A stretch of 64,000 bases of DNA from Antedon bifida (taxonomy: Eukaryota > Echinodermata > Crinoidea > Comatulida > Antedonidae), in assembly GCA_963402885.1 (NCBI GenBank), contig OY727101.1, forward strand, positions 21,614,417 to 21,678,416, read 5' to 3'. The position numbers and the translations under genes are program-made. Shown here piece by piece: positions 1 through 64,000 of the stretch (positions are counted from its first letter, which is position 1; each line of letters starts with the position of its first letter). The notes under the pieces were generated by a model. It did no database searches and was not told the DNA's origin. It saw only the letters and a list, made by a program, of their open reading frames with translations.

Positions 1-84
1 TGCCTCTGCTCTCGTTCTTTGTAATCAATGAGTTCTCTGTGCTCATAAAGAAAACTGGGTAACATTTTACTTTCATTTTTACAG

Positions 85-3000
85 ATCCGACAACTCTTGG
101 AATGACAACAGACGTAAGTGAAACCCCGACACCTCTTGACCTCTTGACAACCGATGGGGATAACAGTTATCAAGATGTAGAGATTGTAACGGTGATGGTC
201 ACAGACGAAGTAGATGTTGGAGAGAGTGACGAATACACATCAATAGATGAATTTACGTCCTCACCTGAGGATGAATTTGAGACAAGTACCGACTTTACTT
301 GGCTACAGACCGAATCTGAAGTTGGATCTCGCTCAACAGCAGGTAGGGAATTTTAGACGCGTCCACTATGTCGGCTGCTACCCCAATGACGTCAGTTGTA
401 TGATATGCCCATGCGCAAGTCGACTGGAACGTCGACTGCCAAAGTTGAGAACTTGTTCAGTGGCGTTACGTTTTGCCGTTCGCTCTCTCTGACATCAGTA
501 CAAGTGCACGTATGACGTCATAACACTGCAAAGGTTTACAAAATCATGGCGGAGAATGATATCGCGATGATTTTCTGACAATGTAGAAAAAAAAATGTAA
601 ATGTCCACTTAATCTGAAAGTTCTTATCTGTCGACGGGAACAGTCGACTACGATCCATGTGGACGTGACCGTCGTGTGCACGTTCACTCAATCTAAAAGT
701 CCCTATTATTTGTTTACAGAACCTACGATGTCTTCAGAAACCTCTGCAAACCCAAATTATTTCTCAATAGAAAATACTGATGTGTCAGCAATTACCACTA
801 GTGATACTACTACTATTATTACTACTACTACAACTAGGCCTACGACTCCCACTACTAAAAACGTAAGTGAATAATGTTGGTAAACATGTATCTTTGTCTT
901 GATACGAAAGTACAGTCTTTGAACATAAAATGCTTTGTTTGTCCATAAAACTAAAGATGACAAATAATTCATGTCAACAATCATGACAAAAATGATATAA
1001 TGACACAAACAAACATGTTTTGCCATAATAATAATTTGTTTTATTGTACAGAACAACGACCTGGAAGTTCACATAGAGGATTTAAATTCACAGGAGCAGA
1101 CGCTTATTGTAGAATTTTCAAACAACGATGATAAAACAACGTCGATAGAAATTTTATCTGATGTGTCAGGTAAGTTGTAAACATAATATCTTAATTTTGA
1201 CATTTGATGTTATAGATGGATTTTTAATATCATTTTTAGGTCATGACAGCACACTTTATTGTGGTCAAACTTGGAAACAACACATTCCTTAAACTAAAAC
1301 AAAAATCAATGCAATGTATATTTTCAGCGGGGTGGGGTTTAGTCAGTAGAAAGAAAGCAACTACACCTGCTGTTTATTGTCGCCAGACATGGCACGAACA
1401 TTTTGATGATAGTAGATGTGCTTATTAAACCCTTCTCCTAGAAAACACGTGCCCTCCAGATAAAAAAGAAATACGGACAATTTTCGACACCATGCTGTCT
1501 AGTAAAGTTGTTGGTAAATTATAGTAATTTCCTCTCTTGCAGACAGACTCTTGAAAACAGTCTGGTGTAGGATGTCGGTCATGAACAACCTTAATTATTA
1601 CTTTTTGAAATTCCAATGTTATAAAAATTAATGATCGATTTCAAGGGTATTATTTATTATATAATGTACTTGGGATTGAGACATGCTTTAGGATAATCAT
1701 ACATAACGTTTATTGCTGCCTCATCAACTTCTAGGCCTATATGAACACAAACAAACTTTTTGCAGTAAAACAATGTAGTTACTACTGCAGTAACTAGAGT
1801 AGATTCCTAATGGAAGGGAGGAGAATCGCGGATGGGGGATATCAATCTATGGTAGAATTTGTTTAGCAAAGTTGATTTTTTCTTGCTAGTTGGAAGCATT
1901 ACAGCTTTTAGTGATGTTAGTGGACAGTCTATATCAACCACACTGATCATACCGGAATCAACGCAACTAACGAGTATTTTACGGATTGAAACCAACATAA
2001 CTACAAACTACGGCGGTAATTATTTCTTATTGTAACATTATTTCTTGTTGTCACAACAGAAATCTTCCTGTACACCTGGCATAGATTATAATAAAAAAAA
2101 CATTTTTTTTTAAATCATTCAATTCATGATATTTCGTTGAGTGTTTTATGCTTTAAAAGAGGTATGCCAAATTGGTACATAACTTAGATTTTTTATATAA
2201 CACAGATATAGTCATCTATTCGGTGTACTCGAAGACAGAAGAGGAAAGTGGATCAGTGGTTAATATTATAGAGTAAGATTGCGAGTTGTAGCTCTGCTCA
2301 AAGAAACATGATAGACAGTATACCGGGTCATAGGTCATACTAAAATAGTAGTGTTTCTTCCGAAGAAAATAATCGTTTGATAAAGATTATATGATTTTAC
2401 TTGGCCTTTTAGAAATACGACATTTCCAAATGATTCTTTTTTTCTAATACGCATATTATATCAGAATGGTCTGAAAATAATTATAATTTAAATGTTACCT
2501 GTATTACAGTGTTTTCGCTAAGTACGTTTTAGTCCCGGGTTTTAGTATGCAGATATTGTTTTGTTAAATGTATAACTAAAACATTAAACTTTGACAGGGG
2601 CGGTAACGCTACTCTTTACAGTGGAATATACAGTTACACTGTTTATGACGGTGTTGGCTACTCTTCAGTTTCAACTAATGTCACACTCACATTCAAGCAT
2701 TCGGGTGAGGTTAGTATTCATGTATATTTATATATACATTATTATTAGCATTATCCACACTTGTTGCATTCATACCTATTCAGATCATTTAAGTTGCGTT
2801 ACGTCATTGTGTTGCGTCTCTCTAGTGGGAACCAGCGTGATTAAAACACACTTCATTGAAGTTACTTAGGAAAACAAACTTTTTAACACTCATGGAACAA
2901 TAAGCAAAAGTTGTTAAACCTTATACAAAGAGCTCTACTGTTTCATAAAACGTTTTTTAATTACATTTAAATTTCAGTACTTGTTAAATTTGGAGTTGAA

Positions 3001-6000
3001 AGAAACTGAAGACGCGCAGCTAATTTGCAGCTTTTGGGATGAAATTCACAGGTTTGTAGTTTTACAAGATTAATACTCAAATTAATTTTGTATTTAGTGG
3101 ATATACCATATTTACCTGAAAAAATGTATAATTTTAATATGATGTGAAATCAATATCTGCGAGATAGGTTGGTGAAAACGGTCTAATCTAAAGCTCTCTG
3201 ACAAAAATGTGATGTGCCCATATATGGACATGATGATGGTACTTTGTATTACTCTTTGCTCGTTTCTAGGTCTTTCTCGACATACGGATGTGCCACTCAC
3301 AATGACGCTGAAAGTAATGTGACGTCATGCCATTGCACTCATACCACTAATTTTGCGTTGCTTGTTCAAGTTACTGAAAACGAGGTTTGGAAGTTACCGT
3401 ATTTTATAGTCTAAAACCGTTATATTAATTGTGCTTTTCTATAATTAGATTGGTATTTTATTATCATACCTCAACTATTAATATGTTTTCAGATCTATTT
3501 CAAATAGGAAAAAATACACACATTAACATTTTAAAAACTACTACGATACACCTGTTGAATTTGCATAAAATTTACATAAAATGTTGTGATTAGGAAAGCC
3601 TTCGTATTCTGATTATTATTGTTGAAATATAAATAATACGATTGTTAACCAATTTTTAAACTTTTAATATAGTATTTGAATTTAGTTAGCAACAAAACGT
3701 TATATTAATACTGTCCTTCTAACAAAATAACACAAATCATTCGATGAATGATGACCTAATTTAATATCCCTGGATCAATTTTTCATTATGTTATTTTGTT
3801 AATATTCCGTAATTAATAATTTTTCAAAATTTCACTAAATTAATGATCAATAAAACTAATAAACTGAGATCATTGTGGTCGTCGGACAATAAGCCTCATA
3901 AAAACAAATCGTGGTAAGTCGTAATCATAGGCTAAATTCAACTGGTCACTCGCGGTTACTTTCTGAGCAGCAATATAATACGCCTATGGTTTGGCGGTTT
4001 TTTATTGGCGCCTATTTTTTTCTCTGCAGTAGGTCTATAGATTATTATTTTCATTTATTTAAATAGGTCGAGGGCGTGCATGAAAACATCCTGAAGTACA
4101 TCACACTGGTTGGTCTTTCAATTTCGTTGGTGGCTTTGCTGATCACGTTGTTTGTGTACATTTTTCTCTGGTAATTTTTCCATGCTTATTCTTTCTCCTG
4201 ATTAGGCGTGCACAGGCTACATCTGGGAAGTAAAACAAAAATAAAAACATTTTTCTGCTTTCAAGAAAACATAAATAATGTAGGCCTACCACACGATCTA
4301 TATAAAGAGCAATGGAGTATTCCATCAAACAATAATTAGTCTATGATTTCTGTATCATACCGTAACAACTTGCTTCTTCGTGATGTGGTGGTGGTGTCTG
4401 ATTAAACTTGTATAGCTCCACATCGATGAACTTCATCACGCCATTCCATACGTCAAACCAGCACACGTCTAGTACGCCATGTTTCAGTCCTCTACAGAAA
4501 ATGCATCGATTCTTTTTTAGGTTTGTTGATAGAATATGTAACATTAATAATTCCTTCTTTCTTTTATTAAAGGGAATTGTGGAACTGCCTTAGGAATAAC
4601 ATTCATAAAAACCTGGTTACATGCATGGTTGTCTTCAATGCATTGTTTGTTTTTGGTGCCGATAAAACTGAACACGAGGTAGTGTTACACATTTATTTAT
4701 TTTATTTTCAATCTTTCTACATAGCAAAAAAACAAACATATAAGTATAACAGGGGAGTAGCGGAAAAGCAAAAGTAATAAAACTGTCATCTTGTGATGTG
4801 CTTTAACAGCCCCTGTCAACTTGGACGATACAATAAAACAAATTAACATGTTTAAATGCAGACCTAAGTCATATCATAAACTTAATGCCATTATCAGTTA
4901 ATGTACCGTCTTAGAAAATCTTCAATTAGTATAAAAAAATACGTTTTATTATGCTATTGCAATAAAAAAAAAATGGTACTAGAAAAGTTCGAAATAAACA
5001 TAATAGCATGTCTCAGCGTTTTTCTATATTATAAGATATTAAAGTCAGTAGTGGACCCTCATGATATGTCAATATATCTTAATACTTTACATACTAATAG
5101 ACATAATTATAGAATAACATCACCGAATAGTGACGTCACTACTTAATTAAAGCAATAACACTACTTTAAAAATGAAACAAATCGATATCTAATATGTTAA
5201 AACTAACATTTATTCTGTTCATAATACAGAAATGTGATATTTAGTTAGAAAAATGATAAAAGTCTTTCTAAGGGACGTCCATAGTCAACATTTTGGGGGT
5301 ATATTAGCGACTTGTGTCCCATAAAATGGTAATGATGTAGTTATTGGTAACTGCAGTAAATAATATTGACAATGAGCTATAAAATAACATACAACATTGT
5401 CACTAATTTCAGGATAGTTGCCGTGTAATTGCTATACTTCTTCATTACTTCTTATTGTGTATGTTTACATGGATGGCGGCTGAAGCAGTCTACATTCTAG
5501 ATAAAGTGGTTCGCAAAACAACAAGCAAATGGAATCGACTGAAATATTATCTGATTGTCTGCTATTCGATTCCCGCCATTATCGTAGCAGTAACGATTTC
5601 TATCTCACCGGACAATTATGCTACAGATGGAATGTAAGCTTTTATTTGATTAAACAATAGTAATACGAAATAATGATGGCTGCAAATGTTTCACACAATT
5701 AAATTACGATTTACAATCTTCCCCGTCCTCAACTCCTCACCCTAACATTATTCTTCTATCTCGTCATTATAAAATGATGTTTTGGTGGATAAGCTTAAAG
5801 TTCTTTGAACTTATTTCCCCGCCAGCACACATTAACTTGTTCATTATGAATAGTTTATGTAATATATTTGTTTGTATGGAAAATTAATAAATCTTTATTT
5901 TGTTCAATATGAAATGATAAAGTTAATTACCAGGATAATCTCCTGTAACAATAACTAATCGTTCAGAAAGTACAGTCACATTACGAACAATAGTATAGGT

Positions 6001-7184
6001 ATTGTGACATTGACAATGTATGTCAATTTTTCTTTAATTATTATGAGTGATTATACAGTCGTAAATGATGTTGTTTACTTATAGCTGTTGGCTTGACGTC
6101 AGCAGTGGTGCGATATTTGCATTTCTGGTTCCAATATACATTATCCTCATTGTAAGTTTAATAAGTTTATTTCATTTTAATACTAATTAGCCTACCCCTG
6201 AATGTCCCCGGACAATTTCTGTTAAACCATTATAGAGATATTATCGTATAACTTTATTACTATTAGTTTTCTTATATTTAATTTAAATTTTAATAATGAA
6301 AGAACAGTGTTTTAAATGTGTTTGATTTATTCGCAGTGTAATGTAATGGTGACATTAAAAGCTGCAAAAGTAATTTACGAAAGAAGTAAAGGAAGAGTGG
6401 CCAGTCATCCATTGGAATCAACATCAATGTCAAAACCAGTGAATCAATCCACGGCCACAAAAACAGTCAAAGAAGCACATAAAGCAGAAAACCAGCAGAT
6501 GAAGTAAGATAAGAGTGCATTTGTGGTTCCAATCCCAATGTCTAATGTTCAATTCAATCCTGACCTAGTGTCAGGATTGACTCGTTCTACTCCCTACTGT
6601 AAGCATTAAAACGATATAAATTAGTTTATTCTCGGTTAAGTTATTTATAGTCGATTTCGTTCATACAATTACTACTACAGTAAGTTTTAGTCGTGTAATT
6701 ACTGTATGTATTGTTATGTTCGATCACCTCGGAATGGTACCGGCGTTAAATTATTGTTTATAGTCGATTTCGTTCTTTATAGCAATTACTGCTACAGGAT
6801 AAGTTTTAATCTGGTAATTTCTGTTTATTTTTATAGGAGGACATTGCGGGGAATGCTAGTTCTGATTCCTATATTTGGCCTTACTTGGCTGTTTGCTATA
6901 TTTGCATTTGATTCTGAACACGTGTTGTTTCAGTACCTGTTCGCCATCAGCAACTCATTTCAAGGGGTTTATATCTTCATCATTTATTGTCTGCAGGACA
7001 AGAAGGTAAACTATATATGTTTTTAAATGTTGAATCGTAAAAATTGAATGTGATGTCTATAACTCTATATAATTGATGACTTTTATCGTTACAGATAATA
7101 GAAGCTTGGAATCGCAAACTTGGACGTCGGAAGCGCCTCAATGATATGAATTCAGTCGAAAAAACGAATAGCACTAACATGTGA
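85..7184 (+). CDS. Adhesion G-protein-coupled receptor, 3' part (stalk, GAIN/GPS, 7TM)
   Basis: Partial gene; 5' exons lie before the window. Exons inferred from GT/AG sites with continuous phase: 85-342, 720-862, 1052-1169, 2206-2272, 2598-2709, 2978-3051, 3270-3384, 4067-4170, 4573-4678, 5413-5633, 6085-6151, 6337-6503, 6837-7005, 7095-7184 (about 602 residues). The first three exons encode an acidic Ser/Thr-rich stalk. The next four encode the end of a GAIN domain and a GPS motif with the usual Cys/Trp pattern (CSFWDE, then CHCTHTTNFALL). Canonical GPS reads H-L-T/S; here it is H-T-T, so self-cleavage is likely but not certain. The remaining exons encode seven membrane segments: RNNIHKNL at TM2, LLHYFLLCMFTWM at TM3 with its Cys just ahead, CWL in loop 2, and FGLTWLFA at TM6. 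The cytoplasmic tail is short (about 30 residues, basic). The stop codon (7182-7184) lies in the first unit of a minisatellite. The family is sure; the subfamily and ligand are unknown. Confidence 0.9.
3187..3245. mobile_element. MITE family 1, partial copy in a GPCR intron
   Basis: Carries TAAAGCTCT, then ACAAAAATGTGATGTGCCC and ATATATGGACATGATGATG, which are shared with the other copies in this window. Only one half of the element is present. It sits in the 218-bp intron just upstream of the GPS exon. Confidence 0.6.
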
Positions 7185-7615
7185 ACACATCGCTGAATAT
7201 AGCACTGACATGTGAACACATCGCTGAATATAGCACTAACATGTGAACACATCGCTGAATATAGCACTGACATGTGAACACATCGCTGAATATAGCACTG
7301 ACATGTGAACACATCGCTGAATATAGCACTGACATGTGAACACATCGCTGAATATAGCACTAACATGTGAACACATCGCTGAATATAGCACTAACATGTG
7401 AACACATCGCTGAATATAGCACTGACATGTGAACACATTGCTGAATATAACACTAACATGTGAACACATCGCTGAATATAGCACTAACATGTGAACACAT
7501 CGCTGAATATAGCACTAACATGTGAACACATCGCTGAATATAGCACTAACATGTGAACACATCGCTGAATATAGCACTAACATGTGAACACATCGCTGAA
7601 TATAGCACTAACATG
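7172..7615. repeat. 31-bp minisatellite, about 15 copies, straddling the GPCR stop codon
   Basis: The unit reads GCACTAACATGTGAACACATC followed by GCTGAATATA, with A/G variation at one site. ACATGTG recurs at an exact 31-bp spacing from 7177 to about 7611. The first unit encodes the receptor's last residues (S-T-N-M) and its stop; the rest would form 3' UTR. Because 31 is not a multiple of 3, spurious long frames on the minus strand cycle through all three phases; they are not genes. Confidence 0.95.
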
Positions 7616-7910
7616 TGCCCCAAGTCTGTATTTATTTCGGGGCTTTTCAATGTTTACACACTCAAGTAGTACACGTATGAAACCATGTGCCAAAATATTT
7701 ATCTTTTAACTAATATTAAGTCAAAACATAAGACCAAAGTAAATTGCTTTCCTCCTAAGACAATGGAGTGTTGTTTTAATTCAGCAAAACAAAGCATCCA
7801 GTAATCAGCCATTTGACTGTTAGATGTTTGTATATAAAAATACAGTAACTGTTCTGTTGTGCTAATATACTGAAACTAGTGAACGTATGCACCTTTAAAT
7901 ACAATTTGCC

Positions 7911-10900
7911 TTATGAGTTCGCACATTTCTTTTTTTCTAAAATAAAAATCTTTGGTTGTAATAGAACTTGAGGGAATGATTTGAAACCTTTAGTGTCAAT
8001 TCCTGCGTAACCTTTGACATGATCCAGTATATAATGTGAAGATTTGTAAGGTGAAAGTTCAGGTGCATTCTCGCTAGCGGCACCAATGCAGAGAACATCG
8101 TACGACATCATATCGGCTCCACCTGGCTTTAGATCCTCTGTTTTATTGTAGCTGAAAAGATAAATGGTTAACTTATACTGAAACTAAGAAAACAAAGCTT
8201 ACAGACAGGTCCTGTTAGAATAAATGAGGGCTGAAAATGGTCTAGAACATCGGGGTAAACCCACACAAGCCAGTTTTAAGTCCTTATCCAAGAAGACTTC
8301 TACTGTATCACCAGAACTACATAGACAAGGAGTGCCTGAACCTGTGCCGATACTATCATTGATTGGCTGGGGTTTGCAGTGCCCCAATTGTAAAATAAAA
8401 ATGTTTATACATAATACATAATTTATACATATAGATTAGATATACATCATTTTTTTCTAAAAAATTTAGCAATATAAATACTTACATCCAGTTGTCATTT
8501 AGTTGTGTAAATCTCGACACCCCTGTCTGCGCTGTTGCAACATCAATATGAACATGTATGTTTTCTAAAGAGTAAAATGAAATGATTTGAAGTTTATAAA
8601 TGTTTTAACAAATAACAAAATAAACTGAATCTGAATGTTTGGAATATCATAGCAGATTAATAGTTCATAAATGCTTGTATAAACAATAATTAATTTGTAG
8701 GAATTATTTGTAATGGTATATAATGTCATATTTGCTAATGTTGCTATACCAAGTATTGCATCCGGCTAGATACACTACTGTAGTAGAATTGGCTGGAGAA
8801 TAGTTGTCTTGATTTAAAAGCAATTAAACCAAGTAGTAGTGTACAACTTATTCTGGTTATTAAAATTAATAAAATCAATATTGAGTTGGAATTGCATAAA
8901 ATAAGTACAAACCAATATAGTGAACGACACAATACAGTAATATCATTTGATGAAGCCAATGAATTCAGATGCTAAAATCAATATTTGGTAAGACCATAAA
9001 ATAGCATGCTAACCTTCTTTTGGTACAAGTTGGTGCAATCTAGTAATAGCGTCTCCACCAGGGTAGTTATTGTACGATAAATACAGAAAACCTGACGTCG
9101 TTGCTAGGTTAAAAACAAAATGGCCGATAACTGCTATTGAAATCAAACTCATTAGTACAGACTTCTTTCTGTTGTTGAAACTTAATAGGAAAAGGAAATA
9201 CTATAAATATAATAATCAGAAGATCAGATTTCGTATAATTATTTGATAAACTAATTAACATATTAGTAATAAATCAATACTAAAGAATCCTGCTGGTGTC
9301 AGGTCAAAAAGTATTTTTTTCTCGAAGTAAATGTTAACAACAGTATATGATATTAATTTTGCGATACACCATGTATTTACAGTAGTTCTAAAAGGTTGAG
9401 TAACTCAACAGTGGTATGTGGTGTACAGCAAACTTTATATTGATTTTCGCCATGCAAACCTTCAAATAGTTTATTACAACCTATGTGAATTTTAATTTTT
9501 TATTTGTCGTATACAGTATTAATTTTCGTCATTACATAACAAAAACCAAACAACTTACAAATGGCAAACAGCACGTGCCGCAGCTGTATTGAGTAAGGGA
9601 AATACGTAGATTATAAAACGCAATTCTTTATGAGGAAGAAACGAGTAAAGAAAGATGAATCCAAAGGCTGGTAGGAGAAGAGTCCTGATCCTGGAGTCAA
9701 CATACGCACCAATAGGAACCAGCAGCAGACTACTGGAAAGTGCTCTTGGAATGGCAGAATAAAAATACCAAAGAAATGGAGATGTCTAAAGAATTTTATC
9801 AAACAAAATAACGTTAGAAATCACAATCAATTCAATGCAGCTCTCCAATTTTGGACAATTATAGACGGAGTCACAATTGATCGACGGAACATGGTCTGTA
9901 AACAACAGAATCTGCACATAATTCCTATCTAAGATACTAACATTTGAATAAGTGTAAGTTGATATTGGAAGTATTTAGTTTTGAAATATTAATATTAGAA
10001 GGATACACCCCAGTTAGAACTTTTATTCATTATTGTGTTATACCACAGAACTTCTCCCTCAGGCCAAAGGAACCGCTGCCAAAAGCATGAGTCAATGAGG
10101 ACAGTAAAACCTAAAAAAAAATACAATTATAAAATGTATCAATAATAAATTATCAATTCACAATTTGTATTTATACAAATATGTTTATAAACCTTAGCTC
10201 CTCTATTCTTGCACTTTTAAGAAACAGTTCTTATGGAACTTCAAGATGTTAATATATCATTTAACTCTATTAGGGAGTAGAAGTAGGGGGTAGGGGAAAA
10301 CACAGGTAGATGGGGTTCTCCCAGAAAACATTTCCTTGAAGGCCCCTTTTCACCTCTTAAATGCAGGGCAAAAAGTCACAATGTATTTTATTATTGAAGA
10401 TGAGAAATTTGTCGGCAAAAAAATTTTTATTATACTAACCTAAACTGATGAGGCCAGCAGGTGCTGCATACATGATAAGCGTTATAATGTTGAGTCTACC
10501 ACTAGCAAGTTCCATAAGTAGCATTAGGCCCATCAGAATAGCTAGCTCAGCTCTAAAGACGATGATAGCAAATGCTGACAGACTTATAAATAAGGCATGT
10601 TTACCATCAATCCAACCACTAATTGCTATTAAAACTGAATAATAATAATATTTTAAACATGTTGTATTTTATAATGTATCATTTTGTATCATTTATTGTG
10701 TCAGATGATTGGTTTCATACAGAAAGCTTATACATGATTACAGACAACCAAAGGAGTGTTTTATATGCACAACGATTTAGGCATGAGGAGGGCTTATGCC
10801 TATATAAGGATTATCATGTCCATATATAAGCACATCACATTTTGTGTCACATAAAGTGTGATAGTGTAGACAAGGCTTTACTCAACAATAGGCAACCTAA

Positions 10901-12232
10901 ATATCAGTACAATTAATAATGGACTAATAGATAATTGTGCACTTTTTGAATTCATTTTTACCTAAAACAAGAGCAAATACATTCGGCAGTGGTCTGGTCA
11001 TATAGAAGACAAAGTGGAACTGTGTAGCTGTAATAAGCATGACATATTTATTAACTTCTTGACCAAATCTGTTGTTGATGGATTTACCATACTGGTTGAA
11101 TGCCACAAGCCCACAGAAACCAAGAAAGAAACGAACTGAAAACAAAAAACAAATGCACTATTTAGAATTTGTGTCGTTAAAGAATAACGGATTATGCATT
11201 TATCTACCAAAAGAAGGGTGGAATGAATGTCACAGAATATTTATGAGTTAGGTATTTATACAAAAAGTAGGCAAAACAAAGATTTTCCAATAATTTAATT
11301 ATCACCATTAGACATCACTTTTTCGTTAGATAATTCCAAATGATACGTGATGCGTAATACAAATACAATCAGGTGTGTTATACTCGTTAATAACTAACAT
11401 CATTAACTTACCGATGACCTGTGATATGATTTTGGATGCTCCAATCAGAGAGAAGAATGCAACAAAAGGGGCAGACAAAAGTGAAACCACCAATGGCCCT
11501 ATGAAAGTTCTTGGAACCACGCCAGGAAACATATGATGATCATACTGGCAAAACAAACAAAATAATTCTTTTTTTTACTTTGGCATAGAAATTAAATACT
11601 CGTTTAAACACATAATATATTAAGTATCAACTTATTAAACATTCGATTCTTAAAGCTGATAAAAGTTTCTTCTTAACTCCAGTCTTTTCTTTATAACATG
11701 TTTATAAACTTTGAATTTATGGCCATGGGTGGCACTAGTATGTTGAGAAGGTGGCAACTAAATATAAGAAGAAGGGGAGTGAGTAGTGACAATCATTTGT
11801 ATATTTGTTAATTTCTAATCATACAGCCATTTTTTTATCAGATTTACCATTGAGTATTCATCAAACCAAGGCAATCTAACAACAGGATGCTGAGCTCCAG
11901 AGATCAAAGGGTTTATCTGTGGCTGTGACATGATCAATTCCACGCCCTTCTTTTAACACCGAGCGTCATAGAGAATATGTACATAGTACAGTACTGTTGG
12001 TATTTGTCGTAGCCAGACATAAGATCAAATGATTGTTACAAGTTCCTATCTTGGCAAGGCGCTTTCAGTGTCCTGTTGTTAGGATCGCCTGGATTAAACT
12101 TACTGCTGTGATATTAGATGTATGATAGAGTAAATCATGCATGGCTTGAAGATTAAAACTCTCTTCTACTTTGGTAAACGGACAAATTAACAAGTGAATT
12201 ACTGATACTGCTGCTAAAATCAACACCCACAT
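7911..12232 (-). CDS. ALG12: ALG12, dolichyl-P-Man:Man7GlcNAc2-PP-dolichol alpha-1,6-mannosyltransferase
   Basis: Nine exons in transcript order: 12232-12104, 11544-11412, 11135-10962, 10634-10440, 10110-10007, 9785-9559, 9180-9014, 8564-8486, 8151-7911. The sum is 1449 nt, 482 residues, close to the usual ~490. The enzyme is a multi-pass ER membrane GT22 transferase that adds the eighth mannose to the lipid-linked N-glycan precursor on the lumenal side. Visible family signatures are [17 protein letters not shown] near the N terminus, [47 protein letters not shown] and [14 protein letters not shown]. The start is taken at MWVLILAAV because an acceptor (TTTATTTCAG) lies 25 bp upstream, implying a separate 5' UTR exon. 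A minus-strand AATAAA at 7631-7636 is a plausible poly(A) signal. The gene is convergent with the GPCR. All reading frames join cleanly. Confidence 0.96.
10805..10880. mobile_element. MITE family 1, half copy in ALG12 intron 3
   Basis: Contains TATCATGTCCATATATAAGC, a CACATCACATTTTGTGTCAC segment, and the terminal TGATAGTGTAGACAAGGCTT. This matches the right half of the intact copy at 47566-47712. Confidence 0.65.
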
Positions 12233-12246
12233 CTTGCTTATGTTTA

Positions 12247-12377
12247 CTAAATCTATTCTGAAATAAAACAAAATAAACTGTTGTCAATTTCTAGTTCAAT
12301 AGGATGTCAATTATATATTTTTTTACAATTACTTCAAACTAGGCCTAAATCTATTCTGAAATAAAACAAAATAAATA
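12247..12377. repeat. Direct duplication covering the ALG12 5' acceptor
   Basis: TAAATCTATTCTGAAATAAA plus the following ACAAAATAAA occurs at about 12249-12278 and again at about 12347-12376. The first copy supplies the minus-strand splice acceptor used just ahead of the ALG12 start codon. The second copy is an identical acceptor about 97 bp further upstream, so an alternative 5' UTR exon boundary is possible. Confidence 0.75.
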
Positions 12378-12884
12378 CAGATAGAAAATAATATATTATT
12401 ATATATTGACAACAATGTAATGTGGCCAATTAATTATGGCACTCATCATCTACTACTACTAGGCCTAGGGCCAGGCCTGGTACTACATCCTGCTCATATC
12501 ACCTAGCCTCTAGCTAGTTAGGGGTCTAACTAGGCCTAGCTAGTACTTAACTTAGTAGTAGAAAGCCTTTTAACTAGGGACGGATGACTATATAGGGAGG
12601 CCTAGAATAGATTATAATACTATATTATAGGCCTTTCTAGCTAATAACGTAGGGTGTAAGCCTACACATTCAACCAATACCTAGCCTAAAATAGTATATA
12701 TATATTATTATTATTAACAATACTGTAGTGTAACGTACGGTAAAGTCAATAGGCCTATGTACGTTGAAAAAGGGGGAAAAACAAATGAACGCAACCACCG
12801 GACCCTGGATTTTCCTGTAATTACATGTGTTTGTTGGTTTAGAAAAAACGCCCTCAATCGTCATCGAACTCTTGTTTTTTTAGT

Positions 12885-13085
12885 GTGACACGGAGGTATA
12901 TTCAGAGCGTCATTTCGACGATCGAGCATCATTTTCTACGGAGCGCCATTTATGCCTTTATTTACTTCCGAAATAGAAATAGTGCTACGGTAACTGGTTC
13001 AGTGGACCAAATTTAGCACCAGTGGAGCACAGTGATATAAAATAGAAATAAGTCACTAATTTTAATATCTTTTCGTATGTTAAAA
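12885..13085 (+). repeat. Left inverted-repeat arm of the 4.9-kb block
   Basis: Begins near GACACGGAGGTATATTCAGA and runs through GGAGCGCCATTTATGCCTTT and GTGCTACGGTAACTG into the first 97-bp monomer. It pairs with the right arm at 17595-17795, with scattered substitutions and small indels. Confidence 0.8.
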
Positions 13086-13755
13086 CATTGTGCTCATGTG
13101 GACCCAATTTGGAGCCAGGGGAGCATAGTGATATAAAATAGAAATAAGTCACTGAATTTTAATATCTTTTCGTATGTTAATACACACTGTGCTCAAGTGG
13201 ACCCAAATTGGAGCCAGGGGAGCACAGTGATATAAAATAGAAATAAGTCACTGAATTTTAATATCTTTTCGTATTTTAATACACTTTGCTCAATTGAACC
13301 CTATTTGGAGCCAAGGGAGCACAGTGATATAAAATAGAAATAAGTCACTGAATTTTAATATCTTTTCGTATTTTAATACACTTTGCTCAATTGAACCCTA
13401 TTTGGAGCCAGGGGAGCACAGTGATATAAATAGAAATAAGTCACTGAATTTTAATATCTTTTCGTATTTTATTACACTGTGCTCAAGTGGACTCAATTTG
13501 GTACCAGGGAAGCACATTGATATAAAATAGAAATAAGTCACTGAATGTTAATATCTTTTCGTATTTAATACAATGTACTCAAGTGTACCCAATTTGGCAC
13601 CAGGCGAGCACAGTGATATAAAATAGAAATAATTCACGGAATTTTAATATCTTTTCGTATGTTACTACACTGTGCTCAAGTGGACCCAACTTGGAGCCAG
13701 TGGAGCACAGTGATATAAAATAGAAATAAGTCACTGAATTTTAATATTCGTATTA
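13005..13755 (+). repeat. 97-bp tandem array, about 8 monomers
   Basis: The monomer contains GTGGACCCAATTTGG, GGAGCACAGTGATATAAAAT, AGAAATAAGTCACTGAATTT and TAATATCTTTTCGTATGTTA. Successive TGCTCAAGTGGACCC motifs are 97-99 bp apart. The flanking GGAGCAC and GTGCTC segments can pair within a monomer. No coding content is visible. Confidence 0.9.
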
Positions 13756-13857
13756 AGCATATTTGAATACCTACCGGTATGGTACCATACATGTTCGACA
13801 ATACAGTGTCACATATCTCTATTTAAAAAAAAACAATATTAAAAAAAAAAAATATCC

Positions 13858-13930
13858 GTCGAGGTTCGAACCCCAGCCGATAGCACTCAAAACTGAGCAT
13901 TACCCGTTACGCCACCAAGTACATGACTGA
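13858..13930 (-). mobile_element. tRNA-like SINE head with T-run terminator, copy 1
   Basis: The minus strand carries an A-box-like TGGCGTAACGGGTAATG and a perfect B box (GGGGTTCGAACCTC), then a long T run typical of Pol III termination. The anticodon arm is not canonical, so this is better read as a tRNA-derived repeat than a working tRNA gene. The element and about 100 bp of flank are repeated at 14571-14735. Confidence 0.55.
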
Positions 13931-13987
13931 AAAGCTGATAATAGTCTATTTATACGTGTATTACGTAATTAATCATTACGTCATAAA

Positions 13988-14330
13988 TATCCTATTAACC
14001 GCGCTGTCCCAGAATAAACATGTTTTAAACAGATAGTCATTTTCGGGTATTTTAAACAGTTTAGTATGTGCGTGCATTGTTATGCAAATGAGTCTGTGCA
14101 GGTGTATTATGGTAAGGATGGTATGTTAGTCATTCGCGGTCAACACGCCACACTGGTAAATTTTGATGCTGTTAATTATTTACATTAGAAGATGTTTCAA
14201 ATCATGTAAATAAAATATTTTCCGGGCGGGAAGCTAGCAGTTCCCCTCGTTTAGTTTGCAAAATTAATCTCGAAAAGAACTCGATGTGGAAAAGAAGCCC
14301 ACCCAAGAGTACTAAAAATGAAGGAGCACA
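13988..14330 (+). repeat. About 340-bp block, copy 1 (direct duplicate of 16253-16588)
   Basis: Runs from CGCTGTCCCAGAATAAACAT to CTAAAAATGAAGGAGCACAT and is almost identical to 16253-16588. It includes an octamer-like TTATGCAAATGAG, a CATTCGCGGTCAACACGCC segment and CCGGGCGGGAAGCTAGCAG. At the end GAAAAGAAGCCCA faces TGGGCTTCTTTTC (14328-14342) in inverted orientation. Function unknown. Confidence 0.85.
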
Positions 14331-14504
14331 TGGGCTTCTTTTCGAGGTTTTATGGCAGTCTGGAAAATGGAAAAAAATACCATGCAACTTTGTTTCTGAT
14401 TTAGAAAAAATGCCACTTGACATTTACAATCCTCAAAATATCTGTCTTTCAAAATAAAAGAAAAACAATATTCATTATTTTCCATTTAAAAAAAAATCCA
14501 CTGG

Positions 14505-14560
14505 TACCAAATTGTGTCCACTTGAGCACAGTGTTTTATACGAAAAAATATTAAAATTTA
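14505..14560 (-). repeat. Inverted fragment of the 97-bp monomer
   Basis: CTGGTACCAAATTGTGTCCA and CTTGAGCACAGTG match the monomer in reverse orientation. It lies just before the second tRNA-like copy. Confidence 0.7.
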
Positions 14561-14587
14561 AAAAACAATATTAAAAAAAAAAAAAAT

Positions 14588-14660
14588 ATCCGTCGAGGTT
14601 CGAACCCCAGCCGATAGCACTCAAAACTGAGCATTACCCGTTACGCCATCAAGTACATGA
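14588..14660 (-). mobile_element. tRNA-like SINE head, copy 2
   Basis: Near-identical to 13858-13930, including the poly-A/T stretch next to it and the downstream TATTTATACGTGTATTACGT segment. The duplication covers about 165 bp, from 14571 to 14735. Confidence 0.55.
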
Positions 14661-14750
14661 CTGAAAAGCTGATAATAGTCTATTTATACGTGTATTACGT
14701 AATTGATCATTACGTCATAAATATCCTATTAAACTTGTTAAAACCAAAAT

Positions 14751-15010
14751 GATCAGTTAGCTCAGTCGTCTGAGCGTCGTGTTAACAACACGTATGTCGT
14801 GGGTTCGATTCCCTCGCTGGTCGGTGGAATAGAGTTAAGGCTATGCGAGCCACTGTGTTTGGGGTTCACAGATAATACGTCCCCCTTTCCACCACACACC
14901 ATGAGGCGACAACATCAATGCATCTGGTGATGTGGTGGGAACGACCCCAAAAGGCTGTGGCAGGGCCTTAGTGCTGAGGCAGGGAGAGCACATTTACCAT
15001 CTTTTTTTTT
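14751..15010 (+). mobile_element. tRNA-derived SINE with cloverleaf head (Val-AAC-like)
   Basis: Positions 14751-14823 are exactly 73 nt and fold as a tRNA. All seven acceptor pairs form (GATCAGT with GCTGGTC, allowing G-T), the D stem is GCTC/GAGC, the anticodon loop TTAACAA gives AAC, and the T loop is TTCGATT with one stem mismatch. About 185 bp of unrelated tail follows (ending near GGCAGGGAGAGCACATTTAC) and then a T run, which is the layout of a SINE rather than a tRNA gene. Confidence 0.7.
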
Positions 15011-15290
15011 TGGTTCTCGCTAACTGCTTTGATGTTTTAAATTTTATGTTTAGCGCCCTCAATTTAATTTATTGTAAAAAAAAAGGAATTAATTCTCTTC
15101 GTTACGTGTTTAGAAGAGAATTAATTTTATCTCATCGTAGTTTGGTATGCCGTGCGTTTGTTATGCAAATGAGCGTGCACATGTGCTGTGGGAAAGATGG
15201 TATTGTTAGTCATTCGCGATCAACACAAACACTGTTCAATTTTTATTTTGTTAATCTTTTACATTAGAATTGTAATTCTACCGTTACACA
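15003..15290 (+). repeat. Diverged duplicated block, copy 1 (partner at 15945-16205)
   Basis: Shares TAAATTTTATGTTTAGCG, AAAGGAATTAATT, CTTCGTTACGTGTT, TTATGCAAATGAG and GTCATTCGCG with 15945-16205. The second half is also a diverged relative of the 340-bp block, giving four related copies in all within this 2.6-kb stretch. Confidence 0.75.
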
Positions 15291-15944
15291 GTGTACTTTT
15301 AAATATCCGTTTCATGCAAGATATTGTATTGTAGGCCTACTAATATGTTGTGAATAAAAGTTTATGGTAGAATAAATAAATAAATATGTTTTAAGCAGAT
15401 CTTCGAAATTAAAGCATAATTATGAAGTCGAGTTTTTTAAAACCCAACCTAAAATTCGCATCTGGATAGTTGAAATTTAACATTATAATTATCAAAGGTG
15501 ATATGATAATTCTAATTGTATTATAGAAATATTAAAATTAACAAGTAGGCTTTTGTGTGCTAGCTCTGTTTGTATTTTTTGTTGAATTACCGCCACGGCG
15601 GCGTGCATTGCATGTCTCACACTTGAGAAACAATCACCATTGTATGGCTGGTCCTGAAGACTTTTATATTTCGTTTCATAATTTTCGAGGACTAAGCTTT
15701 CATTCTTAGCTCTGCCCCAACCATGGTGAGCTTAACTGGAGACTTAATATTTTAATTTCATATTTCAATAAATATTTTTATCAAAATTGTCTTTGCTCAG
15801 CCCCAATCATGGTGGGGTAGTGAAGACTCTTATATATCATGTTTCAAAATACTATAGGTGTCATTTCTGGGGACCTTGTAGCTATTTTAAACAGTTTGGT
15901 AAGCCCTGCGTTGTTATGCAAATGAGTTTTTGAATTTTTACTCC

Positions 15945-16205
15945 TTTTTTTTGGCTTTCGCTACATGTATTTGATCTCGTAAATTTTATGTTTAGCGGCC
16001 TCAATTTTAATGTAAAAAAGGAATTAATTATCTTCGTTACGCGTTACGTGTTGAGAAGAGAATGTATCTCTCATCATAGTTTGGTATGCCGTTCGTTGTT
16101 ATACAAATGAGTTTGTGCAGGTGTAGTAGGAAAGATGGTATTGTTAAGTCATTCGCGGTCAACCGCGCCCCACCGTTGAATTTTGATTTTGTTAATCAAT
16201 GTTGC
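15945..16205 (+). repeat. Diverged duplicated block, copy 2
   Basis: Counterpart of 15003-15290 with the same order of motifs. The stretch 15290-15945 between them is AT-rich, with several GGGGxxxTGGTGAG-like fragments. I see no gene there. Confidence 0.7.
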
Positions 16206-16252
16206 AACATTGGTAGCGAAATGTCCGATTCTTCATAGTAGTTGGTGTGTAT

Positions 16253-16588
16253 GGCCGCGCCGTCCCAGAATAAACATGTTTTAAACAGATAGTCATCTTC
16301 GGGTATTTTAAACAGTTTAGTATGTGCGTGCGTTGTTATGCAAATGAGTCTGTGCAGGTGTATTATGGTAAAGATTGTATGTTAGTCATTCGCGGTCAAC
16401 ACGCCACACTGGTAAATTTTGATGCTGTTAATTATTTACATTAGAAGATGTTTCAAATCATGTAAATAAAATATTTTCCGGGCGGGAAGCTAGCAGTTCC
16501 CCTCGTTTAGTTTGCAAAATTAATCTCGAAAAGAACTCGATGTGGAAAAGAAGCCCACCCAAGAGTACTAAAAATGAAGGAGCACATG
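16253..16588 (+). repeat. About 340-bp block, copy 2
   Basis: Direct repeat of 13988-14330 with only a few differences, which suggests a recent duplication. It ends at AATGAAGGAGCACATGA, where copy 1 continues into a different sequence and copy 2 continues into inverted 97-bp monomers. Confidence 0.85.
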
Positions 16589-16594
16589 AACGTG

Positions 16595-16800
16595 AGTGAC
16601 TTTATTTCTATTTTATATCACTGCTCCCCTGGTACCAAATTGTGTCCACTTGAGCACAGTGTTTTATACGAAAAGATATTAAAATTTAGTGACTTTATTT
16701 CTATTTTATATCACTGTGCTCCACTGTGGCCAAATTGGGTCCACTTGAGCACATTGTATTAACATACGAAAAGATATTAAAATTTAGTGACTTTATTTCT
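16595..16800 (-). repeat. Inverted 97-bp monomers, about two copies
   Basis: GTGACTTTATTTCTATTTTA, ATCACTGTGCTCC and GGGTCCACTTGAGCAC recur in the reverse sense relative to the left array at 13005-13755. These form the inner part of the right side of the palindromic block. Confidence 0.85.
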
Positions 16801-16984
16801 ATTTTATTTTTTTATTAAACCTTATTTTGTGAGGGTGACCCTAAACAGCATATGCAGACAGTCAAAAACATATATGAAAAAACGGATGAACTATGTTCAA
16901 AAAATGTATAATATATATGTACTTAAATACAAAAATATAGCCTACAATACTATACAAAACGTTCAGTTTTTTCTTTTGGGATTA

Positions 16985-17480
16985 AATATTTTTTTAGAGC
17001 AGACTTAAAAATTATTTATTGTTACCGCATTTCTTAGTTTGGTGGGTAGCAAATTCAGGTATGTTGGTGCTCTATAGATGAAGCTGTTCTTAAAAGTTTC
17101 AGTTTTAGGGAAAGGGGCGACAAATTTCCTCTCACTGACACTTCGGGTACATCGATGATTTGGAATTCTGGCAAGACGCAGGGCAAGGTATTCCGGAGCA
17201 AAACCATTTGCAGACCTGTAGGCAAGGCAGCCCAGTTGTAGATGCATGCGATCTTGGACTGTATGAATATTTAAGGTGTTGTAAATGTTAGTTCGTGGTG
17301 TGAGAGGATGAGCTTTAAAGATAATGCGAAGTGCTCTATTTTGAATGGTCTGTATTCGGTCAATATTCGATCTGATTCCCCAAACACTGCATCAATAGTC
17401 AATGTGTGGGAGGATTATAGTGTTATAGAGGAGTATGGATGTGTGTTTATTAATGAAATGACCGAGCACGCGATAAGATG
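16985..17480 (-). mobile_element. Non-LTR retrotransposon (LINE) remnant, C-terminal part of the RT ORF
   Basis: The minus strand encodes DRIQTIQNRALRIIF, KAHPLTPRTNIYNTLNIH, LGCLAYRSANGFAPEYLA, then PFPKTETFKNSFIYRAPTYL and LLPTKLRNAV. This is the usual end of LINE ORF2 in the CR1/L2/Jockey group, where a conserved 'YRSLNGLAPEYL...RTETFKKSF..RAP..WNSLP' region follows the RT palm. The fragment is 5'-truncated and interrupted upstream of about 17400. It lies inside the palindromic block, so it is a secondary insertion. Confidence 0.8.
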
Positions 17481-17594
17481 GAGATGGACAAGCCCAGTTT
17501 GGAACGGAGTTTATTTACATGAAAAGAAAAAGATAAATTTGAATCAATGTGAATGCCAAGATGTTTCTGTTTGTCAGTTTGTGATATGGATATA

Positions 17595-17795
17595 TACGAA
17601 ACGATATTAAAAGTAGTGACTTTTATTTCTATTTTATATCACTGTGCTACCCTGGTGATAAATTGGGTCCACTTGAGCAGTTACCGTAGTACTATTTCTA
17701 TTATTGAAGTTAATAAAGGCATAAATGGCGCTCCGTAGAGAAGTAGAGAATGCTCCAGTCGTCAGAATGACGCTCTGAATATACCTCTGACACGA
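17595..17795 (-). repeat. Right inverted-repeat arm, abutting the COG2 start
   Basis: Reverse complement of 12885-13085. It contains an inverted 97-bp monomer, then GTTACCGTAGTACTATTTCT, AAAGGCATAAATGGCGCTCC and TGACGCTCTGAATATACCTC. The AAATGGCGCTCC core resembles a YY1-type promoter site. COG2 begins at 17818, so its transcription start almost certainly lies within this arm. Confidence 0.8.
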
Positions 17796-17817
17796 CGCAA
17801 ATGAAAGTTCCTAAATA

Positions 17818-20800
17818 ATGGATACTCTCTCAAATTCTTCGCTTTGTTTCGACAAAGACCAATTTATGAAGGTAAGTAGTAAACCAGTTCTTCATTAAAA
17901 CATGTAGAAAATGAGTAACCCTGGTAAAAGCAAGCTAATGCTAGCTTACCTAGCTATATGCTAGGCAGCTAGGAGGAGCTGAGATAGGCCTAGGCCTAGT
18001 TAGGTAGTAGTACTACCGCCTAGTTAGGCCATAGAGGGTAGGGTATTCCCTAGACTGGGTAGGCTAGGCCTAACTAATTTAATTAAATAAAAGTAGAGAG
18101 AGAGAGGGAGGCCTGAGTAGGCTAGGCCTAGTTAAGGCGAGCGAGACACGTACAAGAAATTTGCATACGAGTAAACCAACATTTCTTTTTCAGGATGATT
18201 TTGATGTTGATGAATTTGTCGGTGACTGTCGTCGTCGTGTTCAGCTGGAACAACTCAAAGATGATCTAGACATTTACTTCAAGTCATTGAAGAATGCTAT
18301 GGTGGAACTGATCAACAAGGATTATGCTGACTTTGTTAATCTATCATCAAATTTGGTAATATTATTACAAAATATAACAAAAACATTATAAAAATTAGCT
18401 ATTGTGTTTATTTAGAGATACACTGTCCCCCTGAAGAAATACTAAAAAAAAAATTGTTGATGTCGCATAATAGTTATTTACTTTTAAACAAAAATTACTG
18501 AAAACTAAAAAAGCAATAAAGATAAACAATTATATTATTTTAACAAAAATCTAAATATCACATATCAATTATCAGTATACAATATTTTTCAAACCAAATA
18601 CAGGACTGTACATGATGCAATGTTTGAATAATACTAGGCTAAAGCTCTTTCTACACTATCAAACTAGTTTTTTTTTAAGTGTGATGTGTGCAAATATGTC
18701 ATTGCTATCATCATAATATTGTCCATATACATTTTTTTGTCACATAAAGTTTGATAGTGTAGACAGAGATTAAAGAAATTTTGCACTTACCCCAACAGTA
18801 AAACAGAGGATCATTTTAATTTTTTGTATAACTTTATGAATGTAGGTTGGAATGGACAAAGCAATCAATAATTTATCAATACCATTAGGACAACTGAGGG
18901 AAGAGGTTTTGGTGAGTTTATGTTTGTTTAATGTAAATATCCTCTAATTTCTGTCCCAATAATAACATGTTAGCTTATTAAAAGGTTGGCAATTAATATT
19001 TCTTTATAGAGTGTGAAATCTGTGATGGAAGATGCAGAAAAAGCTGTTCAACATAAGTTACTTGCAAGATCTAAAATTAGAGAAAAGAAGGTAGTACTTT
19101 ACTATATAAAATAACATTTGGGAATTCAAGAATACTTAATTAAAATAACAAATTACAAAACATTAAGAAATTAAGACTTAAGAATATTAAAATTAGAAAT
19201 TGGCGCAATCTAACTATTTTTTGTCTTGTTTGTTTGTATAAATGTGTTTGCCAAAATTAATAAAATAAAATAAAAGTAATAATAGAAAAATAGAAAAGAT
19301 TATGCAAATTATGTTCTCTACAATCAATTGAAGATGAATCATTTTAGTTTGTCCCGTTTATTCAGATATTATGTTTGCCCTGGGTCTTTATAAAGTACTT
19401 TTTATATTTCTAATTTAGGCTTGCCTGCAGAGACTGATCAACATTAACAAATCAGTTGAGAAGATGGAGGTTATTCTTGGTATGCGTGGGCTGCAGTCTG
19501 CAGAAATCATTGAAAATGATGACGGTGAAATGTGAGTTATTTGTATAGCTGAACCTTTAAATTAAATCTCTTTGGTTTATAAGCTTAGCAAAGGACCTCC
19601 TTAGTGTTTAGACAATGCCTACAAATGGACCCAGTCTGGCCTGGAGCCCTACATAATGCAAGGACACTGTCAGTTCCTCCCTTTATAATCCCTTATACAA
19701 ACAGAATGATATCTTTTTTTTATTTGACAGTGAGTTGACTGGTCAGCAGATTGAGAGAGTTGCTTCAGAGTTCAACCAACTTCAGTATTATGTAACACAA
19801 AGCAAGGGATTGCCACTTGTTGAAAAAATCAGACCAGTAAGAACAATAATATTTAGCTTCAAATGATAGTTTACATTCAATTAGAGTATTTATTCAAATT
19901 TAATCTAAATGATATTCCATAGGGGTAGGGTATTTATTCAAAGAGGTGCGTTTTTTTCGAACAAGTATGGTCATACTGAACACAGTGTATCATAAATTGT
20001 ACTTGTTTTTATATATTAGCTTTTTGCTTATTTTATTTGCATCTCCATTGAGATCCAGCCACTGATACACCCAGACGAAAGATGACCTTTTTTTATGTGG
20101 GTCAGAATTCTGCAGGCAGTCAACTATTAATTAACTAACTATAAATTAATTTATATCCGTGGTCTAAGTGTAAATGAAGTATAGTAGTTATTGAACTAAC
20201 ACTATACCCTAAACACTTCCTTTCTTATTCATACCATATACTGTTTTCTTTGATTTTGTTTGCGACAATTGTTTGTAAACCTACAGAGAATAGCGGCTAT
20301 TACAGTGACATTGCAGCATAGTTTAGAGCGTATGTTTAAGGAGAGTCTTCAGACCAACAATGTTGATATGTTACGTCAGTGTCTGAGAACATATGCAACA
20401 ATTGATAAGATGCGTGATGCTGAGGCTCTCTTTAGAAAGGTGTCTGTAGCTCCATATATGGCAGAGGTTAGTAAATGAGTAATAATAAATGATACTAATG
20501 AATTTTCTATTGCAATTTGTTTTTGTTCTAGCATCTCCTCTGACCTTTTGTGTTTAAGTGGCATATGTTTAACTTTACCCAGACGTGCTTTTGCCCAGTC
20601 CGAGTTTCCAAATACCCATTTTTTCTGCCATAGTAAACTATAAGCTACCGCATGGTAACTTCTTCCTAATGATTCCTCTTGAATATAACTGCCTAAAGGA
20701 GCGACATGAACAATTTTACAAAAACTGTATATTTTTTATTCAGGTAATCAGTGAACGGTTTATTCAGATGAACCCTCAGGGATTAAAGGGAATGTTCAAC

Positions 20801-23800
20801 AAAGTCATGGAGTTTATCCCTATGCACTGTGGACTTATACGTGAAGTAACATCTCCTCTCTTTAGGTAAGAACAAGAGAAAATGATCTTATCATTTCACT
20901 ACAAAATGTGATGTGCCCATATATGGACATGAAGATGTCATATCACTACAATATTTAAGCATATCACTGTATTTACTTTTGTTTGATATTCCACTCAATC
21001 TAAAGCTCTGTCTACATTATCAAACTTTATGTGACAAAAGTATGTGATATGCTCAAGTATGGTAGTGATAGGCTTAAATATGGTAGTGATGGGCTTAAAT
21101 ATAGTAGTGATATGATATCATCATGTCCATATATGGGCACGTCACATTTTATTGTCACTTAACGTAATTGATAGTGTAGACAGAGCTTAGCAGCATTATT
21201 TACTACTGTTTTTTTATAATGGTTCTTTTTTGTTCTATGTAGTTCTGGAAGTGAAAAAGTTGTAGGAGGGTACAACTTTATGGTAAATGCTGTATGGCCT
21301 GAGATTGTTAGCAGCCTAGAAAGTCGTGTAGCATCCATCTTTGCATCTGGAAACCCAGATACATTTCATCAGGTATAGTGGTCTACTTTGTGAGGTTTTT
21401 TATCAGTTATTTTGTTTATTAATATTTGTACTTTATTGGTTTTTAATTTAAGTTCACTTTCTTGAAAAAGTACATTTTATATGTTTTCTTTTACTGAAAA
21501 TGTATAGTATTTTAGAAAAAAATAAATAAAGCCTCATCACTATGTTACACTTTCGTTCTCATTTTAAGAAAAACATTTAATTTTGTGCTCATTATTTATA
21601 GAAATACTTAATAAGTATGGAGTTTGTTGACAAGTTTGAGAGGGAGTGTGGATCACAGAGTAGTGTTAAAAGGTTACGTGCTCATCCAAGCTATAACACC
21701 TTTATGTCAAAATGGAGTCTTCCTGTCTATTTCCAAATAAGGTAAGATTCATGTATATAATTGTAACTAAATCAACATTTTATTTTCACTGTACAGACTG
21801 ACTACTCATCTAAATCATCACCAAACCACATGACCTGTAAATATACTTTAAATTTACTTTTGTATTTGTTTTGTTAGATTTCAAGAGATTGCTGGTTCTG
21901 TTGAGACAGCCTTAATGAATCCATTTAATACAGCTACTGGTATGTTTATAATACAAGAAATCTAAATTTAGACTTTATATATAATTTGTAATAATTCTAT
22001 TTTTCACTGGTCATCATGGTATTGTGTGTAATTATTCACCCATTAAACTCATAGACGTTCATTGTATGCATTCTAATTTTTCAGGAGATAATGGATTTAA
22101 GCTATCAGCATTTGATGCTATATGGAATGCAATACAAATGTGTTGGAAAGATCAGGTGTACATAACCCCATTAGCTCATCGTTTCTGGAAGCTAACTTTA
22201 CAAATTATTCTGAGATGTACCACTTGGATTTCTGAGGTTAGCGAAAAAGAGGTTTGTATATTTATTTATTTCATACACAGCAAGTAACTTGCCAATTACA
22301 GGATAAACTATATCATAAACTCTTGGAAAAATTTTAGCTGCACTAAGCTGTCAATAATATCCTAATTTTTATTTTATAGATGAACGACAAACCAACGAAT
22401 ACAGATGACCAAGCATTTTCAAGTGATGGAGACAGGGCTACAGATGACAAAAGTCCGCCAGTTACCATGGCACAAATGATATTTCTTATTGGAGACGTTG
22501 ACAAACTGTATGAAAAGGTAATTATTTGTCAACACAATGATTGACATTGTTCCTGTTAAATGTCACTCATTTGAAAATAATTAATTAAAGAAAAAAAACA
22601 TATATATTTTTATTACCCTTTTTTCTCTTTTGTGGTGACAGCCCACTTTTATTGCACATGTGATAAACATTATTGATAATGATAGTCAACGACCTATGTA
22701 AAAAAATGTGCCTTCATGTGCAAATCATGGGGAAAGTGTAAACTGTGTTTTATGAATATTTGAAGCATGCTGGTTATAAAAACCCATGTTTAAAATTCAT
22801 CTTTGACCTCAATTTGAATATTTTGACCCATTGATTACAATCATTAATTAATTACACATTGACTACTTAAATATTATGTTAATTTGCAGTTACCGTCAAT
22901 GCTTACCGAGTGCATTCAAGTCAAGTTATCTAGTATTTGTAAAGACACTTCATTTCTAACAGGTTTGTATTGTTTTGAGTTATTACCTTTTAATCTACTA
23001 GATAGCTAAATAATCATGTGAAATAATAATAATACTTATACAGTGCACAAATGCACAAAAGTGCTCAAGGCACTTAAAGGGTAGGGAGTGAAAAGGGTAG
23101 GAACTCCACCAAATGGCCACCATATATTATTTAATATTGATAAAATATAATATTATGAAGAACCACATAAATCATAACACATATTTTGTTTAAATTTTTT
23201 ACAGTTTTCTATAATTCAGACACAATTTTCCCTACAGTTTTATCTTATCATATCATAATTTATAAATACCAGTATTAAGAAATGTTTGTCAAATCTCTCT
23301 TTGTAAGTAGTTGAAACTCATTAGAATTGTTATTTTATTACTTAGAATCATTTGAAGAAGCTAGAAGTAAACTAATTGAGTTACAAGATTCATTTTGTTC
23401 ATTCATTGTAAAACAAGTTTGTGGCTTGTGTTCAGCGCACCTTAAATCAGCCAATGATATTCCACGATTGTACCGAAGAACTAATCGTGAGGTAAATATG
23501 TGTTGTTATTTGCATTGAAAATCATAGGCTTACCTGAGCACTGTAGTGCTAGTAAATCATAGGCTTACCTGAGCACTGTAGTGCTAGTACATCATAGGCT
23601 TATCTGAGCACTGTAGTGCTAGTAAATCATAGGCTTACCTGAGCACTGTAGTGCTAGTACATCATAGGCTTACCTGAGCACTGTAGTGCTAGTAAATCAT
23701 AGGCTTACCTGAGCACTGTAGTGCTAGTAAATCATAGGCTTACCTGAGTACTGTAGTGCTAGTAAATCATAGGCTTACCTGAGCACTGTAGTGCTAGTAA

Positions 23801-25536
23801 ATCATAGGCTTACCTGAGTACTGTAGTGCTAGTAAATCATAGGCTTACCTGAGCACTGTAGTGCTAGTAAATCATAGGCTTACCTGAGCACTGTAGTGCT
23901 AGTAAATCATAGGCTTACCTGAGCACTGTAGTGCTAGTAAATCATAGGCTTACCTGAGCACTGTAGTGCTAGTAAATCATAGGCTTACCTGAGCACTGTA
24001 GTGCTAGTACATCATAGGCTTACCTGAGCACTGTAGTGCTAGTAAATCATAGGCTTACCTGAGCACTGTAGTGCTAGTAAATCATAGGCTTACCTGAGCA
24101 CTGTAGTGCTAGTACATCATAGGCTTACCTGAGCACTGTAGTGCTAGTAAATCATAGGCTTACCTGAGCACTGTAGTGCTAGTAAATCATAGGCTTACCT
24201 GAGCACTGTAGTGCTAGTAAATCATAGGCTTACCTGAGCACTGTAGTGCTAGTAAATCATAGGCTTACCTGAGCACTGTAGTGCTAGTAAATCATAGGCT
24301 TACCTGAGCACTGTAGTGCTAGTAACATGTTGGCCACAAGGAGAATTCCCTCTTTTTACGAGCATGTCTGCAAGTGCATCTATTATGGTTTAAGAATAAG
24401 AGTTTGTTAGGTGTACTACCTGTATTACCACAACCAATGAATTTGCCCAGAGTTTGGGATAATAAATCATTTGTATGCTTCCATTTGATAGGTGCCAAGC
24501 AAATCATCTAATTATGTCCAGAATGCAATGAAACCATTACAGCTGTTTATTCAGGAACATGGTGATGTTTTACAGGCTTCTAGGAAACAACAACTATTTG
24601 CAGATATATTTACACACATTGTACAAGAGTTAGTGGAATTGTTGTTTTAAATTATTATGTATTATATTTTCTGTTGGCACTTTTAGTATATATTTGTTAT
24701 ATGTGTTAAAATTAACCTGTTTATTTTGTCTTTTTTTTAAAAGTGAAATCATTATATTTGTTTTTTACTTTATTAAAACTGCAAAGTGTGATTTTACTCT
24801 TAATTTTATTGTTTTTTTTCTTAATTTTATTGTTTTTGTGGGACAATACATCTTTAATATAAAAATTAAAAATACTTTTTTTTAAAGATATCATAGTGTG
24901 TCATCTGACCTGTTGACCTCCGTAAAGAAGATGGAGGAGAGTTTGAAGCGACTAAAGATGATGCGCAAGAGTGACGTTGGACTTCCCCAGAGCAGTCAAG
25001 GGTTAAGTGATGATGATAAGATCAGACTACAGCTAGCCATTGATGTCAGGAAGTTTGGAGAACAGGTCAGTAAATAATCAGAGATCCCAACTTAGAAAAT
25101 ATTAGGAAGACTTCTTCTTCTTCCATTTAGTAGCAAAGTTTATCGTTGAAGGCTACTGCTCCACTGGCTATAGCCGTTTTTTTTGGTGCATACAATGTGT
25201 GGCGCATATAAAACTAATAAATAACATTTATGTACAATCCCTTTTGCCTAGTCTCTGAAAGATCCCCATTACTGTAGTGTTCTGTTAATTTACTATTGTA
25301 TCATCGATAAATACTTTTTCAAAACCCGCAATAGTTATTATTCTGATAAAATTGTTTTTAACAAGTTTTTATTTTCTTTACAGATTGTAAGTCTTGGTGT
25401 TGAGAAGGACCAGGTCAAAGGTTATGCCGAGCTCAGTGAACTTGTAGAATCTCATGTCAAAAAGACATCGGACGAACTCTTAACAGAATTTAAAAAGATT
25501 GCAAAAGTTAGAGAGGCAGAAGAGTCTAACATTTAA
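17818..25536 (+). CDS. COG2: COG2, conserved oligomeric Golgi complex subunit 2
   Basis: Eighteen exons with consistent phase: 17818-17871, 18194-18355, 18846-18911, 19010-19090, 19419-19531, 19731-19836, 20287-20466, 20744-20865, 21243-21372, 21602-21741, 21878-21939, 22085-22251, 22380-22517, 22890-22962, 23346-23491, 24492-24628, 24888-25065, 25384-25536. The total is 2208 nt, 735 residues, nearly identical to the vertebrate length (~738). COG2 belongs to lobe A of the COG tether that captures intra-Golgi retrograde vesicles. Diagnostic stretches are LCFDKDQFMK at the N terminus, VELINKDYADFVNLSSNL, LRTYATIDKMRDAEALF, SVKRLRAHPSYNTF, PRLYRRTNREV, and VKKMEESLKRLK with LSDDDKIRLQLAIDV in the C-terminal domain. 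Exon 12 could end earlier at an internal GTTAGC. The gene is divergent from ALG12 and convergent with SAYSD1. AATAAA at 25753 is a candidate poly(A) signal. Confidence 0.97.
18640..18776. mobile_element. MITE family 1 copy in COG2 intron 2
   Basis: The left end TAAAGCTCTTTCTACACTAT and right end TTGATAGTGTAGACAGAGA are inverted, with diverged AAGTGTGATGTGTGCAAAT inside. It is about 135 bp long. A diverged fragment of MITE family 2 (ATGTCGCATAATAGTTATTT) lies just upstream at about 18455-18490. Confidence 0.75.
20895..21190. mobile_element. MITE family 1, two nested or adjacent copies in COG2 intron 8
   Basis: 20895-20975 carries ATGTGATGTGCCCATATATG and TCATATCACTAC. 21001-21190 starts AAAGCTCTGTCTACATTATC and ends TGATAGTGTAGACAGAGCTT. 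Within it a short GGTAGTGATAGGCTTAAATA unit is repeated about three times, so the copy is longer than usual. Confidence 0.75.
23515..24325. repeat. 35-bp minisatellite, about 23 copies, in COG2 intron 15
   Basis: The unit is AAATCATAGGCTTACCTGAG plus CACTGTAGTGCTAGT, with a few variants (ACATCAT, GAGTACT). Each unit contains AGCACT-GT-AGTGCT, a perfect 6-bp inverted repeat with a 2-nt spacer. On the minus strand each unit reads CTCAGGTAAGCCT, a full consensus 5' splice site. The array begins about 23 bp after the donor of exon 15. Confidence 0.95.
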
Positions 25537-25539
25537 ATT

Positions 25540-27430
25540 ATATTTCTATAAATTAATCATTAAATATAAAGAATTGTTTAAATTATAAATTAAACTTGTT
25601 AAAAAACAACTCAATAGTCTAGTAGACTTATATTCAGTAGGGTCTCTGTATTGAATTGAGTAATACACAGAAAGACAAGGTCTTTGTTTATAAGATACTG
25701 TGGTAGTGTAGTGCAACATAGATGATATAAAACTGGGGTATAAAGACACAATAATAAATTGGACTATATAAATATGAAAATAGTTGTATGTTACCATTGG
25801 TTCTTAGATGTTAGGCTGGGTGAAGGAGAATTCATAAATTATGGTATATAGAGAATTGTTTTATGTAAAATTTGTTACATTTTTTCCAGATATTACATGC
25901 AACATACTAACTAAATAATTAGCCTAAACTAAGAATAAAAATGGTCCAACATGAAGCATGTGGTACACCACAAGCATCATCTATCAATGTTGACTTACAT
26001 GACTTAAATTCTTTTACTAACATTCACCTTTTACCAAACCAAACGATATGGGTTTTCAAGTTTTTGAATTAAAATAGTGTGGTTAATTACATTCAAGCTT
26101 TTAATTAATCAGGAAATAATTTGTTTGTCTTCACATTGATACTGCAGATGGTTTTAAATAAAAATTCATATACCCTAGTATAATCTGCGTGTTAGACTTA
26201 ATCTAGTAGAGATTTTTGTGCTTTATCTAAAATTACATTTTAGCTGGAGAGCGGGACATAGTAGGAGACTCCCGCCATTATTTGGAGACTTCCGCCATTA
26301 TTTGGAGACTTGGGTGGTCTGATGGTTAATTTCAATTTTACATCGAGAAAAAATTTAGCATATCCAAGTTATGATTTTATGATCACTATTATTTCAGCAA
26401 CATCTTCATATTTCCATGATACTAATCTTCCATCACAACTTTGAATCAATCAATAATGTTCTTGTAAAAAAAACACAAGTATAGAAAGCATGAATTAAAT
26501 ATTTATTGATCTAAAAAATAAATAGAGTTGACAAAACAAAATGGCTAGAAAATGAAAGAATTGTCCAAGAAAAAAAACTAAGAATTGCACTAAAAAATTG
26601 TGTATCAATACGAAAATGGGTTAGAAAGAAAAAAACAAGAGTTTTACAAATAATGTGTCATACTATTCTGAGACATTAATCATCAAAATTAAACATAATT
26701 TTCTTTATAGAATTGTTAAAAAAAAGTCTAAAAATATCATGGATGTAAAATACTTGAGTATCTTCTATATCTATATAAACTTTTTTAAATAGTTATATAC
26801 AAACATATACATATCTGTTCATTGATAACACAGGTTTTCCTTCAATAGACAGAGGAGTACACTGTATTGAATGTATAATTAAAAGAATTCATTGTATTAA
26901 TTCATTAAACATTTAAAAAGCTAATAGAATATTGGCAAATTTTAAATTTTTTCCACCGTTAATTAAATTTGTAGTTTATTAATAGAAACGTAAATACCGT
27001 AATAATATATAATTTGTAACTATACTACATGTTTTAAAATAAGTAATTGGTTAAGTTCAAAATAAATTCATAATTTAAAAAAATGTCCATTAATATCATG
27101 TTTTTTTTGTAAAATATTAAATAATAATAAAGGTCCACTAAGAAGAGATTGCACTCAATAATATGTAGAATAAAATTCCTATAATAAATGTAAAGAAAAT
27201 GGCAAAGGGAGATAAATAAAATGTTATAAAGTTATTTCATTTTTGTGCAGTTATACAACATTCTGTTCAACGCTCACAAAACTTTTCTTGGGCGCTCACA
27301 ATACTTTTCTCGGGGCGCGGGACCAAATCCAGGCGTGATGTAAACACACACTCACAATGTAGCAGTGTGATGGGACCAAATCCAGGCGTGATGTAAACAC
27401 ACACTCAATGCTCACAATGTAGCAGTGTGA
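25540..27430. other. COG2-SAYSD1 intergenic region
   Basis: AT-rich and without recognisable genes; it must hold both convergent 3' UTRs. A 21-bp unit (CCGCCATTATTTGGAGACTT) is duplicated at about 26270-26310. A 50-60 bp unit (GGACCAAATCCAGGCGTGAT ... CAATGTAGCAGTGTGA) is tandemly duplicated at about 27321-27431, immediately downstream of the SAYSD1 stop. Confidence 0.6.
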
Positions 27431-27438
27431 TCGAGGCC

Positions 27439-28267
27439 TTAGTGTATTGAGCCTGCACCATGTAACAATTCTCGTTCAAATTGCTCGGCGGTAAACGTTC
27501 CATCTATCCGTTCAAAATCACGATTAAACACTGAATACGCACTTAGTTCTCCATAGCGTCTTGGTATTCCAACTGTCATCGTGATATACATCAGATAAAA
27601 TATACTCAACATGAAGAAGATGACACCAAACTCAATGTGGATAAATAAAGCAAATAGTAGTAACCAGAGAAGAACCTTTAAGAATGTGGTATTAGAAATT
27701 ATATTATTGTTGATTATAGCTCTCACAAGTCTTGTATTCTCAACATACACATAAAGATTGTCTATCCACCGATTTCGCTGAAATAGAAAAAAAAATGTAG
27801 TTTTAAAAAGATATTGTTTAATTGTGTTTGCTTTTTTTGGCAAAAGAAAAGTCAGGAAACTAAAATTCAAGTTTCATTTCTATATGAATTTCACTTGATT
27901 TTAACACCATTTCTTCAGCGCACATTCAACGGTGGATACACAATAAATAAAAATTAAGAACCGTAGTACTACACATAATGATTTCATTCAGTGTATATAG
28001 GCCCCCATACTACAGTAAATAAAACATCCCTCTCAATAAAGGCGCCCTAACCCCTGTACTCAATGACTCAATGTTCCACCGCATGATAGGTGTATGCTCA
28101 CACATGTTTGTGTAACTTACCAATATCATTGGTCCTGTGGGTGTAATTGGTGCAGGTGTTGCAACTGGAGTATTTGCAGTGTCTTCTGTAATACCATGAT
28201 GCTTTTCTGGGTTTTCTCGACGTTTTCTAGCTCTATATTCAGCCAACTGTTCTTCAATTCCTGACAT
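27439..28267 (-). CDS. SAYSD1: SAYSD1, SAYSvFN domain-containing protein 1
   Basis: Two exons: 28267-28121 (49 codons, donor GTAAGT) and 27777-27439 (acceptor TTTCAG), 161 residues. The N terminus MSGIEEQLAEYRARKRR is basic and helical. A Pro/Thr-rich linker follows, then a membrane region (FLKVLLWLLLFALFIHIEFG and VIFFMLSIFYLMYI), then the family signature SAYSVFN and a GTFTAEQFEREL tail. Length and order match the vertebrate protein (~183 residues) with a shorter linker. SAYSD1 is known as an ER-membrane factor that recognises UFMylated, stalled ribosomes at the translocon and promotes clearance of the trapped nascent chain. The gene is intact. Confidence 0.95.
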
Positions 28268-28269
28268 TG

Positions 28270-31040
28270 CAAGGTAACTAACCTCTGTGACACAACTTTT
28301 ATAAACTAATCTATGAACATAACACTGTAAATAATCATGTATCCATTGTCAAAATATTGGATTTGTATGTGTATAATAAATAATGATTTTAGTACAACTA
28401 GGCTGTACTGTACATTTTAGGGATGTACTGTATATACTGTATACTCTACTTATATTTAGTACACAGTCACTAGTTTGGACTAGGCCTAACATACTATTAA
28501 AGCCTATAGGCATAGCAGTCCAGTACAGTAGCCAGGTATATTATTAATATTATTAGTAATATTACTGTAATTAAATATTCCTTCTTCTATTGCCGGGCCT
28601 ACTAACTAGTAGTAGTATATAAAGTATCCAGTCCATTATAGACTAAGCCTATAGTTCAGCTTGGTGTAGAGCTTAGGGTCAGCCTACTCTAGGCCTAGAG
28701 TAGTCTAGCTAGGGCTAGGAAGGAGAAGAAGGGCCTCACTCAGCCTGACTGACTGAGGCTCACTCACTCAGGTCTCCTAGTCGTTCGTAGCCTAGGCGCG
28801 CCTAGACTCTAGTCTAAAATGATTCAGGTCATGTTTCTTTCTGAAATAAAATGTACCCTGACCTCCGATAAATACATTTGTGAAAACAGATAACAAAATA
28901 ATCACCCTTTTTAGCCGTTATTCAATTAGCATCTTTTCCAGTTAGCTTCACGCATGATCTGGCAAAGACAACAACAAAACATGATCTGTAATGGGGATTT
29001 CCCTTTATGTCGTCATACCGATCCAAGAAAAAACAAAAATCGGAAATCCGAACTGGTTAGAAAATGTTATTTTTTGTTAAATGAACTGAATAAAGTTAAA
29101 ATTAAATAAAAATAATAAAGAGACACAATACAAGTAGATTATGGTATTTAGAATGTTATTAATATAGCTTCATATGTGAAAAAAAGCCCCCCCCCCCCCC
29201 CCACCTGAATGATTAACTTTGCAGCCACCCATTGTTACAGTATAAACTCATTTATAATAGCATCACCTCCGACATGCCCATACGTATAGTCACAAATGTG
29301 CGTAATTCAGTCATAGTGTAGGCCTATCAGTGGGTACAGATACAGCAATCTAAATAAAAGGTCATTTTAGTTCTACAGTACTGTAGATGTTCGCACTCCA
29401 TCATTTTATTATCTACTTCCTTTAATTGTCATCTAGATCTTAGAAAACAAAGTAGGCCTACAACATATTAGTTATGACTTGACATTAAAGAATGAAATAT
29501 TCGATAGCAAAACAAAAACAACATCTGTTCGTAAGTCCGGTTATAATATTTTATTAATTACCAACACACATAGTATGAAAATATACATCATAAAAACAAT
29601 TAGTTTCTAATTTCGAAATTTGTTAATAAAAGTAGTCATTGAAAAGCAAGCAACAGGTTCAGAATAATTGATTTGCTTGTTCCATCTTTATGATTGGTTT
29701 TCAAATCCAATCTTTATATACGGATTTACTAATACTACCTCTAATATAATTATCATGTTTAATGTCAGTGACGATAGGTTTAATAACCACCGACATTATA
29801 CTGAAAACAATACTGAAATACTTTATTTGTCCATTATCATAATAAAATAACAATAGAAATTCATCTTAAAGATTGGCAAATATTAGTACGATAAAAAAAC
29901 AGACACAGAAAGATAGAATACACACAAATTATTGCATAACTTCAGTTTTAAAATGCGGTAACAATTTTGGAGTTAAAATACGATACAAATGCATAAATTG
30001 ATAAAAAGTTTTTAAAAAGTTTAGGCCTACTCGAACACTTATTACAAAAAGTATACATAAAATTGAAATTGTACTAGATAAACAATTTTAGAGACCGTCG
30101 AATTGCCAATTATACCCATTGACAATGGTTTTATAACACACCTAAGTAGATTCTTGTCATTTGATTGACGATTGTGGGTCACATGATATTAAATAACTGC
30201 ACTATAGCACTTTTTCAAGTTTCGCGATGAAAATCCAATAGCGCCGCCAATGTTTTCCTTGGCTTTGGCGCGTAAACAACATTAAAAATGGCTCTGGTCT
30301 TTATAGCATTTTGCTGTGATATGTAACTAATTTAGTCCAAAAAAGCACTGAATTATTAGCTTTAGATCGTAAATAGTATGATTTTGATTAATTATTGGGA
30401 ACAACTATAATTATGCTGACATAATTCACAGTAGGTGTGTAATAAAACATAGTATATATAACATGCTATTACTTAGAAGTCACATTTGCTTTTCAACATG
30501 AAATGCCTACAGCATCTTATTAGAGCGGAAATATGAAAATCTGGACTAGTCTATGTCTGCTTTATTAAAAGCATTTGATGCATATTATAGATCACGATAC
30601 TTTAATCCTTAAGTTAAACAATTACGGTATAAAAGGCATTGTACATAGAATTCAGTAAACCATAGGGTAGGGCCTATTTGAACAACATAACCGATCGTAG
30701 TGACACCATGGGTCTCTAATAATAATCCTAATGATACTACCCTTTTTAAACATTGATAATAATTTCTGACCATAACGTGAATTACACTACTGTAGCAGGT
30801 TTACTTCTTTGTGAACAGCCTAAAAACTATTCATTATTATTACACCCCTGTCTTACTATAAAAAATGTTGACAATATAGATAAGCATATTTTTTAAATTA
30901 GTAATCAACACGTTACACGCGAATTTCTTAAATATTCCATTATCTTAAATTAACTATCCACTCTTATGTTGTGAGGCTTAATCAAAACAAACTCATATGG
31001 CGGTAGCAGTGTTGTAGATAGTAGTTACCATAATCTGTAG
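28270..31040. other. Intergenic region SAYSD1 to TIR-NACHT-LRR gene
   Basis: No coding region recognised. 28430-28800 is dense in TAGGCCTA-type palindromes and holds the SAYSD1 upstream region. A run of 16 C is at 29187-29202. The rest is AT-rich and must include the 3' UTR of the gene at 31043. Confidence 0.6.
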
Positions 31041-31042
31041 TT

Positions 31043-34000
31043 TCAAAATAAATAAACTCCTCTATATGAATACTTTTTAGTCATATGATTCATTACATCC
31101 CCTGATATATTGCAATTACGCATGTAAAGTATCGACATATTGGGAGACTTAACTAGCAAGGAACCCAGTAAATTTCCATCGACATTGCTGAGATTATTGT
31201 CACTAATAACTAGTGATTCTAACGCTAATCGAACTCCTCTTATTGAACACAGCTCTCTGATCATGTTATTAACTACGTTGCCTGACAGACTGCAATTATG
31301 CATGTAAAGTCTTTCCAACTTATGTGACATCATCAATAAACAACCCAGTAAAGTGCCATTAACGGTGCTGAAATTATTATCATTGATATCTAGCCGTTCC
31401 AATTGTAATTGAACTCTGCTATTTGAACACTTTATGATCATGTGATTTAGCGTATCACCCGATAGATTACAATTACGCATTTTTAGACACACCAGCTTAG
31501 GGGACATAATCAATAAGGACCCCAGTAAAGTGCCATCAATGTTTCCAAGGTTATTATTGTTGATATTGAGGAAAAGCAATTCTAATTGAACTCCTTTATT
31601 TGAACACTCTCTGATCATGTTATTCATCCCGTCTCCTGATAAATTGCAATTACGCATGTCAACTCTCCAAAGCATAATAAAAAAATAACCCAGTAAAGTA
31701 CCATCAATGTTGCTAAGATTATTACCATGTATATCTAGCCAATCTAATGTTAATTTAAATCCTCTATTTGAACACTCTATAATCATGTGATTCAATACAG
31801 CACCTGATAAATTGCAATTACCCATATCAAGTATTCTAAGCTTAGGAGACATACTCAATAAAGAACCCAGTAAATGACCATCAATGTTAATCAGGTTATT
31901 ATCATCAATATCAAGACTATTTAAAGCTAATTGAACTCCTCTATCTAAGCACTCTCTCATCATGTCATTCATTACATCACTTGATAGATTGCAATTACGC
32001 ATATCAAGCCTGTTCAGCTTAGGAGACATACTCATTAAAGAACCCAATAATGTACCATCAATGTTGCTTAAATTGTTATCACATATATATAGAAAATCTA
32101 ATACTAATTGAACTCCTATATCCGAGCACTCTCTAATCATGTCATTCATTACATCACTTGATAAATTCTGAATAGAAACCTCCTTACATCTTACAATGCC
32201 TAAGATATGTGCAATAACTCTTCCCTTAGAATCAGATGCCATCTTCTTACAAAAGGTGGATAAACTATCTTTATTGCAATAAAGTTGCCTTATTAGATGT
32301 ATAAAATTTCCATCATAGTGTACACCTGGGCTAATGTGATGAATAAACATTCTTACGGAGGCGGATATATCATCCATATGTGTACTGAGTTTAGTGTGTT
32401 TGATGTTTTTATTTAATGTATTTAACACAGATTCCTCATGTTCCTTTTTGACATATTTTAAATTACTTGGCAGAGAGCGATATGTTGATAAATTATTTGT
32501 TACCCAATGACTTAGAAATCGATCTGATTTATCACCAAGAAAACCAACTGCAAACTCTCTTGCCACGGTTAAATGCTCACATTCTCTTATTACCTCCCAT
32601 TCCTTACCGTCGAATGGTGTAAGTAACAGTCGTGTGTCTTCTGTGTAACTATTCTCCATACCTTCAATTTCACATAACTTGCACAAGTAAAATCCTACCA
32701 ATGATTCTACTATCAACTTGTGAGGAGGCATGAAAATATTTTCAAATTTAGATTTTGAAATTGGAGTATCTTCATATACAAATCCAAGTTTTAGAGCCAT
32801 GTCAACCATATCCTTGTTACCTTCCAAATTATTTTTGTTTATTGAAAGTTGATTTACTTTTAAGCTATTATACATGCACTTTCCTAGCAAAAGCATAGCA
32901 TTAACATACTCCAATGGAGCATCTACTAATTTAGAGATCTTTTTGTATGTTTCCTTTTGTTTGTTAAATTGATTTAATATACTGCAAAATATTTCTTTGA
33001 AAAGGTCGGCTTTATTATGAGGAAGACTTTCATTCTCTTCCCATAGAATACAGATTAACAGAAGTAACATTGGATTTCTACAAATTAAATTTACTTCTTG
33101 ATGTTTACCTGTACGATTCCAATTAGGCTTGTCAATCTCCAATTCCTCTCTAAGACGTTTTCCCAATTCTAGTTTTTCAAAATAACTAAAATGTTTGTCA
33201 ATATAATTTCCTATGCTCTGGTCATTAAATCCCTTAACTCTTATATGTACATTACACCTTTTTACGAATTCATCTATGTTCTCTGATCGCGATGTAATTA
33301 CCACAGTACTTTTCTGTAGTGTTTGTGTTTCCTTTGTGAAAAGATGAATTAAACATTTATTACTAAATTTTAATTCATCTAATCCATCTAATAACAGCAC
33401 TATTTTATCATCATGAGCCATTAGAAAATCTTGAATCAACATAGGATCACTTGGAAGTTTTGTGCACCTTTTGAAATCATTCATATCCAGTTGTTTATTA
33501 ATAAGGTCTATGATGTCTTCACCTTTTTCTAACTCTCTTATATTTAACAAAAATATTATTTTACCTTTAAAGACGGATGAGTCAGTAGCCAAGTTTGATG
33601 CTAAACGCCTCAAAATAGTACTTTTACCAATACCACCCTGTCCGTCTATAAGAGCTCTACATTTAGGTGTGGACTTGATAATGTCTGCTACATCTTCTAA
33701 TGTTGTTAGTTTGCTGCTTTTCATGTTATTACTTTCTTTGAGTAGTTCAATATTGGTAAACATCTGAGACATGTCAACAATATATTTATCATTCATTATT
33801 GCTGGTGTAAACAAATTGGCCTTTTTGCACAATATCACTTGTCTTTTAAACAAATACTTTTCTATTTTTTCTAAAATGAAAAAAAAATAAAATATATAAT
33901 AATCACTTGCACTGATGAAGGGCTAGTGTTGCCCGAAAGCTCTGCAAATTGTCCTGGCTGTTTTACATGTACTGTACATGTACAGTTACATGCTGCTTTA

Positions 34001-36275
34001 AATCGACAATGTTAAAAGTTTCAACTAATAGATTTTGTGAAATATAAGGTTGGTGAATTTAATTGTTTTTGATACCAGACATATCTCATTTTCTGCTGCT
34101 TGGTAGGAGAATTTTGTTTTCACCATTGATCTTATCCAAAGTTGTATTATTATGCTGTTTGTATATGAATAATTGAAATAACTTACCTTCTTCCCCTTCG
34201 ATACCGTAAGTTGGAGCACAAAATAGCGCACCTGTTTTTGATTGAATCTCTTGTTCTTTCCTTATGTTAGTCGGCAGTTTGCTTTTTACCGAAAACTGGG
34301 ATTCAAATTTCTCTGTAATAAAATAACAACCAATACAAAATATGAATTAACGATATTACGTTGCTTTACATGCTGATAGAAATTTAAAATTAGAAAGTAT
34401 ATGCATATTTAGCTATCTTTACCAACATTTTACATATCGGTAATCCTTTCACTATATGTATACTAATTCATTAAAATTCAATCAAGCATTTTCTCCAAAT
34501 TTAATTACAACAACGTAACAACACAAGAGATCAAAATAATGACATAAAAGAACACAAGCTTTTCTTTATAATTTTCTGGTGACGCATTTGACATTTTAAA
34601 TTATTTAGGCCTAATGTCGAAACTTAATTAGGGAAGGACCAAGCTACAAAAAGTGACAGATATTATGAGAAATAAAAAAACAATAATATAGAGCTCGTCC
34701 TTCACTTGCTCACTCTAATGGTTCTCGGAATGTTTAATAACTCAGGTAAAAAAACGTTCTGGTCCATTGTTTCGACAATTTCAGTTTCAAACAGTGAAAC
34801 AGGGAAAAGTTAATTTACCTTGTTTCAACAGCTTTTGACCTAAATTTCCTTCCCAACCATTAATTTCTTGAAATGCTTTTAAAAAAGGTGGTATCACAGC
34901 ATCTCTGGTAACTTTAACAGGAATCAACTTTGCTTGATCCAGTGTGTTGCTGTCTAACATTCTTTGAATAGCTGTTGCCACAACGAACTTGACCTCATCA
35001 TTTGTAGGTTGAGATACAAACCCTACTACAACTTTCTTACATCTCTGCACGGGTTCTATTAAATTTTCGATTTTAAGTTTGCCAGGTTTCCCATCCTTCA
35101 TCCGTAAACATTTGACTTCTGGTTTTATCATTTGTAGGTCTTGTAACACTTTATTTTCCCACGCATCATTTTCACTTAGTATGTAAAAATCATAGTCTTT
35201 TTCTAGAAGTAAAAAGACACTGAGTAACCAGTTTAAGATTCATGGAGCTAAAAACTCTTTACACTGTCTGGCTCTGACCTTTGATTAAGTACTTAATTGT
35301 TTTATAGAAATAAGCTCCGTTGTGTAAGGTTGTGTGGTACGGTGCAGTGTGTTACCTTTTGCCTATCTCCACCCAGGTGTTGGGTACTTGGTAGGGTCAA
35401 ACACACCTGCGCTGAGGCTGCATTTGTGAGTATGTTTCAATTCGTGTTTTATCCAAAAATGACCGGGGTAATAATGTGAAGAGTTATGATATTTTGTGCA
35501 TGAAGCGCTAGTATTATTGTTGTTTTCGGCCTTGCCCTCTCATCTCAGTTTAAATTAAATTATGTCAGTAAACGTAACTAATTAAGTGTAAAGTACCATG
35601 TGCTGCTATTTTGTACTGAGATTAGATTTATTGTAGAAATACAGAAAAAAATATTACAGAGTAGGCTAAGCCTATATCTATAATATTATATTGCCTTTTT
35701 CCAAAGATTTGCCATATGTTGAGATTATATCTTTTTAAATAATTTGGTATTACCATTTTACCGAAATTCATTCCAATATTTTACCCATTTGTTCTCAATA
35801 AATTGTATTTCTTTTATTGTCAATAATTTTTACCATTTTGCATAATTATGAGGTCAAGATGTGACTAGAATAAATTTTGGTATCTGCCATTTTTTATTTG
35901 AATAAACGCATTGGGCTTTTATTCGAATAAATACGGCATTGTTAATTTATTAATCTCATGTACAATATGTGTAGCGGTATATCGAACTGCAGTTTTAACG
36001 AATGCCAGTAGGATATTCCACCTGCCACATGTTATACAATACAAACATAAGTCTTTCATTAGATGCCATGTAGCGTTATTGCCAATTGTTCACATGAAAA
36101 ACATAGGCCTTTAACTTCTTGGATGATAACACTGTCATGTGGGTTAAAAGTGAGATATGATAATATGACTTGCTGACAAAAATGATTTTTTTTATTTTTA
36201 CGTTCAAAAACAGAAAATATTACACAAATACCTGATTCAGCCATGTCAAACTAGATTTTCTGTCTGTCTTAATTT
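31043..36275 (-). CDS. TIR-NACHT-LRR receptor (NLR-like innate immune protein)
   Basis: Four exons: 36275-36232 (start codon at 36244, MAES), 35202-34819, 34312-34187, 33870-31043. Coding length is 3351 nt, about 1116 residues; all phases agree and no break is visible. Residues ~5-132 are a TIR-like domain (KDYDFYILSENDAWENK at the first strand and box 1, CKKVVVGFVSQPTNDEV further on). A linker of about 40 residues follows. The NACHT domain has Walker A DGQGGIGKST (about 250-259) and Walker B KIVLLLDGLDE (about 330-340), then VVITSRS as sensor 1. Residues ~780-1116 are six long LRR pairs of about 57 residues (NNLSNIDGTLLGSL ... MRNCNLSGDVMNHMI). The expected role is a cytosolic STAND ATPase sensor with TIR as output; ligand and TIR activity are unknown. 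Acceptor TTTTTCAG upstream of the start implies a further 5' UTR exon. Broken copies lie at 53543-55150. Confidence 0.88.
31080..32165 (-). repeat. About 171-bp tandem LRR-coding units, six copies
   Basis: Within the last exon of the NLR gene, GATAAATTGCAATTACGCAT-type segments recur at ~31100, 31290, 31465, 31636, 31805 and 31978, about 171 bp apart (57 codons). The copies are still clearly similar at DNA level, so they arose by fairly recent tandem duplication or are kept similar by exchange. One unit (about 31665-31690) has lost the SMSPKL segment. Confidence 0.85.
33911..33945 (+). ncRNA. Hammerhead-ribozyme-core-like motif in an NLR intron
   Basis: CTGATGA (33912-33918), then GGGC-TAGTGTT-GCCC, then GAAA (33935-33938). 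This is the order and spacing of a hammerhead core with a 4-bp stem II, apart from one extra A before the stem. Penelope-like elements commonly carry hammerhead motifs, and a Penelope-like fragment exists elsewhere in this window. I could not identify stems I and III or the cleavage site, so activity is unproven. Confidence 0.35.
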
Positions 36276-37057
36276 CTGAAAAATAAAAAAGTTAAAAAGT
36301 TAACAAATTGCAACATGTATTTTACCAAATGAACATCATATCCAATATGTATTTAATTAGCATAAATAAAAAAGGGCGCCATTAGTTTTTGACTACCTAA
36401 ATGCATACTAACTACATAAAACAAATTACATGATCCGAAGATTGTTTACTGTACATATTCACATTAGAGGCCGAGGCGGGCCGAGGCGCAAAAGTGTATC
36501 TGGACGTACGCTTTAAAGTGTAGGCCTACAACATTTATAATATTTATCAATCTTTTTCAAAGAAGGTTATGTAGGACTCTGTCGTCTGTTGGTCCTTCAA
36601 CAGTGTTCAAAATCAGCTTTGGCAGATTTATCAATATTTCGTTTACTGTATTTTAATTAATTTTTATTTTACTGTAAAAAAACAGTTTCATTTCTAAAAG
36701 AATAGGCCTAAATCATTTAGGACCCAGACCATTACCTCCATGCCCAGACGTTGCCAACATAAAATAATTGTTTAAAACATTATTTAATACAATAGTTAAC
36801 ACAGTAAAATCATATAAATCCGTAAATTGTGTCCATTACTTTGTTAAAAGTAAGGGGAACTCCCGGTAAAGCACCATATTATTGTTAAATCAACGACTCA
36901 TACTAAGAAATGCAAACTTAATAGTTAACAACGGCTATGATATTTTAAGGGCCATCAAGCATGAACAGATGTACAAACCAGGGAAGAGAGAAATTACAAT
37001 TTAATTTACAATAGGTACAAACGTTATATGTATTGATTTAAAGTATAATAAAAACAA

Positions 37058-37350
37058 TATTCTTCGAGGTGTGACTAATATAACAATGATGTACCGTATT
37101 TGCGTAAAAGCTATTTAAAATCGTATGATATCTAAAAGCCATCACCCATGAATAGAATACTTTAAAAACGTGTATTGATTAAATAGAAAAGTTATCTGAT
37201 TAAATATTGCTTTGTTGTTGGAGTGGCTGATGATGATGACGTGATGGCTTTTAAATATCATACTATTTTAAACAGCTTTTGTTAAATATGAACAGAAACA
37301 CAATCAAATACGGTACATCATTGTTATGTTTCCACACTTCGAAGAATATT
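37058..37350. repeat. Foldback: about 90-bp inverted repeat arms with a loop of about 95 bp
   Basis: Left arm about 37058-37145 (AATATTCTTCGAGGTGTGAC ... ACAATGATGTACCGTATTTG ... TATCTAAAAGCCATCA). Right arm about 37241-37350, in inverse order (TGATGGCTTTTAAATATCAT ... AATACGGTACATCATTGTTA ... CTTCGAAGAATATT). The right arm has about 20 extra bases. RNA from either strand would form a long imperfect hairpin. Confidence 0.8.
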
Positions 37351-38360
37351 CGCAATTGTATTATTACAATACTTGATGGACGAGGACGACGAGATGATGA
37401 TGATTTTAATCCACATATCTCGTATTATTGAAATAGCAAACAGCATCTTTTGTATAAATTGATGTATTCGGTAATTGTAAAAGAAATATGAAACACATTC
37501 ATACTACGATCCTTATAAGATTATTTTTATATTTACATATCATGACAAGGAATTATAAGAAGTACAACACTATTTTCTATTTTCTCAGATTAAAAAAATA
37601 ATAAAATTGGTAAGAAAACAACAACACTTATTGTTTCTTCCCCGATATAGCGGAAATTAGGTATTTTAAACGGAACAAATTAAACACGTTGTTCTGGTAA
37701 TGTTTTTACCATCATTATCATAAGGAAGCTTTAAAGTGTATAACAATTGTATTTATCAATCTTTTTCAAAGAAATAACTGAGTATTATGTAGGAAGTTGT
37801 TGGGAAGTAAACTATAATACAATTGACAACAAAGTAATTGTTTCTTTCCCGGCAATGGAAATGAGGTAAATATAATTGTTTGAACGTCTGGCGAAATCAA
37901 TATGTTGATATTTGTAAACCACGTATATTAGTTCTGAAAAGAAATGTTATATTTCTGTTTACAACATTATCCATCATAAGGAAGCTTTAAAGTATAGGCC
38001 TACAACAATTATATTTAACAATCCTTTTCAAAGAAATGATACTTCATACCGAAGATTCTGTAGGGTCCTGTTTAAAATCAACTTTGGCAGCAGATGTATC
38101 AATATTTCATTCACTGTATTTTAATTATTTTTTATTGTAGGGCCTACTGTTTATTAAAAAATAATTTCATTTCTAAAATAAACCTTACAACGCACTTTTG
38201 GTACACGACGTTGCCAAAATAAAACAATTGTTTCAATTGTTTAATACAATGGTTAACAGAAATCATTAAAATTTGCTGAATTATATACTAATATATTAAG
38301 TCAAAACTCCGTCTAGAACCTAGATTAGTCTAAGCTTATGCATTTTTACATCTAATTCTC

Positions 38361-38500
38361 ACACGGTACTATTTCTAGAGACAATGAACTGCGGGGCTGT
38401 TTATTGTCTCTAGACGAGAACAGGCCTAGAAATATTACGGTTAGAAAACAAAAAAAACTGCCAATTCCCACCGTGTATTGTCTCTAGACACAGTACCGTA
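38361..38500. repeat. 12-bp perfect hairpin TCTAGAGACAAT / ATTGTCTCTAGA, with a third copy
   Basis: TCTAGAGACAAT (38374-38385) is followed 17 nt later by ATTGTCTCTAGA (38403-38414), with the latter again at 38477-38488. ACGGTACT before the first and AGTACCGT after the third extend the symmetry. Function unknown; it could be a MITE end or a protein-binding palindrome. Confidence 0.7.
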
Positions 38501-39639
38501 CGAGTATCGGTGGAATTTAATCCAATTTCGAAGAATCTAACCAAAATCTATATTTTTTAAACTATAACCATTATTCATTTCAAAAGAAAATTTTCAACAT
38601 TAAGTACAGAAATGGAGATAAAATACTACGGCAGTATATAGCCTGCAAACGCAAAAATAATATGATTTGGCCTAAATGTATGGGAAACTCCTGGTAAATC
38701 ACCATATTATTGTCATAGGCCTATAATGACGAAATGCAAACTTTCTCAAATTTGTTTCTACACAAAGTCATATTATTTTAGTTTGTAACTAACCTTGTTT
38801 TCTTTATCAAACAAACTTGAATAGTAGGCCTACTATACTGTATGTAGGCATTGTTGGTGTACACACCTTGTTGTCGTGGTTGCTGTATTATAAGTAGTTT
38901 TAGTTTTTCTTCCTTATACAGATAACGTCATGCCACAATTTAGATTCATGGGATATTTGTCGAGGTATGGCTAACAAAAAACAATGTACCGAGTATAATA
39001 TTTTAAGGGCCATGACCCATGAACAGAATACTGTACACACGCATGTATTGATTAAATAAGGTATATTTGTAAATTACGATAAATTACGCGTTACTTGTAA
39101 TTATACTATAGGCCTATAAAATTAGTTTATACTTTCGGTACTGATTTTTACCACCTAATGTAACCCTGTTTACTAATTAAGTCGAGTTAGATAATTAGGC
39201 CTAGTTATTGACAATTAAAACGAATTTAGAAAATATTTTTCCAAATAGGTGTTTTCCGATCGTGGTATAAGACTGTATGGATGTCGATGCGGCACACATA
39301 ATAAGAGGATGCTTCGCATTTGCGCATTTACCTATCTCCTTCTACAATAATTGTTTTTAATAGCTGAACACCGATTAAACAGCTAGATTACAGCATTTTA
39401 ATGTTGAAGACAAACCAACATTATTAAACAAAATACTGTTTTCATAGATTTAATATACGTTTACAAATGTAGGCCTATTGCTTGGCGATGAATGGAACAT
39501 GCTTTATCGGGCCCAATGTGTCACTCATCATGATCCATCAAGACCTTGTTGAAATATTTTTGGTGGTGCTTCTTTAAAGAATTTATCAAATGCTCTAGAT
39601 TACAGCCCTATATTGCTATTCTATAGCACACCATAACAT

Positions 39640-39780
39640 CTTCTTTTTTTTCTGCGGCGCTTTAAATTACGCCATCTTATAAATTTTATTTTTTAGCGCC
39701 ATCAATTTTAAAATTAAGCTGCGGGCAAAGATCTTATGCTGCGGGTTGGTTTTGGCGACAGAGGGCGCCACAGAAAAAAT
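39640..39780. mobile_element. Possible small MITE
   Basis: TTTTTTCTGCGGCGC on the left faces GGCGCCACAGAAAAAAT on the right (about one mismatch in 15), spanning about 135 bp. GCGCCATC and ACGCCATC segments lie inside. ATCATGATCCATCA flanks on both sides (39527 and about 39792). Coding content none. Confidence 0.4.
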
Positions 39781-40924
39781 AAAAACTGCGTCATGATCCA
39801 TCATTTGCATAAAGGGATCGAAAGCTGTAAAATTCACATGTGATTTTCTTTTGGGGAGAGAGAGCAGAAGAAGAGAGAAGGAATCATATTTTAGTCCTCT
39901 GTGTATAGGCTAGTATTAGCTTGTTTTTTCAGAATATGATCTCGCGCGAGGGTGTAATTGCTGTACACGTAGGTACACACATACTTGTATTGTAGGTAGG
40001 CCTATTTATTGCTAGCTAGGCTATAATAATTAAAACTAACAATATGGTCCGGTCGCCCTCTTCTTAGTCTTATTGATGAATTAATTGCCAGAATGTATAT
40101 GTTTCATTTTCCCAAAAAATGTAGAAACTAATATTGATGGCAGTTTTATAACATCCGGCTGGCGTAATCTAATAGAATAATAGAGATTAAATTAATATTT
40201 CATTATTAATTTATTATTATATTTCCAGAACTCATTGCTGAGTGATTAAAAAGCCATAAATATAAATGGCTCTTTGTCAGTTTGTCTTGTGATTATGTCT
40301 AAAAGCGCCCTCTATAGTTTTAAAATAAATAAAAAATAATGCTGATGTCATTATTTTTAGTAATTTATTACATAGTGTTATTTTCCCTACATACATTGAG
40401 GGTGCAATTTAACAACAGACCAGAAAGTAATGCTTATGTATTAAATTACGAAAAATGATGACGTCATCGGTCATTTTATGCATATGTAAAATCCAGGGAA
40501 CGTAAAATCAAGGTACGTAAAACCAAGGTTCTACAGTCTACCTTCTCATTTACGTATCCTAGACATTGGTCTGATGAGAGGCGTTCGTAATTTATTATTG
40601 CATATTTTGATACAAACTTTAAATTACGAACCTGTTCTTGAAGTTTAAATATTAAGTCGGGTCTGGACCGCATATATTTTACCTTTTGAAAGCTACTACA
40701 ATCAGTAGCAGCAAGGGAAAATGGAATTCCCAGACAATAGTTTACAAATATTGACTGAGAGTCGAATGTTTTTTTTTATTGAAAAAACATTCACAAACTA
40801 AGCTAAATTTATAGTATGGTCATCGTAGCTAGCCGTTGCAGTTCGCGATGTGCTATTTCAATAATGTGCTGGGTGCTTTCCATGCACTCCAGCAGGCAGG
40901 GATGATGATGTCCTGGTACGCCTT

Positions 40925-40964
40925 AGGCCTAGCCCATGGAGTAAAGAATAAGAGGAGGCACAAC
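40925..40964 (+). repeat. 40-bp arm of a widely spaced inverted repeat (partner 43147-43186)
   Basis: AGGCCTAGCCCATGGAGTAA plus AGAATAAGAGGAGGCACAAC matches the reverse complement of 43147-43186 with 3 mismatches. Adjacent inner sequence shows weaker similarity (TTACGTAAC, CTTAAGCATA-like). The 2.2 kb between is AT-rich without a gene. It may be the ends of a decayed DNA element. Confidence 0.6.
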
Positions 40965-43146
40965 ACGGCCTAGCTATCCAGTTAATCCAATTAGTATCAC
41001 GCTGTGCGGTAGTGCTTAAGCATAGGGTAATAAACTTCCCATAACGATCCTTTGAAGAACATCCTGTTTACCCGTGCAGCTCGCTGCAGAGTCGGCTCTG
41101 ATTACGTAACACCCTAATTAAGGAAGAAGCCAGGCATGACATCGGTGACAAGAAAAGTAAACAGAGGCTGCGCAGTAGTTTCTAATACATCATAGTGAAG
41201 CATGACCGTTGTGCAGTTGTTCATTGTTCTTTGAGCTTTTTTCTCGAAAAAACCGTTTAAAAATCGAGTAAATTTTCACGGAGATATCGCAGTTTTTATA
41301 CCAGCTAACAAATTAATCATATTTTTTATCAAGCCATAGACGTATCATTTGGTAAATCGAAATTTTACCGTTTAAGCAACTTTTTAATTTACGAACCCTA
41401 GTGCATTTTGTAGCATATTAAAGACTCCAACTTATTTTAAAATCATATTTTAGAAAAAAATTATATAATTTGTTCTCATGAATATTCAAAAATATACGTA
41501 TATTAGAATTCCAACGACACAATTTCTTATTTTTATTACTGTATATGACATTTAATTTATGTTTCAGTCTATATTATGACCGTTTAGCAAAACTAAAATT
41601 CTTCTACTTTAGTCTGATATTGTATAACTAAATTATTTATGATATTAATATCATAAAATATATGATTTTTACGATCACATACTTAGAGTTCAGTGAAATT
41701 GTAGAACTAAATTATATATCGTTTAACGATTTGTGGCTACACATAGGCCTATACTACATAAATTAGTAGGCCTCAGTTCGTAATATATTATTATTTAATA
41801 AATAGCCTAAATAAGGATAATATTTAATCCCATAATGATGGACATATTTATTGCATACCGTAACCGGTAGGCCTAATAGGTTCAGGCATAGGCGCGCCTA
41901 TAGTAATAATAAACAATATCAATAATAATAGCAATAGGTTTTTTTTATGTAGGTCTATATTAATATATTAATAATTGTAATAACGTTAGAAATAGTAGTA
42001 ATATTTTATTAAAGAAGAAATTAATCAATTAGTTTTCGGATAGTCGTTATTATAAAATATGGTATAAAATGGTACTACGAGAATATTCGTTTAGTATCAA
42101 CCCGTAACAACAACTACAAATTATATGTGTTGGTTAAAAATTATTACAAATATAGTCTATGCTTATTTGTAATTATAAGCCATTGTTTAAAAGGATTATG
42201 TGCAGTTCGGTACATAGGCCTAGCGGTTAATCGTAAAATTAAAAAATCGGACATACGAACAATAGATCGCCAACATTATTCGTACCCGTTTGCTGTATTG
42301 CGTACGTCGATACACAGTACACGACTGAGGCGGCTGTAAACTTCGCCTGGAAAGTAACTAGTACAGTACACATTCTGGTCCCTGGATGGAACATGATATC
42401 ACACGTAAACCGCAATGGAGCAGGCCCAATGATAAACAATTCGTACAAAGGGGAACCGCGTACCTATTCATTGTTTATTAGATCGCTGGCAATATGCATG
42501 CATATAAAGTGCAATAGCCCTCCGCTCCGACGTACTAAAAAAATGGAACGTCGCGGTTTTTCTAGGCGCTGAAGTTATACGAAGTGAACGCGAATGATTT
42601 TTACTGTATATCATATTCCCCGACGAAAAGTACTCGCGTTTCCCAGACAGGGGAGTGGGGGAGATAGGCTCTCCGACGAGGGGATACAGCCCCCGTAGCC
42701 CCCCCCCCCCCCCCATTAATCCATCATGATTCATGATAAGTTGTCTGGAGAAATTACCAACATTTAGTACACAGTAAACCATATACATATAATTCCTTTA
42801 TTGGTGCCGTATAAAACTCGTATTATTAATTTATTAATAAAAGATATCCAGTAGAATAGCGCTGCTTTTTATAAAAATTAATAAACAAGGTCGGAATACA
42901 AGTTCAGTAGGTCTACAAACAGTATACTGTAGTACACCTTTTACGCTTGAACGCACATCGCCTAGGAAGAGTATTGTGACGTCCTAATACGCATGTGTAC
43001 TTACACCAAAATTGACCGCGGGCAGTAAACATTGTAATCTTTGCTAATTGGGTTACGTAACGGCAGTGTTTAGCACCTATTAAATACTCATTACAAGCAT
43101 AGCCTTAAGGAAGCGGTAAATACGGTGAACTGATTGAACTATTCAA

Positions 43147-43186
43147 GTTGTGTCTCCTCTTATTCTTTACTCCATGGGCCTAGCCT
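43147..43186 (-). repeat. Partner arm of the inverted repeat at 40925
   Basis: GTTGTGTCTCCTCTTATTCT then TTACTCCATGGGCCTAGCCT. It lies about 290 bp before the first recognised TASP1 exon. Confidence 0.6.
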
Positions 43187-43474
43187 AATTGGCCTGTCTG
43201 GCAAGTTTTAGACTTGAAATATACAGAATACGTTTGTAATAATTTGATTTAATTGTTTTGGGATAGTTTAATAAATTAAGAAGATAATTAATAGTAGGTA
43301 TGTAAAACTTTTATCAACAAATTACGTTATTTTTTTTCTCAAAAAACGCTTTTTACCCTGATCGATTACAGATTCCAGCTTTGTAATCTATGGAAAATTC
43401 TGGTCCGGACTAAAAAAAAAAAAAACTGTACACACACTAAACTAAAATCGAGCATTTGTATTATTCATATTTAG

Positions 43475-46400
43475 GTGCTGGGTATCATGCTCCCTCTAAA
43501 GAAGCCGGTTACAATCAAGTATGCAAGCTGGCATGTGCAAGAGTAAGTTATCATAAACCTTTACTTAATTAACTTACCAAAAATGGTTGTGTAAATTTAA
43601 CTACTAAGGCTGTGTTTGGACTTTAAACTCAATTGCACATGTAATCTAAATTACTCTTTGGACTAACCAAACGAACTGTTCAGTAAACAACAAATTTGCA
43701 CATGCAAACTAATATTTACCCAGCAAGGTCATATTTCATGCCTCTTTTTACAATAGTAAGGTCAAATTGCTCATTATCTTGCTGTTAATCAGCATGCGGT
43801 TTAAGAACAATCTACCTCATGAGTTGGGTTTTTGAAACAGCTGGTTTATCTCCAAATTTACACGTCACCACATGCGACTATTAAACGTGTAAACTGTAAA
43901 GCCCAAACAGGCCGATTTTGAATGGCAAAAAAAATGATTTAAGCCAAATTTTAGGGAATGATACAAAAAAACCTGTTTTTATTAAAACTATATTATGTGA
44001 GATGTACATGGCAAAACTATATTATATTGTTTGTATACATAAATGAAGACATTAAATTGCACGGCTGTTTCTGTACAGAACATTAAAGTGGAGCTCCACC
44101 CATTTTTCCAGATCCTTCTATTTCTGGTATTTTTTATTAAGTATACATTGCGCAATTTTGCATCAATAGACACTTCACCAATATACTAGAGAGTATGATC
44201 ATGTGACATTTTTCAAGATCACACACTGCTGGCATGGCTGGCAATCTGTTCTCTATGCGATGTTGTTTTTAACGGGTGAAAAGTATATTAAAACATTCTG
44301 GATGTGACGATATCATGTTTCACAGTGAAATGATGTGATTATGAGATTATTACTAAAATATCAAATTTAACAAGATCAGAGAAAGGCGTGGCTATATATT
44401 CAATAAAGCTAGGCCTAGGCCTACAAGGTATGTACCAATGCTGCTTGGCCTAACTAGGCCGTGATAGCCTTACAGCAGTGAAGTTTGTTCTGGCACAAAG
44501 CCCCGCCCGAACTACCAATAATGATAGGCTACTTGAATTGCTCTTCAGTCAGGCCTAAGTTTCCATATATACATCCATACTATTCTGTTATGTGGGCAAT
44601 ACAGTTTGTTTTTAGAGGATTTTGTGTTTCAAAATTCGTAATGTGCGAGAAAAGCCAAGAGTGATAAATGGGGCGAAACGACCAAGCCTTTTCAAACCCA
44701 TGAATACATAGGCCTAGACATGAATTCAAGCCTAGCTAGCTTAGGCTGAGTAGGCAGCCTAGCTAGTCCTAGTTAATTAAGATTATGCTGTTGTACAGTG
44801 CAAATCATGATGTTTTATGTAAAACATACTGACATTTTTATCTGAAATATTACTTGGGCCTAAACAAATTGAATTAATTGTGTATAAAATTGATTCGCCA
44901 TTTTTTGACACTATAATTTACCCAAAGGGAGAAATTATACCAACGCGTTCACCACGGTGACTATAACTCGTCCGTCACCAAGTGTAACACGTTTCGCGAT
45001 ATACTGTATTGTAAACTAATATTTATAACCCCTAAGTTACTGAAAAGTGCAGTATATTAATAAAATGTTATTGCCATTCCATATTTTTTTTACTTTTTTT
45101 TTACTTAAACATAATATAAGCTGAGAGTCTAAGTGGAGCTCCACTTTAAATTATTGTCCTACTGTATTAATAAGAAATTTATAGTGATTATTAGAAATAA
45201 ATGTTTATTTTGCATATTTTATTATTTATATTATTAATTATTATTTATTATTATTATATTATATTTATAGGGCATTGAAATGTTAAAGAGCCATTCTTCA
45301 TCTTTAGCTACATTAGTTGCTGTTATGAAAGTATTAGAGGTAAAATCAATTTTATCAAACAAATCAAAATTGATATTTGTAATATCTTTCTACAGTACTA
45401 GATGGAAGCACTCATTTGTGTCTCTTGTTTTTTGAATGCACATCTAATTTGTAGAGAAGTATTTTGGAATTTCGCAAACGATCATAATAAGGGGCCGTGT
45501 CAAAATTATATTACTCCGTGTAACGTAGTAAACACAAAGTTTACTGCGGTTAACACACTAACGCTCCTTTATTCATAATCTTGTGGATTTAAGTAATTAC
45601 GTCAGCAAATTGATTATTAATAAATAAGCAAATGAATATTCATGATAGTACAGCAGAAACAGGAGACACGCTCCATTGATTTTGGAGTTAACACGTTTCA
45701 ATATCCTGCCTATTTTGATTGCATATACTGATACTATTTAATATACCATTGTTTAAACGTTCACCAAGACCATGACCAGACAGTGGGCAAACCCTGTTCA
45801 ACGTCTAAATATAGCATGATGTCATTGGTGGTATACACGCATGACGTTGTTGACTAGGCTAGCAGTATAGACAAAACAAGGTGCTATTAGCTGAAAATAT
45901 AATTCGGAAAAAATTTACGGTATAGCTGGTCGGTGACCTGCTGCACGATCGACAGTGTTCTCACCTATCGACTCGTCCTGTCTTTCACAAACAGGCTCCC
46001 TACCAGCACCATTGTTTATGTAAGAGGAGGCTTCACCTTGTTAAGTTGGCCTCAATACTTTACTAATGTTTGTTTCTATAAATTTCTTTACAAAATAGGA
46101 TGATCCGTTTACAAATTCTGGAACTGGATCGAACCTGACTTTTCATGGCACTGTGGAATGTGATGCTAGTGTAATGGATGGTAAAGCCAAGTTGTCAGCT
46201 TCTGTGGGAGCCTTACAAGGTAAAAAAACAAAAACTGTCCAAGATTCAGCTACTTTTTCAACTAAATAGTTTTTTTAGGTCATACGCTTTGTAACTCAAT
46301 ATATTGGAATGTCCTTAAAAAAGTAATCGCACAATAACAGATAATTCAAGATAAAAACTAAGCCTGAATTAAACAGTGTATTGTGCTAAACAATTTACAG

Positions 46401-49400
46401 TTATAACTAGATGACGCATTATGTATTCTTGTAAAATAAAGTTAGCATTTTGGGTGATAATAAAAAAAATGGGATTTGAACTCAAAGTTTAAAGTGATTA
46501 AAATAAAAGAAATCCTCTGAAGCCATTCATGCCTTTTGTTGAGTTAGAATGAAATATCCCTAAACAACTATGAACAATTGTAGTCGGGTCTCCAAAACAT
46601 TTATTTTTATTTATTCCAGGTGTTAAAAATCCTATAGAAGCTGCACATTGTTTGCTAAAGGAACAGATGAAGGGAAAAATGCCACTAGGTAGAGTTCCAC
46701 CATGGTAACAATTTATACTGTTTTGTCCCGCTACTGTGTTGCATTGACTGAAAATGCAAACTCAATAACGAAAGGGACAAGGAGACAATGTCCGGGGTGG
46801 ATCCGGCCCGGTCATTCCCAAATTTTGCAAACTGTAATGCAAAAATTGGACATCAAATTAAGCTCAGCCATTCATTTCAACATTTGTATGCCCTGTCCCC
46901 CCTTCCCTTTTTCAAAATCCGGGATCTGCCACTGAATGTGCCTGTTAAATTGTCCAAACTTTTATTAGTTAGGCATGTCAAATGATAAACAATAATAATG
47001 CAATACAAAAGAGCTAAACAAATTATAAATATATTAATATTTAATACAATAAAATATATATATTTTTTCATTGATAACATTTGTTTTGTGTAATAAATTT
47101 ATATTGTCTAAATTTTATTAATTTAGTTTTCTCGTGGGCAATGGTGCCAAACAGTTTGCAAAGGATCATGGGATTGAAGAAGCATTACCAGGCACAATGA
47201 CCACAGAACGTTCCTTGAAAAGTTACAAGAAGTACAAAAGACGATTCTCTGAAGGTGTAGCAAAACATGAAGGTGTAGCAAAACATGAAGGTGTAGCAAA
47301 ACATGAAGGTGTAGCACAACATGAAGGTGTAGCAAAACATGAAGGTGTAGCAAAACATGAAGGTGTAGCAAAACATGAAGGTGTAGCAAAACATGAAGGT
47401 GTAACAAAACATGAAGGTGTAGCAAAACATGAAGGTGTAGCAAAACATGAAGGTGTAGCACAACATGAAGGTGTAGCAAAACATGAAGGTGTAGCAAAAC
47501 ATGAAGGTGTAACAAAACATGAAGGTTTCCAGAAATGCCAAGAGGTAGGTAGGGTTCATTATCTTTAAGCCTTATATACACTATCAAATTATTTTGACAA
47601 AAAAGTGTGATGTGCCCAAATATGGCAGTGATATGACATCATCATGTCCATATATGGGTACATCACATTTTTTTGTCACATAAAGTTTGATAGTGTAGAC
47701 AAGGCTTTAGTTGTATGTAAGCTGTGATCACATTTAATGATTTATGTTAAAAACATTCTTATTTTGTATTAAAGATGTATTGTCGCAGCTGAAAAAATAA
47801 TTTTTACAATTTTTTTGTTGAATATGCCATTTTAATGTCGCGTAATAGTTATTCACTTTGACCAAAAACTGGATCGAAAAAAAACAATTATTTACATGAA
47901 AAAAACTGTAATTTCAAGCAAAATAGTAAAATTGGCTGCCAGCCAATGGGTTTTTGATTGAATTTAACTGTTTATTTGTCATTTGTCAAATAAAAACATT
48001 ATTTTTTTCATTTTTTTGTTACCATAGTGATTAAATTTGTTAAATCTACAAAATGGCCTATTCAAATTTTGATTTTATTAATCTTAATTTTTCATGTTTT
48101 TGGAGACAATACATCTTTAACTTATGAAATTGTTGTGTATTTATTTAATCACACTCTTGTTTAAATTCTGACTTATGAGTAAACAAATATATAAAATAAC
48201 ATAATGAAATGTAAAATGTTAGAGTCTAATGTATGTGCGGGATGGAGTTACGATTTTGTAACAGTCAAGTATTTGAAAGTTCAACGTACTGGAATGCAAA
48301 ACATACTTGCCAGAAACTGTTTTTACTTCACTCCCTAAGCCTAAAATAAAACTTTATCCATTGTGTAATTTGTGCTGAAATAAATAAAAAGCATGGAGGG
48401 AAATGATAACTGTTAGTAATGATTGATTCACCAAAAAAAAAAACACCACAAAATAACAAGCAAGCCTTCATGTCACTGATAATAATTAATGCGATTTGCA
48501 AGAAATTTGCAGGAATTTATTTGGTTTCTGAAGACAATTATTGGAAATAACCGTTAAAATGTGACTGAATGACAATTATTTCACTGCATTGCAAACTGCA
48601 TGATACAAGGCCATTGCTGACTTTATACCACAGTACTGTACGTTAACTTGTTAAAATAAAATATCATACAGTTTAAATCAAGAAGTAAAAAGAAGAACTA
48701 GAACATACTTTAAATTGTTTATGATAAAGAGACAACAACATGAACAATGCAGGGGAAAGACAAAAACATTAAATGACGAGGAACAATGCAGGGGAAAGTC
48801 AAAAGCATTGAATGACAAGGAACAATGTAGGGAAAAGATAAAAACATTGAATAGAACAATGGAGGGAAAAGATAAAAACATTGAATGACAAGGAACAATG
48901 CATTGAAAAGACAAAAACATTAAATGACAAGGAACAATGCATAGGAAAGACAAAAACATTGAATGACAAGGAACAATTGAGAGAAAAGATAAAAACATTG
49001 AATTGATATGATTAGTTATTTTGTCCATAACATTATTTACCATGGAGCTTGGCAGCCAACGATTGTTGAATTGTTATTGCTGTATTCTCATTGGTCAGAT
49101 GTTTTGCACTATGTTGCCATCTGAATACATTTCCAGAACTTCCAAAAAGAAACATTCATTAACAATTTATGGAAATTAAAGGAAAGCGGAATTGACTTGA
49201 CTTTGAAAATTAAATACCAACGGAAGCTGGAATAAATAAAAAGGAAAGTAACTAAATTGTTTGGATTGGGAAATAAAATGTAAGGATACATATTTTCGTA
49301 AGGAATTGTGGAATTTGAAAAATGGAGTACAAATAGATTGAACTGCATCAGTATGGATTGAAACATCACATGCATTGCCACCATACCAAATGTTTATTTC

Positions 49401-52400
49401 AACTGTTGATGGAGTACAAATAGATTGAACTGCACGACTATGGATTGAAACGTCACATGCATTGCAACCATACCAAATGCTTATTTCAACTGTTGATGGA
49501 GTACAAATAGATTGAACTGCACCAGTATGGATTGAAACGTCCCATGCATTGCAACCATACCAAATGCTTATTTCAACTGTTGATGGAGTACAAATATATT
49601 GAACTGCACCACTATGAATTGAAATGTCACATGCATTGCAACCAAACCAAATGCTTATTTCAACTGTTGATGGAGTACAAATAGATTGAACTGCACCACT
49701 ATGGATTGAAACGTCACATGCATTGCAACCATACCAAATGCTTATTTCAACTGTTGATGGAGTACAAATAGATTGAACTGCACCAGTATGGATTGAAACA
49801 TCATGCATTGCAACCATACCAAATGCTTATTTCAACTGTTGATGGAGTACAAATAGATTGAACTGCACCACTATGGATTAAAACGTCACATGCATTGCAA
49901 CCATACCAAATGCTTATTGCAACTGTTGATGGAGTACAAATAGATTGAACTGCACCACTATGGATTGAAACATCACATGCATTGCAACCATACCAAATGT
50001 TTATTGCAACTGTTGATGGAGTACAAATAATTTGAACTGCACCACTATGGATTGAAACGTCACATGCATTGCAACCATACCAAATGCTTATTTCAACTGT
50101 TGATGGAGTACAAATAGATTGAACTGCACCACTATGGATTGAAACATCACATGCATTGCAACCATACCAAATGTTTATTGCAACTGTTGATGGAGTACAA
50201 ATTGAACTGCACCAGTATGGATTGAAACGTCACATGCATTGCAACCAAACCAAATGTTTATTGCAACTGTTGATAGAGTACAAATAGATTGAACTGCACC
50301 AGTATGGATTGAAACGTCACATGCATTGCAACCATACCAAATGTTTATTGCAACTGTTGATGAGTACAAATTGAACTGCACCACTATGGATTGAAACATG
50401 TAATATTACTACACTGTAGTTTGTGAATCAAAATTGACATCTAAGTTAAAAACATTGACAATGGTGAAAAAATGAACCTGACAATGAGTTTTCATTTCTT
50501 ATGAAACAAGCATTTTAACTGAATTTTTTTAGATAATTACCTTTGTATAAAAACATGTTATGAAATGTGTTTAGAAAAACAACATTATGTTAAAGATGTA
50601 CAGTATTGTCCCCAAAATATGGCAAATGTTGAGTAATAAACTTTGAATTTAAAAAAAAGTTTTTCAGGTAATATTATTTTTTCCCTGATCCAATTTTTTA
50701 ATACTGTATTTCAAATGGCCTATTCAATAAAAACATTTTTCAGGGGGCAATACAATTTAAATTAAATTTTAATAAGAATATGTCTAGTTTAATGGTTTAG
50801 TTAAAACATAGATGTTTATGTTTTAAAATAAAACATAAAAATCTATGTTTACAAATTGTCTTCAAGTTGGCGGTAAATATTGCCAATTTCATGTCTGTAT
50901 TTTTATTTATTTTTTTATTTCATCACCCTACAGTGACAAAACGTCACCATTAACAGGGTTGACAGTCATAAAATATAATATAATAGTATTATTATTATAA
51001 TGTAGTAGTAAACTGTAGTGATTTTTTTCATCATTATACTATACATAATTTAAATCTTCATAGAACAATTATCTATATTAAATATTTCATTTTTTTTTTG
51101 CATTTTTATAAAATCAACAGATCCAAATTTCTAAAATGGAGGAGTGATTTTCGGCTAAATTGCATAAGCTTTTTTGGACAGCGACGATCTTGTTTCAAGA
51201 TGTTATATTTTTAATACACATTTTCATCTTCATATGTACATTTAAGCAGGAACACCAGCTGAGAGCACAGTTTCGTTGACGCGCTGCTCATTTTGAAGTT
51301 TGTGCATCATCCATGTATAAGCTTGCGAGTGCATAAACCTTCAATGTCCTTTTGTGCACTAAACATTTATTGTTACTGTACTACTTCATCTATCTAGAAC
51401 TGTTGCTGTCCCACAGTTTGCATTTAATTTTTTTTTGTCTCTCTGCTGGATTGTTGACCTAAAAGACATCCCTCCGTTTCCATCCATTTCCTTCTTTTAT
51501 TGGAAAAAAACCTGTAAGAATGTGATGTGTAATACTTTTATTTTCTTATGCTCAATATATTTTTAGCATGGCATTACCTTTAAAAAAGTGAATGTGATTA
51601 TTACTGCACCTCTGTTAGTGTTATTGTTGCCGGCATTGTTAATGTCTCGCAAACTGTGTATGTGGGTGGATGGTAAAATTCCGTCAGTTTCGCTTGAGGT
51701 TTTTTTGTAATGCTGTGTTTTAAAATTCGAATGCATTTTCCTTTAACCATTTTTTGGTGAAGATTCTTTGAAACTTTGGTTTCATAACCCTCAAAGTCAA
51801 TGCGCGTTAGAAAACAATCTAGGTCCACGTTGTGCTGTCAAATGATGAATATGTCGTCGACATATCAAAGCCAGAGTTTTGGTCGCTTGTTGGAGTAAAG
51901 TGCTAGTTGTTAGAGCTCCTCCAGGAAGATGTTAGCAATGAGTGGATCTATTTAGCAATAAAGTAGATCCCATAGCCGTTCCTTCTGTAATTCTTTTCAC
52001 GGACACTGTGTGTGTTGCAGGATGATAAAATTCAGTCAGTTTTGATTCAGGAATGTCAATTGTTGACGTTTGGAAAATCTTTGAATCTTCCGTATAATTT
52101 GCTTCAGGTTTTTTGGTAATAGTATGTTTGATATACGGATGTGTTTTCCTTTAATCATTTCTTAAGATTTTCAGAAACTGTTGTTTCGTAAATTTGAAAG
52201 TTCTGTTCCATTGTATAGCAAAGTAATTTTGTCTGTGTAGTTCATGTGGATTACAAGACAGTTTACAAATAGCTGTAGGAACCAACTTTCCATCCCATAG
52301 AACATCAACATCAGAAATATCCCCCACCATGAAGAATAGGGCCTAGTATTTCTGTCCTCCACACTTCCCTATCTTGGAAATGTACCCAAGTTTGTTCCTT

Positions 52401-55400
52401 TCCTTTTCTACAGTTCTCCAGTTTTCTTTAGGTCTCCCCACTCTTGCTTTCAAGTGGCCATGTCAATGCTATTCTTGGTGTATTATATATTTCGGTTCAT
52501 TCTCAATACATGTCCGATCCATTTCCATCTTCCATCGATTGCTAAAACTCTCATCTTCATGGTAATAAACGGTGAAGTTTCAAACATTGATGAGCTGAAA
52601 TTTTAAAACAATATCAGAGAAAAAAAATCTACAGAATGGTACTGTATCTAAACATATCCGACATTTCAGTAACCACTGATTGGTCTAAATTAATCAAATT
52701 AGTATGAAAACACGATTGTGAACTTAGTTTGATTATTTTGCTTTTTTAAACAAAAGGAAATATTGACATTACAAAACATGACATGCATCCTCAATTTTAA
52801 CCAAGAATGTAGCATTTGAATGAATTGGTATTAAGACTAAAAGTCTCTGCCACTTGCAAGGAACTCTGGGCAATCTCCTCTTGCATCGAAGTGTAAATTG
52901 AATTCTTCTTCCGTTGATGAAGATGAGGTGATTGAGATTGTTTTTAGTCAATAAAAATAGAAATTATGTCATAATTTTTTGTCAAAAGTAAACAAAAATG
53001 TACGTAGTATTCTTTAGGCAAGATGTCTTTGAAAACTGCACATCCATAATATAAAAATGAAGCACAGAATTCAACAGCTGTAAAATTAAATAAATACAGA
53101 AGTGAATGTATTTAATTACATTCTAAGATTTCATATATTGTTATTACAGTTTGTTTCCTGCCTAAGTCTCTTAATCTTGGGCCATCCTTCCTGCTTCCTG
53201 TAGCGATGGTATTCAAACCATTTGTTATTTCGTCTTGATCTGTTCTCAAGGTCTTATTAGCTAAGATATTGCGACAAATGCAACTTGGTGTTCTCATCAA
53301 TAGCGCATTGTTAACAGTCATGTTGGTTGGATTCGATGTAGTCACAGCACGATTCAATAGTGTTGAGCTGGTCGCCTATTCTATCAAGCTTTGAGGACAG
53401 TAATATGATCAAGAGTGGAAAATTTAGCATCCATTTCCTCACAGATTCCTGTTTGGTTTGTCCAGATGTTTCTCTAGTCTTTGGACGGCTCATGTTAAAA
53501 GCTGTCTGCTCTTGCTCAGTATATAATGTAAAATATGTATAAAATTATACATACACTTTCCTAACAAAGTCATAGCAGTATTCATACTCCATTGGAGCAT
53601 CTATTAATTTAGAGATCTTTTTATATGTTGTTGTTTATTAAACTGATTCAACATACTACAAAATATTTCATGGAAAATGTCTTATTATTAGGAAGACTTT
53701 GATTTTCTTCCCACAGCATACAGATTGACAGAAGTAGTAACATTGGATTTTTACATATTGTACCTACTTCTGGATGTTACTGGTGCAATTCATATAAATA
53801 TTGTCAATCGCCAATCAATTGTTGGTGCTGTGAACTTTTGTCTAATGACAATTCCTTCTTCCATTTTATGAATTCATATATGTTTTTTGATTGTGAAATA
53901 AGTACCACAGTACTTTTTTCTAGTGTTTCTTTCATGAAAAGATGAATTAATCCTGCATTACTAAATCTTAATTCCTCTTATCCATCTAATCCATCTAACA
54001 AAAATACTATTTTGTTTTGAGCCATCTCGTGAGTCAGCATTGGATTATTTGGAAGTTTTGTGGACTTCATATCCAGTTGTTTTAAAATCTAAGATGTCTT
54101 CATCTTTTTCTAATTCTCTTACATTTATAAAAAATACAATTTTACGGATAAGTCCGTATCCCAGGTGACTGGATAAAAGTGTGTCAATCGTAAATAACAA
54201 TGGTGCCTCATCATCCAGGCCTCAGTTCTCCAATTGCTGAGGCCCACCTCTTCCATCGGGTTTAATGCCCACCACTGCACTTGGGCCTTCTATCTGTTAC
54301 TGCAGGCGAGTGGTTTGAAGCACCCTGGAACATGTATCTTACCCAGGGTCACCGTTATTTATACTGAATTTATTGCTTGATTCTGGCGTGGCAAAGCTTA
54401 AGCTTGTGTCTTCTCTCTTTACAGTCGCCTGGGAGTGACCATTCATTTGGTGCATTCAGTCCTTGTTTGCATCAATTGACAAATATCTTTTTTGATTAAC
54501 TAAATCATCATCATCAGAGTAAAGATCAATAATATCATCTAATCCATCTAACAAAAATACTATTTTGTCGTCTTGATCCATTGAGTCAGCATTGGATCAT
54601 TTGTGGACTTGTCTTCATATCCAATTAGATCTAAGATGTTATCATCTTGTCTTCATATCCAATTAGATCTAAGATGTTATCATCTTTTTCTAGCTGTTAC
54701 ATTTTTTTTTAAATGCATTCAGTCCTTGTTTGCATCAATTGTCAACTTGACAAATATTTTTCTTGATTAACTAAATCATCGTCACAGTAAAGACCAATAA
54801 TACTGTTGTCGTATTTATTCTTTGACAAATTTGAAGCTGTGATTTTACAGGTTTCTCCTCCCTCCGTTTCCCATTGTGACAGTGGTGGATTTTTTTTAGT
54901 CTTTTTTACACCATTTCTTGTGAAAGAGGACTTTATTCATCAGAGATTGTTACAAATTCGGAGGCAAATTTAAACCTGTACAAACGAAACTGTGTTCCCA
55001 GCTGGTTCTCCTCTTAAAATGTACTACAGCAACAAATTAAAAAAATACAACAGAAACAAGCCTTTAAAGGTCTAATTGCTGTCTGTTTATACTTCATATC
55101 CTTTGTTTTACAATTAGATCGAAGATGTCTTCATCTTTTTCTTACATTTAAAAAAAAATATATCATCACATTATATTTAATTATTTTAGTATATTATGTA
55201 TAATGTTATGCTGTTTTTTATATTTTAATTATTCAGTATATTGTGTATCATACTGTGCTGTTTTTTATATTTTTGGTTAAATGATTTTTTTTATCATTGT
55301 AAAATTCTTCTTGTGGACATAATTTCAATAAAGCTATGTTTTATGTTTAATGTTGTTGTTTAATGTTGTTTACTGTGGTTGTTGTCCACAGGGGTCCAGT

Positions 55401-56505
55401 TTTCTTATGGATACAGTCGGTGCAATATGTCTGGATACAAGTGGAAACATCAGTTCTGCGGTTTCTAGTGGAGGAATTTTGTTAAAACATCCTGGGCGAA
55501 TTGGACATGTAAAGACTTTTTATTTTACTTAAACCAAATATTTAGCACGAAATACAGATAAATATTACATTAATTTAGTCATTTAAAATTAGTTTTCAGA
55601 TAATGTCTGTTCTGTTCTAGCATTTTACTATTTTATTAAGGTTTAACAATTGTTTTATATTACTTTAGGCAGCCATGTTTGGTTGTGGTTGCTGGTCACA
55701 TAATTGTGAAGAAGATAACTTTGGAGTATCCTGCTCGGCAACCGGTAGTGGAGAACAGATTATACGAACAAACTTGGCTTCAAAGTGTTGCCAGAATGTA
55801 CTTAATAAAGACAACCCTTTTCAAGCTATTCAAGAAACCTTCACTAATGACTTTGTTAGTAAGTGCAGCTATTAAATTATTGTTTTATAGAAAGATTGTT
55901 AGTATTGTGGTACAGGTACAAGTCTTGTGCTTTCACATTGTTTTCTGCAATATTTTCTTTTGCTATCACAGATTTATTGTGTGCATTGCCTACTGTAGGC
56001 CTTTATAGTGGTAACCTATAATTTGTCAGATTGATGAATTAATTTTTTGTTTGTATTTACAGATAGCCCACTGCTTTGTAATGATAGTGAGAAGCTAGGT
56101 GGTGCTATTGTGTTGAGTTACAATCAAAATAATGCTGAACTTGTTTGGGCTCACACAACAGATAGCATGTGTCTGGGTTACATGTCTACTAGAGATAAAT
56201 ATCCAAAGGTATACAAAACAATTCAATCATTTGTTTACCCCTCTCAAATTCACTAATCACATACAACAAAGGGTCTCTTCGTGTCTTATAGAAGCTGCCA
56301 CCAGCTCAGCACAGGGCTGAGCTGGACCAGTACACCTTGCCTTGTTGATATAAATATATATTTTCTATCAGAAAATACAGAAAATCACATTGAAATGAAT
56401 GATGTAAACATGTTTTGCTTTGTTTAGGTCAAGATGTCAAGACTATCGAAAGAAAGCAAAACGGGTGAATCTCTTTGTCTTGGAGGCTGTGCATTTAAAT
56501 TATGA
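43475..56505 (+). CDS. TASP1: Taspase 1 (threonine aspartase), first coding exon(s) not found
   Basis: Exons 43475-43542, 45271-45339, 46099-46219, 46620-46704, 47127-47544, 55392-55508, 55669-55858, 56063-56208, 56428-56505 give 429 residues in frame to the stop. The protein is an Ntn-type endopeptidase that autocleaves into alpha and beta subunits and then cuts MLL-family proteins and TFIIA in the nucleus. Seen: [64 protein letters not shown], then the autocleavage context [12 protein letters not shown] with the nucleophile Thr kept, [25 protein letters not shown], and [12 protein letters not shown]. The alpha-chain loop before the cut (human ~50 residues) here carries 15 hexapeptide repeats. 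The missing start should encode a stretch like GFVLVHAG, ending in a codon split after its first G. No frame break is visible, so the gene is probably functional. Confidence 0.93.
47254..47523 (+). repeat. TASP1: 18-bp coding minisatellite, 15 copies of GVAKHE in Taspase 1
   Basis: The unit GGTGTAGCAAAACATGAA is repeated exactly 15 times (270 bp), always in frame. Variants by unit order: Q for K in units 4 and 12, T for A in units 9 and 15, otherwise GVAKHE. It sits between KYKRRFSE and GFQKCQE, about 12 residues before the Asp-Thr autocleavage pair. All variants keep charge and polarity, with no stop or frame change. The opposite strand is also open only because 18 is divisible by 3. Confidence 0.97.
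47566..47712. mobile_element. MITE family 1, intact copy (about 145 bp)
   Basis: Left end AGCCTTATATACACTATCAA and right end TTTGATAGTGTAGACAAGGC are inverted. The inner GTGATGTGCCCAAATATGG and CCATATATGGGTACATCAC are also inverted, so the element is nearly palindromic. TTA flanks both sides (TTA-AGCC...GGCT-TTA), which suits a Harbinger-type 3-bp target site, though a TA-type element cannot be excluded. It begins 22 bp after the donor of the repeat-bearing TASP1 exon. Confidence 0.85.
47769..48120. mobile_element. MITE family 2, 352 bp with perfect 16-bp terminal repeats
   Basis: TTAAAGATGTATTGTC (47769-47784) is the exact inverse of GACAATACATCTTTAA (48105-48120). If TTAA is the target duplication, the terminal repeat is AGATGTATTGTC, as in piggyBac-type elements. 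Related ends occur at ~24841-24856, ~18420-18500 and ~50592-50760, always in introns here. No coding capacity. Confidence 0.85.
48731..48995 (-). repeat. TASP1: 39-bp tandem array, about 6-7 copies, TASP1 intron
   Basis: The unit is AACAATGCAGGGGAAAGACA then AAAACATTGAATGACAAGG, with variation and some shortened units. Because 39 is divisible by 3 the minus strand stays open, but the repetitive Phe/Ser/His/Cys peptide is not a believable protein. Confidence 0.85.
49315..50398. repeat. TASP1: About 87-bp tandem array, about 12 copies, TASP1 intron
   Basis: The unit contains ATTGAACTGCACCACTATGG, ATTGAAACGTCACATGCATT, GCAACCATACCAAATGC and TTATTTCAACTGTTGATGGA. Spacing between AACTGTTGATGG motifs is 87 bp, with small indels near the 3' end (about 50190 and 50360). 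Open minus-strand frames here are by-products of the period. Confidence 0.92.
50400..51600. other. TASP1 intron, no gene
   Basis: AT-rich. 50592-50760 resembles a decayed MITE family 2 copy (TTAAAGATGTACAGTATTGT at the left, GGGGGCAATACAATTTAA at the right). Nothing else recognised. Confidence 0.5.
51600..52200 (-). mobile_element. Reverse-transcriptase fossil, probably Penelope-like, fragmentary
   Basis: The minus strand shows an RT signature of the Penelope type: a [10 protein letters not shown]-like segment, then KRPKLW, a YVDDIF catalytic box, and a DLDCFL-type segment downstream. Related stretches near 51640 and 52030 suggest two overlapping or rearranged fragments. It is old, broken in several places, and only a few hundred bases of the element remain. 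Confidence 0.55.
52330..52560 (-). mobile_element. LINE ORF2 C-terminal remnant
   Basis: The minus strand encodes [14 protein letters not shown], followed in other frames by [12 protein letters not shown] and [16 protein letters not shown]. This is the familiar 'RWxGHVLRM...GKRxRGRPKxTWRRTVE' end of many non-LTR retrotransposon ORF2 proteins. Frame changes show it is a decayed fragment. The adjacent 52620-53540 holds no clear gene; short minus-strand frames at 53112-53493 may be ORF1-like debris, but I cannot support that. Confidence 0.7.
53543..54165 (-). pseudogene. Broken copy of the NACHT region of the TIR-NACHT-LRR gene
   Basis: The sequence from TTATACATACACTTTCCTAA to about ACGGATAAGTCCGTATCC aligns in order with 32867-33592 of the intact gene. 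Shared runs include GGAGCATCTA, AATTTAGAGATCTTTTT, CTTCCCA, CATACAGATT and CAGTACTTTT. It is about 100 bp shorter than the parent stretch, has several indels and no long open frame. It lies in the TASP1 intron on the strand opposite to TASP1, in the same orientation as the parent. Confidence 0.85.
54449..54830 (-). pseudogene. Second NACHT-gene fragment inside a local tandem duplication
   Basis: 54536-54580 repeats the Walker B region of the NLR gene (CTAATCCATCTAACAAAAAT then ACTATTTTGTCGTC). A 38-bp unit (CTTGTCTTCATATCCAATTA ...) is doubled at 54608-54683. The flank TGCATTCAGTCCTTGTTTGC with TTGATTAACTAAATCATC appears at 54449 and again at about 54714, so a unit of about 264 bp has duplicated. 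54170-54448 carries unassigned sequence. Confidence 0.7.
55085..55150 (-). pseudogene. Third, short NACHT-gene fragment
   Basis: TTCATATCCTTTGTTTTACA ... GATGTCTTCATCTTTTTCT resembles 33481-33535 of the intact gene, between Walker A and Walker B. Only about 60 bp. Confidence 0.5.
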
Positions 56506-57290
56506 CATCTGGTCACTTCGGTTAAGGTAACATGCTGATCACAAATACTGGTTGACTAGGAGGCTGTGCTTTTCAACTATGACACCATCAAATCTGGTCA
56601 CTTCGGTTAAGGTAACATGCTGATCACAATACTGGTTGACTAGGAGGCTGTGCTTTTCAACTATGACAACATGAAATCTGGTCACTTTAGTTAAGGTAAC
56701 ATGCTGATCACAAATACTGGTTGACTGGGAGGCTGTGCTTTTCAACTATGACGTCAAATCTGGTCACTTCGGTTAAGGTAACATGCTGATCACAATACTT
56801 GTTGACTAAGAGGCTGTGCTTTTCAACTATGACAACATGAAATCTGGTCACTTCAGTTAAGGTAACATGCTGATCACAAATACTGGTTGACTAAGGAGGC
56901 TGTGCTTTTCAACTATAACAACATGAAATCTGGTCACTTCAGTTAAGGTAACATGCTGATCACAAATACTGGTTGACTAAGGAGGCTGTGCTTTTCAACT
57001 ATGACGTCAAATCTGGTCACTTTAGTTATGGTAACATGCTGATCACAAATACTGGTTGACTAAGAGGCTGTGCTTTTCAACTATGACAACATGAAGTCTG
57101 GTCACTTCGGTTAAGGTAACATGCTGATCACAAATACTGGTTGACTGCAGGCTGTGCTTTTCAACTATGACAACGTCAAATCTGGTCACTTCAGTTATGG
57201 TAACATGCTGATTACAATACTGGTTGACTAAGGAGGCTGTGCTTTTCAACTATGACAACATGAGGTCTGGTCACTTCAGGTTCATACTGA
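56481..57290 (+). repeat. TASP1: About 80-87 bp minisatellite, 10 copies, seeded by the TASP1 stop-codon exon
   Basis: The first unit is the end of the TASP1 last exon, where GGAGGCTGTGCATTTAAATT ATGA encodes G-G-C-A-F-K-L-stop. Nine further units follow, each with GGCTGTGCTTTTCAACTATG A (G-C-A-F-Q-L-stop), then TCTGGTCACTTCGGTTAAGG and TAACATGCTGATCACAAATA. Later copies share Gln and CTT/CAA changes not found in the coding unit, so they spread from an early derived copy. Confidence 0.93.
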
Positions 57291-57299
57291 TCAGAAATA

Positions 57300-58410
57300 T
57301 ACTTTCTGACAAAAAGGGGGTTGGTTTGCAACTTTTACTTACTGATATGAAAGGTTTATACATTATGTTATATTATTTTAGTGTGTTTAAAGAACACAGT
57401 ATTTTGTGATATACTATACAGGTCGGTGCGCAAAAGCGCGCGCGCAATGCAACACATTTTTTGAAAAATGTGAAATGCTTAAAATGTCCTGAAACGTGTA
57501 GAAAGTTGATTAGAAATTGATTTTTAACTTTCAAAGCGTGCGTACGCAAAAAAACCCCAATTCATTTCAAATATCTGTGTTGTTGTACCATATGTCTCTT
57601 TTGATACATTATTTATTTATATTTTATCTTTTTTTTTTTTTCTGTATACAAATTTTGCAGAAAAAAACAACTATTGACTTTAAAAAAAGGGCCAGCACCA
57701 AACAGGTAATGGTCCAGTATTATTTACCCGTAGGTACTAACCGCCCTGTTTCCAATTACACCTCCACGTACTGCACAGAGGCGTAGGCTGGTTGCTGTGC
57801 AAAAATCGTAAATAGGTCCCCGGAAATTGAATGTATACTTTGAAATATAAAACAAAATATAGGAGTCTCACTTTCCTACATTTATATATCCCTGGTTGGG
57901 GCTGAGCTAAGAACATTTTAAATAATAGAGCTGCCAAGTCCTCAATAATCGCACTTATACTTTGAAGATGTCAGGCCTAGGCCTAAAAAGGTGGGCCCAT
58001 AGTGCATGTCATTAAATTGCGTTTGATTTACTAAAATGTCTTCTCTTCCCTCCTGAATGCCTAAGGCTTTGAATGCCAAAAATCTAGAATGTGCAGGGGC
58101 GGATGGATTCAAAGGCCTGATAATTTGACATCCTTTGTCAGACTTTAGAAAGCTAATCAAAACTTTACATATATCAGCATTACATTACAAAGGATGTGTA
58201 TTTTATTCATATTTGAAGAATAGTTGTTGGCCCATAAAATATTACAGTAAAATAAATTGAAGAATAAGGGAACATTATTGCGGAAAATATGAACGGGTAA
58301 AAAGGAATATTCTTTGATATTTTTAATTCAATTTCTTTAATATAGCTCATAGGATGGCCTGATCGTGCTCTGACTGACCCCTTCATGTAATCCTGTTTGC
58401 AACCTCTTAC
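57300..58410. other. Downstream of TASP1, no gene recognised
   Basis: Includes GCGCAAAAGCGCGCGCGCAA at about 57428, unusual for this AT-rich region. The TASP1 poly(A) signal was not identified. Short open frames at 57737-58160 on the minus strand show no family resemblance. Confidence 0.5.
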
Positions 58411-58413
58411 TGA

Positions 58414-58811
58414 TCAGTAGCAACCACTGATCTTCTTTATACTTTCTGTTGAAAGAAATAAATGTTTTTTTAGTTTATTTGAGAATATTGGAGTGAGTGA
58501 TTGCAAGAGGTGCAGTGTCACTGGACCGTTCTTTAGTTGTTCTAAATAGAGCTGTGCTTGTTCATCAATCATCATGTGGACTTTAAATGGAAATATTGTG
58601 TAATATTGTATAAATCCACCATTTGTATACTTCGCTGAAGGGTGTACATCTGCGTATCCTTGTCTAACAATGTCCACCTCTTGACAAAAGTCACCATGAA
58701 AGGTCTTTTTCTTTCTGAAATCTTTTTTTTATATCTCTGTAGCACTTCTGTGCTGTCATTGGAACTTATATTTGACATATAAATTCCAGGAGGATTATAG
58801 TTGGCCAGGGC
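58414..58811 (-). pseudogene. Transposase-like gene fragment, copy 1
   Basis: The minus strand reads ANYNPPGIYMSNISSNDSTE then VLQRYKKK, and in the next frame FHGDFCQEVDIVRQGYADVH, YTNGGFIQYYTIFPFKVHMM, IDEQAQLYLEQLKNGPVTLHL, then a stop at 58414-58434. From memory this resembles a multicopy invertebrate family in which 'VTLHLDATG' follows; here the expected DATG is absent. The first part, at 58540-58811, is repeated at 59140-59402. Family assignment is tentative; it could instead be a rearranged host gene. Confidence 0.45.
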
Positions 58812-59150
58812 TTATAAAAATTAATAAAATCTTACTTACCCTTTCAACCTCGCGTCTTCGATATGCTGCAGTCCGAGGCCGCACTTTCTGTTTTTTGGGC
58901 TGGGTGGTAGACCTAATTCTTCCTCACGTACCGGAGCTTTTACGGTGGGATAAGCATTGGTTTTTAATCTTGGCCTTACTACCACCCCAGTCTTCTGCAT
59001 TTCCGAAACATGAAAATAATTTTCGATGTTACTGTTTAAAAAATGCTTGCTACATATCCTGTTTGTTCGCTTCCACAAATACCCTTGTCAACTTTACAAA
59101 GTCATTCCATTTAATGGATGGCGAGTGTGTCGTAATTGGTCTAAATAGAG
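58811..59150 (-). mobile_element. THAP-domain fragment
   Basis: The minus strand encodes SPSIKWNDFVKLTR, then in the adjacent frame W-K-R-T-N-R-ICSKHFLNSNIENYF, later RPRLKTNAYPTVKAP. This is the second half of a C2CH THAP zinc finger (W...CSxHF...LKxxAVPT). A frame change lies between the first and second parts. THAP domains occur in P-element and Kolobok-type transposases and in host factors. The fragment is sandwiched between the two copies of the neighbouring duplicated segment. Confidence 0.65.
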
Positions 59151-59402
59151 CTGATCTTGTTCATCAATCATGTGAATTTTAAATGGAAATATTGTATAAA
59201 TCCACCATTTGTATACTTCGCTGAAGGGTGTACATCTGCGTATCCTTGTCTAACAATGTCCACCTCTTGACAAAAGTCACCATGAAAGGTCTTTTTCTTA
59301 TCTTTCTTAACATCTTTTTTTTATATCTCTGTAGCACTTCTGTGCTGTCATTGGAACTTATATTTGACATATAAATTCCAGGAGGATTATAGTTGGCCAG
59401 GG
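59140..59402 (-). repeat. Transposase-like fragment, copy 2
   Basis: Near-identical to 58540-58811 (GTATACTTCGCTGAAGGGTG, ACAATGTCCACCTCTTGACA, TAGCACTTCTGTGCTGTCAT), with a few indels. A third partial copy of the last about 90 bp is at 60562-60650. Confidence 0.85.
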
Positions 59403-59419
59403 AATTTTAAAAGTGTTAT

Positions 59420-59664
59420 AATACCACATGGGCACTCCTGTCTGTTCCCTTTCTATCCCTACTAGTCGTCGACGATCACTCTTTATGTGCCTCTTTTCAC
59501 CTTCTTTGCTTTCATGGCATATTCGTCCTTCTTGCTCTACAATCATCTTTACTATTCGCTTTCCTTTTAGACTTGTCTGTATAGTAAATGTATATCTAGC
59601 ACACCCATCAAATTTACAAAGTGCTTTCAGTATATCAATTAAAATTCTTAATAAACGCATCTAA
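59420..59664 (-). pseudogene. Gene fragment with YTFTIQTSLKGKRIVKM segment
   Basis: The minus-strand frame from 59660 reads ALCKFDGCARYTFTIQTSLK, then GKRIVKMIVEQEGRICH and KRHIKSDRRRLVGIE. It lies upstream of copy 2 on the same strand and probably encodes an earlier part of the same transposase-like protein. No family named with confidence. Confidence 0.4.
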
Positions 59665-59745
59665 AGAAGAATGCAATTACATTGAGGATACACAATCTTT
59701 CCAAGAATTTTGAATTGCATAAATATTGATATGTCTGTTGTCCCA

Positions 59746-60430
59746 AAAATTTATTGAAAAATTAGACTATAATACATTATGCCTGTGGGTATGGGTAGTC
59801 TAACGCCAGTTCCCAATTGTACTCCTCCATTTCTTCGATTGTTCTCTTTAATAAGTACCACAGAGTGGGATCTGGTATAGCTATTAGAATGAACTTCCTA
59901 CACATGGCGTATCTACGTGATCAATATGTAAACTTTCCGATAGATCCTGCACAATCTCTATGGCATTATTACAAATATCCATAAGAGAAAGGCTACTGGC
60001 TTTAGAAAAACTTTGGCTGACCGGCAAATCAAAGTCCTGGTCACCAAAAACAAAATCCTCGAGTAACCCAACATCTGAGATATTACCGTCAGATACAATA
60101 TGGTTTACTTTAGCCCGCGATAGACTAACTATAGCTTCAACAGCTCTTTGGCATTCGCTAAACAAACCAAATGAAAAAAAATCCAAAAAATTTATTGACA
60201 AATTAGACTATAATACATTATGCCTGTGGGTATGGGTAGTCTAACGCCAGTTCCCAATTGTACTCCTCCATTTCTTCGATTGTTCTCTTTAATAAGTACC
60301 ACAGAGTGAAATCTGGTATAGCTATTAGAATGAACTTCCTACACATGGCGTATCTACCTGGTCAATATGTAAACTTTCCGATAGATCCTGCACAATCTCT
60401 ATGGCATTATTACAAATATCCATAAGATAA
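59746..60430 (-). repeat. 240-bp direct duplication (59746-59985 and 60186-60428)
   Basis: Both copies share ATTATGCCTGTGGGTATGGG, TTGTACTCCTCCATTTCTTC, TTCCTACACATGGCGTATCT and CTATGGCATTATTACAAATA, 440 bp apart and nearly identical. On the minus strand both encode LMDICNNAIEIVQDLSESLH with the same stop. The sequence between adds VEAIVSLSRAKVNHIVSDGN. The two copies appear to be alternative last exons made by a recent duplication. Confidence 0.85.
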
Positions 60431-60659
60431 TCTTTCGTAAGACGCCCTGGGTGGAGCAGGCTGTCAAATTTCCAGAATCTTTCTCTGTCTTGGACATTTC
60501 CCCAACAGTTTTGTAATACCATTCTTTAATAGAATGGTCATTGTTTTGGCTGTCCTTGTCCTCTTTTTTTTATATCTCTGTAGCACTTCTGTGCTGTCAT
60601 TTGAACTTATATTTGACATATAAATTCCAGGATGATTATAGTTGGCCACAAATATAACA

Positions 60660-60902
60660 TCACCTGTGCAATGGGCAACACAAGACCACTCTGTCGTTCT
60701 TGTCTGTAATTATATTTCTGACGGCAAAAGTGCGGTTTGTGGATGATGTCCTTTTCTTGAATTGTTCAACTATGTAAGATTTGATAACTTCAGACATTTT
60801 GATAGTGTTGTTTGTTGTTTTCAACAATGTTGAGGCAATATTTGTTAGTGAGTCCTCAATATGTTTGCTGTAATCCTCAACAGTACCCCCTGGTAAACTC
60901 AT
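60660..60902 (-). CDS. Unrecognised reading frame, possible 5' exon of the transposase-like gene
   Basis: 80 codons from MSLPGGTVEDYSKHIEDSLT, then NIASTLLKTTNNTIKMSEVI and KSYIVEQFKKR. It has a believable Met and a soluble, helical composition, and lies just upstream of GDVIFVANYNHPGIYMSNIS, which is in a different frame at 60560-60680. An acceptor-like ATTACAG at about 60705 could explain the switch. No family recognised. Confidence 0.35.
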   Translation of the reverse strand: MSLPGGTVEDYSKHIEDSLTNIASTLLKTTNNTIKMSEVIKSYIVEQFKKRTSSTNRTFAVRNIITDKNDRVVLCCPLHR

Positions 60903-60904
60903 CT

Positions 60905-61455
60905 AAAGCAACAATTTTTTTTTTTTTATTCATATCTTAACATATTCATTTCACATTCTTACGTTTACAAATTCATTTCACGTTCTTGTCTTAGCGTGTT
61001 CATATCTTAACGTTCATTTCACATTCATATCTTAACAATAAGCAACAACTTTACAGTCTTCTTTAGATGTTATATGTATAGAGTTAAAAGTGTAATATTT
61101 CCAATGTGCCATCACAAAGTTTTTTTTCTTGGGCCCATCTAATGAATTTGGTTAAGGGTTGATATATTTTGTTTTAAATCTCATCGTTAATCTTAAGTTA
61201 CATTAGATTTCAGTAAATGAATGTATAAAAAATACCTAAATCTTTACTAATCAGATTCCCAACCAGTTTGTTTGGTGAGATTTTAAATCCATCATTATAC
61301 CAACAGGTACAACTCCCTGATTATACGATTGGTCTTTCTGCCAGTAGCCAATGACATATTTAGCTTTTTCGTTTTTTAGCAAGATATTTTTCTATGTAAC
61401 AATGGTACACCACATTTTTTTCTTCTTAAATTAATATTAAATTCTGTCTGGTATG
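60905..61455. other. No gene; short TTCATATCTTAAC-type repeats
   Basis: 60930-61040 repeats TTCATATCTTAACATATTCA and CATTTCACATTCTTA-type units about four times. The rest is AT-rich, unassigned, and probably the 3' flank of the ankyrin gene. Confidence 0.5.
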
Positions 61456-61459
61456 ACAG

Positions 61460-61855
61460 TTATGTATTACGAAGTAGTTCTTCATTTTCTGGAAAGTCCC
61501 TAGGTATGAGATCATGAGGTCTTTCTCCAACTTCTTTCTTATAGAGGAATCATAGTGTTTCAAAATACAAAAATATGACAATGACAGAATGTATGACCTA
61601 CTCTGTCTGATAGATTGACACCTGCTCCTGCATCAATCAGCAGACTCAAAATACAAAAATATGACAATGACAGAATGTATGACCTACTCTGTCTGATAGA
61701 TTGACACCTGCTCCTGCATCAATCAGCAGACTGCAGCAGTAATAGCTGCATAATGCAAAGTCTTTGAAATTGATGTCTGCTCCTGCATCCAACAGCAGAC
61801 TGCAGCAGGCTGTGTGACCTGCAATAGCTGCATAATGCAAAGCTGACGTTAAGTT
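61460..61855 (-). CDS. Ankyrin-repeat gene, 3' terminal exons, copy 1
   Basis: Exon 61855-61688 (acceptor TTTTAG, donor GTAGGT; 56 codons) then exon 61537-61460 (25 codons and stop). The peptide reads NLTSALHYAAIAGHTACCSL, LLDAGADINFKDF, SLLIDAGAGVNLSDR, then KEVGERPHDLIPRDFPENEE, LLRNT. The first repeat is a good ankyrin repeat; the second is shortened, lacking the usual HYAAxxGH turn. A 78-bp tandem copy of the exon end and donor lies in the intron (61568-61645), so this copy has an extra partial exon. Upstream exons are not clear. It may be part of a multi-copy gene or a duplicated end. Confidence 0.65.
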
Positions 61856-62039
61856 CTAAAATATAAAATAGACAACCTTTCCAATACACCTTGCTGTTCC
61901 CTCATTTGTTGGTAGTGTTGTTCTTTCATTCGTATTTTTAACCGTCTGTTACATAATTTGCACCTTATTGGGATCCGTTAGCACATTAATAAATGGGCAG
62001 ACAATACCACAAACACATCTTCTCTCATTGGGAGCAAAT

Positions 62040-62485
62040 CAACAAGTCAGTGTTAAAGGTGCCACTGTCTGTCTGGCTTTCTCCCTCCTTAGTAGTGGTA
62101 AACAACCTGTCCAGGGCAGTCACCTGTAACTATAACATGCCATTGTCTGTCTTTCTGTCTCCTTTTAGGAAGGAGTACAGGGTAAATAACTTATCCAGGG
62201 CAGTCCCCTAGACATGCTGTTGTAAACAAATTACAAGTATAATGGTTGTTTTTTATAACATGCCACTGTCCAGCTTTATCCCTCCTTAGTATGTGATAAA
62301 TAATTTATCCAGGCCAGTCCCCTAGACATGCTGTTGTAAACAAATTAGTATCAGGGTTGTTTTTAATAACATGACACTGTCCAGCTTTATCCCTCCTTAG
62401 TATGTGATAAATAATTTATCAAGGGCAGTTCCCTAGACATGCTGTTAAGTACTGTATCAGGGTTGTTTTTAATAACATGACAATA
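62040..62485. repeat. About 107-bp tandem repeat, about 4 copies
   Basis: The unit contains ATAACATGCCACTGTCCAGC, TTTATCCCTCCTTAGTATGT, GATAAATAATTTATCCAGG, GCAGTCCCCTAGACATGCTG. The first two copies are more diverged (CTGTCTGTCTGGCTTTCTCC). Confidence 0.85.
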
Positions 62486-62647
62486 CCAATCACAGTGTAA
62501 ATTTTGAAGATTATTAGACATTTTTTTAAAAATTAGATTGTTTAGAAAAGAAATGATTGATCAACGTAGCTGATCCTGTATTTGCATTTTATTTAATAAG
62601 CCTTTTCTAAACACACATTTTTCCTTCAGCCATTGGATTGTTAACCA

Positions 62648-63393
62648 ACATTTCGTACTGTTTTAATATCAAGTATTACTATTATTGTTTTGCATAAATT
62701 TCTGTTTAAATCTACTGTAATTACGTTTTAACTTAAAGAAAACTACTGCACATAAATTTAATTTTTACTTAATTTCATATCTATAAAGTTAATTGGTCTT
62801 GCACCAGATATTTGAAATAAATGAAATCATATTTACAGTTATGTATTACGAAGTAGTTCTTCATTTTCTGGAAAGTCGCTAGGTATGAGATCATGAGGTC
62901 TTTCTCCAACTTCTTTCTTATAGAGGAATCATAGTGTTTCAAAATACAAAAATATGACAATGACAGAATGTATGACCTACTCTGTCTGATAGATTGACAC
63001 CTGCTCCTGCATCAATCAGCAGACTGCAGCAGTAATAGCTGCATAATGCAAAGTCTTTGAGATTGATGTCTGCTCCTGCATCCAACAGCAGACTGCAGCA
63101 GGCTGTGTGACCTGCAATAGCTGCATAATGCAAAGTTGACGTTAAGTTCTAAAATATAAAATAGACAACCTTTCCGATACACCTTGCTGTTCCCTCAATT
63201 GTTGGTAGTGTTGTTCTTTCAACATTTCGTACTGTTTTAATATCAAGTATTACTATTATTGTTTTGCATAAATTTCTGTTTAAATCTACTGTAATTACGT
63301 TTTAACTTAAAGAAAACTACTGCACATAAATTTAATTTTTACTTAATTTCATATCTATAAAGTTAATTGGTCTTGAAATAAATGAAATCATAT
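62648..63393. repeat. 170-185 bp duplicated block (62648-62833 and 63226-63393)
   Basis: CAACATTTCGTACTGTTTTA, ATATCAAGTATTACTATTAT and AAAGAAAACTACTGCACATA occur in both. The second copy lacks a short CACCAGATATTTG segment. It flanks ankyrin copy 2 on both sides, pointing to unequal exchange. Confidence 0.85.
62839..63148 (-). CDS. Ankyrin-repeat gene, 3' terminal exons, copy 2
   Basis: Same two-exon structure as copy 1: exons 63148-62981 and 62916-62839, 1.3-1.4 kb upstream on the same strand, with identical splice sites. It encodes the same peptide apart from N-L-K in place of N-F-K. This copy lacks the extra 78-bp partial exon. The adjacent block 62648-62833 is itself duplicated at 63226-63393. 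Confidence 0.65.
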
Positions 63394-63591
63394 TTCTATG
63401 ACATGTGTATTGTAAATGACAATGGTTTCTTGTTCTATTGTATCTATGTGGTTTAAATATTTTGATTTCAATGCATTTTCTACGTTCAATAAATAACATA
63501 AACCATCCAGTTCTGGAGTTGGCTTATTTTTCTTTTGTACTGTCTTTTGCGCTGCCATCAATTTTTTCTGTTCATTTGAGTGAAAGTTCAT
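63388..63591 (-). CDS. Unrecognised exon upstream of ankyrin copy 2
   Basis: 67 codons from MNFHSNEQKKLMAAQKTVQK, then KNKPTPELDGLCYLLNVENA and LKSKYLNHIDTIEQE. It is basic then acidic, with no family resemblance. An acceptor-like CAG precedes the Met, so it may be an internal exon of the ankyrin gene, whose last exons lie downstream on the same strand. Confidence 0.35.
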   Translation of the reverse strand: MNFHSNEQKKLMAAQKTVQKKNKPTPELDGLCYLLNVENALKSKYLNHIDTIEQETIVIYNTHVIEI

Positions 63592-63594
63592 ACC

Positions 63595-64000
63595 TGCTGA
63601 TAGAGAGTACCCTGGGAGATTACGGAATTAGCCATTTACATCAAAAAGAAAAAACCTTCACTAAAACCGTGATCAAGGATTTGAATTATCGTCCTTGTAT
63701 AGTGAAATGACACGTCATCAGGAGAGACGGGTCAATGTTTTTAACTTCGGAGGGGTCCCAAACAGGATGAAGGGGGTCCCAAACAGGATGAAGTTAATTG
63801 TGATTAATAGTTTGTTGGCAACAAAGTATTGAGATAGTATTAATGTTTGAATATTGGGGTGAGAATAAACGGCGGTTGTGGTACCCATTTAAGGCAAACG
63901 TAAGTCAAGTGTCTTGCCTAAGGATTCAATGCGACAAGCGATTAGAACTTACACTGCACCACACGCTCTCACATGGTCCTTTCGGCAAATTTATACATTG
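63595..64000. other. Window end, no gene recognised
   Basis: A 20-bp unit GGGGTCCCAAACAGGATGAA is doubled at 63753-63792. No exon could be supported. Confidence 0.5.

What the first reader, a model, noticed from the sequence alone, without database searches (positions are those of the whole stretch)
47127..47544. Taspase 1 with 15 in-frame hexapeptide repeats next to its autocleavage site
The exon encodes 15 GVAKHE units (270 bp, 18-bp period, no frame loss), about 12 residues before the Asp-Thr pair that Taspase 1 cuts in itself. In the human enzyme this segment is about 50 residues and is needed for activity. Here it is replaced or enlarged by a low-complexity, likely helical run. Only K/Q and A/T variants occur, and the catalytic Thr and all flanking exons are intact, so the array seems tolerated in a working protease. 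A length-variable minisatellite in this loop could tune autocleavage.
Basis: partly seen in the sequence, partly recalled or inferred. Interest (0 to 1): 0.78.

Follow-up and report, generated by a model that had tools for sequence, protein, structure and literature searches.

The report
Repeat-filled activation loop in Taspase 1
An apparently intact animal gene for the self-cutting protease Taspase 1 carries 15 copies of a six-amino-acid repeat in the loop just before its self-cutting site; most likely this is a recently grown, tolerated spacer, though it sits where the human enzyme has a conserved regulatory segment.

Summary
Exon 47127-47544 carries 15 in-frame 18-bp units (47254-47523, GVAKHE), 13 residues before the Asp-Thr cleavage pair. 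I built a ten-exon, 442-aa model (39936-56505) without stop or frameshift. Its best solved relative is human TASP1 (E 1.4e-92; 51% and 46% identity on the two sides of the array), far ahead of other type-2 asparaginases (2.5e-27). The human loop G178-D233 (56 residues) corresponds to 132 residues here. The first helix and first basic cluster remain. The second helix and its KKRR cluster (part of the import signal, recalled) have no recognisable counterpart; the array lies there.

Repeat variants carry no sign of selection. The array is open in four of six frames, so openness proves little. 'Helical' and 'tunes autocleavage' are untested. The window is rich in minisatellites; another overlaps this gene's stop codon. 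In bacterial relatives the matching linker varies in length, and one (L045) has its own tandem repeat there.

Most likely: a coding minisatellite tolerated in a linker that becomes the free alpha-subunit tail after self-cleavage. Transcription, splicing, polymorphism and activity could not be tested.

The parts
39936..39972 (+). TASP1 exon 1 (MISREGVIAVHVG), least certain exon; donor TAG|GTACAC is weak
   Evidence: aligned to human residues 40 onward
43475..43542 (+). TASP1 exon 2
45271..45339 (+). TASP1 exon 3
46099..46219 (+). TASP1 exon 4
46620..46704 (+). TASP1 exon 5
47127..47544 (+). TASP1 exon 6, the array exon (end of the conserved alpha subunit, first loop helix, array, GFQKCQE)
47194..47247 (+). 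counterpart of human loop helix 1 (residues 150-167)
   Evidence: alignment (query 4-167 to human 40-203, no gap); helix limits from PMC4790943; letters
47227..47244 (+). basic cluster KKYKRR (residues 161-166), counterpart of the first basic cluster of the human loop
   Evidence: sequence; human loop letters checked; its role in the import signal is recalled
47254..47523 (+). coding minisatellite: 15 x 18 bp, (GVAKHE)15, residues 170-259
55392..55508 (+). TASP1 exon 7, end of the loop and start of the beta subunit
55410..55415 (+). Asp273-Thr274, predicted autocleavage pair and catalytic Thr (human D233-T234)
55669..55858 (+). TASP1 exon 8
56063..56208 (+). TASP1 exon 9
56428..56505 (+). TASP1 exon 10 with stop codon

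Best explanation
It is an intact-looking TASP1 (threonine aspartase 1) gene of an unidentified animal in which a coding minisatellite has recently grown inside the linker that ends the alpha subunit. The unit length is a multiple of three, so copies can be gained or lost by slippage or unequal exchange without frame loss. In the folded proenzyme the linker loops out near the active site; after cleavage at Asp273-Thr274 it becomes the free C-terminal tail of the alpha subunit. Extra repeats therefore sit in an exposed segment and are tolerated, as long as the first loop helix, the basic cluster and the residues at the scissile bond stay. Shown: the array, the frame, the splice-consistent gene model, the homology and the position. 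Inferred: translation, exposure, tolerance, recent growth. Not shown: protease activity.
For: Array and frame. Ten-exon model of 442 codons without stop or frameshift, its nine introns GT-AG with matching phases. Human TASP1 E 1.4e-92; 83 of 164 and 79 of 173 aligned residues identical on the two sides of the array; DTVGA and AVSSGG kept. The array exon's own donor scores highest of the nine donors of the gene, 6.34, next 2.28, on a generic matrix written from memory. Unit divergence is low, 4 changes in 270 bases. Linker length varies in the family: anchor-to-Thr distance 30-98 in 77 measured of 83 bacterial loci, of which L005 (82) is wrongly anchored and only the 12 longest and 4 shortest were looked at one by one; window 141 with the array and 51 without, human 65 (offsets). 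L045 has a 9-bp, 5.8-copy tandem repeat in the same loop. NMR signals of the loop's end appear as human Taspase1 activates (PMC4790943).
Against: PMC4790943 reports the TASP1 loop as highly conserved in 32 species, so tolerance in TASP1 itself is not known. Helix 2 and the second basic cluster have no counterpart here, so the enzyme may be impaired or differently controlled. The array holds a possible splice donor at each of 15 unit starts; 13 of 15 score 0.84, above five of the nine modelled donors. The window's linker is longer than any of the bacterial ones that were not wrongly anchored. In the bacterial set a strong array in the loop was seen in 1 of 79 loci; arrays of any strength are only about twice as dense as elsewhere in the ORFs (8 in 10,053 against 33 in 79,218 bases).
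Confidence: 0.66

Rival explanations
1. The array is functional: its length or its 15 histidines tune the closing of the loop over the active site, hence the rate of self-cleavage, and the array is kept by selection.
For: It lies in the activation loop, whose positive charge is proposed to promote opening (PMC4790943). The array takes the loop's net charge from +2 to 0 and adds 15 His.
Against: No sign of selection in the units: two kinds of variant, both non-synonymous. No relative with the same array could be examined. The surrounding DNA is rich in minisatellites.
Confidence: 0.08
2. The array is mostly or partly removed from the mRNA (exon skipping or use of a cryptic donor in the units), or a missing exon in the 7.8-kb intron supplies the human-like helix 2.
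For: Each unit start holds AAG|GTGTA(G/A), scoring 0.84 (13 of 15) or -0.41 (2 of 15) against -0.8 to 6.34 for the modelled donors. Intron 47545-55391 is 7.8 kb and holds two large arrays.
Against: The cryptic donors are in phase 1 and exon 7 starts in phase 0, so direct joining breaks the frame; the exon's own donor is the strongest. A strict scan of the intron for phase 0-0 exons gave 0, but its filter would reject several of this gene's own donors, so it excludes little.
Confidence: 0.12
3. The TASP1 protein is impaired: without helix 2 and the second basic cluster it is not imported and matured as in human, and the gene is drifting.
For: Human maturation needs nuclear localisation and the loop holds the bipartite signal (PMC4790943); the KKRR stretch has no counterpart.
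Against: The ten modelled exons are open, and 51% and 46% of aligned residues match human on the two sides of the array. KKYKRR remains and fits a one-part import signal (motif rule recalled).
Confidence: 0.07
4. The copy number, or the array itself, is an assembly or allele artefact of a repeat.
For: Tandem arrays are error-prone in assemblies (general knowledge); no reads or second assembly are at hand.
Against: Four variant units are interspersed and the flanks are clean exon sequence.
Confidence: 0.07

Closest known systems
Human Taspase 1 (TASP1; PDB 2a8i, 9e6u, 6vin), MEROPS T2 Ntn hydrolase
   Same: Catalytic core, Asp-Thr cleavage pair, loop helix 1 with basic cluster.
   Different: Loop G178-D233 is 132 instead of 56 residues; helix 2 with KKRR has no counterpart; (GVAKHE)15 stands there. 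The N terminus begins about 36 residues later in this model.
Type-2 asparaginase / isoaspartyl peptidase of bacteria, for example that of Dyadobacter fermentans (L045)
   Same: Same family (Pfam Asparaginase_2 for the window) and same pre-nucleophile linker; L045 also carries a tandem repeat there in an open frame.
   Different: Best segment 31% identical to the window's protein; the repeat is 9 bp and Gly-rich.
Protein-coding minisatellites / VNTRs in general (recalled)
   Same: Near-identical units, period a multiple of three, inside an exon.
   Different: Here in the activation linker of a self-cleaving protease; polymorphism not tested.

Membership tests
Taspase 1 (TASP1) | Asparaginase_2 / Ntn hydrolase core | tested here: met
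   PF01112 E 2.4e-52, 178.4 bits against a cut-off of 27
Taspase 1 (TASP1) | Closer to TASP1 than to ASRGL1, AGA or bacterial isoaspartyl peptidases | tested here: met
   The six threonine aspartase 1 sequences have E 1.4e-92 to 1.4e-83, the next 2.5e-27 (54 sequences listed)
Taspase 1 (TASP1) | Asp-Thr autocleavage pair with Thr nucleophile in DTVGA | tested here: met
   D273-T274 aligned to human D233-T234
Taspase 1 (TASP1) | Long alpha-subunit C-terminal loop with helix-turn-helix and bipartite nuclear import signal | tested here: inconclusive
   Helix 1 and first basic cluster kept; helix 2 and KKRR not found; described for human in PMC4790943, alignment, human letters
Taspase 1 (TASP1) | Cleaves MLL and TFIIA type substrates after Asp | not testable with these tools
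   needs an enzyme assay
Protein-coding minisatellite (VNTR) | Head-to-tail units with a period that is a multiple of three, inside an open exon | tested here: met
   15 x 18 bp, no indels
Protein-coding minisatellite (VNTR) | Copy number varies between individuals | not testable with these tools
   one assembly only; no genome held
Beta-solenoid hexapeptide repeat (considered because of the AF2 model) | Confident and reproducible solenoid model with a structural relative | tested here: not met
   best of 5 models at mean pLDDT 69.6, the others 45.4-48.8; best Foldseek E 0.068, none at or below 0.001; AF2 made confident beta-solenoids for 32 of 78 random repeat sequences (PMC11795689)

The most novel reading that the evidence does not exclude
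The array has taken over the place of loop helix 2 and of the second half of the import signal, so that in this lineage maturation of Taspase 1 is controlled by a length-variable, histidine-rich spacer instead of by the conserved helix-turn-helix; copy number would then be a heritable dial on the activation of a master developmental protease.
Probability: 0.07. Interest if true: 0.75.

Novelty: new variant of a known kind. Interest (0 to 1): 0.36.

Why it matters
The Taspase 1 loop is described as highly conserved and crucial for activation, and it is discussed as a drug target (PMC4790943). A natural orthologue that lacks its second helix and carries 90 residues of repeat instead would be a ready-made test of which part of the loop is needed for self-cleavage and nuclear import. 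If it is merely tolerated, it is an ordinary example of a coding repeat in a permissive linker.

Tried and rejected
Helical array: not supported. AF2 on the contiguous exon gave one beta-rich model of modest confidence and four poor ones, with no significant solved relative; treated as a likely AF2 artefact (PMC11795689, abstract and one results section). Chou-Fasman means favour helix (1.106 against 0.893 for strand), the Pace-Scholtz mean is 0.498 (rest of the enzyme 0.571), and charge-hydropathy puts the array just on the disordered side (0.402 against a border of 0.421) (scales from memory).

Pfam on the array exon alone gave only weak matches under their cut-offs (SinI 1.2e-4, Plasmodium_HRP 0.0082, two above 0.1), taken as low-complexity noise.

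Selection on the units: no signal. Block duplication inside the array, suggested by the order KKKQKKKKTKKQKKT: rejected; no repeated block with two variants, and the order and spacing arise in 1550 of 8190 placements.

Openness of the frame as proof of coding: rejected; the array is open in 1 of 3 plus frames and 3 of 3 minus frames. The minus-strand ORFs over it were judged by reading only and not searched against any library.

Relatives: no whole genome is held. A viral-contig scan with a 105-aa piece of the window's protein gave 20 pattern matches, none confirmed. A viral-contig scan with a doubled unit found nothing. The collections on hand are of prokaryotes, phages, viruses and plasmids, so the age of the expansion stays open. 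The bacterial survey uses the best 80 of at least 587 confirmed relatives plus 3 plasmid loci, so it is not a random sample. First measurement: 77 of 83 measured, 6 missed, L005 wrongly anchored. Stricter anchor: 71 of 83 measured, 12 missed, L032 wrongly anchored at 197. For the tandem-repeat count I left out L005 and L032 by hand; of the other 81, 79 could be used; rows were merged in 60-base bins and the ORFs run from stop to stop, so the densities are rough.

Literature: 'Taspase' with 'tandem repeat' gave 7 papers, 5 listed, none about a repeat in Taspase by title and start of abstract; GVAKHE gave 0. The library holds only open-licence papers. Passages only were seen of PMC3343046, PMC9140057 and PMC9913075. 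[quoted passage not shown] it may show that the import signal differs between animals.

First models had wrong borders or a failed start search; the model used is that. The exon-finding scan was too strict to exclude a missing exon.

Full report
What is there. The exon 47127-47544 reads [42 protein letters not shown], then 15 hexapeptides, then GFQKCQE. The array covers 47254-47523: 11 units GGTGTAGCAAAACATGAA and 4 with one change each (units 4 and 12 K to Q, units 9 and 15 A to T), no indel. The unit was found nowhere else in the window (15 matches with up to 3 mismatches, each in the array; mean 0.05 in shuffles). What follows the array, GFQKCQ, matches the unit at 9 of 18 bases, which is too little to call a sixteenth unit.

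The gene. Guided by the human protein I placed ten exons between 39936 and 56505; the nine introns are GT-AG and the phases agree; the product is 442 aa with no stop or frameshift. Exon 1 (ending VHVG) rests on the match EGVIAVHVGAGYH to human and is the least certain. Pfam gives Asparaginase_2 (E 2.4e-52). Among solved structures the best are the threonine aspartase 1 sequences (six, E 1.4e-92 to 1.4e-83), followed at 2.5e-27 by other isoaspartyl peptidases. On the printed alignment 83 of 164 residues before the array and 79 of 173 after it are identical (counted). D273-T274 aligns with human D233-T234.

The loop. Human G178-D233 is 56 residues; the proposed model has helices at I186-L203 and D210-S222 that bring the two parts of the nuclear import signal together (PMC4790943: abstract, results, discussion and passages seen). 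The human letters of this stretch were checked against a PDB chain; that the signal's two basic parts are KRNKRK and KKRR is recalled. Here the matching stretch is residues 142-273, 132 residues, or 42 without the array. The alignment to human runs without gaps to residue 167, so helix 1 and a basic cluster (KKYKRR) are kept; between there and the cleavage Asp lie 105 residues here and 29 in human (from the coordinates). I see nothing like TDFMQLKKRR in those 105. So the array both enlarges the loop and stands where the second helix and second basic cluster lie in human. Without the array the linker would be shorter than the human one. The same paper states that the loop is highly conserved in 32 species and that maturation needs nuclear localisation; its species figure is in a supplement that I could not read. 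That the segment is required for activity was, as I recall, reported with a permuted enzyme in 2021; the DOI that I recalled is not held.

Is the array special to this exon? The window has eight arrays of five or more copies with periods of 18 or more: at 7168, 13001, 23519, 31055 (the leucine-rich repeats of an NLR-like gene), 47250, 48742, 49322 and 56502. Four of them lie within the TASP1 gene or at its end. The 85-bp array at its 3' end includes, as its first copy, the last codons and the stop of TASP1 itself (56467-56506, 30 of 40 bases as the reference copy). Minisatellite growth is therefore a general habit of this DNA, and one with a period divisible by three can survive inside an exon.

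Selection. Of the 54 possible single changes in a unit, 12 are synonymous, 40 non-synonymous and 2 make a stop. Two kinds of variant, both non-synonymous, carry no information on constraint. The frame is open by nature of the unit.

Splicing. On a generic donor matrix written from memory, the array exon's donor is the best of the nine (6.34), but each of the 15 unit starts carries a possible donor, 13 of them scoring 0.84, above five of the nine modelled donors. These are in phase 1 and would break the frame with exon 7. Inclusion is the likelier outcome but RNA is needed.

Structure. The only structure job, on the contiguous exon, gave one beta-rich model of modest confidence (mean pLDDT 69.6) and four poor ones, without a significant solved relative (best E 0.068). 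AF2 is known to build confident but false beta-solenoids for repeats: 32 of 78 random repeat sequences (PMC11795689, abstract and section 3.2.1). I draw no fold from it. Simple scales are equivocal between weak helix and disorder.

Comparison in the family. In bacterial isoaspartyl peptidases the distance from a fixed anchor to the nucleophile Thr ranged from 30 to 98 with a median of 55 (77 of 83 loci measured; L005 wrongly anchored at 82; only the 12 longest and 4 shortest were printed and looked at). A stricter anchor gave 32 to 98, leaving out L032, wrongly anchored at 197, and a median of 56 with it (71 of 83). By the first anchor the window has 141, or 51 without the array, and human 65 (from the residue offsets). 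The longest, L045, has its own 9-bp repeat of 5.8 copies in this very loop. Tandem arrays of any strength are about twice as dense in the loop as in the rest of the ORFs (8 in 10,053 bases against 33 in 79,218; 79 of 83 loci); the only scores above 60 are those in the loop of L045. This is a modest sign that the linker is a permissive place, resting mainly on one locus.

Conclusion. A coding minisatellite tolerated in the pre-nucleophile linker of an otherwise ordinary TASP1 explains what was seen. What makes it worth keeping is the absence of the conserved second helix and basic cluster. The tuning idea is attractive and testable but has no evidence yet. The species is not known to me; no collection used here is of animal genomes.

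Noticed in passing
56467-57279 (+): 85-bp minisatellite (9.2 copies by TRF from 56502; 10 listed from 56467) whose first copy contains the last TASP1 codons (GGCAFKL) and the stop codon; a second array overlapping the same gene's coding end.
   Followed up: partly
48742-49003 and 49322-50397: Two more minisatellites (39 and 87 bp) inside the 7.8-kb intron between the array exon and the cleavage-site exon.
   Followed up: no
31043-33922 (-): NLR-like open frame of 959 aa: NACHT domain (E 3.8e-16) and leucine-rich repeats; the LRR part shows as a 177-bp tandem repeat.
   Followed up: partly
53970-54040 and 54510-54590 (-): Two short minus-strand stretches that read [12 protein letters not shown] and [12 protein letters not shown], like the stretch DKIVLLLDGLDE in the NACHT domain of the NLR-like frame; perhaps remnants of NLR genes inside the TASP1 intron.
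   Followed up: partly
L045:1993-2045: Isoaspartyl peptidase of Dyadobacter fermentans with a 9-bp tandem repeat in the loop homologous to the array site.
   Followed up: partly
18083-18391 (+), 21985-22287 (+), 27439-27873 (-), 6691-7026 (+): Open frames with parts of other genes: COG2 N- and C-terminal domains, a SAYSvFN-domain protein, and the end of a secretin-family 7TM receptor.
   Followed up: no
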